Shown in pieces: positions 1 to 64,000 of a stretch of 64,000 bases of DNA; the stretch's first letter is position 1, and each line of letters starts with the position of its first letter. This DNA comes from Candidatus Delongbacteria bacterium (GTDB taxonomy: Bacteria; UBA4055). The notes under the pieces are model-generated. The model was not told the origin of the DNA. It saw nothing but the letters and a program-made list of their open reading frames with translations, and did not search any database. The position numbers were made by a program, and so were the translations under genes. Location of the stretch: assembly GCA_016937995.1 (NCBI GenBank), contig JAFGVM010000016.1, positions 124,001-188,000 of the forward strand, written 5' to 3'.

Positions 1-215
1 TAACTTTAATTGCATATTTAACCTACTTAATGATCTTCGGAGAATATAGATACTATTTCTCCGCCACTATTCTAGTAGCTGTCTTTCCTGTTCTGATTTT
101 TGTCTTCAGCTTTCTTTTCAGGGACATTAAAGATATTAATTACGAAAAACTCAGTCTGATCATGAAGATCGATATGTTTTTCGGCATACTTGCATTCTAT
201 TTTGGAATGTTGTAG
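1..215 (+). CDS. C-terminal end of a membrane protein, possibly UbiA-family prenyltransferase (partial)
   Basis: The reading frame is open from the left edge (first whole codon at base 3) to a TAG at 213-215, so this is the 3' end of a longer gene. About 70 residues are visible. They form two strongly hydrophobic stretches separated by a short polar loop (around FRDIKDINYEKL) and end in a third hydrophobic segment. The final part (KLSLIMKIDMFFGILAFY) resembles the last helix of UbiA-type polyprenyl transferases. That is recognition by eye from a short fragment, with none of the catalytic Asp-rich motifs in view. A membrane protein is safe; the family is tentative. Confidence 0.5.
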   Translation, partial: TLIAYLTYLMIFGEYRYYFSATILVAVFPVLIFVFSFLFRDIKDINYEKLSLIMKIDMFFGILAFYFGML

Positions 216-325
216 GTTTAATTGTAACCGATTTTAATAGTCAACTGTAAATTGTCCATTGTAAATTTTAGTAAAATTACTTATCTTATGTCCATTAATA
301 AAATCAACGGTGATCCGCTAAAGTT

Positions 326-2755
326 ATGAATAAATTACTGATCATAGTTATATTCATTATTCTGATTATAAGTTGTACAACTCAAAAACAGCTTGTAACT
401 TTTGAACTTGATTTCAAAGATCTTGAAGTTAACTGGCAGGAGTCACTTGATAAAGCAAAAGATAATCCAGGCAGAATAAAGACTATTAAAAATAATATCC
501 GGTCAAGATGTAGTAAACTTATCGAGTATTACAATGATCCGGAGAAACTATATACTGCATATCAGGGATACCTTTTAATAGAAGATAATAATAATGCTGA
601 TTCTGTTAAAAAAAATATCATTAAAAAATTCCCCAAGTCAAAATTCACATTTGAACTGGCAAGCTCAGAATTTTATGACAGACTAAGATCTATCTGGACA
701 AATGATTCTGCGAAAGTAGTCGTAGTTACAGAACTGATCGATAAATATCCAGAGACAAACTGGCGAAAAACAATGTATCAGTACCTTGTTGCATCATTGA
801 GCAAACTTAATAAAAAAGCACAATTGACCACAGCATTAATAAATTTCAGGGACGCATTTCCCGAAGACTATCTCCCTTATACCACTTTTGCGAACTATAT
901 GTACAAAGATAAAATTGATACTGTTTCAGCTTTGGAACATGCTCAGAAAGGATTTGAGCTGTCAAAGAATTACCCTAAACTTGACCACTATCCTGAAATG
1001 GAGTGGAATCTTGAAAAAAGAGCTGCCTGTATAAAAGCAGCTTCAACTCTGGCTGAAATATTGATCGGTAAAAATAATTTCGAAGCTGCAAACAGCATAT
1101 TAAATGAAGTTCTGACAGGATGTCCTCTTACTGTGGATGATGAGATCACGTTAGGACAGGTTCATTATCTAATGGCAAAATCTTATACTAAATCCGGCGA
1201 TAAAGATATGGCTGTTATTAATTCGATCCTTTCTCTGATCAGAGGTGATTCGAGAAACATTTATTCTGCAAAATCAGACTCACTTCTAAGAAAAATGTCC
1301 GGTATGGAAAACTCTACCAACAATGAAGTTCTTAATTTTGCACGTGAAAGACTTGGATACATGGGCATAACGTTCACAGATGTATCAGCTGAATACGGAT
1401 TAAGTGATATTTCTGCGGGAAGAATCGCATGGGGTGATTACGACAATGATGGATTTCAGGATATGATGCTGGACGGCAGCAGGATATTCAGAAATATAGA
1501 TGGAAATAAATTCATTGAAGAATCCATTAATATCCTTCCAAAAAACATGAAAGGAAATGGAGGTCTCTGGGCTGATTTTAACAATGACGGAAAACTTGAC
1601 ATTGTAACAAAAGACCCAGAATGTATCAGAATAAATGTTGATGGCCTTTTCCATAAGATCATGGGAAATGGTTCTATAAAAGACAACAAAATGTCTACAG
1701 AAGGTATTGGAGTAGGAGATGTTAATAATGATGGGGTTCTTGACATTTATTTTGCGAATTATGAGAAGAATTATGTCTTCGAACATGATGAATTTTATCT
1801 TGGAATGGGAGACGGAAAATTTAAAGATGCAACAAAATCATCCGGAATTTTACCTAAAGATGGAATTACGAGAGCTGGTAGAGGAGTAAATTTTGGTGAT
1901 TTCGATAATGATAAGGACCTTGATATATTTGTTTCAAACTACCGGCTTACTGAAAATTTTCTGTTAGTAAATGACGGAAAAGGAAATTTTACAAATAAAG
2001 GTGCTGAACTTGGACCTTCAGGAAATGAAAAGGACGGCTGGTGGGGACATACTATCGGATCAGAGTGGGCAGATTATGATAATGACGGGGATCTTGACCT
2101 GTTTTCTGCAAATCTGGCTCATCCAAGATACATTGATCTGTCTGACATGAGCATGCTTTATGAAAATCAGGGGGCACCGAACTGGAATTTCATTGATCAG
2201 AGAAGAAAAGCAGGTATTTTTTATGAGGAAACACATTCTGAACCTGCCTGGGGTGATCTGGACAATGATGGACATCTTGATCTCTACATAAATAACGTTT
2301 ACGAAGGCAGGAGATCATTCCTCTATATGAGTAATGGTGATAAAACATTCAGAGACGCCACATATTTTTCGGGAACAAGACATTTCAATGGCTGGGGAGT
2401 TGCTTTCGCAGATATTGACAATGATGGAGACCTTGATATTCTTGCTGCTGGCGGGAAAATACAATTATTCAGAAATGATACAGAAATGCTTGGAAACTGG
2501 CTGGAAGTTAAATTGATCACAAAAAATCACTCTGAAGGTATCGGCACCAGGCTGAGGTTACACAATGATGAGATCAGCTTAACCAGAGAAGTTCAGGGAG
2601 GAAAAGGTACAACTAACCAGCACTCGCTTATACAGCACTTTGGATTAGGTGACAAAAAAGGACCTTTTACTTTATCAGTTATTTTTCCTGACGGTCTGGA
2701 AAAGGATTTCACTATAACCGCGATCAACAAAATAATCACTGTTAAAGAAATATAA
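326..2755 (+). CDS. Lipoprotein with helical repeats, seven FG-GAP/VCBS-type repeats and a C-terminal ASPIC/UnbV domain
   Basis: An 809-residue exported protein. The N-terminus is a hydrophobic signal ending in an Ile-Ile-Ser-Cys lipobox (Cys17), so it should be a lipoprotein. Residues about 40-340 are helical and TPR-like. From about residue 365 there are seven Asp-rich calcium-type loops (DYDNDG, DFNNDG, DVNNDG, DFDNDK, DYDNDG, DLDNDG, DIDNDG), the hallmark of FG-GAP/VCBS beta-propeller repeats. Residues from about 727 to the end match the ASPIC/UnbV domain usually found after such repeats (GIGTRLRL ... EVQGGKG ... HFGLG). The family is common in marine and FCB-group bacteria as surface or secreted proteins of unknown ligand. 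The tag gene follows after 23 bases. No exact function can be given. Confidence 0.85.
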   Translation: MNKLLIIVIFIILIISCTTQKQLVTFELDFKDLEVNWQESLDKAKDNPGRIKTIKNNIRSRCSKLIEYYNDPEKLYTAYQGYLLIEDNNNADSVKKNIIKKFPKSKFTFELASSEFYDRLRSIWTNDSAKVVVVTELIDKYPETNWRKTMYQYLVASLSKLNKKAQLTTALINFRDAFPEDYLPYTTFANYMYKDKIDTVSALEHAQKGFELSKNYPKLDHYPEMEWNLEKRAACIKAASTLAEILIGKNNFEAANSILNEVLTGCPLTVDDEITLGQVHYLMAKSYTKSGDKDMAVINSILSLIRGDSRNIYSAKSDSLLRKMSGMENSTNNEVLNFARERLGYMGITFTDVSAEYGLSDISAGRIAWGDYDNDGFQDMMLDGSRIFRNIDGNKFIEESINILPKNMKGNGGLWADFNNDGKLDIVTKDPECIRINVDGLFHKIMGNGSIKDNKMSTEGIGVGDVNNDGVLDIYFANYEKNYVFEHDEFYLGMGDGKFKDATKSSGILPKDGITRAGRGVNFGDFDNDKDLDIFVSNYRLTENFLLVNDGKGNFTNKGAELGPSGNEKDGWWGHTIGSEWADYDNDGDLDLFSANLAHPRYIDLSDMSMLYENQGAPNWNFIDQRRKAGIFYEETHSEPAWGDLDNDGHLDLYINNVYEGRRSFLYMSNGDKTFRDATYFSGTRHFNGWGVAFADIDNDGDLDILAAGGKIQLFRNDTEMLGNWLEVKLITKNHSEGIGTRLRLHNDEISLTREVQGGKGTTNQHSLIQHFGLGDKKGPFTLSVIFPDGLEKDFTITAINKIITVKEI

Positions 2756-2778
2756 TTAAAGATAATTGAGAAAGTTCT

Positions 2779-3360
2779 ATGAAAAAAAGGTGCTATTGGG
2801 TCGGATCAGACCCGATTTATTTACAGTATCACGATAATGAATGGGGTGTTCCGCTGTATGATGATAGAACTATTTTTGAATTTTTGATACTTGAAACTTT
2901 TCAAGCCGGTTTAAGCTGGATGACCATTTTGAAAAAACGCGAAAATTTCAGAAAAGCTCTGGATGACTTTGATTATAAAATAATAGCTGAATACAGTGAT
3001 GATAAATTTGAAGAATTAATGAACAATGGCGGTATTATAAGGAATCGTTTGAAGATAAAAGCCACTATTTCTAATGCTCAGGCTTTTATAAAGATCCAGA
3101 AAGAATTTGGATCGTTCAGCAAATACATTTGGAAATTTGTTGATAATAATCCAATAGTGAATAACTATACTTCCGTAAAAGATATCCCTGCAAAAACTGA
3201 ATTATCTGACAGGATCAGTCTTGATCTGAAAAAGAGGGGGTTCAAGTTCGTAGGATCAACTATCATTTACTCACATATGCAGGCAACAGGTATGGTGAAT
3301 GACCATACTCCTGACTGTTTCAGGTATAAAGAGGTTCAACTGTTAACTGAGAAGAAATAA
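2779..3360 (+). CDS. tag: DNA-3-methyladenine glycosylase I
   Basis: Base-excision repair enzyme that removes 3-methyladenine from alkylated DNA. The 193-residue length is normal for the family. The four zinc ligands of the Escherichia coli enzyme are all recognisable: Cys5 and His18 at the N-terminus (KKRCYW, QYHDNEWG) and His176 and Cys180 near the end (DHTPDCF). The catalytic-pocket Glu is Glu39 in the LETFQAGLSW motif. The start is the first ATG in frame, after a weak GAGAAAG-like ribosome site. The next gene begins one base after its stop, so the two are probably co-transcribed, though no functional link is evident. Confidence 0.95.
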   Translation: MKKRCYWVGSDPIYLQYHDNEWGVPLYDDRTIFEFLILETFQAGLSWMTILKKRENFRKALDDFDYKIIAEYSDDKFEELMNNGGIIRNRLKIKATISNAQAFIKIQKEFGSFSKYIWKFVDNNPIVNNYTSVKDIPAKTELSDRISLDLKKRGFKFVGSTIIYSHMQATGMVNDHTPDCFRYKEVQLLTEKK

Positions 3361-3361
3361 A

Positions 3362-4141
3362 ATGAAAATTATCTATTACATAGCCGTTTGTGTTGTTTTT
3401 ATTACGGTTGTCTCCTGTGATCAAAATAATTCAAATAATACCATAATTCCTGCAGAACCTGATTTTACACTTGAAAATATTTACTCTCACAATACCAGCT
3501 ATTTTACCCAGGGTTTTGAATTTGTCGGTGACACTTTGATCGAAGGAACAGGACAGGACGGCTTTTCTAAGCTAGTTAAATACAACTATGAAACAGAAAA
3601 TATTTATGATCAGATATCTCTTAATGCTTTATATTTTGGAGAAGGGATAACAATATTTGACAATGTAATTTATCAATTAACATACACATCGGGTAAGTGT
3701 TTCAAATACTCTCTCGACAGTCTTAAATATCTTGGTGAATTTGAATATGACGGAGAAGGATGGGGATTGACTCACGACGACAGTCTGTTGATAATGAGTA
3801 ATGGATCTTCAACTATATTCTTCAGGGATCCATTGACCTTTGAGATCATCAAGCAAATATCTGTAAAAGATTCCAACGATTATTCGATTGATGAGCTGAA
3901 TGAGCTTGAATATATCAATGATCGAATATTTGCCAATATATGGCATAGTGATGATATTGTCATTATTGATCCAATTACAGGTTATGTTGAAAAAAGAATA
4001 AATTTATCTGATCTCAGAACAGCTGGTGAAGGTACGATCTCCACTTTTAATGTTCTAAACGGGATCGCTCTGCATCCTAACGGCAATATCTTTGTTACGG
4101 GCAAGAACTGGCCGAATATTTTTGAGATAAAACTGAAGTAG
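3362..4141 (+). CDS. Glutaminyl-peptide cyclotransferase-like lipoprotein
   Basis: A 259-residue protein with a signal peptide and a Val-Val-Ser-Cys lipobox (Cys19). The rest matches the glutamine cyclotransferase family (Glu_cyclase_2), a five-bladed beta-propeller that converts N-terminal Gln of peptides to pyroglutamate. Recognisable family segments are YFTQGFEF, EGTGQDGFSKL, LNELEYI, IFANIW and LNGIALHP near the end. The predicted site of action is the periplasm or outer membrane. The start ATG lies one base after the tag stop codon. Substrate is inferred from the family only. Confidence 0.85.
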   Translation: MKIIYYIAVCVVFITVVSCDQNNSNNTIIPAEPDFTLENIYSHNTSYFTQGFEFVGDTLIEGTGQDGFSKLVKYNYETENIYDQISLNALYFGEGITIFDNVIYQLTYTSGKCFKYSLDSLKYLGEFEYDGEGWGLTHDDSLLIMSNGSSTIFFRDPLTFEIIKQISVKDSNDYSIDELNELEYINDRIFANIWHSDDIVIIDPITGYVEKRINLSDLRTAGEGTISTFNVLNGIALHPNGNIFVTGKNWPNIFEIKLK

Positions 4142-4247
4142 AGATATAAATCGTTTTGTCCCTGTTTTTTTATTTACTTGCAGAAGTCAGTAATTTTCAC
4201 TACAATGTAGTGATATAAAATGAACAATCGTTGCTGACACAGGAGAA

Positions 4248-4304
4248 AAAACGCCATATGGCGTTTTGCCGCACGTTGTGCAAACTTCCACAACATTGGC
4301 AAAA
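4248..4304. repeat. Perfect 20-base palindrome overlapping a second imperfect hairpin
   Basis: Bases 4248-4267 form a perfect palindrome centred on CATATG (arms AAAACGCCAT and ATGGCGTTTT). Its last four T's also form the foot of a second hairpin, 4264-4304: TTTTGCC pairs with GGCAAAA, then an internal loop, then GTTGTG pairs with CACAAC. The two structures cannot form fully at the same time. There is no T run directly after it, so it is not a standard terminator. It could be a dispersed palindromic repeat or a structured RNA leader. Confidence 0.6.
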
Positions 4305-4437
4305 TGGCGCAACGTGATCATCTATGGGTCCGAATGCTTTAGCAGTCATCTAAACTTAAGCATTTTTGATTAGAAAAATCCTCAGATGTTTTACAAATAT
4401 AAACTTCCGAAAAAAATAAAACAAATTAAATTCAGCA

Positions 4438-4467
4438 TTGTATTTAAATCTTCGCATGGTTTATAAT
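4438..4467 (+). promoter_or_regulatory. Probable dnaX promoter
   Basis: A perfect TATAAT at 4462-4467 is preceded 18 bases upstream by TTGTAT (4438-4443). Transcription would begin about 70 bases before dnaX. The -35 match is only partial. Confidence 0.45.
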
Positions 4468-4542
4468 ATCTTTTTTCGTTGCAATTATTTCTCTCAAACT
4501 ATATATTTTGTTTCCCTAAAATAAAGACGAACAGGACTATTG

Positions 4543-6309
4543 ATGAGCTATCTTGTTATAGCGAGAAAATACAGACCACTCAACTTTGAAGATGTTATAG
4601 GTCAGGAACATGTAACAACTACGTTGATAAATGCCATCAACAACAACAAAGTTCATCATGCTTATATTTTCACAGGACCGAGAGGTGTTGGTAAAACAAC
4701 AGTATCAAGAATTCTTTCAAAAGCACTGAACTGCGAGACAGGAATTACACCAAAACCATGTGGTGTATGTAAGAATTGTAAAGAAATTGACCTTGGTAAC
4801 AGTCTTGATGTAAAAGAGATAGACGGTGCTTCTAACAGAGGTATCGATGAGATCAGGGACCTTAGAGATGATATAAAATTCGCACCTGCTTCATGCAGAA
4901 AAAAAATATATATCATTGATGAAGTCCACATGCTTACTAACCAGGCTTTCAATGCTTTGTTAAAAACATTGGAAGAACCACCTGCACATGCAATATTCAT
5001 ATTTGCCACTACCGAGATAAATGAAGTTCCTGCAACTATACTCTCAAGATGTCAGAGACATGATTTCAAAAGAGTTTCATCTGAAATTACTTCAAGATCT
5101 CTCAAAGAAATCTGTAAGGCTGAAAATGTAAAAATAGATGATGAATCATTACTATTAATAGCAAGATCAGGTGACGGTTCAGTAAGAGATTCTCAGTCAG
5201 TACTTGACCAGGTGATCGCTTATTGCGGAAATGACATAACTATTGATAAGTTCTCTGAAGCTCTAGGAGTACCTAAAATAGACATTTATTTTGACCTTCT
5301 GGATATAGTTCACGAAAAGAACACAGGAAAACTTCTTGAATATATTGACCGGATAAATTCTGATGGAATTAATCTTGTCTCATATATCAAAGGAATACTT
5401 GAATTTTTCAGAAATATGCTGGTTCTCCAGTCCACAGGAAATCACAGTCTGCTTGACCTTACCTCAGACAGCATTAATAAACTTAAAGCTTATCTGAATA
5501 GGTACAGTGATAAAGACATTTTATTCTTCCTGGACCTTTTAAGCAGAAGTAACTCCAAGCTTAAATCATCACCTTTCATACGAATAGAATTTGAAATTAT
5601 CCTACTAAAAATTTTACATTACGATCCTGTTTCAAAAATAGATGATATATTAGAAAAACTTTCTGCAGTTACCGGAGAATATCCTGTTGATATTAATGAA
5701 ATAATGTCAAAATTTTCACATCAGATGACCGTTGCTCCTGCTACGGCTGAAATTGAAATATCACAGGCCGCCCCGGAAAAAAAAACTCCTGAAATAATGC
5801 CTGAAGAGGAAATAGAAGCCGAAATTGATGAAGATGTTATTCAGGAAACAGATGATCCTATCGAACCTGACTTAGACACTCCATCGGTATCTGTTGAAGA
5901 AACTCATGAAGCAGATCTAAATATCTCTACAGTTATTGAAAAGTGGGAGAATTTTGTAAAGAACGTTTCTTTAAACATTCCTAATATCGGAAATATGCTT
6001 TTTTATGCTGTTCCCGTAGATCTTAGAGAGAACACACTTGAGATAAAATTTGATCCTAAACACAAGGTTCAGAGAAATTTATGTGAGACTAAAATAAATG
6101 ATCTGAAAAATGAATTTAATACATTCTTTTCAACAACGAATATCGGTATGAAAATTGATGAGGATGATGTAAACCCCAATGAAAGAATCTTAAAAATAAA
6201 AAAGGAAAAGAAAAAAACTCAGGAAGAAAAGAAAAAAGAATTACTTGAAATTTCACCTGAATTAAAATTTCTTTTCGATGACCCTTTTAATTGTAAATTT
6301 ATCGATTAA
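4543..6309 (+). CDS. dnaX: DNA polymerase III subunits gamma/tau (clamp loader ATPase)
   Basis: Clamp-loader subunit of the replicative polymerase, 588 residues. Visible motifs: Walker A GPRGVGKT (45-52), a four-Cys zinc module (CETG ... CGVCKNC), the Walker B region IIDEVHML, sensor 1 FATTE, the SRC motif in ILSRCQRHDF with the arginine finger, and sensor 2 region GDGSVRDSQSVLDQ. A Pro/Glu-rich acidic linker at about 400-450 leads to a tau-like C-terminal domain. An in-frame TTG at 4540 would add one residue. I chose ATG 4543 because AGGAC at 4533-4537 is better spaced from it. It heads the widely conserved dnaX-ybaB-recR cluster. Confidence 0.95.
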   Translation: MSYLVIARKYRPLNFEDVIGQEHVTTTLINAINNNKVHHAYIFTGPRGVGKTTVSRILSKALNCETGITPKPCGVCKNCKEIDLGNSLDVKEIDGASNRGIDEIRDLRDDIKFAPASCRKKIYIIDEVHMLTNQAFNALLKTLEEPPAHAIFIFATTEINEVPATILSRCQRHDFKRVSSEITSRSLKEICKAENVKIDDESLLLIARSGDGSVRDSQSVLDQVIAYCGNDITIDKFSEALGVPKIDIYFDLLDIVHEKNTGKLLEYIDRINSDGINLVSYIKGILEFFRNMLVLQSTGNHSLLDLTSDSINKLKAYLNRYSDKDILFFLDLLSRSNSKLKSSPFIRIEFEIILLKILHYDPVSKIDDILEKLSAVTGEYPVDINEIMSKFSHQMTVAPATAEIEISQAAPEKKTPEIMPEEEIEAEIDEDVIQETDDPIEPDLDTPSVSVEETHEADLNISTVIEKWENFVKNVSLNIPNIGNMLFYAVPVDLRENTLEIKFDPKHKVQRNLCETKINDLKNEFNTFFSTTNIGMKIDEDDVNPNERILKIKKEKKKTQEEKKKELLEISPELKFLFDDPFNCKFID

Positions 6310-6331
6310 CACAACATTAACGGAGTTATTG

Positions 6332-6667
6332 ATGGCAAATATGAACAACATGGACATGAGCACACTTTTAAAACAAGCTCAAAAAATGCAGGAAGACATG
6401 CAAAGGTCCCAGGAACAGTTAGAGAAAGAAGTCATAGAGGGATCTGCCGGTGGTGGAATGGTAAAAGTCAAAGTCAGTGGAAAAAAGAAACTTTTATCTA
6501 TTAAAATAGACCCCAGTATATTAGACCCTGATGATGTTGAGGAGCTTGAAGATCTTGTTATGGCGGCAGTAAATCAGGCTATAGATGAAGCCGATAAATT
6601 ATCAGGTGAGGAAATGTCTAAGGTTGTTCCTAAATTACCTAACGGATTTAAAATTCCCGGATTCTAA
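6332..6667 (+). CDS. ybaB: YbaB/EbfC nucleoid-associated DNA-binding protein
   Basis: A small (111-residue) dimeric nucleoid-associated protein, nearly always encoded between dnaX and recR, as here. Family features are the Met/Gln-rich N-terminal helix, the GSAGGGMVKVKVSGKK core, the IDPSILDPDD turn and the C-terminal PKLPNGFKIPGF tail. The frame is open upstream to 6278, which would overlap dnaX. CGGAG at 6321-6325 sits six bases before ATG 6332, so that start is preferred. Its exact role in replication fork or recombination biology is not settled for the family. Confidence 0.93.
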   Translation: MANMNNMDMSTLLKQAQKMQEDMQRSQEQLEKEVIEGSAGGGMVKVKVSGKKKLLSIKIDPSILDPDDVEELEDLVMAAVNQAIDEADKLSGEEMSKVVPKLPNGFKIPGF

Positions 6668-6706
6668 CAAAGGTTAAATCATATAATAATTCCTGGATCA
6701 AGGCGA

Positions 6707-7300
6707 ATGAATTCCCAGTCAGAAATATTGGAAAATTTGATAAACAATATCTCCAAATTACCCGGTATCGGCAAAAAATCTGCACGGAGGATCGCCTATC
6801 ATCTTATCAACACATCAAAGGATAATGCTTTAAATACTGCAAATTCAATAATTGAGGCACGTGAAAGACTTGGATTATGCATTGAATGTTTTAATCTTTC
6901 TGAAGATAAACTGTGCAATATCTGTTCAGATCCTTTGAGGAACAGGGATATTATACTCGTAATTGAAAATTTCCATGATCTTTATCTGTTCGAAAAATTA
7001 AAGATACATAAAGGTCTATACCATGTTTTAGGGGGCCTCCTGAGTCCCCTTGACGGTATCGGACCCGGAACTTTAAGACTAAATGAACTGCTTAACCGCA
7101 TAAGAATGAATAATACTTCCGAGCTCATAATTGGATTAAATCATTCTGTTGAGGGAGATTCCACTGCCCTGTACATATCAAACATGCTTAAAGATATCAG
7201 CATTAAAATTACACGGCTGGCCAGTGGTATTCCGGTGGGTGGAGAGATCGAATATACTGATGAGATCACTTTAAAACAGGCTTTTGAGAACAGAAAATAA
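6707..7300 (+). CDS. recR: Recombination mediator protein RecR
   Basis: The 197-residue RecR works with RecO and RecF to load RecA at gaps. It shows an N-terminal helix-hairpin-helix (KLPGIGKKSARRIA), a four-Cys zinc finger (Cys58, Cys61, Cys70, Cys73), a Toprim domain (LVIENFHDLYLFEK, GGLLSPLDGIGPG) and a C-terminal GIPVGGEIEYTDEITL motif. It is the third gene of the dnaX-ybaB-recR cluster. The start has an AAGG ribosome site just upstream. The small gene on the other strand ends six bases past its stop. Confidence 0.95.
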   Translation: MNSQSEILENLINNISKLPGIGKKSARRIAYHLINTSKDNALNTANSIIEARERLGLCIECFNLSEDKLCNICSDPLRNRDIILVIENFHDLYLFEKLKIHKGLYHVLGGLLSPLDGIGPGTLRLNELLNRIRMNNTSELIIGLNHSVEGDSTALYISNMLKDISIKITRLASGIPVGGEIEYTDEITLKQAFENRK

Positions 7301-7305
7301 TATTT

Positions 7306-7512
7306 TTATTTATCCTGAACAGTATCTTTTATTACTTTTGTATTTTTTTGCAGACTTCTAATCTCTTCCAGTATTTCATTTTGATCAACGATCTTATTTT
7401 TGATAAGAACTTGTATGAGAGCTTCTATAGTTATTGTGTTAGTTAAAGCTAATTTTTCAACAGAAAGATCTAATTTTGCTTCAGGTTTATCTTTTTTTCT
7501 AAATGACAACAT
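7306..7512 (-). CDS. Small charged protein of unknown function
   Basis: A 68-residue protein that I do not recognise. It is lysine- and glutamate-rich, with a predicted amphipathic or coiled helix over the C-terminal half (IEALIQVLIKNKIVDQNEIL). It is probably real because a CGGAG ribosome site lies at the usual distance from its ATG and because it fills the gap convergent with recR. It has no signal peptide or membrane segment, so it is probably cytoplasmic. Confidence 0.6.
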   Translation of the reverse strand: MLSFRKKDKPEAKLDLSVEKLALTNTITIEALIQVLIKNKIVDQNEILEEIRSLQKNTKVIKDTVQDK

Positions 7513-7603
7513 TATGAACTCCGGGTTTTAAATTTAAAATATATTGATTTTTGCAAAATCTTTTATATCTTTTGAACGGTCAATATAAAAGAAAGAACAA
7601 TCT

Positions 7604-8188
7604 ATGGCAAGAAAATACTTAATAACACTACTCTCTCTGTTTATCTTTGTTTCATGCTCAGATATTTTTTCCACAAGAGACCCTGAAGAACCTTATACTG
7701 ACGGTGACAGTTATATTTCTGAGTCTGTTTCAGGACTACTCACCAATATGAAAACATCACTTCTTTCACTTGATAAAAATTTTTATGAATCTTTGCTTAT
7801 TGACTCATTAACAACTGAATACACTTACACTTTCATATCAAATTCTCAGGACATATCAGAGCAGGATATTTTTAACGACTGGGGTATCGATAATGAAAAA
7901 ATTTTCATTAATAACCTGAAAACGTCCGGATCGAATTTTACAGATATCGATCTATCATTGAATGACTCTTACAATGAAGCTGAAGATTCATTGAATATCG
8001 AACTTGATTACTCAATGAATTTTACTGACTCTTCATCAGTTACAACTCAGGTAATAGGTTCGTTTACCTTAAAGATCATCAAAGTTGACGGTCATTTCTG
8101 GTATATTAAAAACTGGATCGATGAGAATTTTGACCTTTCAACAGGTCAAAAGAGCTTTAGTAAACTGAAAGAGCCGTTCGTATACTAA
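7604..8188 (+). CDS. Lipoprotein of unknown function
   Basis: A 194-residue exported protein. The signal peptide ends in a Phe-Val-Ser-Cys lipobox (Cys18), followed by an acidic, Ser-rich linker. The remainder alternates beta and helix and closes with VDGHFWYIKNWID, a pattern seen in NTF2/SnoaL-like folds. That fold assignment is only an impression. It stands alone between the recR region and the tRNA-Arg promoter. Confidence 0.7.
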   Translation: MARKYLITLLSLFIFVSCSDIFSTRDPEEPYTDGDSYISESVSGLLTNMKTSLLSLDKNFYESLLIDSLTTEYTYTFISNSQDISEQDIFNDWGIDNEKIFINNLKTSGSNFTDIDLSLNDSYNEAEDSLNIELDYSMNFTDSSSVTTQVIGSFTLKIIKVDGHFWYIKNWIDENFDLSTGQKSFSKLKEPFVY

Positions 8189-8207
8189 ATTAACCTTTGA
8201 TTTTTCA

Positions 8208-8236
8208 TTGACTTTACAAATCCCTTTTTATATATT
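8208..8236 (+). promoter_or_regulatory. Promoter of tRNA-Arg
   Basis: TTGACT (8208-8213), a spacer of exactly 17 bases, then TATATT (8231-8236). The tRNA begins 33 bases after the -10 box. The same layout occurs before tRNA-Phe and, on the other strand, before tRNA-Ser. Confidence 0.8.
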
Positions 8237-8268
8237 CACAAAGTTCAAAAGGTCATTATGAACCTAAT

Positions 8269-8341
8269 GCTCCCGTAGCTCAGTGGATAGAGCAGTAGTT
8301 TCCTAAACTATTGGTCGGAGGTTCAACTCCTCTCGGGAGTA
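8269..8341 (+). tRNA. tRNA-Arg (anticodon CCT)
   Basis: A 73-base cloverleaf. The acceptor stem pairs GCTCCCG with CGGGAGT, the D arm is GCTC...GAGC, and the anticodon stem GTAGT/ACTAT encloses TTCCTAA (anticodon CCT). The T arm is GGAGG-TTCAACT-CCTCT. CCA is not encoded. Its last 17-18 bases are repeated several times just downstream. Confidence 0.93.
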
Positions 8342-8524
8342 CAGAGAAGGACCGAGAGAGTTAAACTGAACAGGAAACAACTCCTCTCGGGAGTACAGAG
8401 AACGGCCGAGAGAGTTAAACTGAACAGGAAACAACTCCTCTCGGGAGTACAGAGAAGGACCGAGAGAGTTAAACTGAACAGGAAACAACTCCTCTCGGGA
8501 GTACAGAGAACGACCGTGAGAGTT
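8342..8524 (+). repeat. 54-base tandem repeat (3.4 copies) containing the tRNA-Arg 3' end
   Basis: Units start at 8341, 8395 and 8449 (54 bases each), with a 22-base partial copy from 8503. Copies differ by only a few bases. Each unit ends with AACTCCTCTCGGGAGT, identical to the tRNA T-arm/acceptor 3' half. Within each unit, CGAGAGAGTT can pair with AACTCCTCTCG (one bulge) to form a hairpin. This is a tandem duplication that incorporates the tRNA end. Confidence 0.9.
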
Positions 8525-8525
8525 C

Positions 8526-8545
8526 GTGATGATCCGGGTTCGAAT
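8526..8545 (+). other. T-arm-like remnant after the tandem repeat
   Basis: GATCCGGGTTCGAATT at about 8530-8545 has the classical T-stem and T-loop sequence (GGGTTCGAAT) but no accompanying cloverleaf. It could be a scrap of a second, decayed tRNA gene. Chance similarity cannot be excluded. Confidence 0.35.
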
Positions 8546-8572
8546 TAAGCAATCTAAAAAATGAGGTTTACG

Positions 8573-9241
8573 ATGAGTATTGATTTCAAAAGAAAAGCAC
8601 AGAACGAAGAAATGGGTAAAACATACGAATTCATGCTAAAGAACAAAAATCTATTATTGGTATTAGTAGCTTCTGTCGCTGTATTAATCATCATAATGAA
8701 TCTGTATAAATCCAACGTGGCAAAGACTACAGCAATAGCTGCAGATAAACTTTATGAGGTAAGCAAAGCTTTTCAGGATAAGGACTATGCTAAAGTAATC
8801 GAATTGGGACCCGGCTATGTTGAAAAATATTCAGGATACGGATCTGCAGGAGATATTCTGATAATTACTTCACAAGCTCTTTTAAAAGAAGGTAAAGTGG
8901 ATGAAGCAAAAGAAATATTAGAGAAAAATTTGGGATCTTATAAAGATTTTGGTCCAATAGAATTTGCAGCTAATAATATTCTGGGCGGTATTTATTTAGA
9001 TAAATGGTCTGAATCAAAAGATCCAAAAATGGCTGAAAAATCTGCAAAATACTACTATAAAGCTGCTATCGCAGATAACGGTTTTCATAAAGATAAAAGT
9101 TTGTACCTTTCAGCTGATTCGTATGTAAAAGCAGGTAACATAACAAAAGCAAAAGAATTATTAAAACCATTATATGAAGATAAAGAAGTTGAATATCAAC
9201 TAAAACAGCAGATCAAATTTTTATATGAAGGTTTAAATTAA
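8573..9241 (+). CDS. Membrane-anchored TPR protein (YfgM-like topology)
   Basis: 222 residues: a short charged cytoplasmic N-terminus, one transmembrane helix (about residues 26-46), then a periplasmic region of TPR-type helical hairpins (AADKLYEVSKAFQDKDYAKVI, AKEILEKNLG, AEKSAKYYYKAAI, AKELLKPLYEDKEV). This layout matches YfgM-type proteins, which assist the Sec translocon and BAM-linked folding; the functional link is inferred. An ATG at 8561 is in frame, but GAGG at 8563-8566 sits six bases before ATG 8573, which is preferred. A strong terminator follows. Confidence 0.75.
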   Translation: MSIDFKRKAQNEEMGKTYEFMLKNKNLLLVLVASVAVLIIIMNLYKSNVAKTTAIAADKLYEVSKAFQDKDYAKVIELGPGYVEKYSGYGSAGDILIITSQALLKEGKVDEAKEILEKNLGSYKDFGPIEFAANNILGGIYLDKWSESKDPKMAEKSAKYYYKAAIADNGFHKDKSLYLSADSYVKAGNITKAKELLKPLYEDKEVEYQLKQQIKFLYEGLN

Positions 9242-9261
9242 ATTATCTAGGTTCCATCATT

Positions 9262-9288
9262 AAAGGCAAACTGTGTTTGCCTTTTTTT
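9262..9288 (+). terminator. Rho-independent terminator
   Basis: AAAGGCAAA (9262-9270) pairs with TTTGCCTTT (9276-9284) across a five-base loop, running into a T stretch. It ends the TPR-protein transcript. Confidence 0.85.
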
Positions 9289-9349
9289 ATACATTGCAAA
9301 TGAAGTTTTTGTATATTTAACTTTATCAACAAATTATTTAACCGGGAAT

Positions 9350-10096
9350 TTGAATAATTTCATGAAGAAGAATGATACATCAGTAATAAACTCAAAACGG
9401 GCAAACAACAATACCGGTATTAACCCTGTAACTCTTATGATCATAGTTTTTTCACTGATGTTAACAATAGTATTTTCTGCATCAATATACTATTGTCTTA
9501 CGATTCTTGTATTATTCTGGATATTCAGTATAATGAACGACCTGTTTAATAAATTATTTTTATCACCTTTAAATCAGTTCAAGATATTTATAATTTTTTC
9601 TACCGTCTTTATGCTTATCTCAAATTATTCTGTGGTAGAATCTGCAAATTACACTCTTAAGATCATAATTTTACTGTTACTCAGCTCAATGCTCAATCAA
9701 ATATTAGATTACTCATACATTCTAAGTTACTTTGATTTCTATTTGAGTAGATCCAAACCTTTATTTTTCAGAATTTATTCCAGAAAAGTATTATATTCAT
9801 TTATTTTAGGATTAAGATCGGTCTCCGAACTGTTCAAGACAGGATCAAATCTTCAAAGACAACAAAAACTGAGAAGATCAAATACCAGTTCTGACCTGAG
9901 ATCAAAATTAGCTTTCAATATTTCGCTGCTTCGAAATCTGTTTATTCAGAGTTTTTACATAGCAAAGTATACTGATAATTACTTCACTGTTCATGGTTTT
10001 TCATTTTCTAAAAAGAGAAGCTTTTATCTGAAAAGGAGATTTTATCTGAAAGATCTTCTATTGATCATTATTTCAATAACATTAGTTATAATATAG
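9350..10096 (+). CDS. EcfT/CbiQ-like integral membrane protein
   Basis: A 248-residue polytopic membrane protein with about five hydrophobic segments, a long cytoplasmic loop and a final helix. The loop (SVSELFKTGSNLQRQQKLRR) and the distal stretch (around VHGFSF and KRRFYLKDLLLI) resemble the coupling helices of EcfT/CbiQ proteins, which join ATPases to a vitamin or metal uptake subunit. The canonical Ala-Arg-Gly signatures are missing or altered, and no EcfA ATPase or S component lies nearby. The earliest start is TTG 9350; ATG 9362 is an alternative. truA follows after 8 bases. Confidence 0.5.
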   Translation: MNNFMKKNDTSVINSKRANNNTGINPVTLMIIVFSLMLTIVFSASIYYCLTILVLFWIFSIMNDLFNKLFLSPLNQFKIFIIFSTVFMLISNYSVVESANYTLKIIILLLLSSMLNQILDYSYILSYFDFYLSRSKPLFFRIYSRKVLYSFILGLRSVSELFKTGSNLQRQQKLRRSNTSSDLRSKLAFNISLLRNLFIQSFYIAKYTDNYFTVHGFSFSKKRSFYLKRRFYLKDLLLIIISITLVII

Positions 10097-10104
10097 GATA
10101 TGAA

Positions 10105-10833
10105 ATGAATATAAAGATGACAATTCAATATGACGGAACTGAATTTCATGGTTCACAGATCCAGCCTGAAGTCAGAACGGTTCAGGAGGAGATAGAAAAA
10201 TGTTTAAATACCATTTTTGAAACAAATATTATGACGATATTTTCAGGTAGAACTGATGCAGGTGTTCATGCTAAATGCCAAACTATCAATTTTAAGTTGG
10301 ATAACTCAACTATCCCCCCTGACAAGATAATTCATCCTCTGAACAATATTCTTCCGAAGGATATTTTAGCACTTAGGTCTGAAGAGATCGATTCAGGTTT
10401 CAATTCCAGGTTTGATGCAAAAAAAAGGATCTACAGATATTTTATAAGAAGAAATAATGATATTTTCAGAAATAGATTTTCACTTATACACCCTCATGAT
10501 ATTGATATTAAAAAATTTAATGAATGGGCGGGAATTTTTGTCGGTGAAAAGGATTTTCAATCTTTCTGCAGTGCAAGATCAGAAGTAAAACATTATGTAT
10601 GCAATATCTCTGAATTAAAATTTTTTCAGCAGGAGGATGAAGTGGTAATGGAGATCCATGGGAACAGATTTCTTCACAATATGGTCAGAATTATCCTATC
10701 AGCGTTTATGGAGTTAAACAGAAATACGCTGAACATTGATGATATTCAGCGTATTTTAGATAAAAAGGATAGAACATTTGCCCCTAAAACAATATCTCCG
10801 AAAGGACTGTTTCTCTGGGATGTTCAATATTAA
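10105..10833 (+). CDS. truA: tRNA pseudouridine(38-40) synthase
   Basis: Converts uridines 38-40 of the tRNA anticodon arm to pseudouridine. At 242 residues it is the normal length. The N-terminal IQYDGTEFHGSQ strand is typical, and the catalytic Asp51 lies in FSGRTDAGVHA. Further family segments are RFDAKKRIYRYFI, GEKDFQSFC and FLHNMVRII. It overlaps nothing and converges with sppA, two bases apart. Confidence 0.95.
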   Translation: MNIKMTIQYDGTEFHGSQIQPEVRTVQEEIEKCLNTIFETNIMTIFSGRTDAGVHAKCQTINFKLDNSTIPPDKIIHPLNNILPKDILALRSEEIDSGFNSRFDAKKRIYRYFIRRNNDIFRNRFSLIHPHDIDIKKFNEWAGIFVGEKDFQSFCSARSEVKHYVCNISELKFFQQEDEVVMEIHGNRFLHNMVRIILSAFMELNRNTLNIDDIQRILDKKDRTFAPKTISPKGLFLWDVQY

Positions 10834-10834
10834 G

Positions 10835-12601
10835 TTATTCTACACTGTAAGGCATTAATAATACAGGTCTTTTTGAAAATTTCAACGAATTTTCAAGTAA
10901 TCTTAAACTGCTCTTCAATTCCTTAGACTCTATCCTGTCAAATATTTTTACAGATGTTTCCATTTCAGTTTCAAATAATTTCTCAGTAAAAGATTTTGAC
11001 TTTGGGAACATTTCAACGCTATAATTTTTTATTCTGGCTATTACAGCAGCTTCTTCTATAGCTTTCTGCAAACCGCCTATCTCATCAGTTAATCCATTCG
11101 CAACTGCCTGTTCCCCTGTCCATATTTTACCCTGTGCGATTTTTTCCAGATCATCAAGATCCATATTTCTACCTTTAGATACCCTGTCTTTGAATTCTAC
11201 ATAGGTCTCAGTCATAACTTTTTTGAACAGGGCCAATTCTTCCTGGGAGGTTGAATCAGTTAAATTGAACAGATCTGCATATTTACCTTTCTCGATCTTT
11301 TCATAGTTAATACCGATCTTATCAACCATTTCTTTAAAATTAGGTATGATAGCAACAACCCCTATTGATCCTGTAACAGAATATTTATCCAGAAATATTT
11401 TATCCGCAAAGCTTGAAATATAATAACCTCCTGATGCGGCTACCGGTCCCATGGAAACGATAACAGGGATTCTCTTTTTGAGATCACCGATTTTCTGCAA
11501 TATTAATTCAGATGCAAGAGCTGATCCTCCCGGAGAATTGACCCTTAACACCAAAGCCTTTATATCTTTATCTTTTTCGATCTTATCGAATATTTTACTA
11601 AATTTTTCAGGATAGATGGTATCGTCCATATACTCAACATTCCCGTTCCCCATATCTATAGTACCCTCGGCAAAAACAACCGCGATCTTTGAATCAGAGA
11701 ATGTGTAATTTTCTTTAGGAGGATAGTCATTGATCTGGACCAGTTGCTTTTTCCTGATCGATTTATCTCCTAGAAAATCATCATAAGACTGAGTTTTATC
11801 GATCAGTTTAAACTGTATTGCCTCATTCGGGTTGATGAAAGCCAGGTCACCGTTCAATAGCTGAGTTGTAAAAGTATTTTTATCAATATTCCGTTTTGAG
11901 GTTACATCATCGATGAAAAGCTCTAGCCTTGCATCCAGCAGGTCAGTTATACTTTCTCTGAAATTATCAGACATTGAATTTCTTGCGAAATTCTCTCCTG
12001 ATCCTTTAAAATCCCCGATATGTATCACGTTCACGTTTATACCTAGTTTTGTACCGAGATCTTTATAGTATGGAACTGAAATACTGTATCCGGAAAGCAT
12101 AAGATTTGAAGAATTTGAAGGAGGCATTACTATTTCGTCAGCATAGATAGCTGCCAAGTAACTGTTTTTATTCATTCCGTTTGAGTAAGCGAATATCTTT
12201 TTACCGGATTCTTTGAACTTCTCCATAGCAACTGAAAGCTCTTTTGTATGTACACTCGAGATATTCCAGGAATCAAGATCAAGAATAATACCTGATATTT
12301 TACTGTCATCTGCAGCCTGATCAATTGATCTTAAAACTTCATAAAAGGTTAATTCTCTTTTGTTCAGATCCTTAAATCTCATCGAATACAAATTAAATTC
12401 ATTACTTGGACTTTCTTTCAATCCGTTAGGAAATGCTAAAACAACATAGCTGTCTTTTTTTATATTAATGTTATCATTCATCTGATCATATGTTATCTTG
12501 GAAATGAACAATAAAATGAAAACGAACATCACACTGAAAACAATTACTACAGTGAACGTTGTTTTTAAAAACCATTTCAATAATCTTTTCAGTGACTCCA
12601 T
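10835..12601 (-). CDS. sppA: Signal peptide peptidase SppA, two-domain (67K) type
   Basis: Membrane serine protease that degrades cleaved signal peptides. The 588 residues comprise an N-terminal transmembrane helix (about 12-34) and two S49 domains. The catalytic pair typical of the long form is visible: Lys199 in GDFKGSGE in the first domain and nucleophile Ser390 in VAASGGYY in the second, followed by TGSIGVV. AGGAG lies six bases before the ATG. It is the last gene of the purE to sppA minus-strand run, nine bases after the glycosyltransferase fusion. Confidence 0.93.
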   Translation of the reverse strand: MESLKRLLKWFLKTTFTVVIVFSVMFVFILLFISKITYDQMNDNINIKKDSYVVLAFPNGLKESPSNEFNLYSMRFKDLNKRELTFYEVLRSIDQAADDSKISGIILDLDSWNISSVHTKELSVAMEKFKESGKKIFAYSNGMNKNSYLAAIYADEIVMPPSNSSNLMLSGYSISVPYYKDLGTKLGINVNVIHIGDFKGSGENFARNSMSDNFRESITDLLDARLELFIDDVTSKRNIDKNTFTTQLLNGDLAFINPNEAIQFKLIDKTQSYDDFLGDKSIRKKQLVQINDYPPKENYTFSDSKIAVVFAEGTIDMGNGNVEYMDDTIYPEKFSKIFDKIEKDKDIKALVLRVNSPGGSALASELILQKIGDLKKRIPVIVSMGPVAASGGYYISSFADKIFLDKYSVTGSIGVVAIIPNFKEMVDKIGINYEKIEKGKYADLFNLTDSTSQEELALFKKVMTETYVEFKDRVSKGRNMDLDDLEKIAQGKIWTGEQAVANGLTDEIGGLQKAIEEAAVIARIKNYSVEMFPKSKSFTEKLFETEMETSVKIFDRIESKELKSSLRLLENSLKFSKRPVLLMPYSVE

Positions 12602-12610
12602 AATGCTCTC

Positions 12611-14206
12611 CTAGTCTGAAACATTTAAATATTGGATCTTTCCGTCTTTAACACTTACAAAATCGGGAATTATCTTGAATTTCATTTTGTTCGATCTAAG
12701 TATTTCCTTATAACTCATGATCTCCGGTAAAGAAATACTTTTTAAAGAAAATAAAACATTGTTTGCCTCTTCGACCTTCATTATGTCAATCAGGTATTTA
12801 ATGTTACCCAAAACTGCATAATTGCCGATATTTTTTCCTAAATATTCATGATTGGTATCAATAAAACCGGTGATCATCATTCCCTCATTTGCCAATTCTG
12901 TATCCAAGTTGACCAAAGATTTAGAAATATCATCAATACCAACAATTACTGTGTTATTAAGAAAAAATTTCATTTTCCTCAACAGCAATATCCTCCAGGC
13001 GAACATTAATGAACCGCTGAATACCAACATAAGAAAGAGAATAGCTCTGGAAAAAGCAACATTTCTCATAAAAAAAGTTATACTTATCACGGTCAGTGAA
13101 ATAAAGAACATTGACTTTAAAAATTGCCGGTAAGAGTGTTTCATCGAGGTATAAACACTATTCAGCAGAAACACTGTTATGATTATAAATGTATATATGA
13201 CCGAAACACTGAGATACATTTCAATTTTTATCGATGAATAGCCGATCTCTCTGTTTATACCCAGAATGTACATTAGAGGTGTATAGGCAGCAATAGCAAG
13301 TACTAATCCACCAAAATATGATGCAATATCGATAATCGGAAGAATAAATTTATTCAGGAATATCCGGCCAACTGACATTGAATATGCTGTAAAGATCGCC
13401 AATTCAAGTATTATCTGAAAAAATATCGAATATCTGGAAGAATAATTCTTATTAACAAATATTTTCATTGAACTGTAAAAATATTTTCTAAGCTTAATCC
13501 TGTCTTTTTTTGAGCTTTGTCCCCTAAAATGGATTATTTCTCCAATAGGCACATATTCGATCTTGTAACCCATTTTTTTGATCTGATAACAAAAATCTAT
13601 ATCCTCCCCATACATAAAATAATCTTCCGGCATGTAAGTACCTTCATTCAAAATCTCGCGCCGGAATAGCATAAATGAACCCGAAACCGCATCGACCTCT
13701 GACACAAGATCATCGTCTATGTAAAGCAGATTATAGGCTGAAAATAATCTGGAGTTATGAAATACCCTGGCAAGGCCGGAAATATGACAAAAGGAATTCC
13801 AGGCGGTCGGAAATGATCTATGGGATGAAGGATCAATATTACCTTCAGGTCCAATTATTTTGCATGTAACAAGACCTGTTTTAGGGTTGGTCTTAAGATG
13901 ATCTATCAATAACTTTATTGTTCTTTCTTTTACGATCGTATCAGGATTCAGGATAAGTACAAAATCCCCTTTGGCGATCTTTAGACCCTGATTATTGGCT
14001 TTTGCAAATCCCACATTAGCTTCATTGAATATATATGTAATATCACTGAAGCGTGATGTGATATATTCCTTACTATCATCTTTGGAAGCGTTATCGATCA
14101 CAATTATCTCGTAAGAAAGATCTGAAACGGTTCTCTTTACAGAATGAATTGTATTCTCAAGAAAGTACTTAACGTTATAATTTACTATTATGACCGAAAG
14201 ATCCAT
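12611..14206 (-). CDS. Glycosyltransferase family 2 fused to membrane helices and a CoA-binding-like domain
   Basis: A 531-residue fusion. Residues 1 to about 230 are a GT2 domain of the WbbL/rhamnosyltransferase type (LSVIIVNYNVKYFLENTI, LNPDT, VSGSFMLFRREIL, MYGEDIDFCYQI). Residues about 255-400 hold four or five hydrophobic helices. Residues about 415-525 resemble the CoA_binding_3 Rossmann-like domain that normally precedes the catalytic part of polyprenyl glycosylphosphotransferases (VIVGIDDISKSLV, ITGFIDTN, YAVLGNIKYL). The phosphotransferase catalytic domain itself is absent. A role in surface glycan assembly is likely. It lies six bases downstream of the DPM-type gene and nine upstream of sppA. 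Confidence 0.8.
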   Translation of the reverse strand: MDLSVIIVNYNVKYFLENTIHSVKRTVSDLSYEIIVIDNASKDDSKEYITSRFSDITYIFNEANVGFAKANNQGLKIAKGDFVLILNPDTIVKERTIKLLIDHLKTNPKTGLVTCKIIGPEGNIDPSSHRSFPTAWNSFCHISGLARVFHNSRLFSAYNLLYIDDDLVSEVDAVSGSFMLFRREILNEGTYMPEDYFMYGEDIDFCYQIKKMGYKIEYVPIGEIIHFRGQSSKKDRIKLRKYFYSSMKIFVNKNYSSRYSIFFQIILELAIFTAYSMSVGRIFLNKFILPIIDIASYFGGLVLAIAAYTPLMYILGINREIGYSSIKIEMYLSVSVIYTFIIITVFLLNSVYTSMKHSYRQFLKSMFFISLTVISITFFMRNVAFSRAILFLMLVFSGSLMFAWRILLLRKMKFFLNNTVIVGIDDISKSLVNLDTELANEGMMITGFIDTNHEYLGKNIGNYAVLGNIKYLIDIMKVEEANNVLFSLKSISLPEIMSYKEILRSNKMKFKIIPDFVSVKDGKIQYLNVSD

Positions 14207-14212
14207 TGTACA

Positions 14213-14935
14213 TTAACTCTTTTTTCCGAATAATTTTGGAAATCTTAATTTCCATACCATAAAAATAGCTTCTTTTACAATATGCTTTCCCATCTTTGAA
14301 ACACCATCTATCCTGTCAGTGAACACTATCGGTATTTCCTTGATCTTAAATCCCTTTTTCCATGATCTGTAGTGCATTTCTATCTGAAAAGAATAACCGT
14401 TAGAATGTATATCATCCAGTTTTATCGACTCAATGACTTTTCTCTTAAAACATTTAAATCCTGAAGTTGCATCTTTTATCGGCATTCCGGTTATCATACG
14501 AGTGTATAATGAAGCTCCCATGCTCAGTATCAACCTTCTTAGCGGCCAGTTCACCACATTTACTCCCTGAATATATCTTGATCCTATGACCAGATCATAA
14601 TCTGCTACTGATTCAATTAATCTTAGAACATCTTTGGGATCATGTGAAAAATCACAATCCATTTCTATTATCAGATCGTAATCCTTATTTAAAGCAAACC
14701 TAAAACCCTCGATATAAGCAGTTCCCAGGCCAAGTTTTCCCTCCCTTTCGATCAGGTTAACTCTTTTCTCCGATCCGTAATTCGTTTTTACGAATTCTCC
14801 TGTTTTATCCGGAGAATTATCATCGACTATTAAAATATCAATGTTGTCATCAAGATCTAAAACCGTATTAATCATCTTACCAACATTTTCGATCTCATTA
14901 TACGTCGGAATTATCACTATGGCTTTATCGGTCAT
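14213..14935 (-). CDS. Polyprenol (dolichol-phosphate-type) mannosyltransferase
   Basis: A 240-residue GT2-family enzyme of the DPM1 type, which transfers a sugar from a nucleotide donor to a polyprenyl phosphate. Motifs: VIIPTYNEIENV at the N-terminus, IDILIVDDNSPD, the metal-binding MDCDFSHDP and IGSRYIQG, and FKCFKRKVIESI. It lacks the membrane domain of longer forms. Its ATG directly abuts the purE stop codon (TAAATG), so the two are translationally close. The gene downstream is another glycosyltransferase. Confidence 0.88.
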   Translation of the reverse strand: MTDKAIVIIPTYNEIENVGKMINTVLDLDDNIDILIVDDNSPDKTGEFVKTNYGSEKRVNLIEREGKLGLGTAYIEGFRFALNKDYDLIIEMDCDFSHDPKDVLRLIESVADYDLVIGSRYIQGVNVVNWPLRRLILSMGASLYTRMITGMPIKDATSGFKCFKRKVIESIKLDDIHSNGYSFQIEMHYRSWKKGFKIKEIPIVFTDRIDGVSKMGKHIVKEAIFMVWKLRFPKLFGKKS

Positions 14936-15394
14936 TTATAATTTACTTCCCATTTTTTTGAATTCAATTAACTTTTGCTTCAGATCATCATTGTTCAATG
15001 CCAATATCTGAACTGCAGTTATTGCAGCGTTTCTTGCACCTGCGTTTCCTATTGCTAAAGTCGGAACAGGAACACCTGCAGGCATTTGTACCATAGATAG
15101 TAACGCATCCAGACCATCCATTGCACCACCCTTCATAGGAACACCAAGTACAGGTAAGACAGTATGGGCAGCAATAACTCCACCCAGATGAGCTGCCATT
15201 CCAGCTGCTGCAATTATTATTTTAACACCGTTCTTATCCGCGTTTTTTGAAAATTCACTCACTTCTTCAGGGTTTCTATGTGCTGACATTATTTTAACAT
15301 CATAACTGATACCGAAGTAATTCAAATATGTTTCACAGTTTTTCATAGTTTCAGCATCACTTTTGCTACCCATTACAATTACAACTTCAGACAT
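14936..15394 (-). CDS. purE: N5-carboxyaminoimidazole ribonucleotide mutase
   Basis: Purine biosynthesis step converting N5-CAIR to CAIR. At 152 residues it is normal for class I PurE. Motifs: VIVMGSKSDAETM, the MSAHRNPEEV loop carrying the catalytic His, AAAGMAAHLGGVIAAHT and VPVPTLAIGNAGARNAA. AAGGAG stands just before the ATG. No purK is visible in the window. It is the first gene of the minus-strand run to sppA. Confidence 0.95.
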   Translation of the reverse strand: MSEVVIVMGSKSDAETMKNCETYLNYFGISYDVKIMSAHRNPEEVSEFSKNADKNGVKIIIAAAGMAAHLGGVIAAHTVLPVLGVPMKGGAMDGLDALLSMVQMPAGVPVPTLAIGNAGARNAAITAVQILALNNDDLKQKLIEFKKMGSKL

Positions 15395-15629
15395 TTTTTC
15401 TCCTTAAATTAAAAAAAGATGTTTATTTCCCATATATTTCCGTTAATGGATCGGTCTATTTGTAATATGAAAAAGGAAAATAGCAAATAACGAACAAAAT
15501 CGCAATCTAATAACTTAATTAAATATTTAAAACCCAATAAAATATTTCTTGATTTCCTATAAAATAAATCATTAGTTTAGTACCTGTCGTATAAATACGA
15601 ATTTAAAGTGATCACATCAAGGAATAGCT

Positions 15630-18620
15630 ATGAGTAATACTTTTACAAAAAAAGATCAGGAAATTTTACTTAAACAGGATTTCATTGAAGAGCCTTTTAG
15701 TAAGCTAATGAAAAAAAGAATACACGAAATTCTGTTGATCTGCAGTAAATATGATAAATTCATGCTCGAAGAAGACGGAAGGATCGATGAACAAATATTC
15801 CAGGAGTATGTATCAATAAATCTGAGATATCCTCCTGTATTCACTCAGGTATCAAATCAAACTGAAGCATTTGAAAAACTGAAAGAAAAAGATTTTGATC
15901 TCATTATAACAATGGTTAATCTGGGTGATATTTTACCATTCGAACTCTCTGAAAAGATAAAAAAAGCTTACCCTGCAATTCCTATTGTCGTCCTTACACA
16001 TTTTTCACGAGAAGTCTCCAACTTTCTATACAACAAAGATCTATCTCACATTGATTATGTTTTTTCATGGCTGGGAGATTCAAGTATAATGCTTGCAATA
16101 ATAAAGTTAATAGAAGATTCAATGAATGTCGAGCATGACGTCAGGGAGGTTGGGGCGTATGCTATTATCCTTGTTGAAAATTCTATTCGATACTATTCAA
16201 GTTACTTACCCAGCATGTATAAAATCCTTTTCAATCAAACTCAAGCCTTGATGAAAGAGGGGTTAAATGAGCATCAGAAAACGATGAGAATGAGAGCACG
16301 CCCTAAAATAGTTCTTGCGAACAATTATGAAAAAGCAATCGAGCTTTATGAAAAATATAAAGAAAATATACTTGGTGTTATATCTGACATTTCTTACGAT
16401 ATAAATGGTAAAAATGACGATGAAGCTGGCTTGAAATTATGTAGATTTATCAGAAATGAAAATAAATATTTACCGATATTATTACAATCATCTCAATCAA
16501 GGCATAAAGATGAAACTGAATCAATGAATGCGGCCTTCATTAATAAAAATTCAAAAAATCTTTTGAATAAATTAAGAAAATATATCAGGACTAACTTTGG
16601 ATTTGGTGATTTTGTTTTTGTTGATCCCCAGACGAATGAAGAAATCGGTAAAGCATCAGACCTTCAAAGCTTACAGCATAAACTCGAAATAGTACCATTA
16701 AGCTCTTTTGAATACCATGCTGATAACAACCATTTCTCAAAGTGGTTCAAAGCAAGAGCGCTTTTTACTTTGGCAGACCTGATAAAGCATAAGAAGCAAA
16801 ATGATTTTAAAAGTGTTGAAGATACAAGAGATTTCGTAATCAATATTATTAAAAGTTACCGAATCAGCACAGGTAGAGGAACAATTGCAACTTTTGAAAA
16901 AGATAATTTTGACAACTATACCAGATTTGCCCGTATAGGTAAGGGTTCGTTGGGAGGTAAAGGCAGAGGTTTAGCCTTCATAGATTCATTTTTGAAAAGA
17001 AATAAAATGACATTTAAGTATGACAACCTTACGATCAGTGTACCTAAAACAATTATTATCTCCACTGATGTATTCGAAGAATTCATGGAACTGAACGACC
17101 TATATCCCATTGCATTATCCAATTCTTCTGATGAATGGATCCTGAAATTTTTTCTTTTGGGAGATATGCCGCCACACCTAAAAGAAAAATTACATTGCAT
17201 TTTATCTTACTTTAAAGATCCCCTGGCTATAAGATCATCCAGTTTGCTAGAGGATTCATATCATCAGCCTTTTGCAGGAGTATATTCAACTTACATGATC
17301 TCGAACAATAATGTAAATATTAATACTCGGGTCACTGAATTATGTCAGGCAATTAAATCTGTTTATGCCTCAACGTTTTTCAAGATCAGTAGAAATTATA
17401 TGGCTGCAACAAATAATTTGATCGATGAAGAAAAAATGTCCGTTATTATTCAAGAAATGAGTGGACAAAAATATGTTACAGATGAAAATTCTGAAAGATT
17501 CTATCCTTCATTATCGGGTGTTGCCAGATCTTTGAATTTTTATCCTATAGGTAAAGAAAAACCGAAAGAAGGTATAGTTAACATAGCTGTAGGATTAGGT
17601 AAAACTATTGTTGATGGAAATACTTCATTAAGATTCTCTCCTAAGTATCCAAAAAAAATACTACAATTATCAAATTCTGAAATGGCTTTAAGGAATACTC
17701 AGAAAAAATTTTATGCCCTGAATATGTCAAAACCTTTCATTCCTACTGTTAACGAAAGTGATAATCTTTCTTTATTGAAGATCAACGAGGCAGAAAAAGA
17801 TAAATCTTTAAAAATGATGGTTTCTACTTATGATGCCCAGAATGAAGTTCTCAGAGATGGGGATCAGGATACCGGAAAAAAAATTGTGACATTCGCACCT
17901 ATCCTGAAATATGGTATGATACCTTTGCCTGAAGTAATAAGAGATATTTTAGATCTGGGAGCAAAAGAAATGAATACTCCGGTAGAAATTGAATTTTCAA
18001 TGCAAATAAGTACTGACAAAGAAATTCCTCATAAATTTCATTTTTTACAGATCAGACCGATCGTTCAAGGACTTGAATTCAGTGACATCACTATATCTGA
18101 GGAAGAAATACAAAACTCGATCATATCTTCGAATTCTACTCTCGGGAACGGAACAATTGATGATATTACTGACATAGTTTACATAAAACCTGAAAAATTC
18201 GATCCTTCTAAAACAGAAGAGATTGCAAATACATTAGAAAAATTAAATGAAAAATTCATCAAAAAAGACAGGCATTTTATTTTAATTGGTCCCGGCAGAT
18301 GGGGTTCTTCTGACCCTTGGCTTGGTGTTCCAGTTAAATGGGCACAGATATCTAAGGCAAAGGTCATTGTGGAGCATGGATTAAAAAAGTTTCATATCGA
18401 TCCTAGTCAGGGATCTCATTTTTTCCAGAATATCACACATTTGAAAGTCATTTATATGACAATCAATCCTTATCTGAATGATGGGAGGATAGATATTGAG
18501 AAACTTAATTCTATAAAGAGTATTTATGAGAACGATCTTTTAAGACATATACGATTCGATAAAAAATTGTTTCTCAAAGCGAATGGTGCTACCGGAGAAG
18601 CGGTTGTTATCATTAAATAA
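15630..18620 (+). CDS. PPDK_N (PEP/pyruvate-binding ATP-grasp) protein with two N-terminal REC-like domains
   Basis: A 996-residue protein. Residues about 35-160 and 225-320 look like receiver-type alpha/beta domains (FDLIITMVNLGDILP; ILGVISDISYD ... LCRFIRNE), though typical phospho-acceptor motifs are imperfect. From about 430 the PPDK_N ATP-grasp domain begins (GKGSLGGKGRGLAF; LAIRSSSLLEDSYHQPFAG; IIQEMSGQ; VNIAVGLGKTIVDG). Near the end (about 885-930) there is a block GPGRWGSSDPWLGVPV ... SQGSHFFQN shared with the two paralogues at 19497 and 22681. The mobile phospho-His domain and PEP-binding barrel of true PEP synthase or PPDK are absent, so the reaction is unknown. The phosphoesterase gene follows 16 bases later. 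Confidence 0.8.
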   Translation: MSNTFTKKDQEILLKQDFIEEPFSKLMKKRIHEILLICSKYDKFMLEEDGRIDEQIFQEYVSINLRYPPVFTQVSNQTEAFEKLKEKDFDLIITMVNLGDILPFELSEKIKKAYPAIPIVVLTHFSREVSNFLYNKDLSHIDYVFSWLGDSSIMLAIIKLIEDSMNVEHDVREVGAYAIILVENSIRYYSSYLPSMYKILFNQTQALMKEGLNEHQKTMRMRARPKIVLANNYEKAIELYEKYKENILGVISDISYDINGKNDDEAGLKLCRFIRNENKYLPILLQSSQSRHKDETESMNAAFINKNSKNLLNKLRKYIRTNFGFGDFVFVDPQTNEEIGKASDLQSLQHKLEIVPLSSFEYHADNNHFSKWFKARALFTLADLIKHKKQNDFKSVEDTRDFVINIIKSYRISTGRGTIATFEKDNFDNYTRFARIGKGSLGGKGRGLAFIDSFLKRNKMTFKYDNLTISVPKTIIISTDVFEEFMELNDLYPIALSNSSDEWILKFFLLGDMPPHLKEKLHCILSYFKDPLAIRSSSLLEDSYHQPFAGVYSTYMISNNNVNINTRVTELCQAIKSVYASTFFKISRNYMAATNNLIDEEKMSVIIQEMSGQKYVTDENSERFYPSLSGVARSLNFYPIGKEKPKEGIVNIAVGLGKTIVDGNTSLRFSPKYPKKILQLSNSEMALRNTQKKFYALNMSKPFIPTVNESDNLSLLKINEAEKDKSLKMMVSTYDAQNEVLRDGDQDTGKKIVTFAPILKYGMIPLPEVIRDILDLGAKEMNTPVEIEFSMQISTDKEIPHKFHFLQIRPIVQGLEFSDITISEEEIQNSIISSNSTLGNGTIDDITDIVYIKPEKFDPSKTEEIANTLEKLNEKFIKKDRHFILIGPGRWGSSDPWLGVPVKWAQISKAKVIVEHGLKKFHIDPSQGSHFFQNITHLKVIYMTINPYLNDGRIDIEKLNSIKSIYENDLLRHIRFDKKLFLKANGATGEAVVIIK

Positions 18621-18636
18621 TTGTCAGGAGTTTTAA

Positions 18637-19488
18637 ATGACATTATGTTTTTTTGTTACTGATCTTCATGGTAGGAAAGAGCGTTATGAAAAATTTTTCT
18701 CTAAAATTTATTCAGAGAAACCTGATGTGGTTTTTTTAGGAGGAGATCTCTTTCCAAATTCATTCTCAAATGAATTTAAGAATAAAGATTTCCTTGGAGA
18801 TTTCTTAGTTGAAGAGCTAAAAAAAATAAAAAAGAATTTAGGTAAAAAATATCCCAGAATTTTTGTTATACTTGGGAATGACGATGGGCGATCTCAAGAA
18901 TCCGATATGATCAAATACGAAAATCAAGGAATATGGCAATATATTCATAATAAAAAGATCAGACTTAATGAATATTCCATTTACGGTTACTCATACATTC
19001 CACCAACTCCTTTCAGTTTGAAAGACTGGGAAAAATATGATGTCTCAAGATTTGTTGATATTGGCTGTGTCAGCCCTGAAGAGGGTTCAAGAACAATTGA
19101 AGTAAGTGATCATGAGAAAAAATATTCTACTATCAAAGATGACCTTAATGAATTATTTCAAGATGATGATCTAAGTAAAGCTGTTATTTTATTCCATTCA
19201 CCGCCTTATAAAACAAAACTCGACAGAGCTGATCTTGATGGAAAAATGGTCGATTTTGTTCCTTTGGATGTTCATGTCGGCAGTATTGCAATACAACGAT
19301 TTATAACAGACAGATCACCTTATTTAACACTTCATGGCCATATACATGAATCATCAAGATTGACCAATAGCTACCTTGATAATATTAACAATACTACAAT
19401 GCTAAATGCCGCACATGACGGCAATGAATTGTCTCTAATCAAATTTCAATTGGAAGACCTTACAACTATACAAAGAGAGATATTGTAA
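18637..19488 (+). CDS. Calcineurin-type metallophosphoesterase
   Basis: 283 residues with the complete dimetal phosphoesterase motif set: TDLHG (Asp9, His11), LGGDLF, LGNDDG, ILFHSPP and LHGHIHES. It should hydrolyse a phosphoester or phosphoanhydride; the substrate cannot be read from sequence. It sits 16 bases after the REC-PPDK_N gene with a GTCAGGAG ribosome site, so the two are probably one operon. A kinase-like and a phosphatase-like product made together suggests opposing activities. It converges with the minus-strand PPDK_N operon. Confidence 0.88.
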   Translation: MTLCFFVTDLHGRKERYEKFFSKIYSEKPDVVFLGGDLFPNSFSNEFKNKDFLGDFLVEELKKIKKNLGKKYPRIFVILGNDDGRSQESDMIKYENQGIWQYIHNKKIRLNEYSIYGYSYIPPTPFSLKDWEKYDVSRFVDIGCVSPEEGSRTIEVSDHEKKYSTIKDDLNELFQDDDLSKAVILFHSPPYKTKLDRADLDGKMVDFVPLDVHVGSIAIQRFITDRSPYLTLHGHIHESSRLTNSYLDNINNTTMLNAAHDGNELSLIKFQLEDLTTIQREIL

Positions 19489-19496
19489 AAGTATAA

Positions 19497-22400
19497 CTAC
19501 TTTTTATTAACAAATAGAGGTCTTGCTGCATCAGATACTGCTGATATCTTCATAGCATAGCTGCTCTTGGTCTTTATATCATCATTGTTAATTATGTGAA
19601 TATCCAGAATATTTTCCAGCTTATAACCTGTGTTTAAAAAATTGTAATAACCTAAACTCGTATTCCATGCATCAAGCCAGATCAATAAACCTTCTTTTTG
19701 AACCTTATTTCCAATAAAATGTATTAAAATATCAATATCGCTGTCAGGCCTTGAAGTAGCATTCTTAGCGCTACCGAAAATATACAGCTCTTTCACTCCA
19801 AACCTTTTTGCATCCAATGATTCGGCTATTTTTTCAACTGCTCTAAGTCTCCATTTCCAATGATAGTCATCTTTTTTATCTATGTTAATTTTGTTAACAT
19901 CCTTTGTTCGGAAATGATAATGCTCCCTTGAATTATATTCTTCATTAATATCTCGAATTAATGCTGTTGCTTTATCTGATTCAGCATTCATATATATCTG
20001 GATCTCTCTACCTTTAGTTACATTTTTGACATCAATTACTTTGATCACATTTGATAGATCTGAATATTTTGGTAATAGATCTTTAAAAATATTTGTACTC
20101 TCAGTGAAGAATTCCTCATTAAAAATAATATCACGATTGTCTGAATACAATGGTAAATACCTTATTCCCGACTCAACAAGATCAAGAAAAAAATGTGTTC
20201 CGAAGGAAAGGTCCGGAACGTAATCTTTATTCTTCTTAGCTATTTCTATTAACATGCTGGTGTTACTAATATCAGAGTATGAAACAGACACTCCTAATTT
20301 GATATCACCCCGACTTCCCCATCTTCCAGGACCCATTAGTATAAATTGTTTTTTTGGCAATATTTTATTTAACAACCCAATTGCCTTTCCAACATTTTTC
20401 ATCTCCTCCAATGAAGACAGATTGCTATATCCCACAGGATCTACATACACAACATGAGATATTCCTTGAACTAAACCATTCGAAATGAATTTATTCGCGG
20501 TAAATAATATCTCATTTTGTTTAATGTCTTCAGGACAGGTAATTGGTTTGGAATCATAACCCAGATTCTGAGGACGGCATTGTAATAAGTAAAGATCATC
20601 TCCATCATGTGCAAACTCAATATCAACCGGGTGTTCATATTTTTGTTTAAGTGTGTATAAAATATCGTTCATCTCTTTCATGAAAACCTGGTCTGATAAT
20701 AAACCATCAAATGTAACTGTAAAATTTTCTTTTTTGTAATCAGTTCCAAATTTTTTTGGAGGTAGCAGGTATTTCTCAGAAATTACAGAAACCAGCTTGT
20801 TGATTATAGGATAGTTCTTCCCACATTTTTTTATAAGTTCATCGATCTTTTTAGTCTCGAATTTTTTAGTTTTAAGATTTATAACGTCGATCTGTTTAGG
20901 AGAATAACGAATTTTTTCATCGATCGATACATTAACTCTGAGATCAGAATTCTTTGGTGATATAAGTATCGGGTAATCATCACTGGTCCTGTCAACAGCT
21001 CTTGTTCCCAATCCCGGAACTAATCTTATTAAACCATCTTCTCTTTTGATCCTGCTTGACCATCGATATTCATTATTGCTGAAAGCAACTCCTGCGAAAG
21101 CCGGGAAAAAATAATCCCCAACTTTTTTACCTACAACCTGCTGGATCATTATACCCATTTGTTCGTTGTAATCAAGCAGTTCGTGCTCAGCTCTGTATTG
21201 TATAGGGTCAGGTCCAAAAGTTGAAGCATATACTTCTGAGATTGCATCCATCAGATCGGTCATTCTTTTTTCTTTTGGTCCCTGATTGGCAACGAAAAGA
21301 CTTTTATATTTTCCGGCAAATGCAGTACCCATCCTATCCTCTAGTAAACTAGAGCTTCTTATTATAAGTGGAGTGTCCCCAAGATCATCAAGACACTTTG
21401 AGAGTTCTTTTATCATTTCTGAAGAGAAGGGAGAATTTTTAAAGACATGAATAACATATGGATACTCCTGTCGAACGAGACCTATATCCTTATATTTCTG
21501 CTCCATTATGTCTTCAAGGTTATTATATTTCATAAAATCAAGTATTCCATCAGCTGTTATATACCACGTTTTAGGGATTTTAAGGTTTTTAACCTTTTTA
21601 GCATTGTTCGAATCTTCTAACAGAATATGTGACGCCACGATAAGACCTGCACTTTTTCCACCAAGTTTTCCGAGACTGTGTTCAGGATGAATAAGATTAT
21701 TTGTTAATTTGTAAAATGAGTCCACATTCAGATGCTTTTTTGCAACATCAATAAAGGTTCTCTGATCAGACATGAATTTCCTTATCAAAGCTACAGTAAA
21801 ACTTTTCTGTCTTAATCCGGACAACTCCAAACCCTGCTCTGCAAGGAAATGATACTTCTCCAATGCACTAATGATCTCACTTACTGTAGTTGCATTATTA
21901 TTCAGTATATTCGCCATAAAAGCAGAACTTTCCTGCTTTATCCACTTATGCACATTTGTTAAGATTTCTTCCTCGGTCAAGTGTCTTTCGGCAACAGAAA
22001 ATACATCTGTCAAAGTCATCATAGAGTCAATGTCTTCTAAAGCTTTAAATGGGAAATTTTTTTCTTTAACACATTCATCAGGAATACTGAATTTTTCTAA
22101 AAGCGATTCGGCTTCTTTTACTCCGTATATACAAAGAAAATTTATCATTTTTCTTGTTATTTTGACAGCAAAACCTTTGTCAGTCCTTGTAAGAAGATCC
22201 AAAATGGATCTCCATTCACTTTGAGTTGAATTCTCTATATTCCCATGATTCCCAAAAACAGTTCTTAACTGCTGGTGAAGAACATATAGCTCAAACTGCT
22301 TTCCAATCGTCTCAATAAGTGTAAGTTCTTCATTGAGAAATGGTCCAATATCTGCTTGAGGTCTTTCTTCGATATAATAGATATTGATCTGCCCAGTCAC

Positions 22401-22673
22401 TTTTCCCTGAACAGTTATTTGTACCTCCTGCATCCAGGGAGTCTCTTCAAATTCTTCAATTTGGAAGATCTTATTTTTATATAGTAATTGTGCTTTACAT
22501 ATTTCCGGGAACTGCCACCCCATGGGAAGTATCGTTACAATGTTATAACATACTTCATCAAAGGAAAGTTCTCTATCATTTAATAAATTCTGGATCTCAT
22601 ACAAACATTTGGATTCTTTCGCACGTTCATTAAGATCATTTATTAGTCTGGAAAGCAATTTATCATTCTTCAT
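19497..22673 (-). CDS. GAF-like + PPDK_N ATP-grasp + nucleotidyltransferase fusion protein
   Basis: A 1058-residue multidomain protein. Residues about 20-140 look like a GAF-type sensor (LTLIETIGKQFELYV at its end). A helical region leads to PPDK_N from about residue 335 (LGKLGGKSAGLIVA; LIIRSSSLLEDRMGTAFAGKY; MIQQVVGKKVGDYF). The family block GPGRWGSRGD ... SFGTHFF follows at about 780-830. The C-terminus is a Pol-beta-type nucleotidyltransferase: Gly967-Ser968, then Asp979 and Asp981 in DSDIDIL, with a later Asp in LENILDIHII. No phospho-His domain is present. It is seven bases downstream of the shorter PPDK_N gene. The reaction is unknown; a sensor-controlled phospho- or nucleotidyl-transfer role is inferred. 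Confidence 0.8.
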   Translation of the reverse strand: MKNDKLLSRLINDLNERAKESKCLYEIQNLLNDRELSFDEVCYNIVTILPMGWQFPEICKAQLLYKNKIFQIEEFEETPWMQEVQITVQGKVTGQINIYYIEERPQADIGPFLNEELTLIETIGKQFELYVLHQQLRTVFGNHGNIENSTQSEWRSILDLLTRTDKGFAVKITRKMINFLCIYGVKEAESLLEKFSIPDECVKEKNFPFKALEDIDSMMTLTDVFSVAERHLTEEEILTNVHKWIKQESSAFMANILNNNATTVSEIISALEKYHFLAEQGLELSGLRQKSFTVALIRKFMSDQRTFIDVAKKHLNVDSFYKLTNNLIHPEHSLGKLGGKSAGLIVASHILLEDSNNAKKVKNLKIPKTWYITADGILDFMKYNNLEDIMEQKYKDIGLVRQEYPYVIHVFKNSPFSSEMIKELSKCLDDLGDTPLIIRSSSLLEDRMGTAFAGKYKSLFVANQGPKEKRMTDLMDAISEVYASTFGPDPIQYRAEHELLDYNEQMGIMIQQVVGKKVGDYFFPAFAGVAFSNNEYRWSSRIKREDGLIRLVPGLGTRAVDRTSDDYPILISPKNSDLRVNVSIDEKIRYSPKQIDVINLKTKKFETKKIDELIKKCGKNYPIINKLVSVISEKYLLPPKKFGTDYKKENFTVTFDGLLSDQVFMKEMNDILYTLKQKYEHPVDIEFAHDGDDLYLLQCRPQNLGYDSKPITCPEDIKQNEILFTANKFISNGLVQGISHVVYVDPVGYSNLSSLEEMKNVGKAIGLLNKILPKKQFILMGPGRWGSRGDIKLGVSVSYSDISNTSMLIEIAKKNKDYVPDLSFGTHFFLDLVESGIRYLPLYSDNRDIIFNEEFFTESTNIFKDLLPKYSDLSNVIKVIDVKNVTKGREIQIYMNAESDKATALIRDINEEYNSREHYHFRTKDVNKINIDKKDDYHWKWRLRAVEKIAESLDAKRFGVKELYIFGSAKNATSRPDSDIDILIHFIGNKVQKEGLLIWLDAWNTSLGYYNFLNTGYKLENILDIHIINNDDIKTKSSYAMKISAVSDAARPLFVNKK

Positions 22674-22680
22674 ATTACAC

Positions 22681-24408
22681 CTATTTTTTTATAACACCTG
22701 ATCTGCTTTTACCGTCAACAATCGTTTTTAATGCTTTATCATATCTTACATGTGAAACAAATTCCAAATCTGTTACATGGTCCAGCGAATTGATCCAATT
22801 CCAATCTGTCGGAAAATCATTCCTCAGAGGAAGATAAAAATATTGAATTTTAAAACTTGTCAGATTATGGAAAAAATGAGAACCCTGACTGAATTCAATA
22901 TTCATATTTTCTAGACTTGCTTCAACAATGATCGAAGCTCCTGATATCTGACTCCAGGTTACAGGTATACCCAACCAATGATCTGAACTTCCCCATCTAC
23001 CGTAACCAATTAAAAGATACGGCCTCTTTTCGCTTAGCAATTTCGAATTGATCTCTGCAATTTCTTTTGCGATCAATTCTGTCTTTGCAGGATCAAAAGT
23101 TTCATGTTTAACAAAAACAATATCCTTAATATTGTTGCTTATTCCATTCCCAAGAACATGCTCCGATGCAATTATAGTATCATTTGATGACAACTCTGAC
23201 CTTTCTAACCTTACATCAGTATCATTTACCACCATCTGCCTTACTTGTAGTAAACCGAATCTGTAGGGTTTCTCTGATGAACTGTCTTTGGAAAAAGTCA
23301 TAGCAAATTCTATCTCAACTGGAGAATCCATTTTTTCTTCACATACCTTCATCAGTTTTATTAATAGATCGTTAATGGGTATCAGTTCCAATGACAAAAT
23401 TGGGGCAAAATTGAGAACTCTGGCCCCGTCCCTTCCTGAGCCGATTGTCAATCTGTCTGTTGTATGATCATATGTGGAAACTAGATTTGAAAGTGTCTCA
23501 TCTTCTTCAGCAGAATGTATATTTTCGATCAGCATATATTCTGTTTCATTGATGGGATCATAAGCTGGAGGATCGCCCATATTCACAGACCAGAACTCAG
23601 TTTGAGTTAACTTCAACATTTCATTAACTGATCCGAAAGGGGGTTTTTTATGTGGATACTTAGGACAGTATATCCATGATAATCCTCCGTCTACAATAGT
23701 TTTTCCAAGTCCGAATGCCAAATTTACTACACCTTCTTCAGGTAAAGTTTCATTTATGGGATAATAGTTGTATGATTTACCTACACCCGACAAATTAGGA
23801 TAGAACTTATCTCCATATCTGTTTCCAATGATCTCCTGGATTATTACAGCCATCTTCTCTTTTCTAATCTCCAGACCTGATGCGGTAAAATATTCCTTTG
23901 CATCTTTGAAGAAAGTAGAGGCATATACATACTTGATCCCTTCGACCATCTTTGTGAATCTTGTATCTGAGTCGAACTGATTATTCGGTATCATTTTTGT
24001 CCCGTAGATCCCGGCAAAAGGTTTGTACTTTGCATCTTCCAGCATACTTGAAGATCTTATTGCAAGCGGAACATTCACTTTTGAAATTAATTCTCTCAGA
24101 TCACCCAGAACTGAAAAAGGAAGCGAAGCATTCTGGAATGCAATTGCAATTTCATCATCACTTTTATCAGAATATGCAATATCGTAGAGGTCGTTCTGTG
24201 TCATAAAGTCATCAAAAACACCTGTTCTCAACACAGTAAAATTAGGTATGTTGACCATAATTTCATCAAATTCAGAAAAATCACTTTCCTTCAATATATT
24301 ATCAAAATAAATTAAACTGCTTGCCTTTCCTCCAACTTCCCCTTCTCCAATGAATGAAATATTTTGTTCATCATCGAAAAATATTCTATTAAATTCATTT
24401 ATCTTCAT
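22681..24408 (-). CDS. Stand-alone PPDK_N (PEP/pyruvate-binding ATP-grasp) protein
   Basis: 575 residues, the shortest of the three paralogues and essentially the PPDK_N core. Visible motifs: GEGEVGGKASSLIYF near residue 23, LAIRSSSMLEDAKYKPFAGIYG, VIIQEIIGNRYGDKFYPNLSG, VNLAFGLGKTIVDGG, then GYGRWGSSDHWLGIPV ... SQGSHFFHNL near 480-520. It lacks both the His-swivel and PEP-barrel domains of PPDK. It is closest in sequence to the 15630 protein (for example FYPxLSG ... YPI, LGKTIVDG, CPKYP versus SPKYP). It lies 18 bases downstream of the 428-residue dehydrogenase gene and 7 bases upstream of the GAF fusion, so these three genes look like an operon. Confidence 0.82.
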   Translation of the reverse strand: MKINEFNRIFFDDEQNISFIGEGEVGGKASSLIYFDNILKESDFSEFDEIMVNIPNFTVLRTGVFDDFMTQNDLYDIAYSDKSDDEIAIAFQNASLPFSVLGDLRELISKVNVPLAIRSSSMLEDAKYKPFAGIYGTKMIPNNQFDSDTRFTKMVEGIKYVYASTFFKDAKEYFTASGLEIRKEKMAVIIQEIIGNRYGDKFYPNLSGVGKSYNYYPINETLPEEGVVNLAFGLGKTIVDGGLSWIYCPKYPHKKPPFGSVNEMLKLTQTEFWSVNMGDPPAYDPINETEYMLIENIHSAEEDETLSNLVSTYDHTTDRLTIGSGRDGARVLNFAPILSLELIPINDLLIKLMKVCEEKMDSPVEIEFAMTFSKDSSSEKPYRFGLLQVRQMVVNDTDVRLERSELSSNDTIIASEHVLGNGISNNIKDIVFVKHETFDPAKTELIAKEIAEINSKLLSEKRPYLLIGYGRWGSSDHWLGIPVTWSQISGASIIVEASLENMNIEFSQGSHFFHNLTSFKIQYFYLPLRNDFPTDWNWINSLDHVTDLEFVSHVRYDKALKTIVDGKSRSGVIKK

Positions 24409-24426
24409 TATTATCCCATGTTGTTG

Positions 24427-25713
24427 TTAGACCCATCCACGAGCTTTACATGCATCCACTACTTTCTCTATAGCCATTATATTTGCAGATACTCTCATTG
24501 TCATACTGTTCTTAGTCGAAAACTGGTAAACTGAATTGAATGCATATGTCATTTTCTGATCCAATTTCCCCAAGACTTCATCTTTCGTCCAGAAGTAGTT
24601 CATATTACATTGTACCTGCTCAAAATAACTGCAGATAACACCGCCTGCATTAGCCAGAAAATCAGGAATTAAAAAGATATCCTTACTCTCAATTATTTTA
24701 TCCGCTTCCGGAGTGGTCGGTCCGTTTGCTCCTTCAGCTATTATTTTAACTTTTGATGATATATTTTCCACATTCTCTTCAGTGATCTGATTTTCTATTG
24801 CTGCCGGTATTAAGATATCGACTTCCTGGAAGAGCCATTGATCACCATCCAGGATATCATACCCCAACTCTTTTGCTCTGGCTTTATCTATACCGCCAAA
24901 TTGATCTGTAATGTTTTTCAGCTCTGTTAAATTAACACCACTTTCTTTTTTAAATGAGAAACTTTTTTCATCTTTCTGATCCCAACATGATACACAGATA
25001 ACTTTACCACCCATTTGAGTATAAAGCTCGATCGCATACTGACTTACATTTCCAAATCCCTGAATACTCATTGTTGTGTCTTTTGCTTTTAAACTTAACT
25101 TTTTCAAAGCTTCTCTTATGGTAATGATCACACCATAACCTGTTGCCTCAGTTCTGCCTAATGACCCACCCATTCCTACAGGTTTTCCGGTTATGAATCC
25201 CGGCTGTTTCTTTCCTGTTATTATTTCATACTCATCCAGCATCCACAACATATGCTGGGGATTTGTCATTACATCAGGTGCTGGAATATCAGTGAAAGGT
25301 CCTACATTTTTATAAATTTGTCGAACCCAACCTCTACAAATTTGTTCCTGCTCCCTTTTGGTTAAGTTATGTGGATCACAGATCACACCACCTTTACCTC
25401 CTCCCAGAGGAATATCAGCAACTGATGTTTTCCAAGTCATCCACATTGATAAAGCTCTTACAGTATCAATTGTTTCCTGAGGATGAAACCTTATTCCTCC
25501 TTTTGCAGGACCTCTTGCATCGTTGTGAATACATCTGAAACCCCGGAAAACTTTTTTACTTCCATCATCCATAGTAATAGGAATGCTGAAATGGAATTCT
25601 TTCATCGGGGTTCTCAATAAATCACGGGTTGCTTCATCTAATTCCAGCATTTCAGCTGCAGAATCAAATTGTTTTTTTGCCATTTCAAATGCATTGAATG
25701 ATTTTTTTTCCAT
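24427..25713 (-). CDS. Glu/Leu/Phe/Val dehydrogenase (glutamate dehydrogenase, NAD type likely)
   Basis: 428 residues of the Glu/Leu/Phe/Val dehydrogenase family, which interconvert glutamate and 2-oxoglutarate plus ammonia. The substrate site shows GPAKGGIRFHP and DIPLGGGKGGVICDP; the Rossmann part has SIQGFGNVSQYAIEL; FLANAGGVICSYFE is near the end. The sequence type (PAPDVMT; TEATGYGV) resembles catabolic NAD-linked or dual-cofactor enzymes rather than GdhA at 25872. AAGGAG precedes the ATG at good spacing. It leads the operon containing two PPDK_N genes. Confidence 0.9.
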   Translation of the reverse strand: MEKKSFNAFEMAKKQFDSAAEMLELDEATRDLLRTPMKEFHFSIPITMDDGSKKVFRGFRCIHNDARGPAKGGIRFHPQETIDTVRALSMWMTWKTSVADIPLGGGKGGVICDPHNLTKREQEQICRGWVRQIYKNVGPFTDIPAPDVMTNPQHMLWMLDEYEIITGKKQPGFITGKPVGMGGSLGRTEATGYGVIITIREALKKLSLKAKDTTMSIQGFGNVSQYAIELYTQMGGKVICVSCWDQKDEKSFSFKKESGVNLTELKNITDQFGGIDKARAKELGYDILDGDQWLFQEVDILIPAAIENQITEENVENISSKVKIIAEGANGPTTPEADKIIESKDIFLIPDFLANAGGVICSYFEQVQCNMNYFWTKDEVLGKLDQKMTYAFNSVYQFSTKNSMTMRVSANIMAIEKVVDACKARGWV

Positions 25714-25826
25714 AGCAGTTCTCCTTCAAGAGTGTACGTTCAATGTATATAACTTAAGGTAGTTTTTAAAGTTTCAGGTAGAAATATTTTATCTAAAATA
25801 ATTGTCATTTTTATTTAATTAGACAG

Positions 25827-25851
25827 AAAAGGCTCCACTAGGGAGCCTTTT
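25827..25851 (-). terminator. Terminator after gdhA
   Basis: AAAAGGCTCC and GGAGCCTTTT form a perfect 10-bp stem around a five-base loop, 21 bases past the gdhA stop. Read on the minus strand it runs into TTTTCTGTCT. Confidence 0.8.
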
Positions 25852-25871
25852 GATGATTGATCAGATTATCT

Positions 25872-27212
25872 CTAGTATCCCTGATCGATCATAGCATCGG
25901 CTACTTTTTTGAATCCTGCAATATTTGAACCTTTAACATAGTTAACAAATCCATCAGCTTGTGTACCATATTTAACACCCGCAGCATGAATTGAGCTCAT
26001 GATCCATTTAAGTTTCTCATCAACCTCTTCCTTGATCCACGATAGTTTCATTGAATTTTGTGACATTTCAAGACCAGATACTGCAACTCCACCTGCGTTT
26101 GCAGCTTTGCCTGGACCGAAAGCAATTTTGTTTGCAATAAAATAGTTTACCGCATCTGCTGTACAACCCATATTTGATGTTTCTATCACATACTTACAGC
26201 CATTATCTACAAGATTTTTTGCATCTTCATCATTAAGTTCATTCTGAATAGCACACGGGTATGCCATATCAACCTTGACCTTCCACGGTTTTTCACCAGG
26301 AAAGAATTTTGCATTCGGGAATTTTTCCGCATAAGGAGCAACTACATCATTATTAGAAGCTCTCAATTCAAGCAGATAATTAAATTTTTCTTCAGTGTTC
26401 ACACCATCTTCATCGAGTATGTATCCATCAGGTCCTGAAATTGTAAGAACTTTTGCTCCAAGTTCTGTAGCTTTTATTGCACATCCCCATGTTACGTTAC
26501 CGAATCCTGAAAGAGAAACTGTTTTACCTTCCATTGTCTCATTTTTATGTTTAAGCATTTGATCTGCATAATAAACTGCTCCGAATCCAGTAGCCTCAGG
26601 TCTTATCAATGATCCACCCCAGTTCAATCCTTTGCCTGTTAGAACACCGGTATTTTCCGAACGAAGTCTTTTGTATTGTCCGTACATAAAACCTATCTCT
26701 CTTCCACCAACACCGATATCACCGGCAGGTACATCAGTTTGAGGACCAATATATTTTTGAAGTTCAGTCATAAAAGAACGGCAAAATCTCATTATCTCAT
26801 TGTCAGATTTACCTTTTGGATTAAAATCTGAACCACCTTTACCACCACCCATAGGTAAAGTTGTAAGACTGTTCTTGAATATTTGTTCGAATCCCAAGAA
26901 TTTTAATCCACCTAAAGTAACACTCGGATGAAATCTCAGTCCACCCTTATAAGGTCCGATAGCATTATTAAATTGTACTCTGTAACCTTTGTTGACCTGA
27001 ATGTCACCGTTATCATCTTCCCATTCCACTTTGAACAGAAAAGCTCTGTCAGGTTCAGTTATTCTGTCAAGTATCTTGGCCTGAAGATAAGAGGGGTTTT
27101 CGTTGACCATGTCAATGACTGATTCGATCACTTCTCTTGCTGCCTGGATGAATTCTGGTTGAGCGGGGTTTCTCCTCTCAAGCTCAGCCATGAACTTGTC
27201 GATGTTATACAT
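25872..27212 (-). CDS. gdhA: Glutamate dehydrogenase, NADP-type hexameric
   Basis: 446 residues, the standard length for bacterial NADP-specific GdhA, which assimilates ammonia into glutamate. Motifs: YRVQFNNAIGPYKGGLRFHP, TLPMGGGKGGSDFDP-like loop (here SDFNPKG), GPQTDVPAGDIGVGGREIGFM and SLSGFGNVTWGCAIKA in the coenzyme domain. It has its own promoter and terminator, so it is a separate unit from the paralogue at 24427. Two glutamate dehydrogenase types side by side suggest separate assimilatory and catabolic roles; that division is inferred. Confidence 0.94.
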   Translation of the reverse strand: MYNIDKFMAELERRNPAQPEFIQAAREVIESVIDMVNENPSYLQAKILDRITEPDRAFLFKVEWEDDNGDIQVNKGYRVQFNNAIGPYKGGLRFHPSVTLGGLKFLGFEQIFKNSLTTLPMGGGKGGSDFNPKGKSDNEIMRFCRSFMTELQKYIGPQTDVPAGDIGVGGREIGFMYGQYKRLRSENTGVLTGKGLNWGGSLIRPEATGFGAVYYADQMLKHKNETMEGKTVSLSGFGNVTWGCAIKATELGAKVLTISGPDGYILDEDGVNTEEKFNYLLELRASNNDVVAPYAEKFPNAKFFPGEKPWKVKVDMAYPCAIQNELNDEDAKNLVDNGCKYVIETSNMGCTADAVNYFIANKIAFGPGKAANAGGVAVSGLEMSQNSMKLSWIKEEVDEKLKWIMSSIHAAGVKYGTQADGFVNYVKGSNIAGFKKVADAMIDQGY

Positions 27213-27280
27213 TTTGATGCCTCACAATTAATTTTTTTTTGTTGTTGCATTTTTTTTGCAACGTTATTATAACATCGCTG

Positions 27281-27309
27281 AATTTATTTAGCGTATTAAA
27301 TGTTGTCAA
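27281..27309 (-). promoter_or_regulatory. gdhA promoter with a leader hairpin downstream
   Basis: On the minus strand TTGACA (27304-27309), a 17-base spacer and TAAATT (27281-27286). The roughly 60-base leader contains GTTGCA and TGCAAC arms around a T-rich loop (about 27244-27262), which could be a small regulatory stem. Confidence 0.65.
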
Positions 27310-27388
27310 GATATATTTTATGAATTGTTTACATGTAAAATCTGTAAAAGATTTTATCCGGATCGATCTAACACGGATGAGTTATGTT

Positions 27389-28516
27389 TTAAATTGTATC
27401 TTTTGTTAGAATATTTATTAGTTTTTCAGCTGCGGCTATTGGTGATATCTTACTTTCTATCACATCCTTTTTAACTGAACTTAAAACCTGTTGCACTTCA
27501 GTAGAATTATAAAATATATTTTCAAGTGTTTGTGTGATCGTGGTTTTCAACCATTGTTCAAGCTGATATTTCCGTTTATTTTGAAATTTTCCATTTGAAT
27601 TCATTATACTATGATGCTTTATGATGATCTTCCATAATTCATCAATTCCTTTATTTTCGTAGGAAGAGATCGCTATAACAGGAACCTGCCAGTCAGGATC
27701 AAAGTTAAGAGAATAGTGAGTTGCGTTCTCAAGTTCTTGTTTACAGAGATCAGCTTTGATCACATTGTCACCGTCAGACTTTGAAACAGCTATCGCATCT
27801 GCCATTTCCATAATACCTTTCTTTATCCCCTGAAGTTCATCTCCAGCTCCGGCAATTTGCAGTAAAAGAAAAAAATCCACCATCGAATGAACCAGGACTT
27901 CAGACTGTCCCACACCTACAGTTTCAACAAGTATGATATCATAACCGGCTGCTTCACATAGTATTATAGCCTCTCTTGTGGCTCTGTTCACACCCCCTAA
28001 AAAACCTGAGGTTGCTGAAGGACGGATGAAAACATCATTCTTACTGGAAAGTTTATCCATTCTTGTTTTATCACCCATCAGACTACCTCCTGAAAGGTTA
28101 CTGCTTGGATCAACTGCCATTACAGCTACTTTTTTCTTCTGTTCAAGAAGATAAAGTCCGAAAGTTTCGATAAAAGTACTTTTACCTACACCTGGAATAC
28201 CGGTAATACCAATCCTGATAGATTTGCCTGAATATGGTAAACATCTGTTTATAATTTTTTTTGAAAGGTCGTTATCTTCTTTCTTCTTACTCTCGATAAG
28301 GGTTAGAGCTCTTCCCAAAATTACTCTATCACCATTCAATATACCTGTCAGGAAGTCTTCGAGATCTATCTTGCGTTTTTTTTTACTTATAAAGATATCC
28401 AGTTTATCATCGGAAATACCTTCAGGTTTAACTATACCTGCATTAATATTTAATGATGTAAGTTTATCATTTGCCAGTTGATCTATTGATCTGCCGGTCT
28501 TATTTTTGTTGCTCAT
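27389..28516 (-). CDS. meaB: MeaB/ArgK-type P-loop GTPase (methylmalonyl-CoA mutase chaperone)
   Basis: 375-residue G3E-family GTPase that normally loads and protects cobalamin-dependent acyl-CoA mutases. Motifs: Walker A GIPGVGKST (about 107-115), DPSSNLSGGSLMGDKTRM, FIRPSATSGFLGGV, ILVETVGVGQSE (Walker B/switch) and AVSKSDGDN (base recognition). ATG 28516 is preferred over the GTG one codon upstream. The first 17 bases overlap the end of the histidine kinase gene. No mutase gene lies in this window, so the partner must be elsewhere. Confidence 0.9.
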   Translation of the reverse strand: MSNKNKTGRSIDQLANDKLTSLNINAGIVKPEGISDDKLDIFISKKKRKIDLEDFLTGILNGDRVILGRALTLIESKKKEDNDLSKKIINRCLPYSGKSIRIGITGIPGVGKSTFIETFGLYLLEQKKKVAVMAVDPSSNLSGGSLMGDKTRMDKLSSKNDVFIRPSATSGFLGGVNRATREAIILCEAAGYDIILVETVGVGQSEVLVHSMVDFFLLLQIAGAGDELQGIKKGIMEMADAIAVSKSDGDNVIKADLCKQELENATHYSLNFDPDWQVPVIAISSYENKGIDELWKIIIKHHSIMNSNGKFQNKRKYQLEQWLKTTITQTLENIFYNSTEVQQVLSSVKKDVIESKISPIAAAEKLINILTKDTI

Positions 28517-31145
28517 CACTGTCTTCTTTTAAAGTATCCTTTATATTTTTGGCTATGTCCCGGATATTATAAGGCTTTTTCAGGTACTTTTTTACTCCCA
28601 GCTTCATTGCCTTTTTTACTCTGTCACTCTCCGAATAACCACTTACTATTATTACTTTCTGCTTAGGTCTGACCTTGATCATTTCCTTATAAACATCATA
28701 ACCATCCTTATCTTCTCCAAGGATCATATCAAGAAGCACGATATCAGGATCAAAAGATTCTAGGATCGAATTTATATTCTCAACATCACTTGTACCTTCA
28801 ACATCATAATTTATTTCAGAAAGAAGTGATTTAGCAATGTCTAACTGAACTTCCTCGTCATCGATCACAAGTATTTTTTCTCCATTTCCTTCAATTGATG
28901 TGTTATCTGTTAAGATATCCTCAATATATGTGGTCCCTGCGAGAGCTGGAAAGTAAAGATCGAAGGTCGTTCCAGTTCCGACTTTACTTGTAAGTTCAAT
29001 AAATCCGTCATGATCTTTTACAGTACCCCATACTACCGCCATCCCAAGTCCAGTTCCGCTCCTTCCCATTGACTTACTTGTAAAGAACGGTTCAAATATT
29101 CTTTTCTGATCCTCTTTGGAAATACCTACACCTTCATCAGTTACAGAAAGAACTGCATAATCCCCTTCAGGTATATTAGAAAATCTTAATGATTTATTTT
29201 TTGAACTTTCAAATTTTGTTGAAATGAAAATTTCCCCACCGCTCATCATAGATTCAGCTGCATTTGTTATAAGGTTAACTAAAACTTTTGAAATTTGGAA
29301 TTCCGCACCGGATATACTTGGGGTCGTATCATCCTCTGAAAATCTTAATCTTATGTTTGAATGATATATCTGCAGTTTTTCTATTTCCGGTGATTCAAGT
29401 ACGTCTTTTACAACTTTGTTAACATTCACCGGTGCGAACTTGTTTACACCACGTCTTGATAAGGATAGAAGGTCCTCAACTATTGAAGCTGCTTTCTCCC
29501 CACTTTTCTTTATCGCCTGAACTTTCTTTCTCAAAGGATCTTCGCTGTCCATTTTCAACATCAGCAGGTCAGGATAAGCAACTATCCCTGTTAAAACATT
29601 ATTCAGATCATGTGCAACTCCACCTGCAAGCCTTCCCAATGCTTCCATTTTTTCACCCTGCGACAATCTGTCTTCCAATGTCCTGTTACGTTCAGTTGTT
29701 AGTATAAAGCTTGTAATATCTCTCCAAACACCTACAAATCCTATAACTTCACCATCCTCTTCAAGTAAAGGATTAATCTTTGCTTCAGCCCATTTTCTTG
29801 TATTATCCTTACATATCAATTGAGCATTGAATATTATCGGGAAATTCACAGAGTTGAAATTATAATTGATCCTTCTTTTAAGTTTTGATATTTTATCCAT
29901 GGCATCAGGACTCAAATATTCATTCTGTTTCAACTTTAAGAATTCATCAGGATCGTATCCCATGAACTGTCCTATAGACCTGGTTATAAAATTGATATTA
30001 AATTCCTTATCAGAGGTCCAGATAGCATCGGAAACATTTGTTATCAGCAACCTGTATTTCTTCTCACTTTCCTTTAGTTCGTTCTCTATCGATATTTTAT
30101 CTGTAATATCGGTACTTATTGCTACAATTCCTGCAGGTTTTTTGTGATCATTATATATTAACTTACATCTGGATGATGCTACCCTTTTCTTCCCGTTAGG
30201 TAAAACACCTGTAACTATCCCTTCCCATTTTCCTTCCCTGTTAACAGCTTCTATCAATTCTTTTTTTGATATGCTGTCTTCAGATGACTGCTTAATTGAT
30301 TCAGTTCTGCCAACGAGATCTTTTCTATCTAATCCAGTATGTTCAAGAACTGCTTTGTTAACATAAAGTATCTTTCCATTTATATCAGTTATCAGGACTT
30401 CATCTGAAATATTATACATCACATCACTTTGGAATTTAAGATATCTTTCATTTCTTCTTCTTTTGGTAATATCTCTGAAAACCCCAAGGAAACTGATCTT
30501 TTTTTCACCCTCAGTAATTCCAACTGTCTTCAACTCGACCCAGATTTTATGCTTGTCCTTTCTTTTAAGCTCCATTTCGTATGTATTTACGTCTTTGAAC
30601 TTTTCAGGTTCCTGCTTCCTGAAGATGATATCCTTGGCAACAGTTCTCATAGATCTCTTTGAAAGAAATTTTTCTATCTTGGTATTTATGAATTCTTCAG
30701 GTGTATATCCAAGATAATCTTCAATTGAAGGCGTTATATACGTAATTTTACCATTCATATCCAGAGTTACAATTACATCGCTAACATTATCAGTTATCAG
30801 TTGATACTTTTTATTTACATCTACACATTCATCATTTTTCTCTTGAAGCTCTCCATTTATCTTCTTTAGATCAGCTTGAAATTTTCTGATCTTATAAATA
30901 GTATAAAAAATTATTCCACCTGATATCATCAGCAGGTTTACAAAAGCCAATAATATAAGTATCGGGTAGGTTTCTGGTGTATTCTTAATTTGCGGTGAAT
31001 CCTGAGCAAGTTCGAGTAAAATATTCCTGTATTGTAAATAATTCACGTACATGACGATGCTTATCATGGATGAGAGCAATATACTAAGAATTATATAATA
31101 TTTAGGTTCCCAGGAAAATTTCTTTTTCTTGAATCTGTTGTCCAA
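28500..31145 (-). CDS. Membrane-bound hybrid histidine kinase with three PAS domains and a C-terminal receiver
   Basis: 881 residues. Two transmembrane helices (about 17-38 and 62-84) bracket a short periplasmic loop. Three PAS domains with PAC-type ends follow (about 110-230, 235-355, 360-485; GVFRDITKRR, AISTDITDK, GVWRDITSF). Then come a dimerisation/H box with His512 (GVAHDLNNVLTG), an ATPase domain (VLVNLITNAAE, DEGVGIS, SGTGLGMAVV) and a receiver with phospho-acceptor Asp806 (IVLLDM). No output domain is present, so signals should pass to another protein. The start is a TTG directly after an in-frame TGA; the next ATG would cut into the first membrane helix. It overlaps meaB. Confidence 0.92.
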   Translation of the reverse strand: MDNRFKKKKFSWEPKYYIILSILLSSMISIVMYVNYLQYRNILLELAQDSPQIKNTPETYPILILLAFVNLLMISGGIIFYTIYKIRKFQADLKKINGELQEKNDECVDVNKKYQLITDNVSDVIVTLDMNGKITYITPSIEDYLGYTPEEFINTKIEKFLSKRSMRTVAKDIIFRKQEPEKFKDVNTYEMELKRKDKHKIWVELKTVGITEGEKKISFLGVFRDITKRRRNERYLKFQSDVMYNISDEVLITDINGKILYVNKAVLEHTGLDRKDLVGRTESIKQSSEDSISKKELIEAVNREGKWEGIVTGVLPNGKKRVASSRCKLIYNDHKKPAGIVAISTDITDKISIENELKESEKKYRLLITNVSDAIWTSDKEFNINFITRSIGQFMGYDPDEFLKLKQNEYLSPDAMDKISKLKRRINYNFNSVNFPIIFNAQLICKDNTRKWAEAKINPLLEEDGEVIGFVGVWRDITSFILTTERNRTLEDRLSQGEKMEALGRLAGGVAHDLNNVLTGIVAYPDLLMLKMDSEDPLRKKVQAIKKSGEKAASIVEDLLSLSRRGVNKFAPVNVNKVVKDVLESPEIEKLQIYHSNIRLRFSEDDTTPSISGAEFQISKVLVNLITNAAESMMSGGEIFISTKFESSKNKSLRFSNIPEGDYAVLSVTDEGVGISKEDQKRIFEPFFTSKSMGRSGTGLGMAVVWGTVKDHDGFIELTSKVGTGTTFDLYFPALAGTTYIEDILTDNTSIEGNGEKILVIDDEEVQLDIAKSLLSEINYDVEGTSDVENINSILESFDPDIVLLDMILGEDKDGYDVYKEMIKVRPKQKVIIVSGYSESDRVKKAMKLGVKKYLKKPYNIRDIAKNIKDTLKEDSDEQQK

Positions 31146-31187
31146 ACTTCACCCCGTACGTATTTAACTTTCGCTTACGTTATTTAC

Positions 31188-31207
31188 GGGCGGATAATGA
31201 TCCGCCC
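31188..31207 (-). terminator. GC-rich hairpin after the outer-membrane protein gene
   Basis: GGGCGGAT and ATCCGCCC form a perfect 8-bp stem with a four-base loop, about 40 bases past the stop of the 31245 gene. There is no proper T run, so it may stabilise the 3' end or be a repeat rather than an intrinsic terminator. Confidence 0.45.
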
Positions 31208-31244
31208 TTACATTTATTTTCGTTAATTGTAGATTCAATTTTAC

Positions 31245-32153
31245 CTAGAATAACTGATAATTCGTTCTGAAGAAGAATACCATATTTCTATTGCCTTCAT
31301 TGTAACTATCATCAGGAGTATCAGTGTATAAAGGTATTTTTGCCCCAGCTACAAATTCAAAAAGATTGATAGGATATTTAACTACTGGTTTTAAATCCAT
31401 AAAGATTGTTTTATCCATTCCTTCTACACCGTCATTTTCACTATTTGCATGCATTCCATAGTTCGCATTAAGCCCAAATGTAAGATTGTACTGCCATCTG
31501 TAGTCTGCACCTACAACAAACAAGAAATTGTCACCTCTATCATGTTCAATATCCCAATCATCAGTATATTTACCGTTCATAGTATAAATAATGTTTCCTT
31601 TGTAAGTGAAATCATCCATAAAATAATATGCTGATATGGCTCCAGTTATATCAAGAGTTTCTGTAGTGAGAGAAACAGTAACTCCATCACCAGCATCAGC
31701 TTTATCATCTCCAGTAGGTAATTTTGCTGTTACATTAAAATCAAGATAAGTATTTTGTTCCGCGAGAAATTTACCATACGAAAAACCTATTGAAATATCA
31801 CCAATACCACTAGCGCTAAGATCCGACATTGGAACATCACGAGACATAAAGTAAGGTATGGTTGCACTCACACCAAATTCTCTCCATCTGTACCATATAG
31901 GTATGTTAAGTTTCTTATAGAATTCTGAGATCGATGCTTCGGCTGATGCTGTCATATCCTGTTCGGGAGTATTGTCCGGAGTATCATTTGTTGCTGTACC
32001 GATTATATCAGCCACTGCCATTGGTTCTGTTGTAATTATTTCATCCGCAGTTGTATCACTTGAGTGAGTATTATTGTAATCATCGTAATACTCTTCCTGA
32101 GCATAGATAAAGCCGATCGAGGCTAAGATCAACATTAGTACCATTCTTTTCAT
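31245..32153 (-). CDS. Outer-membrane beta-barrel protein, MetA-like (Phenol_MetA_deg) type
   Basis: 302 residues with a clear signal peptide (cleavage probably after the Ala before EEYYDD), an acidic Thr-rich linker to about residue 75, then alternating amphipathic strands ending in Phe, as in outer-membrane barrels. The stretch SGIGDISIGFSYG ... VTAKLPTGDDKAD is the signature of the MetA-pathway outer-membrane family. AAGGAGAAGG stands before the ATG. The ligand is unknown; the phenol connection of the family name should not be taken as function. Confidence 0.7.
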   Translation of the reverse strand: MKRMVLMLILASIGFIYAQEEYYDDYNNTHSSDTTADEIITTEPMAVADIIGTATNDTPDNTPEQDMTASAEASISEFYKKLNIPIWYRWREFGVSATIPYFMSRDVPMSDLSASGIGDISIGFSYGKFLAEQNTYLDFNVTAKLPTGDDKADAGDGVTVSLTTETLDITGAISAYYFMDDFTYKGNIIYTMNGKYTDDWDIEHDRGDNFLFVVGADYRWQYNLTFGLNANYGMHANSENDGVEGMDKTIFMDLKPVVKYPINLFEFVAGAKIPLYTDTPDDSYNEGNRNMVFFFRTNYQLF

Positions 32154-32188
32154 TTTCCTTCTCCTTTTTATTATTTTAAGTTTTTATT

Positions 32189-33319
32189 TTAATGAAGCCT
32201 TTTCCAAATCTCATCATTAACTTCAAATATCTGATCGATCGTAGGATCTTTTATCTTCTTGTGCTTAGATATTTCTTCCTCTACATTCTTAACAATGTCA
32301 GTGAATTTGATCTTCCCTTTCAAAAATTTGTAAACCATAATTTCATTGACCGCATTAAGAACTACAGGAACAGTTCCTCCTTCTTTTATCGCTTCTATAG
32401 CCACATTAATAGCAGGAAACATTTTCGTATTCGGGTCAAAAAAGTTCAATGTACCAAGCTTGTGCAGATCCAGCTTCGGAAGATCAAGTTTCTTCCTTTC
32501 AGGATAAGTTAAGGCATACTGGATAGGTACCATCATATCAGGCAGACCCAGTTGGGCAATTACTGATCCGTCAATGAACTCGACCATTGAGTGAATGATC
32601 GATTCCGGATGGATAATTATTTCAATTCTTTCAGGACCCAGATCAAATAAATGAACAGCTTCGATAAGTTCAAATCCTTTATTCATCATTGTTGCTGAGT
32701 CTATACTGATCTTATCACCCATAGACCAGTTCGGATGTGCCAAAGCATCTTCGATAGATACATCTTCCAAACTGTCCTTTCTATCTCGAAACGGTCCACC
32801 TGAGGCTGTTAATATTATCTTGTTAATAGCAGAGTATTCTTCTCCGTTCAAAGACTGTAATATCGCTGAATGTTCTGAATCGATCGGAATTATCTTACTC
32901 CCGAATTCTTTCATCAGTGATTTTACATTTTCTCCGGCCATTACTAGAGATTCTTTATTTGCTAAAGCTATAATTTTCCCGTTTTTAGCAGCATTGATAG
33001 TTGGTCTCAAGCCAAATGACCCGACTATCGCATTTACGACAATATCAACATTTTTATCAGAAGTTGCCTGGTCAAGACCCTCTTCTATTGTTAATATCTT
33101 TATCTTTGATGTCCCCAGAATATCTTTCAGATCCTGATAGAATTCTTTATCAATGATGACATATTCAGGGTTATATCTTAACGCCTGATCTGCTAATTTT
33201 TTAAAATTATTGTTCGCGGAAAGATATTTTATCTTGAATTGACCTTTTAAATTATCAATTACTTTTAAAGTGCTATCACCAATAGAACCTGTTGAACCCA
33301 AAATGGAAAGTTTCTTCAT
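32189..33319 (-). CDS. dxr: 1-deoxy-D-xylulose 5-phosphate reductoisomerase
   Basis: Second step of the MEP isoprenoid pathway, making MEP with NADPH. At 376 residues it is normal. Motifs: ILGSTGSIGDSTL (NADPH site), LANKESLVMAGE, IPIDSEHSAI (metal ligands), LTASGGPFRD and HPNWSMGDKISIDSATMMNKGFE split across the active-site loop. It has a plausible promoter at 33362-33390. The gene downstream encodes an outer-membrane protein, with no evident pathway link. Confidence 0.96.
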   Translation of the reverse strand: MKKLSILGSTGSIGDSTLKVIDNLKGQFKIKYLSANNNFKKLADQALRYNPEYVIIDKEFYQDLKDILGTSKIKILTIEEGLDQATSDKNVDIVVNAIVGSFGLRPTINAAKNGKIIALANKESLVMAGENVKSLMKEFGSKIIPIDSEHSAILQSLNGEEYSAINKIILTASGGPFRDRKDSLEDVSIEDALAHPNWSMGDKISIDSATMMNKGFELIEAVHLFDLGPERIEIIIHPESIIHSMVEFIDGSVIAQLGLPDMMVPIQYALTYPERKKLDLPKLDLHKLGTLNFFDPNTKMFPAINVAIEAIKEGGTVPVVLNAVNEIMVYKFLKGKIKFTDIVKNVEEEISKHKKIKDPTIDQIFEVNDEIWKRLH

Positions 33320-33361
33320 TTAAACCCCGTGGTTAGTGTTTCTTTCCCTGAATTTTTATTT

Positions 33362-33390
33362 AATATAGCTAACTGTTATAAATTACACAA
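33362..33390 (-). promoter_or_regulatory. Possible dxr promoter
   Basis: On the minus strand TTGTGT (33385-33390), a 17-base spacer and TATATT (33362-33367), about 43 bases before the dxr ATG. Confidence 0.45.
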
Positions 33391-33439
33391 CTATTAATTT
33401 ATAAATATTCACGCGGGGAAAAATTTGAGAATTAATTTT

Positions 33440-35269
33440 TTAAAAAGAAGTAAGGTCAGATAAATATTTCACATTGAACTCAATCCTGTGAAATCTGTCC
33501 GAATCGATCTCATCATAACCTGAACCTATAGTTCCAGAGTCAGATGTAGAATCTTCTGAAATGCCGAAAGTAAATAAAATATCCCTGTAGCTGTATGAAA
33601 CAAAACCGTAGATGCTCTTACCGGACCCTGAATAAGATATCAGTCCCGGATACAGACCAATGTCATAAAGTCCTGCATACATAATTGTCGACCCTTGTGT
33701 GAAATATACATCGGCTCCAAGTCTTATCAAAAATCCCTCACTAAGATCCATGGTGAAAGTTTGAGAGAACAAATATCCATATCCATCATCGTACCAATCT
33801 GAATATTTAAAGTAACTCGATACTTTCGATCTATTAAAATTGTATTGAATTTTTAATCTTGAATCAATTTTGTTAATTGTTGAATAAAGATCATCATCGT
33901 ATATCTCATAGTTCTTATATTTACTCTGACAATTTAGAGAAATATTTCTATTCGTAATATCCAGTTCAGCCTTAACTTCTCCCCCGGGTAAATATCCTGT
34001 ATCATACTCAGAACTAAAATAATTACTGCTAAAAATAAAATTTACTCTTTTGTACAGGTTACCTTTAACTTTGAATCCTATGCTGTTCTCCTTATCACCA
34101 TCACCCTGTTTTAAAATCTGAGATGATAAGGACAGTCGATCCTTCTCTATCCTGCTTAAATACATACCTGTCTTAAGTTTACTGGATGTAAATGATGAAC
34201 TCAGGATAAAATTATTTTTACTCAGATCTGTTGCATCGCTGAATTGTATAATGAAGTTATTTTTAAACTTTTTTTTGAGCTGAAATTCGCCAAGAATACC
34301 ACTATGCAGCTCGGAATTATCTGCAAGTTCTTTTGAGTAGGTTTCCTCCGAAACGGATATACAACTTGAAAGATCATTATATATGAACTGATAAGAAATA
34401 CCTTTTAAAAAATGCTTCTCATTGTGATAGCGTTCTATTTCATTCACAGTTCTGGTATAGGAATTAAGGTTTACCGAATTTATTAAATTATCTGATGTAA
34501 GTACGACAGAAACTGGCTTCTCACCGTAGAATAATGCAATATTTGAATTACGAAATTCCTGAGATACATAAAAGCCGTTGAACCCGTAATAATCCATACT
34601 GGACAAGCTTGATCTCGCAGGATCTTGGAACTTGAAACTTTGTTTCAAAGCAAATGGATCGATGAACATAGATTCATACTGCAATAAGCCTGTTACAGAG
34701 AAAAAACTGAAATGACCGAGAATGATCTTGGAACCAGTATTTGTATATTCCAAAGAAAACTTTAGATTATCTGTGTATGAGATCTCCCCTGCTTCTTTTT
34801 CAGTAAGAAAAGACAGCTGCATATTATCAGTTTTAACCTTGATCTTGTTCAAATAATAGCTTTGATTTCCTAAATAATTAGAGTCCTGATAACCGATAGT
34901 TTTTTCCAGAAGTCTTTTTGTTCTGAACTGGTATGTTAGATCATTTTTTACAGGACCTTTTTCTTCATACACTATCATTTGATCAAGCAGCTTTGCAATA
35001 TCATCAGTAATTATTCCCTCTGAGACAAGATTATTCAAGTCTTTTATCCTGTCTGACTTGGAGATACTGTCAAAGATCTCAGAAGCTGTTATTTCATCGA
35101 TATACGGTAATGAATAAATTTCATATTCTGAGGCTGTGTTGATATTGATAGGATTTGATCTGAAATGGTCGAACAGACTTGTAAGTGACTCTTCATCCAG
35201 TTCACTTTGATCTATCGCTGATAAAAATACGGTTATCAGTAAAATAGCCAGAATTACATTATATCTCAT
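33440..35269 (-). CDS. Helix-hairpin-helix domain fused to an outer-membrane beta-barrel-like region
   Basis: About 609 residues. After a signal peptide, residues about 25-95 form a ComEA-like helix-hairpin-helix (NPININTASEYEIYSLPYI). The rest (about 110-609) is a long series of short amphipathic strands, many with Tyr/Phe ends and Gly turns, ending in Phe, as in large barrels. Such HHH-barrel proteins occur in the Bacteroidetes and relatives and are uncharacterised; a DNA or surface role is only a guess. The frame extends to TTG/ATG 35287, but ATG 35269 begins a canonical signal peptide (MRYNVILAILLITVFLSA) and reduces overlap with the upstream gene to 11 bases. Confidence 0.7.
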   Translation of the reverse strand: MRYNVILAILLITVFLSAIDQSELDEESLTSLFDHFRSNPININTASEYEIYSLPYIDEITASEIFDSISKSDRIKDLNNLVSEGIITDDIAKLLDQMIVYEEKGPVKNDLTYQFRTKRLLEKTIGYQDSNYLGNQSYYLNKIKVKTDNMQLSFLTEKEAGEISYTDNLKFSLEYTNTGSKIILGHFSFFSVTGLLQYESMFIDPFALKQSFKFQDPARSSLSSMDYYGFNGFYVSQEFRNSNIALFYGEKPVSVVLTSDNLINSVNLNSYTRTVNEIERYHNEKHFLKGISYQFIYNDLSSCISVSEETYSKELADNSELHSGILGEFQLKKKFKNNFIIQFSDATDLSKNNFILSSSFTSSKLKTGMYLSRIEKDRLSLSSQILKQGDGDKENSIGFKVKGNLYKRVNFIFSSNYFSSEYDTGYLPGGEVKAELDITNRNISLNCQSKYKNYEIYDDDLYSTINKIDSRLKIQYNFNRSKVSSYFKYSDWYDDGYGYLFSQTFTMDLSEGFLIRLGADVYFTQGSTIMYAGLYDIGLYPGLISYSGSGKSIYGFVSYSYRDILFTFGISEDSTSDSGTIGSGYDEIDSDRFHRIEFNVKYLSDLTSF

Positions 35270-36047
35270 AAACGATACCGACCGCATGAGAATATTCTAG
35301 ATCGAAATGATATGAAATCGCATAGGAGAACTGGTATTTTAAATATCTGATCGCAAAACCCGAATTAACACACTTAGGTTCAAAATTGTATCCCGCTGAC
35401 AGAACAAAAGCATCAATTGGTTTATAGCTTATACCGGTCTTTATATTAGCTTTATACCTGTCATCTTTCTCCAGACCCAGATAAACATCTAGCGTATTCA
35501 AAGATCTGTAATGAAAATTCAGGAACATTTCCATTGGTATATCTATATTATCATTTTCGTAAGCATAAAGGTTTTTTATTGAACATATGACTTCCAGATC
35601 ATCAACTATTTTATAAAAAGCAGTTAGATCAACTCCTGCGGTATAACTATTTTTAAACTCAGTATGCAGATAGAAAAGCGATATTCCCGGACTTATCGTT
35701 AGATCATCAGTATGAAAAATTGATGAGGAAAGCTGAAGAGTATTTTCTCTGTAGGTACTGTTCCCGAAATTAATGACTCTGATATAAGAATTCTTACCTA
35801 GTACTTTAGTTTGAAATGCAACATCCTCACGGGAGAATTCAGTGATACCGTAAGGGTGAAGAAAATTTAGGGATAGATATTTTTTGTCTGTATTTAAAGC
35901 AGGTATGGTTGTATCACCTGTTTGGAATCCCGAGACATTCCCTGAAGCGATCGTTTGAGGAGATATTATAATATTTTCTAATGAAGCGAAAATATTTCCT
36001 GCAAAGATCATTAACGACATATAAAATAATATCTTCCTCAATATCAT
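35259..36047 (-). CDS. Predicted outer-membrane protein of PorV/UPF0164-like appearance
   Basis: 262 residues with a signal peptide (cleavage near NIFA-SL) and a beta-rich body. The N-terminal part of the mature protein (ASGNVSGFQTGD) and the end (YHFDLEYSHAVGIVYE) recall PorV/PorQ and UPF0164 barrels of FCB-group bacteria, but the match is weak. Its ATG overlaps the xerC stop codon by four bases, and its 3' end overlaps the HHH-barrel gene, so xerC, this gene and the barrel gene are a tight operon. Confidence 0.6.
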   Translation of the reverse strand: MILRKILFYMSLMIFAGNIFASLENIIISPQTIASGNVSGFQTGDTTIPALNTDKKYLSLNFLHPYGITEFSREDVAFQTKVLGKNSYIRVINFGNSTYRENTLQLSSSIFHTDDLTISPGISLFYLHTEFKNSYTAGVDLTAFYKIVDDLEVICSIKNLYAYENDNIDIPMEMFLNFHYRSLNTLDVYLGLEKDDRYKANIKTGISYKPIDAFVLSAGYNFEPKCVNSGFAIRYLKYQFSYAISYHFDLEYSHAVGIVYEI

Positions 36048-36943
36048 TCCCCTTTCGGATGTGCTTTTTTATATACTGCTTTCAATCTTTCCAGTGAGAC
36101 ATGAGTATATACCTGTGTCGTTGACAGACTTTCATGCCCTAGAAGCTCTTTAACTGTCATAATATCAGCTCCCTGATCAAGCATATGCGTCGCAAAAGTA
36201 TGTCGTAAAATATGAGGTGATGTCTTATTCACTGTTGCCAGTCTTTTCAGTTTATCTCTGACGATCCTCTGTATCTGTCTTTTTGACAGGTGTTTTCCAT
36301 TTTGCGAAATAAACAGATAATCGGTCTCATTTTCATTCTCAGATAAAATATCTTTTCTGAATGACAGATATATTCTGTATTTCCTTTTTATATGATCAGA
36401 AACAGGCAGTATTCTCTGCTTGGAACCCTTTCCAAATACAGATATAGTACCTTTTGTGTGATTTATCGTGTAAACTGTCATATCATAAAGTTCACTGAGA
36501 CGGATCCCTGTACCATAAAAAAATTCAAATATCAGACTTTCCCTTGCTGAGAAGAAATCTCCCTCATCAAAGCTTTCCATAATATTTTTCATCTGCACTG
36601 TACTTACGAATTCAGGCAATCTTTGCTCAGTTCTGATAGAATTTATCGTAGAACCAACATCTTTTTCAATAATATTATTTCTGAACAGGTAATTGAAAAA
36701 GCTTTTGAATGAGGCGATCCTTCTGTTGTAGGTTTTCTTTGAAAGTTTTTTTAATACCATATCTCTCAGATATGGCCTGATCTTTTCCTTTGTGATCTCT
36801 TTAATGTTCAGATCAACCTCAGATCTTTTGTAAATGTATTCATAAAGGTCCAACAGATCAGTTCTGTAACCTTTTATAGTATTTTGAGAATAATTTCTTT
36901 CGTTATTCAAATATTTTAAGAACTCTTCAATAAGATCTTTCAT
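36044..36943 (-). CDS. xerC: Site-specific tyrosine recombinase, XerC-like
   Basis: 299-residue phage-integrase-family recombinase used in chromosome dimer resolution. The N-terminal SAM-like DNA-binding domain (EFLKYLNNERNYSQNTIKGY) precedes the catalytic domain with YGTGIRLSEL (first Arg), HILRHTFATHML (His, Arg), LLGHESLSTTQVYTHV (His and nucleophile Tyr). A second Xer gene lies at 48437. I call this one XerC-like because HTFATHMLD and LLGHESLS are nearer that branch; the assignment is not firm. It is the first gene of a three-gene overlap group. Confidence 0.88.
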   Translation of the reverse strand: MKDLIEEFLKYLNNERNYSQNTIKGYRTDLLDLYEYIYKRSEVDLNIKEITKEKIRPYLRDMVLKKLSKKTYNRRIASFKSFFNYLFRNNIIEKDVGSTINSIRTEQRLPEFVSTVQMKNIMESFDEGDFFSARESLIFEFFYGTGIRLSELYDMTVYTINHTKGTISVFGKGSKQRILPVSDHIKRKYRIYLSFRKDILSENENETDYLFISQNGKHLSKRQIQRIVRDKLKRLATVNKTSPHILRHTFATHMLDQGADIMTVKELLGHESLSTTQVYTHVSLERLKAVYKKAHPKGE

Positions 36944-37058
36944 AACGCTGAATCTTCAATAGTTTTGCTAAAAAATAATTATACCTAATCTTCACAGATA
37001 AAACAATTCAAAAATATTGATTTTTAAAGATAAATAAATTTTGAGTGTGTAATTTCCA

Positions 37059-37175
37059 GACTTCTCAAAAACGAGTAATACAAGGAGAAACATTTTTTAT
37101 AAGTGGAGTTTAGTGACCTGAACGATACGAAATAAAAAATAATTAGAAGCCGTAATACGAAGTTTCTCAGAAGTC
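37059..37175. repeat. Imperfect long inverted repeat (about 117 bases)
   Basis: The left arm at 37059-37081 begins GACTTCTCAAAAAC. The right arm at 37152-37175, reverse-complemented, begins GACTTCTGAGAAAC and ends in TATTAC versus TAATAC. The interior has further inverse pairing (TTTTTTAT against AATAAAAAAT). No gene is inside. A weakly similar structure lies at 58136-58222. Confidence 0.5.
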
Positions 37176-37180
37176 AAAAA

Positions 37181-37212
37181 AAAAATAGAGCAGGAATTCC
37201 TACTCTATTTTT
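37181..37212 (-). terminator. Terminator of the tRNA-Ser transcript
   Basis: AAAAATAGAG and CTCTATTTTT pair, enclosing the palindrome AGGAATTCCT with one mismatch. On the minus strand this runs into about 11 T residues, immediately after tRNA-Ser(GCT). Confidence 0.85.
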
Positions 37213-37213
37213 G

Positions 37214-37300
37214 CGGGGAACACAGGATTCGAACCTGCGGAAGGGTTACCCCTTCAACAGTTTAGCAAACTGCCGCTTTAAGCCTCTCAGCCAATTCCCC
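37214..37300 (-). tRNA. tRNA-Ser (anticodon GCT)
   Basis: 87 bases with the long variable arm of a class II tRNA. On the minus strand: acceptor GGGGAAT/GTTCCCC, anticodon stem GCAGT/ACTGT enclosing TTGCTAA (anticodon GCT), variable arm GAAGGGGTAACCCTTC, and T loop TTCGAAT. CCA is not encoded. Confidence 0.95.
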
Positions 37301-37427
37301 GTTTAGAATCAAGAGTGTTTATGCTCTTGAATTCTTTTATTTTAGGATCAAGAGTGAAGTTATGAACTCTTAATTCTAAAATCCTATGTAAACAAGAGTG
37401 TTTTTGCGAACACTCTTGAAATCTCAG
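37301..37427. repeat. Cluster of inverted repeats between the two tRNA-Ser genes
   Basis: AAGAGTGTT and AACACTCTT make a perfect stem (about 37394-37417). The sequences TTTAGAATCAAGAGTG and TTTAGGATCAAGAGTG occur as direct repeats, with inverse copies of the same AAGAGT core between them. These probably form stems in the tRNA precursor and could guide processing. Confidence 0.6.
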
Positions 37428-37511
37428 CGGAGGATGAGGGACTCGAACCCCCAAGGGCGCAAACCCGGCGGTTTTCAAGACCGCTGCCTTACCAATTAGG
37501 ACTAATCCTCC
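37428..37511 (-). tRNA. tRNA-Ser (anticodon TGA)
   Basis: 84 bases, class II. On the minus strand: acceptor GGAGGAT/ATCCTCC, anticodon stem GCGGT/ACCGC enclosing CTTGAAA (anticodon TGA), variable arm CGGGTTTGCGCCCTTGG, and T loop TTCGAGT. It lies upstream of tRNA-Ser(GCT) on the same transcript. Confidence 0.95.
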
Positions 37512-37546
37512 GTTCTCGTGGAGAGACCTCCGCTTTTGAGAATGCA

Positions 37547-37575
37547 AAGATAATGCATTTTTGAAAACTTGTCAA
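37547..37575 (-). promoter_or_regulatory. Promoter of the tRNA-Ser pair
   Basis: On the minus strand TTGACA (37570-37575), a 17-base spacer and TATCTT (37547-37552), about 35 bases before tRNA-Ser(TGA). Confidence 0.8.
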
Positions 37576-37627
37576 GAAATTTTGACAGGTAAAATTACAA
37601 ATTTTTTACATTTTAAAAAATTAATTC

Positions 37628-38491
37628 TTAATTCAGTTTTTCAAGCTTGACCAATGCACCGGCGACCCATGTCGGTTTAGGTTTTTCATAAATTATGCTC
37701 ATATCATCGCTGACAACATCCAGTATTTCACTCTTAAATGATCCAATTAAATATCTGAGTACCTGACCGACATCCCTTGCATCACTTTTACTTTTGACAC
37801 TGAATTCATTATATGCCGAATAGTCACCTTTTGAAAGTATATCCAACCCTTTGTTTATGGTAATTTCAGCAAGTTGAAGACCACCTTGTTCAGGTTCTAG
37901 TGCCAACCCGATCGGATCACCATATCCCGCACCATGATGAAAAAGATCACCTGTAGCAACAATTACCGCATTGCTGAATTGAGCTTTCAGCTCTTGCATC
38001 CCCGGTATCTTATCAGGTGAACCTCCTGCTAAATATGGGTATCTTAAGATTAATTCAGGAGATTTAACATTTCTTCTTTTGATCTCCTCGTTCCAAAGAA
38101 ATAAGAAATTTAGCAAAGAGAATTCGTTTTCCCATTCTTTTCTAAAATCTAATCCCGGACCCTGGATTCCCCAGAAAACTTCTTTTTTAGGATCACCACC
38201 GTATGCAACACGTTTTCTGGCATCATCAAGTTCTTTCGTTAATGCGTGTAGAACTCCAAGTACGATCACCTTATCTTTTCCACTGTTCAAACAGGCATGA
38301 ACAACCGCAGCTGTCTGATGACCGCAAATTTCTATATTACTATGTGGGAATATTAATGATCCTCCTGATCTAAGCACGTCAGCAAGATCCCATTTCATAC
38401 CCTCATTTAAAATTTCGTCAATTTGTTCTTTTTTTAAGTTAGAATGCCTTTTTATGGCTTCCTGTTTGAAATCAGGTATAATATTTTCCAT
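37628..38491 (-). CDS. MEMO-family (AmmeMemoRadiSam system B-like) protein
   Basis: 287 residues resembling the MEMO family, related to extradiol dioxygenases. Family-like segments are PHSNIEICGHQTAAVVHA (the PHAGY-type motif), VIVLGVLHA (second His) and VIVATGDLFHHGAGYGDP (the SDLSHYG-type motif). These His residues probably bind a metal. The usual partner genes (AmmeCR1, radical SAM) are not adjacent, and the motifs are divergent. The start ATG 38491 has GAGAGG five bases upstream; a GTG two codons earlier is less likely. It is divergent from hemW. Confidence 0.7.
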   Translation of the reverse strand: MENIIPDFKQEAIKRHSNLKKEQIDEILNEGMKWDLADVLRSGGSLIFPHSNIEICGHQTAAVVHACLNSGKDKVIVLGVLHALTKELDDARKRVAYGGDPKKEVFWGIQGPGLDFRKEWENEFSLLNFLFLWNEEIKRRNVKSPELILRYPYLAGGSPDKIPGMQELKAQFSNAVIVATGDLFHHGAGYGDPIGLALEPEQGGLQLAEITINKGLDILSKGDYSAYNEFSVKSKSDARDVGQVLRYLIGSFKSEILDVVSDDMSIIYEKPKPTWVAGALVKLEKLN

Positions 38492-38575
38492 ATTCACCTC
38501 TCATGGTTTTCTACTTACAATTTAAACATAAACTTTTTAATTTGTTATAATTTTATTGTTCGGTTAAATTTGAAC

Positions 38576-39709
38576 ATGGAAATAATTGAGAATGTATATA
38601 TTCATATCCCTTTTTGTGATAGTAAATGTCCATATTGTGATTTTTACTCGATCACAACACAAGATAATTCCATAAAAAACAAATATGTCAGTAAATTGCT
38701 CGAGGAAATTGAACAATACTGTGATATTATCTCACCAAATATTAGATCTGTTTATATCGGGGGAGGAACTCCTAACTCTCTTGATGCTCTCAGTCTGGAA
38801 AACTTACTTACCGGTTTATTAAACCAGATCCATCTTGCAGAGGGCTACGAATTTACAGTAGAAGTAAATCCGGGATCTGTTACTGAAGAAAAATTAAAAT
38901 TATTCAAAGAATTTGGGATTAACCGATTATCTGTCGGATCTCAGACATTTTTAAAGAAAGAGTTGAAAACATTGGGAAGGACACATTCTCCTCAGGATAT
39001 ATTTAGAACTTTTAATACTGCAAGAAAACTGGGGTTTAACAATATAAATTTAGATCTTATTTTTTCTATTCCAGGACAAACAATCAATTCCCTGATCTAT
39101 ACTTTGAATAAGCTTGCCGAACTGGATCCTGAACATATATCCGCCTATATGCTGACATATTATGAAGGAACAGAATTTTACAGAAGATCGGTAAAAAAAG
39201 ATCTCATAAAAATTGTTGATGATATTGAAGTGGAATATTATGACTTTGTTAAGGAATTCTTAGGATCAAAAGGTTTTGAGCATTATGAATTATCGAATTT
39301 TTCTAAAAAAAATAAAATGTCGAACCACAATCTTAACACATGGAATTTTGGAGCTTACATTGGACTGGGTACTTCCGCCCATTCATTTTATTTAGACTCA
39401 CGTTGGTTCAACGATAACAATGTAAAGAATTACATTGATTTAAAATTCAATAAATATCCAAATAGATCGACCCTAAGTCTTACAGACAAAAAGAATGAGT
39501 ATATCATGCTCGGGTTAAGAAAAACCAGTGGTATTTCACTTGAAAACTACAATAACTTTTTTGGTAATACTATTGATTTTGATTTTAGGAAAAAAATCGG
39601 GAAATATCTTGAAAATAATTATTTAATACTGGACGAAAGCAGGCTTTATTTAAATCCCGAGAAGATAAACATTTACAATTCGATCGTATCAGACATTTTA
39701 CTGGATTGA
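38576..39709 (+). CDS. hemW: Radical SAM heme chaperone HemW
   Basis: 377-residue radical SAM protein of the coproporphyrinogen-dehydrogenase-like family; current understanding is heme insertion or trafficking rather than HemN activity. The iron-sulfur ligands are Cys14, Cys18 and Cys21 (PFCDSKCPYCDFYS), followed by VYIGGGTPNSL, EVNPGSV, GINRLSVGSQTF and NINLDLIFSIPGQT. The HemW_C region covers the last 80 residues. The frame is open upstream to 38444, but that would add a non-family extension; ATG 38576 puts the typical YIHIPFC start in place. Confidence 0.93.
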   Translation: MEIIENVYIHIPFCDSKCPYCDFYSITTQDNSIKNKYVSKLLEEIEQYCDIISPNIRSVYIGGGTPNSLDALSLENLLTGLLNQIHLAEGYEFTVEVNPGSVTEEKLKLFKEFGINRLSVGSQTFLKKELKTLGRTHSPQDIFRTFNTARKLGFNNINLDLIFSIPGQTINSLIYTLNKLAELDPEHISAYMLTYYEGTEFYRRSVKKDLIKIVDDIEVEYYDFVKEFLGSKGFEHYELSNFSKKNKMSNHNLNTWNFGAYIGLGTSAHSFYLDSRWFNDNNVKNYIDLKFNKYPNRSTLSLTDKKNEYIMLGLRKTSGISLENYNNFFGNTIDFDFRKKIGKYLENNYLILDESRLYLNPEKINIYNSIVSDILLD

Positions 39710-39715
39710 CCTTCT

Positions 39716-40018
39716 TTAGATCTCGTAATCCACAACATGATGATCTTCAGTGACATTATCAATATATTCTCTTACTATCACGTGCTTGGGATGTCTAAGA
39801 TAATGATCCAGATCAGCCCTATTATCAAATTCTGAGTAAAGAACAATATCGTATGAAGAAGGAGAATTTGAAAAATTCATACCCACTTCAAATTTCTTTA
39901 TCTCAAATATATTTGGTTTGAGGCTTTCTAATCTTCTTTTTACTTCCATTGCATTGCCGATCTTCAATGCAACATCAGAGTCTTTTTTCATACTCCACAT
40001 TACTATATGCTTGATCAT
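39716..40018 (-). CDS. Stress-responsive A/B barrel (Dabb) domain protein
   Basis: 100 residues forming one Dabb domain, a small ferredoxin-like dimeric fold. The N-terminal IKHIVMWSMK strand with its conserved His, the LVxxG-like FEVGMNFS segment, YDIVLYSEF and HYLRHPKHVIVREYI are characteristic. The functions of this family are mostly unknown. GGAGG precedes the ATG. It is just downstream of queE in the same direction. Confidence 0.88.
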   Translation of the reverse strand: MIKHIVMWSMKKDSDVALKIGNAMEVKRRLESLKPNIFEIKKFEVGMNFSNSPSSYDIVLYSEFDNRADLDHYLRHPKHVIVREYIDNVTEDHHVVDYEI

Positions 40019-40049
40019 ATATCCTCCGATTACTTTTTAATGAATATTA

Positions 40050-40691
40050 CTATTTGGCTTTTTTATCACCCCAGATAAGTTTATGCAACTGTATCTGATA
40101 TCTTACATTCAATTCATCACTCAATATTTTTTCCGCGAATTCTTCATCTGATATATTTGAGTTAAAAACTCTTGATACCAGTATTGAGCGATCAGTTTCT
40201 AAATTGTTTTTTTTTATAATATCCTTCATTTCATTATAATCAAAAAAGTCCGATAAAACAAACTTTATTTCATCTTTTTTTGTAAGAATTTTAAAATTTT
40301 CCGTTAAAAAAGAGTCTGATTCTCCTGAACTGTGGAGTTTAATATCAACAATTTTGACAACTTCATCGGGAATATTCTTCAAGGAAATTGATCCATTCGT
40401 TTCCAGTAATATTTTGTATTCCCTGGCGATCAATTGTTCGATCAAAGGTATCAATTCATCTTTTTGTAGCAGAGGTTCCCCACCGGTGAACTCTATCAAA
40501 TTAGTGTTAAATTTTTCAATGATCTTAAGAAGTTCTTCGGCACTGTGATCTTCACCTTCGTAGTATGCATATGCAGTATCACACCAACTGCATCTTAAAT
40601 TACAGCCAGATAATCTTACGAAAGTACAGGGAAGTCCCATGTATGAGGACTCTCCCTGTAACGATCTAAATATCTCATTAACTTTGATCAT
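40050..40691 (-). CDS. queE: 7-carboxy-7-deazaguanine synthase
   Basis: Radical SAM enzyme of queuosine/7-deazaguanine synthesis that ring-contracts CPH4 to CDG. 213 residues. It has the family start EIFRSLQGESSYMG, iron-sulfur ligands Cys30, Cys34 and Cys37 (CNLRCSWCDT), and the SAM-binding FTGGEPLLQ motif. Other queuosine genes (queC, queD, folE) are not in the window. It lies nine bases downstream of the degenerate beta-CASP gene. Confidence 0.94.
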   Translation of the reverse strand: MIKVNEIFRSLQGESSYMGLPCTFVRLSGCNLRCSWCDTAYAYYEGEDHSAEELLKIIEKFNTNLIEFTGGEPLLQKDELIPLIEQLIAREYKILLETNGSISLKNIPDEVVKIVDIKLHSSGESDSFLTENFKILTKKDEIKFVLSDFFDYNEMKDIIKKNNLETDRSILVSRVFNSNISDEEFAEKILSDELNVRYQIQLHKLIWGDKKAK

Positions 40692-40700
40692 ATACGATGA

Positions 40701-43073
40701 CTAGTAAATTTCATTTTCCTTATCAAAGACCAGATTGACAAATTTATCATTTTTCAGATCTGAATTTTCGTTGACAGAAACCAACCCCTTAAGGTTTTTA
40801 GATGTGCTTACAGTGTTAAATATCATCTCAGGTCCTGAACGAACTATGTAATTGAAAGAATTTACTTTAATGTCCTGATTATTGTCAGGGTCCATCAAGT
40901 CTTTAATTTTATCAAGCATACTTTGATATTCGTCCGTTCTATCTGTTGGTACAAGAATAAGGTTATTCGTGAAGACCTTATTCTTTATGACCATATCCAC
41001 CTCTGCTTTCTCAAAAGGAATAAGAAATATTATTGGTGAATCTGTTGAAAATTTCTTATAGAACTCGTACTCATCAACAAAAGGTTCCACGTTCTGAATA
41101 CTTCTAATGAACAGCTCTTTATCCTCAAAGTGATCTCCCCAGCTTGATCCGAAATTAAGCAACTTGTTAATTTCTTTGTTAACAAGACTGAACGTTGAAT
41201 CCCCTGAAACGATCGGATAATTTACACCAGCAGAAAATAACTCCTGAAGAATATGCTGCTGCTGACCTATCATATCGGAAAAGATGAAAACCTGCTTTCC
41301 ATCCTGAAGCTTTTCTTTGATCTGATCTATCGGCATAGGTAAAACTTCATCATGAGCATCAAGATCAGATTTAAAGAATATGTAATTATACTGCATCATG
41401 TCTACATCAGCACCTTTAAGCAAGCCGGATGATTCCTGACAAATATTGCTTAGGTATACGACATTTTCGCTTGAATCCCTGATCTCTACTATTGAAGCTC
41501 CCGGTATACATCCCGCGTTAAAGAATTTAATATTTATGAGCCCCTTGAAATTATAACCTTTACCCTGAGGAGTGATCCTTATGACCCTTTCATTTACCAG
41601 ATCTATCTCCTGCTTTGTAAATTCAGTCTGAGTATCACTCATACCTATAACGGTCGAGTTGATTACTTTCATCCATTTGATCCTTGATACCTTATAAGTG
41701 ATATCTGAAGTAAACAATTTCGCATTTGGATTCTTCGCCATGATCTTTGGGATCAGATTCAACTTGTCCTTTCTTGCATCAGTTAAAACTACAATGTCAA
41801 GATCATCACCCTCGTATGTCTCAGAAGGGTCGATAAGTATTTTTACACCTGTCATTTCCAGCAACATAGATTCATTGAATTTTTTTGTGCAAAGACTGGT
41901 TGCTTTCAGGTAGTTGTCCTTATCTATAAGGTCAATTTTATTTTTCCTTTTTTCATACCTGGATAAAATCGAACCGTTAATATCACCGTTATACTCAATA
42001 TACTCAATTTGGAACGGCATAGTGCCTAATTTAGCCTGATTTTGAAAGTACTGATCAACTGACTCGATGAGTTCCTTATTTCCGGTATAGAATATCAAAT
42101 ATTTCGCAGAGAGTTTCTCAAAGATCAAATATTTAACTGTGAAATTCTCATTCAGTAGTGAATGTTGAAGCTTAAATTGAAGGATCATAGTATCAAGTTT
42201 CTCTTTGATAAAAATGTAGTTCTGATAAAAACTGTTCAGATAGCTTAAATTTTTACCATCCTCAGGTACGACCACTATATTATGCTCAAGATATATTTTC
42301 TCTTTGACTTCATTGAAAACTTTAAGCAGGTTCTGATAGAATTTGCCATGATTAGTATCCGGTTCGGAGATAAAGTTGATCACGTACCCGGTACCTAATT
42401 TAAAGTAGATATCGAGTATCCTGTCCGTTATCGACAACGATACACCTTTGTTCTCAAAGATTATTCTGTCGAATAATGTCTCATTCCTCTTTAAAAAGTC
42501 TATTACGATCTCTTTTATCTCCACTGGTGATAGATTACTTTTTCTCACCACATAATTTATAACTTTTTTCTCTTCGATCACCGGCTTTGATGAAGCTTCA
42601 TCTTTTTTTGGTTCTTCTTGTAAAAATTCTCCTCTAATGGTATTCTTTATAAAAATTTTTAGATCTTGTTTAAGTGTTTTAATGTCATCCTTTTTTTCAT
42701 TCAACAATTCTTCAATTTCTTTTTTTACTCTGGAGGTTAATTCTATTTCACTTGTGTTTAAAATATTTTCATAACAGATGATATCATTTAAGTTAGATTC
42801 TATTTTATTCAATTCAGAGTAATCTGTCACATAATTTACTACATCCTTTCCATCACTGTCAGTGTCAAATTTTATAAAACTATCAGATATATCCTCTAAT
42901 ATCCGTTTTGATTCTTTCAGTAAATTTTCATTCATCTCTCTGATTTTCTCAGGCATTTTTGAAAAATCCTCAGATTCAAGATACTGAATAGTTTTCTTAC
43001 TCTCTTTCAACTTTGATAAATAATCTTTATCAACAGCTATTCCTTTCACCAGTTCCAGAATTTTTTGATTCAT
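40701..43073 (-). CDS. Degenerate metallo-beta-lactamase/beta-CASP nuclease-like protein with coiled-coil N-terminus
   Basis: About 790 residues. Residues 1-180 are charged and largely coiled-coil. From about 405 the sequence follows the plan of beta-CASP RNases: a GVKILIDPSE strand (active enzymes have iLiDcG), then VVLTDARKDKL at 429-438 where active enzymes have THaHxDH, then an AGCIPGAS stretch (Cys522) where they have AGHxxGS, a VYLSN strand where they have the GD motif, and ADVDMMQYNYIFFKSD in place of the EsTYG segment. The metal-binding His residues are lost, so nuclease activity is unlikely. ATG 43073 is chosen because GGAG lies six bases before it; the frame opens at TTG 43106. The assignment is by pattern, not by search. 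Confidence 0.6.
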   Translation of the reverse strand: MNQKILELVKGIAVDKDYLSKLKESKKTIQYLESEDFSKMPEKIREMNENLLKESKRILEDISDSFIKFDTDSDGKDVVNYVTDYSELNKIESNLNDIICYENILNTSEIELTSRVKKEIEELLNEKKDDIKTLKQDLKIFIKNTIRGEFLQEEPKKDEASSKPVIEEKKVINYVVRKSNLSPVEIKEIVIDFLKRNETLFDRIIFENKGVSLSITDRILDIYFKLGTGYVINFISEPDTNHGKFYQNLLKVFNEVKEKIYLEHNIVVVPEDGKNLSYLNSFYQNYIFIKEKLDTMILQFKLQHSLLNENFTVKYLIFEKLSAKYLIFYTGNKELIESVDQYFQNQAKLGTMPFQIEYIEYNGDINGSILSRYEKRKNKIDLIDKDNYLKATSLCTKKFNESMLLEMTGVKILIDPSETYEGDDLDIVVLTDARKDKLNLIPKIMAKNPNAKLFTSDITYKVSRIKWMKVINSTVIGMSDTQTEFTKQEIDLVNERVIRITPQGKGYNFKGLINIKFFNAGCIPGASIVEIRDSSENVVYLSNICQESSGLLKGADVDMMQYNYIFFKSDLDAHDEVLPMPIDQIKEKLQDGKQVFIFSDMIGQQQHILQELFSAGVNYPIVSGDSTFSLVNKEINKLLNFGSSWGDHFEDKELFIRSIQNVEPFVDEYEFYKKFSTDSPIIFLIPFEKAEVDMVIKNKVFTNNLILVPTDRTDEYQSMLDKIKDLMDPDNNQDIKVNSFNYIVRSGPEMIFNTVSTSKNLKGLVSVNENSDLKNDKFVNLVFDKENEIY

Positions 43074-43341
43074 AATTTGCTCCATTATATGATTTATAAT
43101 TTTCAACCCGAACTTAATTCCGGGTTATCTCAGGCCTTTAATAAACCCAAGCTAAGCAATATATTAAGTCATTAAAATAATATCAAGCTTAATATTTTTC
43201 CAGCAGTGGTATATTCCGGTGTTGAAGACTGCTTTCGGTCGTTCAAAATATTGAACTATCTTTATATTTGCCTGATTGAGCCAATTCAATTATATTCAAG
43301 TCTGTAATTAATAACAATCTCAACTTATATAGATTAATTTC

Positions 43342-44439
43342 ATGAACGAACATATCAAATACATGAAAGTAGCTCTGAAAGAAGCTTTGAAAGGAAAGGG
43401 AAATGTATCACCGAATCCTTTGGTAGGTGCTGTTATTGTAAAAAATGGAAAGGTCATTGGAAAAGGAGCTCATTTAAAATACGGCCGTGAACATGCTGAG
43501 ATTAATGCCTTCAATAATTGTACAGAAAGTCCGGTTGGTGCTGATCTTTATGTTACTTTAGAACCTTGTTCTCATCATGGAAAGACCCCTCCCTGCACAG
43601 AAAGAATAATCAAAGAAAAGATATCGAGGGTATTCATAGCTACTTTAGATCCATTTAAGGAAGTAAATGGGAGTGGTGTGATAAAATTGAGAAATGCAGG
43701 TATAAAAGTAGAAGTTGGGATGCTTGAGTCAGAAGCAAAAATAATGAATGAATTTTTTCTTCATTTTCATAATACCGGTATGCCATTCATAACAATAAAA
43801 TCAGCGATCAGTCTTGATGGATCTATCGCAACAGATACAGGTGATTCAAAATGGATAACTTCGGCAAAAAGCAGAAGATATGTCCATCAACTAAGGAATG
43901 ATTATGATGCTGTTCTAGTAGGAAGGAAAACAGTTGAAAAAGATGACCCCGAATTAACTGTTAGAGCGGTAAAAGGCCGAAATCCGAAAAGGATCATTAT
44001 TGATAAAGACCTTAAGCTGGATATTGGTCACAAAGTTTTATCAGATCAGTTTACGGATAATACTATAATTTTGACCTCGGATAATAATAAAATTTCTCAA
44101 AAAGAAACAATATTGGGAAACAGAGGTATAACAATCCTTAAAATAAAAGTTACAGATGGTAGTATAGATTTAAAAGAGGCTATGAAAAAATTGGGTGATC
44201 TTGGAATTAATTCGATCATTGTTGAAGGTGGAGGATGCACAAATTCTATCTTTCTGAAAGAAAAACTTGCAAACAGGATTAATTTATTTATCGCTCCTAT
44301 TATTATTGGAAGTTCGAAAAAATTTACGTATGATCTGGGAATTAAGTCTGTTTCTGAGTCAATACGTATAGTTGACAAAAAAATGATCAAGTATGGTAGT
44401 GACATTTTGATAAACGGAAAAATTGAGTACACTCTTTAA
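43342..44439 (+). CDS. ribD: Bifunctional diaminohydroxyphosphoribosylaminopyrimidine deaminase / uracil reductase
   Basis: Two consecutive steps of riboflavin synthesis. 365 residues. The N-terminal deaminase has zinc ligands His51 (HAEINAF, with catalytic Glu53), Cys76 and Cys85 (LEPCSHHGKTPPC). The C-terminal reductase has TIKSAISLDGSIATDTGDSKWIT, DAVLVGRKTVEKDDPELT and IIVEGGG. No FMN riboswitch is evident upstream and no other rib genes are adjacent. The sugar transferase gene begins almost at once after its stop. Confidence 0.95.
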   Translation: MNEHIKYMKVALKEALKGKGNVSPNPLVGAVIVKNGKVIGKGAHLKYGREHAEINAFNNCTESPVGADLYVTLEPCSHHGKTPPCTERIIKEKISRVFIATLDPFKEVNGSGVIKLRNAGIKVEVGMLESEAKIMNEFFLHFHNTGMPFITIKSAISLDGSIATDTGDSKWITSAKSRRYVHQLRNDYDAVLVGRKTVEKDDPELTVRAVKGRNPKRIIIDKDLKLDIGHKVLSDQFTDNTIILTSDNNKISQKETILGNRGITILKIKVTDGSIDLKEAMKKLGDLGINSIIVEGGGCTNSIFLKEKLANRINLFIAPIIIGSSKKFTYDLGIKSVSESIRIVDKKMIKYGSDILINGKIEYTL

Positions 44440-44453
44440 ATTTGAAAACTGAT

Positions 44454-45845
44454 ATGAAGATCTCAAAAGAAAAAAAACTGCTGGTTTTAACAGATTTTAT
44501 TACTATAAATACTTCGACTGCGGTTCTTTTTTTTATTAAATTTAAATCCGGGCTTTTCCCGTCAACTCTGGATCATTCATACAGCGAATTGCTGTTGATG
44601 ATGCCGGTAATATATCTATTCTGGGTAATTTTCTTTCATATGAGAGATATGTACAGGTCATTTTATTTTAGAAGTGCCGCAGAAATATTCCTCAACTGTT
44701 TATCCAGTTTGACTATCGGGCTCGCAATTGTCTACATGATCACAGTGGAATTAAACGATCCGGAAACCTATTTCAGGATACCGTTACTCATATACTACTT
44801 CATAATGATATCTCTGGTCGCATTCGGCAGACTAACATTCAAACTTACTTTGAATAAATACCTCAGGAAAGGTATCGGCTTAAGAAATGCTCTGGTTATC
44901 GGTTATAATAAATCAGCAAAAAAGATAGTCAGGGAGTATCTGAAAGGCAGTTTATTAGGTTTGAAAATTGTTGGATTTATTGATGATGACCCTGATAACC
45001 CCGATTACCGTGGGATAAAGACCATAGGAAATTTCAATAACTTCGACAAACTCATAACAACTGAACAAATACGAGAGATAATAATTTCGATAGAGTCAAA
45101 AGATCCTCTTCTGATAAATAAGATCATTCTTAAATCAAAAGACAGAAATGTCTTCTACAAAGTTGTACCGTCATTAAATGACATTATTAGCGGAAATGTA
45201 CGAACCTATGAACTTTTTAATTTTACTCTTCTTGAGTTATTCCCGGATATTCTGTCTCCGTTTCAGAGATTCCTGAAACGAAGTATGGATATGATCGCAT
45301 CTTTCATTTTGCTTGTTATTTCTTTACCAATTATGATAATTTCTGCTATAATAATAAAATTTGATTCTCCCGGAAGAATAATATACACCCAAAAGAGAGT
45401 TGGAAAGGATTTTAAGGAGTTCACTGTTTACAAGTTCAGATCAATGAGACAGGATGCTGAAGCAAAGACCGGTGCTGTATGGGCAACAAAAAATGATCCC
45501 AGGATAACGAAATTCGGTAATTTTATGAGAAAGACCCGTATCGATGAATTACCACAGTTGATCAATGTGCTATTGGGAAATATGAGCTTTGTAGGTCCAA
45601 GACCTGAGCGGAAAATATTTGTGGATAAATTTATAAAGAACATACCCTTCTATTACAAAAGACTGCATGTCAAACCCGGTTTGACAGGCTGGGCTCAGGT
45701 AAAACATAAGTATGATGAATCAGTTGAAGATGTGAAAGAAAAGCTTAAATACGATCTCTTTTACATAGAAAACTTATCTTTAAAATTGGATTTTATCATT
45801 TTATTACATACCATTAAGGTTGTTGTGAATTTTAGAGGCCATTAA
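44454..45845 (+). CDS. Polyprenyl glycosylphosphotransferase (WbaP/WcaJ type)
   Basis: Starts surface-polysaccharide repeat-unit synthesis by moving a sugar phosphate to undecaprenyl phosphate. 463 residues: four N-terminal membrane helices, a CoA_binding_3-like domain (NALVIGYNKSAKKIV, IVGFIDDDP), a fifth hydrophobic helix at about 285-310, and the Bac_transf catalytic domain (RSMDMIASFILL, YKFRSM, RKTRIDELPQLINVL, SFVGPRPE, KPGLTGWAQV). The frame begins at TTG 44442, but I use ATG 44454; neither has a good ribosome site. The SLBB exporter follows 17 bases later. The CoA-binding part resembles that of the 12611 fusion. Confidence 0.9.
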   Translation: MKISKEKKLLVLTDFITINTSTAVLFFIKFKSGLFPSTLDHSYSELLLMMPVIYLFWVIFFHMRDMYRSFYFRSAAEIFLNCLSSLTIGLAIVYMITVELNDPETYFRIPLLIYYFIMISLVAFGRLTFKLTLNKYLRKGIGLRNALVIGYNKSAKKIVREYLKGSLLGLKIVGFIDDDPDNPDYRGIKTIGNFNNFDKLITTEQIREIIISIESKDPLLINKIILKSKDRNVFYKVVPSLNDIISGNVRTYELFNFTLLELFPDILSPFQRFLKRSMDMIASFILLVISLPIMIISAIIIKFDSPGRIIYTQKRVGKDFKEFTVYKFRSMRQDAEAKTGAVWATKNDPRITKFGNFMRKTRIDELPQLINVLLGNMSFVGPRPERKIFVDKFIKNIPFYYKRLHVKPGLTGWAQVKHKYDESVEDVKEKLKYDLFYIENLSLKLDFIILLHTIKVVVNFRGH

Positions 45846-45862
45846 AATTTGGAGTTATCAGA

Positions 45863-48427
45863 ATGAAAAAAATTATCATTATTTTTGTGCTTATTTTAAG
45901 TTTCGTATGCTTTTCTCAGAATGAAGAATTGCTTAAGATGTACGAAAAAGTGACTGGAAAAGACCTGTCAACAGAGATCGAAAAATTAAAAAATAAAGAT
46001 CCCGAATTTAAAAATCTTAAAGAAAAAGTTCAGATTGATTCAATCTCAATCAAACCTGAGATCACTACAAATGACACTGTAACTGAAGTAAAAGATACTT
46101 ACTTTGAAAAATATGTTAATGGAACATTGATCGATCCGTACTCTTCTAAGCTAAAGCAGTTCTCTATTGATTTTTCAGCAGTAAAAACAACTATGAACTT
46201 CAATAAAAAGATCCCTGATTCTTATATACTGTCCAGCGGAGATGAATTTATTATCGATATTTGGGGCGCTATGGATAAAAACTATGTTGTTCAGGTCACT
46301 AATGAAAACTATATAATTATTCCACAGATCGGGAAGATAGATATTTCAGGATTGAATTACTCTCAGGCAAAGAAAACCATCTCTGATAAATTAGGTTCTA
46401 TCAGCGGAATTAATTTTACTGTTAGATTATCAGATGTTAAACCTATAAGTATTTTTGTTGTAGGCAATGTTGCTAAGCCGGGTATTTATAATGTTTCCCC
46501 ATTTTCCAGTATATTTGAAATCCTTGCTCTGGCAGGAGGAGTTCTTCCGGAAGGTTCTCTAAGAAATATTGGACTGATCCCGGAAAACGGAGGATCTTCG
46601 ATAATGGACCTTTATTCTCTAATGTTCTTTGGTGAAAGAGTGGATCATATTCTCCAATCAAATGAAACTATTTTTGTTCCTCTTATCGGTGAACAGGTTG
46701 CAGTGGCAGGTAATGTAAAACGTGAAGGGATTTATGAATACAAAAAAGGTGAGAGGCTAAATAATATTCTTAAGATATCCGGTTTAACACCATTTTCTGA
46801 TACATCCAGAATAGAAATAGAAGGATTAGACAAAAAAGGACGATCTTTAGTCGAATCAGTTGCTTTAGAAAATAATCCGGTGATGAAAGACGGGGACATC
46901 GTTAGAGTTTTTTCAACGTTGGTCTACAATTCAGATTACGTTTATTTAAAAGGCAACTTCAGGCATAATAAAAAAATCCAGTACAAGAAAGATATGACAC
47001 TGGGTAATGTTATCAGTTCAAATGAGATCCTCAAAGAAAATACAAATCTTGATTACGGTAACATCATAAGAAAGAACGGAATGGGGCAAAGAGATCTTCT
47101 GCTAAACTTCTCTCCTGCAAAAGTTTTAAAGAATGAAGGAGATGATAACATAGTTATATTACCGAGAGATACGATCGAAGTATTCAATCTTGACTCAATT
47201 TCATTTTTGCCGACGGTAACAATTTCTGGAGAAGTAAATAAAGCGGGTAATTATAAATATACTTCAGATATGACAGTTAATACACTTATCGGTTATGCAG
47301 GTGGTTTGGCCATAAACGGTGATGTGAACAGTAATTTGGTTATACGGAATAATGGCGAAAAAGGATATAGCTACTTTACTGATGTTGATCCAAGTTCTTT
47401 CAACTTAAAAAATGATGACAGATTACACATTTTTAATTATAACACCAATAATCCGATGCAGTATGTGCATGTATACGGTCATGTTAAAAACAATGGAAAA
47501 TTTATCCACTCAAGCAATATGACAGTCTCAGACCTGTTAAAATTAGCTGGTGGATATACCTTCGATGCACAAACAGATTCTATGGAAGTAGTATCCGGTA
47601 TTAACAGAGACAATAAATCTCTTAAGACTAAAATTATAAGCTCAAAGGATGTTGATACAGTAAAACTTAATGTTAATGATATCCTCTTTGTAAGAAAGAT
47701 CAAAGATTACGCAAAGGTAAATTATGTAAAAATTTACGGTGAGGTGCTTTTTCCGGGAACATACGCACTAAGAGAAAGTGAGGAATTCTCAGACCTGTTG
47801 GAAAGATGCGGTGGATTTACAAGTTCCGCTCAGATAAAGTCTACACAGATCTTTCGTGAAGAGGTTAAAAGACAGCAATCTCAAAAGATCAGAGAACTGA
47901 AAGAAGAGCTCAATAACAAGTTGAAAATGAAGATGATATTGTCCGGTGAGGCTAATCTAGCTTCCGCATTAAATATCGACAAGTTTGATTCCCTTGAAAC
48001 TTCTGGCAGAGTAATTTTAGATATAGATGAAAAAGGAAATCATGAAAAATTTTATTTCATGGATCAGGACTCAATATTTGTACCATCAATATCAAGAACT
48101 ATTCTGGTAATGGGTGAGGTGTATCAACAAACCGCGATCACCTTCAACGAAAGCAATAGTGAAGTTGAATACTATTTGGACAAGGTTGGTGGAATTACCG
48201 ATACCGGAGATGATGATAATATTTACGTAATCAAGTCTAATGGAGAGCTGATCAAAGAGAAGGGTTGGTTCGACAATATCCTAAGCTACGATCTTGAACC
48301 GGGTGATATTATCTATGTTCCTTACGACTATGAAAAGATCGATTATTTTGAACTAACAAAGGATATTACCACTATACTGTATCAGTTGAGTTTATCAGCA
48401 GCTACTGTATACACTATTACAAAGTAA
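45863..48427 (+). CDS. SLBB-rich polysaccharide export (Wza-like) protein
   Basis: 854 residues with a signal peptide. A Poly_export domain lies at about 112-190 (SYILSSGDEFIIDIWG). About seven SLBB-type repeats follow with the pattern GxVxxxGxY: VVGNVAKPGIYNV, VAGNVKREGIYEY, LKGNFRHNKKIQY, ISGEVNKAGNYKY, VYGHVKNNGKFIH, IYGEVLFPGTYAL and MGEVYQQTAI. A hydrophobic C-terminal segment could be a membrane anchor. It is much longer than Wza (about 380), as is usual for multi-SLBB proteins. Its position next to the sugar transferase supports export of a surface or extracellular polysaccharide; no Wzc- or Wzy-like gene is in view. Confidence 0.87.
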   Translation: MKKIIIIFVLILSFVCFSQNEELLKMYEKVTGKDLSTEIEKLKNKDPEFKNLKEKVQIDSISIKPEITTNDTVTEVKDTYFEKYVNGTLIDPYSSKLKQFSIDFSAVKTTMNFNKKIPDSYILSSGDEFIIDIWGAMDKNYVVQVTNENYIIIPQIGKIDISGLNYSQAKKTISDKLGSISGINFTVRLSDVKPISIFVVGNVAKPGIYNVSPFSSIFEILALAGGVLPEGSLRNIGLIPENGGSSIMDLYSLMFFGERVDHILQSNETIFVPLIGEQVAVAGNVKREGIYEYKKGERLNNILKISGLTPFSDTSRIEIEGLDKKGRSLVESVALENNPVMKDGDIVRVFSTLVYNSDYVYLKGNFRHNKKIQYKKDMTLGNVISSNEILKENTNLDYGNIIRKNGMGQRDLLLNFSPAKVLKNEGDDNIVILPRDTIEVFNLDSISFLPTVTISGEVNKAGNYKYTSDMTVNTLIGYAGGLAINGDVNSNLVIRNNGEKGYSYFTDVDPSSFNLKNDDRLHIFNYNTNNPMQYVHVYGHVKNNGKFIHSSNMTVSDLLKLAGGYTFDAQTDSMEVVSGINRDNKSLKTKIISSKDVDTVKLNVNDILFVRKIKDYAKVNYVKIYGEVLFPGTYALRESEEFSDLLERCGGFTSSAQIKSTQIFREEVKRQQSQKIRELKEELNNKLKMKMILSGEANLASALNIDKFDSLETSGRVILDIDEKGNHEKFYFMDQDSIFVPSISRTILVMGEVYQQTAITFNESNSEVEYYLDKVGGITDTGDDDNIYVIKSNGELIKEKGWFDNILSYDLEPGDIIYVPYDYEKIDYFELTKDITTILYQLSLSAATVYTITK

Positions 48428-48436
48428 GACCATCTG

Positions 48437-49336
48437 ATGAAAAAACTTACAGATATACTTGAGATCTATTACGATCATCTTTTGTTTGAGAAAGGATTAT
48501 CTGAGTTAACTCTGGAATCATACAGCAACGATCTAAACAGATATATAAAGTATCTTTCTGATAAAAATATTTACACTCCTGATGATGTCAAGGTTAGTGA
48601 TATCAGGTATTTCATTACTGAATTGAACGAGATCGGACTAAATGTAAATTCTGTTATCAGAAATCTTTCATCAATAAAAAATTTTCATAAATTCATCGTA
48701 ACTGAAGATTACTCACCAGTCAATCCATCACTTCATATTGAAACACCCAAACATCCAAAGACACTTCCGGAAGTAATGTCTGTCCAGGAAATAGAAGAAC
48801 TGTTTAAACTTCCGGATCTGGAAACTCCATTAGGGTTAAGAGACAGAGCAATGCTTGAAATTATTTACGCCTGCGGTCTTAGAATTAGCGAACTGATCAC
48901 AATAAATTATAATTCGGTAATATTTTCTGAAAAGATCGTCAGAGTTATAGGAAAAAGAAATAAAGAAAGGATCGTTCCAATAGGTAATAGTGCTTTGGAT
49001 CATCTACAAAGATATTTAGACGAAGCAAGACCTGAACTGGCGGTCAAAGGTAGAGCTGGTGGTACGTTATTCCTTAATTTCAGAGGAAACCCGATCTCGA
49101 GAATGGGTTTTTGGAAAATTGTCAGAAAATATATTGAAATGGCTCATCTGAACATAAAGATCCACCCTCATACTTTCAGACATTCATTTGCAACCCACCT
49201 ACTAGAAGGTGGTGCTGATCTCAGGTCTGTTCAGGAAATGCTTGGTCATGCTGATATTACTACGACACAAATTTACACCCATATTGATAGAGAGCATCTT
49301 AAACAGGTTTACAAACAGTTCCATCCAAGAGGATAA
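48437..49336 (+). CDS. xerD: Site-specific tyrosine recombinase, XerD-like
   Basis: 299 residues, same domain plan as the gene at 36044. The N-terminal SAM-like domain (LIFEKGLSELTLESY-type start; here LLFEKGLSEL) and catalytic domain are intact: YACGLRISEL (Arg), HPHTFRHSFATHLLEGGADL (His, Arg) and LGHADITTTQIYTHI (His and nucleophile Tyr). The ATHLLEGGADLRSVQ string fits the XerD branch. With XerC it should resolve chromosome dimers at dif. There is no ribosome site of note; it follows the SLBB gene by nine bases. Confidence 0.9.
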   Translation: MKKLTDILEIYYDHLLFEKGLSELTLESYSNDLNRYIKYLSDKNIYTPDDVKVSDIRYFITELNEIGLNVNSVIRNLSSIKNFHKFIVTEDYSPVNPSLHIETPKHPKTLPEVMSVQEIEELFKLPDLETPLGLRDRAMLEIIYACGLRISELITINYNSVIFSEKIVRVIGKRNKERIVPIGNSALDHLQRYLDEARPELAVKGRAGGTLFLNFRGNPISRMGFWKIVRKYIEMAHLNIKIHPHTFRHSFATHLLEGGADLRSVQEMLGHADITTTQIYTHIDREHLKQVYKQFHPRG

Positions 49337-49378
49337 AATTCACTGTTTTATATTTTTTATAACATTGAAATTAATATA

Positions 49379-49407
49379 TTGACAAGATTTTTATATATTT
49401 GTATATT
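49379..49407 (+). promoter_or_regulatory. Promoter of tRNA-Phe
   Basis: TTGACA (49379-49384), exactly 17 bases, then TATATT (49402-49407). The tRNA starts 22 bases after the -10 box. Confidence 0.85.
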
Positions 49408-49428
49408 TAGCCCGTACCGAATTAGGAT

Positions 49429-49504
49429 GCCTTCTTAGCTCAGTCGGTAGAGCAAGGGACTGAAAATCCCTGTGTCCGTGGTTCAATTCCGCGAGGAGGC
49501 ACCA
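49429..49504 (+). tRNA. tRNA-Phe (anticodon GAA) with encoded CCA
   Basis: Acceptor GCCTTCT/AGGAGGC, D arm GCTC...GAGC, anticodon stem AGGGA/TCCCT enclosing CTGAAAA (anticodon GAA), T arm CGTGG-TTCAATT-CCGCG, then ACCA. Unlike the other three tRNAs here, the 3' CCA is encoded. Confidence 0.96.
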
Positions 49505-49506
49505 TA

Positions 49507-49531
49507 AACCCCTGTTATCAGGGGTTTTTTA
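49507..49531 (+). terminator. Terminator of tRNA-Phe
   Basis: AACCCCTG and CAGGGGTT pair across a TTAT loop, followed by a T run, directly after the tRNA. Confidence 0.9.
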
Positions 49532-49587
49532 TTGCTCCAAAATCACAGACATTCAAAGAATTTAAATATTTTTTTATTTACTTAAGT

Positions 49588-49616
49588 TTCAAATATTATT
49601 AACATTTCGGTATATT
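49588..49616 (+). promoter_or_regulatory. Possible promoter of the NSS transporter gene
   Basis: TTCAAA (49588-49593), a 17-base spacer and TATATT (49611-49616), 31 bases before the ATG. Confidence 0.5.
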
Positions 49617-49647
49617 TGGGAATATTAATAAATTCAAGGAGTATCTT

Positions 49648-51126
49648 ATGAGCAGAGACAGATGGTCATCAAGATATATTTTTCTCTTTGCGGCGATCGG
49701 AAGTGCAGTAGGATTAGGGAATGTATGGAAATTTCCATATTTAGCTTATAAATATGGGGGAGGTGCTTTTCTGATACCATATTTAATTGCCCTTGCTTTG
49801 ATCGGGATCCCGCTGCTGACCATAGAATTTGCTATTGGACAGAAAATGCAGAGCGGTGCTTTGGATTCTTTCGTAAAATTGCATAAAAGAGCAGGTGGTA
49901 TAGGTTTTGCCGCAATTTTTGCTGGATTTATCGTAGTTGTCTACTATGCTGCTGTTATGGCCTGGTCACTATTGTACTTATTTCAATCATTTACAAATGA
50001 TCTTCCATGGGCATCAGATTCGGGAAACCATTTTTTCAATAAAGTACTTACCATTTCTTCAGGTGTCGGAGATATTGGAGGTGTGAACTGGATTTTATTC
50101 ATTTCTCTATTCTTTGTTTGGGTCATGATATATTTTACAATCTGGAAAGGTGTTAAAAGTGTAGGAAAGGTCGTTACCATCACTATGCCCTTACCGATCA
50201 TACTTTTAGCTGTTCTATTTATTCGTGGAATTACTCTCAAAGGCGCCGGCTATGGAATTTCAGCTTATTTAACACCTAATTTTAAAATTCTACTTGATAC
50301 AGATATCTGGTTAGCTGCTATTTCTCAGATATTTTTTACTCTCAGCATCGGTTTTGGTATAATGATAGCTTATGCAAGTTACAATAAAAAAGATCAGAAT
50401 GTACTTGGAGATGCTGTTATAACTGCTGTAGTGAACTCAGCTATAAGTCTCTTTGCTGGTTTTGTTGTTTTTTCAGTGCTTGGTTATATGGCAACTTCTA
50501 CAGGAGCTGATATTAGTGAGGTGGCAAAAAGCGGTCCTGGACTAGCTTTTGTTGTGTTCCCGAAGGCTCTCTCCCTTATGCCATGGGCAGGATTTTTCTC
50601 GGTTCTGTTTTTTATAACACTTTTAAGTTTGGGTATAGACAGTGCATTCTCTTTGATCGAAGCAGTGAATACATCCCTGAAAGACCGGTTCCCTAAATTA
50701 AGTTTGGCAAAAATATCATTTTATACCTGTACATCAGCTTTTCTTCTCGGTATTTTGTTCGTAACGAACGCAGGTCTTTATTATTTAGATATCGTTGACC
50801 ATTTTATTACATATTATGGTCTGGTCATAGTAGGTTTTTTTGAGGTCATAATCATTGGATGGGTTTACAAAGCAAAACGTATGAGGGATTTCATTAATAG
50901 TGTGTCAAAATTCAAACTTGGAATTTGGTTTGATATATTGATCAAATTCTTCATTCCTCTTATACTAGTATTAATTCTTATTGATAATTTGATAAACGAA
51001 TTTAAAACAAATTACGAAGGCTACCCTGACTGGGCATTGAGGATTGGTTGGGGACTTATAGTATTTCAAATAGTTGTTGCCTTATTTTTTGTTCTCAGAA
51101 ATAAAAATATTGATGAAGAGGAATAA
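49648..51126 (+). CDS. Sodium-dependent transporter of the NSS (SNF) family
   Basis: 492-residue secondary transporter with about 12 membrane helices and the LeuT fold, importing an amino acid or related amine with sodium. The first helix carries the unwound sodium-site motif AAIGSAVGLGNVWKFPY (residues 15-31). Further family features are GGGAFLIPY, IEFAIGQ, the IFFTLSIGFGIMIAYASY segment of helix 6 and LFFITLLSLGIDSAFS of helix 8. AAGGAG precedes the ATG. It is a single-gene unit between the tRNA-Phe terminator and a hairpin. Substrate cannot be decided by eye. Confidence 0.93.
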   Translation: MSRDRWSSRYIFLFAAIGSAVGLGNVWKFPYLAYKYGGGAFLIPYLIALALIGIPLLTIEFAIGQKMQSGALDSFVKLHKRAGGIGFAAIFAGFIVVVYYAAVMAWSLLYLFQSFTNDLPWASDSGNHFFNKVLTISSGVGDIGGVNWILFISLFFVWVMIYFTIWKGVKSVGKVVTITMPLPIILLAVLFIRGITLKGAGYGISAYLTPNFKILLDTDIWLAAISQIFFTLSIGFGIMIAYASYNKKDQNVLGDAVITAVVNSAISLFAGFVVFSVLGYMATSTGADISEVAKSGPGLAFVVFPKALSLMPWAGFFSVLFFITLLSLGIDSAFSLIEAVNTSLKDRFPKLSLAKISFYTCTSAFLLGILFVTNAGLYYLDIVDHFITYYGLVIVGFFEVIIIGWVYKAKRMRDFINSVSKFKLGIWFDILIKFFIPLILVLILIDNLINEFKTNYEGYPDWALRIGWGLIVFQIVVALFFVLRNKNIDEEE

Positions 51127-51136
51127 GTATTAAAAA

Positions 51137-51159
51137 GTGTGGAGTGTAATGCTCCACAC
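51137..51159 (+). terminator. Hairpin between convergent genes
   Basis: GTGTGGAG and CTCCACAC form an 8-bp stem around TGTAATG, ten bases after the transporter stop, followed by a T-rich stretch. It could serve both the transporter and miaA. Confidence 0.65.
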
Positions 51160-51165
51160 GATCCT

Positions 51166-52077
51166 TTATTTTAATTTTTTCAGAACTAGATTTATCTTTT
51201 CTTCCATAGACAAATCTCCATCGATCCAATTAATACCGATACCGTTTTTCTCCATTCTTCTAAACCATGTCATCTGACGTTTTGAAAATCTGTGAATTGA
51301 AGAATTAAGTTTCTGGAACATATCATTATAATTATATTGACCGTCAAGATATTCGGCTAAATATTTATATTCAAGCCCGTAATATATCAGCTTCTCTTTA
51401 GATACTCCCATATCCAATAATTTTTTTGCTTCATCCACCATACCTTCTTCAAATCTGGCTCGCAATCTGTCCGTTATCCTTTTCTTTAGCCGGTCTCTGT
51501 CAAAACGAATGGCAAATATTACATACTCTAATTCAGGAATTTGTTCATCGACATCATTTTCTGTCTGATAAACCGCAATTTCGATCGCTCTGATTAATCT
51601 TTTTCTGTACATAACATCAGTAATATTATGAGGTGTCGTGAATTGATTTAAAATATCGGCCAGCTCTTCATCTGTTTTATCAGATAATTCATTTCTAAGA
51701 ATATCATTTACAGGAACATTTATTAGTTTATAGTTCTTCAGAACAGATTCAACATAAAGACCTGATCCTCCGCATAATACCGGTTGCTTCCCTCTGGAAG
51801 TGATATCCTCATATACTTTTATAAAATCATTCTGATATCTAAAAATATTGTATTCCTCACCGGGTTCACAGATATTAATTAAGTGAAATGGTATATTTAT
51901 GTCATTTATAACAAAATCATCAAGGTCTTTTCCTGTGCCGATATTCATATGTTTATATACCTGTCTTGAATCGGCACTTATAACCTCTCCGTTAAGTAGA
52001 CCGGCAATATTAGCTGCAAGTTTAGTTTTTCCGGTTGCGGTTTGTCCGGTTATTACTATTAATTTAGCTTTTGAAAT
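51166..52077 (-). CDS. miaA: tRNA dimethylallyltransferase, apparently starting at ATT
   Basis: Adds the dimethylallyl group to A37 of tRNAs reading UNN codons. 303 residues if translation starts at ATT 52075-52077. The first ATG (51948) is at residue 44 and would remove the P-loop. In the same frame upstream of it are GQTATGKT (11-18), then SADSRQVYKHMNIGTGKD, all family core. Between the P-loop and the in-frame TAA upstream there is no ATG, GTG or TTG. The ATT has a CGGAG site exactly six bases before it. Later motifs: GGSGLYVES, RKRLIRAIEI and RFSKRQMTWFRR. No frameshift is needed. Confidence 0.88.
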   Translation of the reverse strand: MSKAKLIVITGQTATGKTKLAANIAGLLNGEVISADSRQVYKHMNIGTGKDLDDFVINDINIPFHLINICEPGEEYNIFRYQNDFIKVYEDITSRGKQPVLCGGSGLYVESVLKNYKLINVPVNDILRNELSDKTDEELADILNQFTTPHNITDVMYRKRLIRAIEIAVYQTENDVDEQIPELEYVIFAIRFDRDRLKKRITDRLRARFEEGMVDEAKKLLDMGVSKEKLIYYGLEYKYLAEYLDGQYNYNDMFQKLNSSIHRFSKRQMTWFRRMEKNGIGINWIDGDLSMEEKINLVLKKLK

Positions 52078-52120
52078 AAAAAACTCCGGTTAAGTTATTT
52101 CTTATTTCGTAATAATAAAA

Positions 52121-52146
52121 AAAACCTTCCATTTAAGGAAGGTTTA
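52121..52146 (-). terminator. Terminator of the small secreted protein gene
   Basis: AAACCTTCC and GGAAGGTTT pair around ATTTAA; on the minus strand it is followed by about eight T's. It lies between the small gene's stop at 52187 and miaA. Confidence 0.88.
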
Positions 52147-52186
52147 AATTTGAAATAAAAAGATGCTTCGTATTTTTTTTAAAACA

Positions 52187-52537
52187 TTATTGAGTCGTTT
52201 TTTCCAGAAATTTCTTTATTCTGAAGGTGGTCTCAGGAATGTTATCTGTTTTTACTAAGATCCAGACTGTAGTATATCCTTTACCGGCAAGGTCTTTTAA
52301 GCTTTTTAGGTCTGTTATGCAAATCCCGTCTTCGCATTTTACAAGTTTTACTTCTTCACCTAATAGTTCCCCTCCATTCAGGCTGTCGTAAAATTTAAAG
52401 GTCACTTTGTAAGTACCGTCATCGAGAGGCAATCCATACTTGTCGGATAAAGTACTCTTAAAATTACCTGATTTTAATTTTTCGACTCCTAACAATGCTA
52501 CGGTCAACATCATCAATACCAATAACACTTTCTTCAT
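52187..52537 (-). CDS. Small secreted protein of unknown function
   Basis: 116 residues with a signal peptide (MKKVLLVLMMLTVALLG). The mature part is a compact beta-rich domain (DDGTYKVTFKFYDSLNGGELL) with two Cys (CEDGIC) that could be disulfide-bonded. I do not recognise a family. AAAGGAGG lies at ideal spacing before the ATG, and the gene has its own promoter and terminator, so it is probably well expressed on its own. Confidence 0.7.
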   Translation of the reverse strand: MKKVLLVLMMLTVALLGVEKLKSGNFKSTLSDKYGLPLDDGTYKVTFKFYDSLNGGELLGEEVKLVKCEDGICITDLKSLKDLAGKGYTTVWILVKTDNIPETTFRIKKFLEKTTQ

Positions 52538-52898
52538 ATTTTCCTCCTTTCGTCCCCTTTTAATTGGAGATCACGTACGAAAAAAATTAGAGGGTAAGGT
52601 TTTCTATTTCTCAGTTTTACACTTTAAGAAACGTTCAAGAAAATTCTATATTTCACCATCAACACTATTAAATAAAACCTAGTTCAATCCCCTCGGATTT
52701 TTTTTCATATTTTCAATATAACTAAAATTTCGTGATTTGTCAAATGAGAAAAATCATATGCGACTATTTAGATATTAGTATAAGGTCAATATGTCCTGTA
52801 ATTATTTTCTGGGAGTTTTATAATTCTAATTAAAATCATTTATTAAATTAACTGTTTTTTGTATCTTTATATTCCGGTTAAAAAACGTGGCAGGATTT
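52538..52898. other. Gene-free stretch between a small secreted-protein gene and uvrA
   Basis: About 360 bases with no convincing gene. It contains the minus-strand promoter at 52715-52743, which gives the small gene a leader of about 170 bases, and an unresolved uvrA promoter (a TATATT is present at about 52868). I see no known riboswitch or RNA family. Confidence 0.55.
52715..52743 (-). promoter_or_regulatory. Strong promoter driving the small secreted protein gene
   Basis: On the minus strand TTGACA (52738-52743), a 17-base spacer and TATATT (52715-52720), an excellent sigma-70 match. The predicted leader to the ATG at 52537 is about 170 bases. Confidence 0.75.
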
Positions 52899-55769
52899 AT
52901 GAGAACATCAGACAAATTAATAATAAAAGGTGCGAACGAGCACAATTTAAAAAATATAGACCTCGAACTTGAAAAGAACAAGCTTATAGTCTTCACAGGC
53001 ATCAGCGGGTCTGGAAAATCTTCCATGGCTTTTGACACTATTTATACAGAGGGTCAGAGAAGATATGTTGAATCCTTATCAAATTATACCAAGCAGTTTC
53101 TGGGTATTATGAAAAAACCTGTAGTAGACTCTATTGAAGGGTTATCACCTGCGATATCCATTGAACAGAAGACATCATCGTCTAACCCAAGGTCAACAGT
53201 GGGGACAGTTACAGAGATCTTCGACTTTGTCAGGATGCTTTTTGCAAGAGCCGGTCATCAATACTGCTACAGTTGCGAAAATGAGGTCCATTCCAGGGCT
53301 TTAGATGAAATAATCGGTGATATCCTTAAGAGTCTTGAAGAAAATACAAAGTTCATAATAATTTCACCTTACATAGAAAGACAGAAAGGGAATTTGAAAA
53401 ATTCTCTCGATTTCTTACGGGCTGAAGGATTTTTCAGAGTAATTATAGATGAAAAAGAATATACTCTTGATGATGAGATCAATGTTGATGAGAAAAAATT
53501 TCATAAACTGTATGTTATAGTTGATAGATTAAAAAAGAGAGACGATATAAAAAGCAGGCTGGCGGAATCTGTTGAAATAGCTTTGAAGCTTTCAGGTGGT
53601 AATCTTATTATTGATGATCTTGATAAGAAAGAACAGAAGTTATACAGTGAAAAAAATTACTGTCAGAAATGTCATATCAGTTATCCTGACCTGTCCCCGA
53701 ATTCATTTTCTTTTAACACTCCGGCCGGTATGTGCAGTGATTGTCACGGGCTGGGTTTCATAAAAACTGTGGACATCAATAAACTCGTTAAATATCCAAA
53801 AAAAAGTATCTCTCAGGGTGCTATTCCTTATGTGATGGGTCAAAATATCGAATTCAAGAAGATCAGGAGTATATTTAAAGCTTATGATGTTGATTTTAAT
53901 ACTCCTGTAAATAAAATTCCTGAGAAATTGTTCAAAGCGATAATGTACGGTACTTCAAAAACACTTTCGATGGATTATGTTTCTAAAAGTTTTCAGGGTG
54001 TGATCACAACATCTTATGAAGGACTTTCAAATTTAATTGAGAGACGTTACAGAGAAACCAGTTCCAATATGGCAAGACATTACTACGAATCTTTCATGAT
54101 GGACAGCTGTTGCGTCTCTTGCGAAGGAAAAAGGCTAAAAAAAGAATCACTGGCCGTTAAAGTACACGGTCACAGTATAGACCAGATCACATCAATGGAA
54201 ATTAATAAATTAACTGAATTTGTAAAAGATCTTCCTGGTCATCTTACGGAAAAGGAAAATGAGATCATAAAGGAATTGCAGAAGGAGATGTGTGAAAGGT
54301 TGAACTTTTTGATGAATGTGGGTTTGCAATATCTGACTCTGGACAGAAATGCAAGAACGTTATCAGGAGGTGAAGCTCAGAGAATTAGGCTTGCAAGTCA
54401 GATCGCAAGTGGTCTAACAGGAGTGATCTATGTTCTTGACGAACCGAGTATAGGTCTTCATCAGAAAGACAATAAAAAATTGCTTGATAACTTGATCGAA
54501 CTCAAGAACAAAGGTAATACTGTTATCGTGGTTGAGCATGACAGAGAAACTATTGAGGCTGCTGAAACGATAGTGGACTTTGGTAAGGAAGCAGGAGTCT
54601 ACGGAGGAGATATTGTATATAGGGGAGATTATAAGAATCTTGAAAAAAACAGATCTCATACTTCCGATTATGTTTTCAGAAGGGAAAATGTAAATATTGA
54701 AAATAAAAGCAATGAAAATTCAGGTGAAATAGTTCTGTCAAAAGTTTCCACTAATAACCTGAAAGATATCAATGTAAGTTTTCCTTTGAACAAAATGACA
54801 GTTGTTACCGGTGTTTCCGGTGCGGGTAAAAGTAGCCTCGTGATGGATACACTCTATCCTGCATTAAAGTCTATGGCAAAGAACAAAGAAGATCTCAAAG
54901 ATCCTGCCTCAAAGATAGAAGCGAACTACAATGATATATATATCAAAGATACTTTCGGAAAAAAATTCAATGATTTTGAAGTCAGATTGATAAAGATCGA
55001 TCAAAATCCTATAGGCAGAACCCCAAGGTCAAATCCGGTTACATATATTGGTGCTTTTGATACTATCAGAGAGATCATGGCTAAATCAAAGCTTGCAAGG
55101 ATGAGAGGTTATACAAAATCACGTTTCAGTTTCAATGTGAAAGGTGGTCGCTGTGAAAAATGCCAGGGTAGCGGTGTGATCAAAATTGAGATGCATTTCC
55201 TTGCGGATGTTTATGTAGAGTGTGATGTTTGTAACGGTAAGCGCTATAATTCCGAGACATTGGAAGTAACTTTTAAAGATAAAAATATTAACGAAATTTT
55301 GAACCTAGATGTTCAGGAAGCTTATGAATTGTTTAAGAATATACCTGCTTTAAAAAATAAACTTGGAACTTTAATGTCTGTGGGGATGGGATATGTTAAA
55401 CTTGGTCAACCTTCGACTACATTGTCCGGTGGGGAAGCACAGAGGATAAAACTTGCTAAAGAACTTTCCAGAGCAAAGATACAGGGAACTGTATATATTT
55501 TAGATGAACCAACAACAGGTTTGCACTTTTTAGATATTCAGCATCTTCTTAATGTTCTAAAAGAACTCAGAGATTCTGGTAGTACAGTTATCATCATTGA
55601 GCATAATCTTGATGTGATCGTTAATTGTGATCATGTAATAGATCTTGGTCCTGATGGCGGGCCTACCGGTGGAAAACTTGTATTTCAGGGAAGTGTTGAG
55701 GAGATCGCTAAATCTAAAAAAGGTTACACTGCTAAAGAGGTCAGGAAGGAATTGAAAGCGAGAGGATAG
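52899..55769 (+). CDS. uvrA: Excinuclease ABC subunit A
   Basis: Damage-recognition ATPase of nucleotide excision repair, 956 residues. Walker A motifs GISGSGKSS (34-42) and TGVSGAGKSS in the second half. ABC signatures LSGGEAQRIRLASQI and LSGGEAQRIKLAKEL. Zinc modules CQKC ... CSDC and CEKCQGSG ... CDVCNGKRY. Walker B VYVLDEPSIGLH and VYILDEPTTGLH. GTG 52887 is an alternative start four codons upstream; ATG 52899 matches the usual short N-terminus before IKGANEHNLKNI. It stands as a single gene, and a repeat follows its stop. Confidence 0.96.
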   Translation: MRTSDKLIIKGANEHNLKNIDLELEKNKLIVFTGISGSGKSSMAFDTIYTEGQRRYVESLSNYTKQFLGIMKKPVVDSIEGLSPAISIEQKTSSSNPRSTVGTVTEIFDFVRMLFARAGHQYCYSCENEVHSRALDEIIGDILKSLEENTKFIIISPYIERQKGNLKNSLDFLRAEGFFRVIIDEKEYTLDDEINVDEKKFHKLYVIVDRLKKRDDIKSRLAESVEIALKLSGGNLIIDDLDKKEQKLYSEKNYCQKCHISYPDLSPNSFSFNTPAGMCSDCHGLGFIKTVDINKLVKYPKKSISQGAIPYVMGQNIEFKKIRSIFKAYDVDFNTPVNKIPEKLFKAIMYGTSKTLSMDYVSKSFQGVITTSYEGLSNLIERRYRETSSNMARHYYESFMMDSCCVSCEGKRLKKESLAVKVHGHSIDQITSMEINKLTEFVKDLPGHLTEKENEIIKELQKEMCERLNFLMNVGLQYLTLDRNARTLSGGEAQRIRLASQIASGLTGVIYVLDEPSIGLHQKDNKKLLDNLIELKNKGNTVIVVEHDRETIEAAETIVDFGKEAGVYGGDIVYRGDYKNLEKNRSHTSDYVFRRENVNIENKSNENSGEIVLSKVSTNNLKDINVSFPLNKMTVVTGVSGAGKSSLVMDTLYPALKSMAKNKEDLKDPASKIEANYNDIYIKDTFGKKFNDFEVRLIKIDQNPIGRTPRSNPVTYIGAFDTIREIMAKSKLARMRGYTKSRFSFNVKGGRCEKCQGSGVIKIEMHFLADVYVECDVCNGKRYNSETLEVTFKDKNINEILNLDVQEAYELFKNIPALKNKLGTLMSVGMGYVKLGQPSTTLSGGEAQRIKLAKELSRAKIQGTVYILDEPTTGLHFLDIQHLLNVLKELRDSGSTVIIIEHNLDVIVNCDHVIDLGPDGGPTGGKLVFQGSVEEIAKSKKGYTAKEVRKELKARG

Positions 55770-55774
55770 GAAGT

Positions 55775-55850
55775 TACACTGAGCGGAGTCGAAGTGTTAG
55801 ATTATTTTAGTCGTAGCCGGAAGTACGTTACGAAGGAATGCGTTCATCAT
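55775..55850. repeat. Intergenic palindromic repeat after uvrA
   Basis: ACACT (55776-55780) and AGTGT (55793-55797) flank GAGCGGAGTCGA, a short dyad of a kind seen dispersed in many genomes (from memory). A second stem TCGTA/TACGA lies at 55811-55833. The 12-mer AGGAATGCGTTC at 55834-55845 recurs at 59407-59418, linking this repeat to the hairpin island. Confidence 0.5.
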
Positions 55851-55878
55851 TAAGTTGGAAGTTTAATAGGAGAAATTT

Positions 55879-56832
55879 ATGTCACAATTTCACAGATTGG
55901 TCTATATCGATAAAATGATCAAAGAGTTCGGTCAAGTTACAAAAAAACAAGTCATCGATGAATTCCAGGTAAAAATTGGTACAGTAAAAAATGATTTCAG
56001 ATACATGAAATTTGAAGTAAACTCTCCGATTGTATATTCTAGAAAGAAAAAGGCTTATCATTATAAAGATGACGGATTTGAACTATTCTCATTTAGACAA
56101 GAGAAGATCTTTCTCTTCTTTGTTTTGTTGAAGCAATTACTTCACCACGAAACATTAATGCCACTTGATCCTACAAATATACTCGAACTGATAAAAAGGG
56201 ATGTCGATCCTGAATATTTAAAACTCGAGACAAAAATAAGTTATGAGCTTTCAGAATTTGAATATCCTGATATGGAAAAGTTTGCAAGAATAGTCGGTTC
56301 GATGCTCAGGAAGTTCACTCTCAACATAAAATATCTCGGTGCTAAAGGTAAAAAGTCATCTAGGGCAATTGAACCTTTCCATATTTTCTATTATCAGGGA
56401 AAGTGGTATGTATTAGCTCATTGCAGAAAGAAAGATGAATTAAGAATGTTCTTATTGTCAAGAATAGTAAAGATCGATGATAAGAACTCAGAAAAATTCA
56501 GTTGTAAAAGATATAAAGCTAAAGAGCTAAGAGATTTCTTGAATGACAGTTTTGGTATAGCACGGGGAAAAGAAGCAGATACCGCAGTAATAAGATTTTA
56601 TGAACCTGTAATGTACCATATTAGAGATCAAAGGTGGCACAAGGATCAAAAAGTTAAAGTTGTAGACAATGATAAAGAAAAATATATTCAATTCACTCTT
56701 CCGGTTGCAAAATATGAAGAATTAGTCGGCAGAGTTCTCCGCTTCTCCCCCGATGCTGAGATCATTGCACCTCAAGCGATGAGAGAAATGTGGCTTTCAA
56801 AACTAAAACTATCTCTAAACAAGTATAATTAA
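55879..56832 (+). CDS. WYL-domain transcriptional regulator
   Basis: 317 residues. The N-terminal 60 residues form a winged helix-turn-helix (ITKKQVIDEFQV-type; here VTKKQVIDEFQVKIGTVKNDFRYM). A helical middle leads to a WYL domain at about 140-215 (SRAIEPFHIFYYQGKWYVLAHC ... FLLSRIVKI), which in other proteins senses nucleotide or nucleic-acid ligands. A WCX-like C-terminal part follows. Such regulators often control phage-defence or DNA-damage genes. TAGGAGAAA precedes the ATG. The operator-like array starts nine bases after its stop codon. Confidence 0.9.
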   Translation: MSQFHRLVYIDKMIKEFGQVTKKQVIDEFQVKIGTVKNDFRYMKFEVNSPIVYSRKKKAYHYKDDGFELFSFRQEKIFLFFVLLKQLLHHETLMPLDPTNILELIKRDVDPEYLKLETKISYELSEFEYPDMEKFARIVGSMLRKFTLNIKYLGAKGKKSSRAIEPFHIFYYQGKWYVLAHCRKKDELRMFLLSRIVKIDDKNSEKFSCKRYKAKELRDFLNDSFGIARGKEADTAVIRFYEPVMYHIRDQRWHKDQKVKVVDNDKEKYIQFTLPVAKYEELVGRVLRFSPDAEIIAPQAMREMWLSKLKLSLNKYN

Positions 56833-56840
56833 TTCATTAT

Positions 56841-56971
56841 TTTATACATATCCTAAGTTTATGTATAAAATATAGATATAATCCGGGTTATCTCTGCAGT
56901 TTTTACCATTGACATCGTATGTTTTTTTGCTTAAGTTGAATATGTATAAATAATTCGACAATTTATACATA
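56841..56971. promoter_or_regulatory. Array of decamer inverted repeats, probable operator before fic
   Basis: The decamer TTTATACATA occurs at 56841-56850 and 56962-56971, and its exact complement TATGTATAAA at 56860-56869 and 56941-56950. The pairs have 9- and 11-base spacers. Degenerate copies (CATGTATAGA at 56981, ATGTACAAAA after it) continue toward the fic start. The array fills most of the 184-base gap. A TATAAT lies within it at about 56877. This is a strong candidate binding site for the WYL regulator or for Fic's own winged helix. Confidence 0.75.
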
Positions 56972-57016
56972 TCATTAAAACATGTATAGAAATGTACAAA
57001 ATATATAGGTGTCAAA

Positions 57017-58093
57017 ATGAATTTCGAATTAAAACCATTACCCGTATTGGGTGTTGATCTGGAAACAAAGAATATTTTAAAAAAATGCGCAACAGCAAAT
57101 CGTTACCTGGCTGAGCTGAAAGGAATATCCGGTACTATTCCAAACCAGCAGATATTGATAAATACATTATCAATACAGGAAGCAAAAGACAGCTCTGAGA
57201 TCGAAAATATCATTACAACTCATGACGAACTTTTTAAAACAGAACTGTTCCCTGCTGCAAAATTTATCAATCCGGCGGCAAAAGAAGTATCTGATTATGT
57301 TTCTGCATTAAGAAAAGGTTACGAACTTGTAAAACAGAACGATCTTCTGACTACAAATAATATAATCGATATACAGTCGGCACTGGAAAGGAATAATTCA
57401 GGAATAAGAAAATTACCCGGAACTGTTCTGAAAAATGAAAAAACCGGTGAAATAATATATACTCCCCCTCAGAATTATTATGATGTTATCAAATTGCTGG
57501 ATAATCTTGTAAGATTTATCAATGATGATGAATTATTGCATGTTGATGATCTTATAAAAATGGCTCTAATCCATTATCAGTTTGAAAGTATTCATCCTTT
57601 TTATGACGGTAACGGTAGAACCGGGAGAATAATAAATGTTCTTTATCTTGTGCTGAAAAATATGCTGGATATTCCGGTCTTGTATTTAAGTAGGTATATT
57701 GTGCAAAATAAAAAAGAATATTACAGTTTGTTACAGGAAGTCAGGGATAAAGATAATTGGGAATCCTGGATACTTTTTATGCTTGATGCAATTGAAAATA
57801 CATCAAAACAAACTATCACGAAAATACAGGAAATAAATGAAGCATTAATGTCATATAAACATCAGATAAGAGCTAAATATAAATTTTACAGTCAGGATTT
57901 GATAAACAATCTATTTTTTCATCCATATACAAAGATTGAATTCATACAGAAATCACTTAAAATAACAAGACTAACTGCAACAAAATACCTAGATGAGCTG
58001 ACAAAAGGTGGTTTTTTAAATAAAGAAAAAATCGGAAGATCCAATTACTACATTAACATAGCACTTTTTAGAATTTTGAGCAATAATATTTAA
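57017..58093 (+). CDS. Class II Fic-domain protein (AMPylator-type) with C-terminal winged helix
   Basis: 358 residues. A Fic_N region carries the inhibitory motif (S/T)xxxE(G/N) as SSEIEN (59-64), marking class II, where the glutamate blocks ATP binding. The core HPFYDGNGRTGR begins at His193 with all catalytic residues intact, so it should transfer AMP or a related group to protein hydroxyls. The last 70 residues form a winged helix (ITRLTATKYLDELTKGGFLNKE), typical of Fic proteins that repress their own gene. AGGTG precedes the ATG. Target proteins are unknown. Confidence 0.92.
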   Translation: MNFELKPLPVLGVDLETKNILKKCATANRYLAELKGISGTIPNQQILINTLSIQEAKDSSEIENIITTHDELFKTELFPAAKFINPAAKEVSDYVSALRKGYELVKQNDLLTTNNIIDIQSALERNNSGIRKLPGTVLKNEKTGEIIYTPPQNYYDVIKLLDNLVRFINDDELLHVDDLIKMALIHYQFESIHPFYDGNGRTGRIINVLYLVLKNMLDIPVLYLSRYIVQNKKEYYSLLQEVRDKDNWESWILFMLDAIENTSKQTITKIQEINEALMSYKHQIRAKYKFYSQDLINNLFFHPYTKIEFIQKSLKITRLTATKYLDELTKGGFLNKEKIGRSNYYINIALFRILSNNI

Positions 58094-58135
58094 TTTCCCC
58101 TCCCTAAAATTAAAAATAATTAAGCAAAGAAATTC

Positions 58136-58222
58136 AATGAAGGTTGATTTTATTAAGAAGGAGCTAAGAGCAACTAAGTGACTTTGAGAATAAAATTAGC
58201 CTGACGAAGAAGTTCGAAGTTT
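58136..58222. repeat. Imperfect inverted repeat after fic
   Basis: ATTTTATTAA (about 58147) is answered by AATAAAATTAG (about 58189), with TGAAGG and its rough complement further out. Interior pieces GGAGCTAAG and TAAGTGACTTTGA recall GGAGTTTAG and TAGTGACCTGA at 37106-37121. This may be a second, diverged copy of the 37059-37175 element. Confidence 0.35.
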
Positions 58223-58300
58223 AATTTTTTTTTACTGGTCAAATTTAATACCCCCTAACAGTATTACATTACAGATGTGAATGCTTAAATAGGAGGTATC

Positions 58301-58606
58301 GTGAAAATCCCAAATAAAATAAACTGCAAGAAATGCAATACAACATTAGCAACTTCCGGGTATGTAGGTAGAGACATTACAGGTAGATATGTTAGATGTA
58401 TTACCTGCGATAAAGAATTGAAAAGAGGATACTTTTCCTTTGGTCTCTTAGGAGGTTACGCAAAAGTTTACACTATTCATATGGCCGATTTCCAGGTAAA
58501 GATCGTATGCGAGAAGTGTTTTAAGAGAATAAACAAATCAGGCATTAAATGCTACAATTGCGAAGTAGGGGTCGATTCCCATTCGACCCCAATTAGCAGA
58601 ACATGA
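58301..58606 (+). CDS. Small double zinc-ribbon protein
   Basis: 101 residues with four CxxC pairs (CKKC, CITC, CEKC, CYNC), enough for two zinc ribbons. Between them lies a Gly/Aro-rich stretch (YFSFGLLGGYAKVY). The start is GTG 58301, chosen because a full AGGAGGT lies six bases before it. I do not recognise a named family. The last codons run through a perfect hairpin (58568-58590), suggesting that the present C-terminus was extended by insertion of that sequence. Confidence 0.7.
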   Translation: MKIPNKINCKKCNTTLATSGYVGRDITGRYVRCITCDKELKRGYFSFGLLGGYAKVYTIHMADFQVKIVCEKCFKRINKSGIKCYNCEVGVDSHSTPISRT

Positions 58607-58634
58607 TCTTGAACAAGGGGTTTCAACCCCTTGT
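58568..58634. repeat. Two consecutive perfect hairpins at and after the end of the zinc-ribbon gene
   Basis: GGGGTCGA (58568-58575) pairs with TCGACCCC (58583-58590), and ACAAGGGG (58613-58620) with CCCCTTGT (58627-58634). Neither is followed by a T run. Confidence 0.75.
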
Positions 58635-58666
58635 ATGCAGTTAAATAAACAAAAGGAGATAGAACA

Positions 58667-59002
58667 ATGTGCAAAGAAAATTTGAGCAAAATACTCAGTA
58701 CACTGAAACCACTAAAAGAAGAACTTGAGCATGCTGTCAATAAAGTAACACTTCTTTTTTCAGAATTCGATTCAATTGATTTCGATGCTGAAGAAGAAAA
58801 AGAAGAGATCGAAGAAGCAATTGAGAATATAGAGAATGTTATGGATTCAATTACAAGAGATGAAGGAAAACAAACCATGCTGAAAGAGATCGATGCTTAT
58901 AAGAAGAAAATAGAAGGATTGGATGCTTCGGAACAAATTGTAAAAGAGATCCAGGATTTATTTGAAGAGATCAAATCAAAAGCGGAAGAATTGGATTTTT
59001 AA
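58667..59002 (+). CDS. Small acidic coiled-coil protein of unknown function
   Basis: 111 residues, almost entirely helical with heptad-like spacing, very acidic in the middle (AEEEKEEIEEAIENIENV). AAAGGAGAT stands before the ATG. No family recognised. It is one of a run of tiny genes, each with its own strong ribosome site and separated by hairpins. Probably cytoplasmic, with self- or partner-binding through the coil. Confidence 0.65.
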   Translation: MCKENLSKILSTLKPLKEELEHAVNKVTLLFSEFDSIDFDAEEEKEEIEEAIENIENVMDSITRDEGKQTMLKEIDAYKKKIEGLDASEQIVKEIQDLFEEIKSKAEELDF

Positions 59003-59014
59003 AAACAGTGCCAG

Positions 59015-59136
59015 TGATTAGTTGAAGCCAACTAATCATAAATGTAGGTCACTAACAATCTGTCATTATCGGACTTGATCCGGTAATCCATAGAGAAACA
59101 TAAAAAATGGATCTCCGTGTCAAGCACGAAGATGAC
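59015..59136. repeat. Perfect 10-bp hairpin followed by a 75-base palindromic element
   Basis: TGATTAGTTG (59015-59024) pairs perfectly with CAACTAATCA (59029-59038). At 59062-59136 GTCAT...ATGAC and ATCCAT...ATGGAT form outer inverted arms, and each half folds alone (ATTATCGGA/TCCGGTAAT; ATCTCCGTG/CACGAAGAT). This resembles the small dispersed palindromic elements common in many bacterial genomes. Confidence 0.7.
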
Positions 59137-59159
59137 AAACAATAATAAGGAGAAGAATA

Positions 59160-59384
59160 ATGGCAAATGAAAAAGAAAAACTGTATTACCAGGCAGTACA
59201 AAAATGGGCTGAAAAGTCGGGTGAACTGGCTAAATGTCAAAGCAAAAACATGAAATGGTTTCTTGCTCCGCCTGTCATACAATGGATTACACCAAGTTAT
59301 GAAAGTGATATTGAGAGGTTAGAGAAAGAAGTTGGAAAGCTTGAAAAGGAAATGGATGAATTGGAAGTAGAAGCAGAAATTTAA
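59160..59384 (+). CDS. Small coiled-coil protein of unknown function
   Basis: 74 residues. A charged N-terminal helix, a short aromatic/proline segment (MKWFLAPPVIQWITPSY) and a C-terminal acidic coil (IERLEKEVGKLEKEMDELEVE). AAGGAG precedes the ATG. I do not recognise it. The aromatic patch could touch the membrane. Confidence 0.6.
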   Translation: MANEKEKLYYQAVQKWAEKSGELAKCQSKNMKWFLAPPVIQWITPSYESDIERLEKEVGKLEKEMDELEVEAEI

Positions 59385-59395
59385 GGCATTGGCTC

Positions 59396-59468
59396 GTAGG
59401 GAACGCAGGAATGCGTTCCTCTACCAATAACACACGAAAATCGAAGGGGACGATTTCTTATCGTCCCC
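59396..59468. repeat. Two hairpins between small genes
   Basis: GTAGGGAACGCA (59396-59407) pairs with TGCGTTCCTCTAC (59412-59424, one bulge), and GGGGACGAT (59446-59454) with ATCGTCCCC (59460-59468). The 12-mer AGGAATGCGTTC inside the first also occurs after uvrA at 55834. Confidence 0.75.
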
Positions 59469-59496
59469 AAAAACAAAATAATAAAGGAGTAAAACC

Positions 59497-59706
59497 ATGT
59501 TAAAAACAATAGCATCAGTTCTCGCTGGTATAGGAATAGGAGTTGCCCTGGCAGCATGGGCAGAAACGATGGATGATGATGTTTCAATCGATTCGCTGGA
59601 TCTTGACATTGATGATCAGGATACTGATTTGAAGGATGATACAACTGTAACAGAAAAAGAGGACAATGAAGCACTCGATGACCTCGCAACGGAGAATGCT
59701 TCGTAA
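59497..59706 (+). CDS. Small protein with one hydrophobic helix and an acidic tail
   Basis: 69 residues: an N-terminal hydrophobic helix (about 3-22, Gly/Ala-rich, possible membrane anchor or signal) and an extremely Asp/Glu-rich tail. AAAGGAG lies before the ATG and a strong terminator follows, which support a real gene. Function unknown. Confidence 0.6.
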   Translation: MLKTIASVLAGIGIGVALAAWAETMDDDVSIDSLDLDIDDQDTDLKDDTTVTEKEDNEALDDLATENAS

Positions 59707-59710
59707 TCGT

Positions 59711-59738
59711 AAGGGCTCAACATCTTGAGCCCTTTTTC
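59711..59738 (+). terminator. Rho-independent terminator ending the microgene run
   Basis: AGGGCTCAA and TTGAGCCCT pair across a CATC loop and run into TTTTT. Confidence 0.9.
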
Positions 59739-59809
59739 AACTCGTAAAGATAATGATATTGAATAGTTCTTTGAGGAAATAAAGAAAACCGATTAAGAGA
59801 GGAGGAAAA

Positions 59810-60145
59810 ATGCTAAAATTAAGAGTATTAACAACTTGTGCTGCTATATTATCGTTACTGATACTAGCCAGTATTAGTATAGCTCTTATTATCCATGCAA
59901 CAACAGGATATACAGACATAGATATGCTTGAAAAAGAAGCACCCGTATTTTTAACTGAGAGAGGATATAAGATCATTTCTTATGATGGATATCAAGGAAA
60001 AATATTTCATGGTGGTTTTGTATGGTATCAGGTAAGAGATAAAGATAATTATCTCTATGTATTAGCCGTTGGTGAATGGAATGACCGATTTATGATATAT
60101 AACCAAAGATGTCTGAACGCATTACCATTAAAATCAAACTTATAA
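59810..60145 (+). CDS. Small membrane-anchored protein of unknown function
   Basis: 111 residues with one N-terminal transmembrane helix (about 8-30) and an outside or periplasmic domain rich in Tyr and Gly (YDGYQGKIFHGGFVWYQVRDKD). GAGAGGAGG precedes the ATG. The compact beta-rich domain is not recognised. The DnaB-like gene starts 14 bases later with its own ribosome site, so they are probably co-transcribed. Confidence 0.65.
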   Translation: MLKLRVLTTCAAILSLLILASISIALIIHATTGYTDIDMLEKEAPVFLTERGYKIISYDGYQGKIFHGGFVWYQVRDKDNYLYVLAVGEWNDRFMIYNQRCLNALPLKSNL

Positions 60146-60159
60146 AAAAAAGGAGTATT

Positions 60160-60852
60160 ATGAAATATAAATGTGGATTAGAAATTTTGGATAAAAATAT
60201 AAATGGTTTTACAACCAGTGAAATGATCGTCTTCGGAGCTAGACCAGGACATGGTAATATATTCCTTCTACTTTCAGTAGTCAGAGGTATTTACAATAAT
60301 GCTGAAAATAAACCTAAGATCATGGTTCTGACAAATAGACAACAGGATAAATTCCCTGCAAACAAAGGAGATAAGAAGATTTTTAATATCGTTTACGATC
60401 AGTCACAGGATCTAAAAAGTTTCTTTGAGCAACTTTACAAGGTGATTGAATTATCGAAACCGGAGATAATTGTTTTTGATATTAATTCTTTATACTTTAA
60501 CAGGAGCAAAGATTTTTACAGAAAATTGAAAAAGATCACTCTCGAAAACGATACTATGATTATAATTAATTCGTTATTGAAAAGAAAAGCAGATCAGAGA
60601 GTATATAGGCAACTTCAAGTGTCTGATCTTGAAGCTTCAAATGTGGTAGATGAAATAGCTGATAAAGTTGTTTTAATGTTCAGACCTGAGGTTTATGGGA
60701 TCATGGATTGTAATGGTAGAAAGCAAAAAGGATTAGCTGACCTTGTCATATTCATGAACGATAACATCTATACTAATATTTTCCTTAATTTTGACGAAAA
60801 TAAGAAAATATTCGATGAGAACTTGAAGAATCGGGGATATTATTATTTGTAA
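60160..60852 (+). CDS. DnaB-C-like RecA-fold protein with a degenerate Walker A
   Basis: 230 residues that follow the plan of the replicative helicase DnaB's C-terminal ATPase but lack the N-terminal half. GARPGHGNIF (26-35) stands where DnaB has GARPSMGKT, so the catalytic Lys and Thr are gone. EIIVFDINSLYF replaces the Walker B strand. LQVSDLEASNVVDEIADKVVLMFRPE matches DnaB's SDLReSgaIEqdAD region ending in an Arg-containing strand. The last part (LADLVIFMNDN) parallels the KqRnG strand. It probably does not hydrolyse ATP. ATG 60160 has AGGAG upstream; the longer frame from 60109 would overlap the preceding gene. Confidence 0.65.
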   Translation: MKYKCGLEILDKNINGFTTSEMIVFGARPGHGNIFLLLSVVRGIYNNAENKPKIMVLTNRQQDKFPANKGDKKIFNIVYDQSQDLKSFFEQLYKVIELSKPEIIVFDINSLYFNRSKDFYRKLKKITLENDTMIIINSLLKRKADQRVYRQLQVSDLEASNVVDEIADKVVLMFRPEVYGIMDCNGRKQKGLADLVIFMNDNIYTNIFLNFDENKKIFDENLKNRGYYYL

Positions 60853-60877
60853 AGGCAGGTTCTACTGCCTTTTTTTA
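60851..60877 (+). terminator. Rho-independent terminator after the DnaB-like gene
   Basis: AAAGGCAG and CTGCCTTT pair around GTTCTA and run into T's. It begins within the stop codon of the gene. Confidence 0.88.
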
Positions 60878-61744
60878 TCCCTTCAACCGATCTTCCGTAA
60901 TCGACACAAAAAAATCCTTCGACCACAATTTCAACTCGGTTGAATCTGCTATGAAAGGAAATATGTCATTCTTTGCACTTTTATAATCTATTTCATTAAA
61001 TTTCTTAAACAATAACTCTTTTATATCAACTAAAGTCAAAATATTATCATGATCCAAATGCCCGGATTGCTTCATTCTCTGAGTTAAATGATCTAAATTC
61101 AGTTGAGCACCCTGAGATAAGTACCAGACATAATCATATAGATCTCTACCTTTTGTTCTATTACTACCCCATCCCCTGCATAACAAAGCATGTACTTTTC
61201 CTGCAAATAACGATGGCAACGAAAATAATCTTACATGATATGGGATCGGTATAAGCTGATACTTTATTTCGTAATCTGCTCCATCAGGTGGATCTGTATC
61301 GATCTCCAGCTTAATTTTTATCAGCTCATTGTTATGTAATTTAGAAATCCCCGGTATTTTTGAAGAAATATCCAATATATGGATTTTCGTTCCACCTTTT
61401 ATAAATGCTGATTCTATATTAGAAGAAATACTCTTAACCTTTTTTTCTACTTCCATATCGAAACCATAAGCACCCAATTCATCCTTAATAAATTTACAAT
61501 ATGGCTCTATCTCAAAATTTGGATCTTTTTTGATCAGCGAAAAATCCAAGTCTTCAGAAAAACGATTTAATCCGTAAAAGATCCTAAGGGCAGAACCACC
61601 ATAAAATGCTGCAATATTAAAAAAGTCAGCTCTGTATAATCCCAGTAGAGCTATTTCTTGAATAATTTCTTTTAAGGCATTTTTATAATCATCTGTAGTT
61701 ACACAGCTATATTTTTTCAACATTGATTCAACCGCACTATGCAT
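60875..61744 (-). CDS. AbiEii/AbiGii-type nucleotidyltransferase toxin
   Basis: 289 residues of the AbiEii/AbiGii nucleotidyltransferase family, toxins that in studied cases modify tRNA acceptor ends. The key motif is YGGSALRIFYGLNRFSEDLDFSL: Gly49-Gly50-Ser51 and metal-binding Asp65 and Asp67. A later FAGKVHALLCRGWGSNRTKGRDLYD segment is also characteristic. Its ATG is 10 bases after the antitoxin-like gene, as in type IV toxin-antitoxin operons. Catalytic residues look intact. The target is inferred from relatives only. Confidence 0.92.
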   Translation of the reverse strand: MHSAVESMLKKYSCVTTDDYKNALKEIIQEIALLGLYRADFFNIAAFYGGSALRIFYGLNRFSEDLDFSLIKKDPNFEIEPYCKFIKDELGAYGFDMEVEKKVKSISSNIESAFIKGGTKIHILDISSKIPGISKLHNNELIKIKLEIDTDPPDGADYEIKYQLIPIPYHVRLFSLPSLFAGKVHALLCRGWGSNRTKGRDLYDYVWYLSQGAQLNLDHLTQRMKQSGHLDHDNILTLVDIKELLFKKFNEIDYKSAKNDIFPFIADSTELKLWSKDFFVSITEDRLKG

Positions 61745-61754
61745 TTTACTCCTT

Positions 61755-62354
61755 TTATGTCAAAAACTTTAAGAATCTATCCAACAGCTTTTTTCTGTAC
61801 AATGGAACCAATAACTTTAATTCCTTTTTGTCTAATGAAAAGACCTGTTCTCTATCAAACCTTAGATCATCAAATAACAACTTCTCAATATCATAGTCAG
61901 CTTTTAATTTTTTGATCTTATACAACGTATCGCAAACAGCTTTTTCTTTTGTTGCTATTAAAAATGGTTCGTTTTCTTCTTCAATGAGTACTACACTTTG
62001 ATAATAAACCAAAGGATTTATGTATCGATACAGGAATTTCCCTACCGGTGTTTCAAAAAGTTTGTCTTTATTTTTGTTAAACACTGCGGAGGTAACAACT
62101 TGAACTTTTTCAGGAATAATACCATGCCACGAAAGTGCGTATTCAAATGAAATGTATGAAGGACCGTAGATTATATTTGCAAGAGTATTTCTATTGTAAT
62201 CATTATCTTTGATATAAAGTCCGCGCTTAATCTTAATTACTTCACCTGACTTAATCATAGTTGTTAATTTTGATTTTGGTGAAGCATATTCAGCCAGGCT
62301 TTCCATTAAATATAAAGTATCAAAATACACAGACTTCTCCCTTTTCTCCGGCAA
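61755..62354 (-). CDS. AbiEi-type antitoxin/winged-helix regulator
   Basis: 199 residues. An N-terminal winged helix (SKLTTMIKSGEVIKIKRGLYIK) with the 'rGlY' wing typical of AbiEi antitoxins, then the AbiEi C-terminal domain (GPSYISFEYALSWHGIIPE, ATKEKAVCDTLY). The family represses its operon and counteracts the paired toxin, here the next gene. It is the first gene of the two-gene unit. Confidence 0.88.
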   Translation of the reverse strand: MPEKREKSVYFDTLYLMESLAEYASPKSKLTTMIKSGEVIKIKRGLYIKDNDYNRNTLANIIYGPSYISFEYALSWHGIIPEKVQVVTSAVFNKNKDKLFETPVGKFLYRYINPLVYYQSVVLIEEENEPFLIATKEKAVCDTLYKIKKLKADYDIEKLLFDDLRFDREQVFSLDKKELKLLVPLYRKKLLDRFLKFLT

Positions 62355-62406
62355 GTATGAATATATCGTATTTTTCAGAGAAAGTCAAGAATTGAATTAC
62401 AACAAA

Positions 62407-63423
62407 TTAAAATGCTTTCGCACCTGTGATTATGATCGATAAATTTCCCTCTAATGAAGAAGCTGCTTCTACTCTTATACCTATATCTTTAATTTTGTAG
62501 ATAAACCCTCCCCCATATCCGAGTTTGATATTCTTCATTGAAAGATCTTCAATTTTATTAAATACATCTCCAACAGATAAAAAAGAAGTAAGCGAAACTG
62601 CTTTGTAGATCAGAATATCGTACTGCGACTGAAAAGCCATCATATTTCTGTCAACAAAACGTCTTTCCGGATATCCTCTCAGAATAGAACTCCCTCCCAA
62701 GGATGAGAGCTGATGATAATGGGGTTCTCCCCCGACGATTCTTGTGATCAATTGCAGGTTTATAGCTGATTGATTGATCGATCTATAGTAAGCTAATTGA
62801 CTTTCAAATATTTTAAGCGACTCAGATTTCCCCAGAGATTCAGGAAAATATATAAAAGAATTTTCAAATAAAATTCCATCTCTGTAAAAATCATCAGTAA
62901 TTGTATCATATCTTATCTTTAATCCGATACCTGTAGAATAAATATCTCTTTGATCCAACTCTGGAATATCCTCTGAACTGTAACCGGGACTGTAATAAAA
63001 AATATTTACAGAAAAAAAACTTTTCCAGTTCTCATAAAATTCTAAACCAACGTCAAAGTGATCTTCAAGAAAGAAATAACCGTATTTAAACTCATTCCCC
63101 AATTCAGAACCGTTACCAACACCGTAATACTCCAGATAGTAATCCTCAAACCAGAACTTGTTCTCTAAAAATACTGATCCCAGCTTTTTTTCTGTGATAA
63201 CGAAAAATATTTTCTGGTCTTTGAATGTATAGATAAGATTACTGAATATCTTGTCTTCGTCATTGCAGTTGTAATTGAAGAATGTTCCTAACGCAACACT
63301 TGTATCTGTTGTGTAGAAACCGAAAGGAAAAATTATATAATCTCCTTCAGTTTTGGTTGAATCTGATTGGGAATAAGAAGATCCCGCAATAAGAAGCAAT
63401 AATAATAAAGATACTTTTCTCAT
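62407..63423 (-). CDS. Omp85-family (surface antigen) outer-membrane protein
   Basis: 338 residues with signal peptide MRKVSLLLLLLIAGSSYSQ and a beta-barrel body. The string LGGSSILRGYPERRF is the (V/I)RGY lid-loop motif of Omp85/BamA barrels, and the protein ends in Phe. No POTRA domains are present, so it is a short patatin-like or stand-alone barrel form. The frame opens at 63498, but ATG 63423 begins the signal peptide. Function beyond outer-membrane location is unknown. Confidence 0.75.
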   Translation of the reverse strand: MRKVSLLLLLLIAGSSYSQSDSTKTEGDYIIFPFGFYTTDTSVALGTFFNYNCNDEDKIFSNLIYTFKDQKIFFVITEKKLGSVFLENKFWFEDYYLEYYGVGNGSELGNEFKYGYFFLEDHFDVGLEFYENWKSFFSVNIFYYSPGYSSEDIPELDQRDIYSTGIGLKIRYDTITDDFYRDGILFENSFIYFPESLGKSESLKIFESQLAYYRSINQSAINLQLITRIVGGEPHYHQLSSLGGSSILRGYPERRFVDRNMMAFQSQYDILIYKAVSLTSFLSVGDVFNKIEDLSMKNIKLGYGGGFIYKIKDIGIRVEAASSLEGNLSIIITGAKAF

Positions 63424-63522
63424 AATAGATGATCGGTTTGTTAGGACTTCAATATAAATGATGAAGCTTAGTATTACAATGAATAATTTACAGGACACTG
63501 TTCTTCAAAAACTTTTTATTTC

Positions 63523-63551
63523 TTGCCTACAATAACTTATAGATATATATT
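63523..63551 (+). promoter_or_regulatory. Promoter of the gene at the right edge
   Basis: TTGCCT (63523-63528), a 17-base spacer and TATATT (63546-63551), 44 bases before ATG 63596. Confidence 0.6.
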
Positions 63552-63595
63552 AATCTTAATTTTATGTTAGTTACAAAAAACGCAATGGGTTCTGT

Positions 63596-64000
63596 ATGGA
63601 AAAAAAGATCATAGAGAAATTGAAAGACATTTATTACTACATGCAATATGGTAAACTGATGCCGGGATTTATTCATAACATCAATGGAAAGATCACTGCA
63701 GTTGACTCAAAACTTCAGATAACTTCTATGAAAACTCAGATGAAGCTTAAGAAACTTATTGCAAAAAAAGAAGAAATTGATCCGGAAGTATTTGAAACAA
63801 CAAAAGCTGAATATGAAAACTTACTCGAAACCATAGAACAATTGAAAAACCCAATGACCGAATTAACGGGACTTATGAAGACTATAAATGAAAAAGTGTT
63901 CAATGAAAGTAGTCCCGGAATTCAAATGATCGACATAAACGGCACCATAAAAAGCTTTGATGAATTTTTTAAATTCTATAAGAGATATAAACACGATACC
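63596..64000 (+). CDS. Start of a gene, possibly a histidine kinase (partial)
   Basis: The frame from ATG 63596 is open to the window end (135 residues). Early on, KLMPGFIHNINGKITAVDSK resembles the H box of some histidine kinases (HxINxxL), followed by a long coiled-coil-like stretch (KLKKLIAKKEEIDPEVFETT). A promoter with ideal spacing lies upstream. A kinase or dimerisation-domain protein is an inference from one motif; the ATPase part would be outside the window. Confidence 0.55.
   Translation, partial: MEKKIIEKLKDIYYYMQYGKLMPGFIHNINGKITAVDSKLQITSMKTQMKLKKLIAKKEEIDPEVFETTKAEYENLLETIEQLKNPMTELTGLMKTINEKVFNESSPGIQMIDINGTIKSFDEFFKFYKRYKHDT

Follow-up and report, generated by a model that had tools for sequence, protein, structure and literature searches.

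Divergent dikinase-like ATP-grasp proteins are encoded beside glutamate dehydrogenase and may act as its regulators

The proteins described here are most readily compared with two groups of enzymes in which an ATP-grasp domain works together with a swivelling phosphohistidine domain. In the dikinases PpsA and PPDK the PPDK_N-type ATP-grasp domain is followed directly by the swivelling domain, and these enzymes also contain a PEP/pyruvate-binding barrel. Rifampin phosphotransferase (RPH), HpeHI, PpsAB and CreHI use the same ATP-grasp and swivelling-histidine mechanism in the absence of the PEP barrel, and possess a domain for their aromatic substrates. The canonical signature containing the catalytic histidine of the phosphohistidine domain is T/SxxGGxxxH (PMC12167813).

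The family analysed in this study resembles PpsA and PPDK in that a PPDK_N domain leads directly, and in the same order, into what is probably a swivelling-type domain with an invariant histidine, but differs from these dikinases in lacking the PEP/pyruvate barrel, in having a His domain that is invisible by sequence, in carrying extra REC-like or nucleotidyltransferase parts and in forming a separate clade. The absence of the barrel is shared with the second group, of which RPH and HpeI provide the closest solved ATP-grasp structures; the family, however, contains no aromatic-substrate domain and displays SxG[ST]HFF in place of the canonical T/SxxGGxxxH. The principal new result is that the family is partnered with glutamate dehydrogenase (GDH), a connection that the original prediction overlooked. 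Each of the parts belongs to a known kind, but neither the way they are combined, nor the hidden His domain, nor the GDH partnership is described in the open-licence PMC literature searched, which yielded no comparable bacterial GDH kinase and no mention of the family's pairing with GDH genes.

Architecture of a Candidatus Delongbacteria locus

The window is a 64,000-nucleotide stretch of Candidatus Delongbacteria DNA (contig JAFGVM010000016.1). As originally predicted, it contains open reading frames for three PPDK_N proteins, at 15630, 19497 and 22681, which are designated A, B and C and match PF01326 (Pfam) with E values of 3e-38, 4e-58 and 1e-32, respectively. The features of the locus are as follows.

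15630-18620, + strand: A (996 aa), two REC-like domains, ATP-grasp domain and divergent His domain
15717-16124 (approximate limits), + strand: A, REC1 (PF00072, 4.8e-10, residues 70-127)
16293-16664 (approximate limits), + strand: A, REC2 (conservation; PF00072 match in the paralogue L002, residues 213-299)
16947-18068, + strand: A, ATP-grasp (PPDK_N) domain, residues 440-813 (PF01326, 2.7e-38)
18078-18617, + strand: A, C-terminal swivelling-phosphohistidine-like domain, residues 817-996 (AF2 model and VIA rows)
18417-18419, + strand: A, codon of His930 in SQGSHFF, predicted phosphohistidine (invariant, 58/58)
18637-19488, + strand: calcineurin-like phosphoesterase (PF00149, 1.9e-11), 16 bp after A
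19497-22673, - strand: B (1058 aa), sensor-like N-terminus, ATP-grasp domain, His-like domain and nucleotidyltransferase
19674-19835 (approximate), - strand: B, nucleotidyltransferase domain (PF01909, 9.7e-07)
19929-20552, - strand: B, C-terminal His-like domain (His827 codon, 20193-20195)
20559-21668, - strand: B, ATP-grasp domain, residues 336-705 (PF01326, 4.4e-58)
22681-24408, - strand: C (575 aa), ATP-grasp and His-like domain only (His511 codon, 22876-22878)
24427-25713, - strand: GDH type T1 (archaeal/Bacillus-type), 18 bp upstream of C
25872-27212, - strand: GDH type T2 (family I; C. symbiosum/E. coli GdhA-type), the type that pairs with A

Read leftwards on the minus strand, gdhT2, gdhT1, C and B succeed one another with gaps of 158, 18 and 7 bp, and gdhT1, C and B constitute one operon (gdh-C-B), while A and the phosphoesterase run toward this array from the opposite side. 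The two GDH genes, 158 bp apart at 24427-27212, are a tandem of different types. Adjacent to them, at 27389-31145, are genes for a MeaB-type GTPase and then a PAS-PAS-PAS histidine kinase that has a receiver at its C-terminus; this pair also accompanies gdhT2 in L011, a Delongbacteria relative, and follows A in L032. No Rfam elements were found in 15000-28600. A search of the whole genome revealed a total of four such proteins and one normal PPDK, the fourth member being the A-like paralogue L002 on contig C16, outside the window.

The proteins had been described as coupled to REC-like, GAF and nucleotidyltransferase parts and to a phosphoesterase. The receiver (PF00072, 5e-10), nucleotidyltransferase (PF01909, 1e-6) and phosphoesterase (PF00149, 2e-11) were all recovered, the nucleotidyltransferase domain of B being present also in the relatives L066 and L067, but the GAF domain attributed to B had no Pfam match. 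The phosphoesterase was rejected as a general partner, as its gene adjoins the family only in Delongbacteria and in a single further GTDB family. The predicted ATP-grasp signatures (RSSSLLED/RSSSMLED and GGKG, GGKS or GGKA) were all found, and the GGK, RSS, ExE and QxR motifs of the family are invariant or nearly so and align with PpsA; PPDK uses the same residues (the GGK lysine, the RSS arginine, ExE and QxR). The reported absence of the PEP/pyruvate-binding barrel also held, as no Pfam match to it was obtained in A, B or C. Both A and C stop after the His-like domain, and B continues only into the nucleotidyltransferase.

To delineate the wider family, we searched 386 sampled genomes with a profile built on the C-terminal domain; members were identified in 83 of these, representing 53 GTDB families. 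Relatives occur in Candidatus Delongbacteria, which supply the nearest, Spirochaetota, Lentisphaerota (Victivallales) and Bacteroidota, and an A-type query matched in 257 of 295 Bacteroidales genomes. In a tree of the ATP-grasp domain the family forms one clade, which a long branch separates from PpsA/PPDK. The tree divides a B group from an A/C group, with C, in effect A without the REC part, nested in A. Eight GTDB families have C next to B at a distance of ~2.6-2.7 kb, and a further three have A next to B. A short B-like subgroup of 830-880 aa without the nucleotidyltransferase was also observed (L077 9501-12080, L076, L080, L136, L140 and L143), some members of which adjoin a T2, not a T1, GDH.

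The C-terminal domain and its invariant histidine

The original prediction drew attention to a private block near the C-terminus, GxGRWGS followed by SQGSHFF or SFGTHFF, whose histidine could stand in for the phosphohistidine of a missing swivelling domain. The block is present in A, B and C and its conservation is far above chance. In an alignment of this region the histidine is invariant in 58/58 relatives, and so are S926, G928, R890, G889, G892 and E915 (A numbering), such that the residue is surrounded by a serine at -4, a glycine at -2, a GxGRxG core and one glutamate. With respect to sequence profiles the His domain does appear to be missing, as had been proposed. Thus, PF00391 (PEP-utilizers His domain) was unmatched in A, B and C at E 0.1 (Pfam), the C-terminal domain exhibited no profile similarity to PF00391 (hhalign probability 0.3), the C-terminal portion aligned by hhalign with the full core was not meaningful, and the sequence profile of the domain yielded only chance matches in the PDB.

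The predicted fold, however, suggests that the domain is probably not absent. A model of C (AF2 from 31 sequences; mean pLDDT 83) was aligned by VIA-align to PpsA (2ols residues 4-465; Z 26.1, 365 residues) and to PPDK (1dik 3-505; Z 18.7), and both alignments extend through the His domains of these enzymes in the same domain order. When the C-terminal 180 residues of A were folded alone (AF2; pLDDT 91.4), the top eight VIA rows against the PDB were all phosphohistidine-type domains, comprising PPDK 375-509, RPH 755-866 and the extra C-terminal domain of pyruvate kinase, at Z 6.3-6.7 over 103-121 residues, although it should be emphasized that Z values of 6-7 also occur between unrelated common folds. 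Many of the lower rows (chaperonin apical domain, aconitase domain 4, LD-carboxypeptidase, PA domain and DRTGG) are what we take to be other domains of the general swivelling beta/beta/alpha fold, and Foldseek with the isolated domain returned nothing below 0.001. In the model of the A domain the histidine starts the helix that follows the central strand, and the order of the elements is as expected. On the basis of these models the swivelling His domain is probably present in the family but extremely diverged, and A, B and C would probably each end in a hidden, very altered phosphate-carrying domain.

The suggestion that the invariant histidine replaces the missing phosphohistidine is supported by the fold of the isolated domain, by the domain order of PpsA/PPDK and by the lack of a free-standing His domain. 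In this genome PF00391 is restricted to PPDK, PTS enzyme I and pyruvate kinase, and a free-standing His-domain partner was rejected on this basis; no separate phosphohistidine domain that might always be paired with the family is visible beyond these three proteins. It could be argued that the histidine is structural, and that the three proteins control GDH by binding to it as ATP/AMP sensors or assembly factors, with no phosphotransfer involved. GDHs are classically under nucleotide control, and the size of the proteins, their sensor-like N-termini, the lack of a substrate domain and the departure of the swivel motif from the canonical one are all consistent with such a role. The family, however, has retained the catalytic-type ATP-grasp residues and the histidine in their entirety despite great divergence, and we consider this explanation unlikely.

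Linkage to glutamate dehydrogenase

Of 42 loci whose neighbouring genes were clustered, 21 had GDH next to the family member. When GDH was searched for as PF00208 in the same genomes, with linkage defined as a GDH domain no more than 8 kb away, it was found to be linked to at least 84 of 136 family members, in at least 48 of 83 genomes and at least 32 of 53 GTDB families, compared with a chance expectation of ~1.3 genomes. As a control, none of 92 PF00391 genes lay within 8 kb of GDH, among the GDH matches listed. The remaining 21 of the 53 GTDB families had no GDH neighbour among the matches listed, some of the contigs being short. In the loci that were fetched, the median gap between the kinase gene and the nearest GDH gene is 104 bp. 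The position of the family beside GDH, far above chance, indicates that it probably switches GDH on or off. Given this partner, the phospho-transfer pathway not named in standard metabolism that had been suggested is less likely than the control of a known enzyme.

The linked GDHs are of two types, T1 resembling the archaeal and Bacillus enzymes and T2 those of Clostridium symbiosum and E. coli (GdhA). Where A occurs without B nearby the ratio of T2 to T1 is 17:3, and for B it is 4:17 (Fisher p 3e-5, with GTDB families as units, of which the unit 'Spirochaetota' pools several loci, and with one or two of the exceptions being cut loci). In four genomes (G184, G222, G251 and G351) the two kinds of locus coexist, and each is accompanied by its own type of GDH. 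The pairing is thus type-specific, A with the E. coli-type GdhA and B (with or without C) with the archaeal/Bacillus-type GDH. In the close relative L011, which has the same flanking genes, gdhT2 is located 60 bp after A and the phosphoesterase-B-C-gdhT1 block is absent, indicating that gdhT1-C-B travels as a unit and that A belongs to gdhT2.

An alternative interpretation of this linkage is that the proteins act as dikinases on a small molecule of glutamate or nitrogen metabolism (ATP + X -> AMP + X-P + Pi), sharing the pathway of GDH and leaving the GDH protein untouched. The characterized relatives PpsA, PPDK, RPH and HpeHI all phosphorylate small molecules (PMC12167813), and a shared pathway would fit the linkage to GDH. 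There is, however, no room for a substrate domain, as the ATP-grasp match of A extends to residue 813 and the His-like domain begins at 817, with no acceptor-substrate domain between them. In addition, pairing that is specific to the GDH type would be odd for a shared metabolite pathway, and the title of a 1996 study discussed below (pmid 8955404) concerns GdhA activity itself. This interpretation appears fairly unlikely.

A proposed mechanism and the Bacteroidales loci

The proposal that we favour, and to which we assign an even chance, is that A, B and C serve as dedicated GDH regulators, in which phosphate passes from the ATP-grasp domain to the histidine of the swivel, and the swivel then acts on the neighbouring GDH. 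The family would have originated from the ATP-grasp and swivelling-His half of a PEP-synthase/PPDK-type dikinase. ATP would be bound by the ATP-grasp domain and its phosphate moved to the invariant histidine on the C-terminal swivelling domain and, the PEP/pyruvate barrel having been lost, the phosphorylated swivel would act instead on the adjacently encoded GDH, A on the E. coli-type enzyme and the C+B pair on the archaeal/Bacillus-type enzyme. Family members would thus be phosphorylated on histidine, GDH would be the phosphate acceptor and the effect on GDH would be activation. Timing is probably governed by the N-terminal domains, REC-like and other, with the REC pair of A, and the N-terminus and nucleotidyltransferase of B, representing putative tuning parts.

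The REC domains of A raise the possibility of a different route, in which the phosphohistidine feeds Asp253 of REC2 in cis and the phosphorylated receiver, the product of a dikinase-driven His-to-Asp relay, controls GDH. D253, a serine and K306 of REC2 are kept across the A clade, and Pfam detects a receiver at the REC2 position in the paralogue L002. The position of the phospho-acceptor aspartate is, however, not conserved in REC1, the classic acidic pair is absent from REC2, and no receiver domains were found in B or C. We regard such a relay as very improbable.

Regulation of GDH by the family may bear on an old observation. According to the title of Baggio & Morrison (1996), GdhA activity in B. 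thetaiotaomicron is dependent on trans-acting gene(s), not named there, that lie downstream of gdhA (pmid 8955404, cited in PMC4539542). In two Bacteroides-type genomes (L154 and L155) an A-type gene lies just downstream of, and convergent with, a GdhA gene; the L155 copy has a length of 3.0 kb and is separated from its GdhA gene by 91 bp. In the 1996 experiments a 3-kb downstream segment on a second plasmid reportedly restored GdhA activity in E. coli. The position of the gene in L154 and L155 offers a lead that the trans-acting gene(s) may correspond to the A-type gene, and the GdhA gene of L155 is itself a candidate for identity with B. thetaiotaomicron gdhA. In Parabacteroides distasonis the A-type protein WP_041525632.1 (49% identical), labelled at NCBI by domain name only ('PEP/pyruvate-binding domain-containing protein'), is encoded divergently from an annotated NADP-GDH gene (gdhA). 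GDH was searched for in 50 Bacteroidales genomes and lies within 8 kb of A in 20 of them (counted by eye).

GDH stands at the junction of carbon and nitrogen metabolism. A widespread and conserved family of uncharacterized function is here tied to this enzyme by gene order and by partner type, and the dependence of GdhA activity on a downstream gene gains a concrete candidate. Dikinase chemistry, so far that of small molecules, might be extended towards protein regulation. The broadest form of the proposal is that these dikinase halves are a new bacterial class of protein kinase or enzyme-modifying regulator that phosphorylates GDH by way of the swivelling phosphohistidine, with a version for each GDH type, is nearly universal in Bacteroidales and is the trans-acting factor of B. 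thetaiotaomicron; this we advance tentatively, as rather doubtful in its entirety.

A reading of the locus as a defence system was rejected, as PADLOC gave no match to A or C, and B and the phosphoesterase matched just generic nucleotidyltransferase and phosphoesterase candidate models. Elsewhere in the window PADLOC identified an AbiEii toxin/AbiEi antitoxin pair (type IV toxin-antitoxin) at 60875-62354 on the minus strand (E 8e-110 and 3e-59), which is adjoined by a lone small DnaB_C/RecA-like ATPase of 247 aa (60109-60852). Two XerC/D-like tyrosine recombinases, both 299 aa long and recognized by eye, are encoded at 36044-36943 and 48437-49336.
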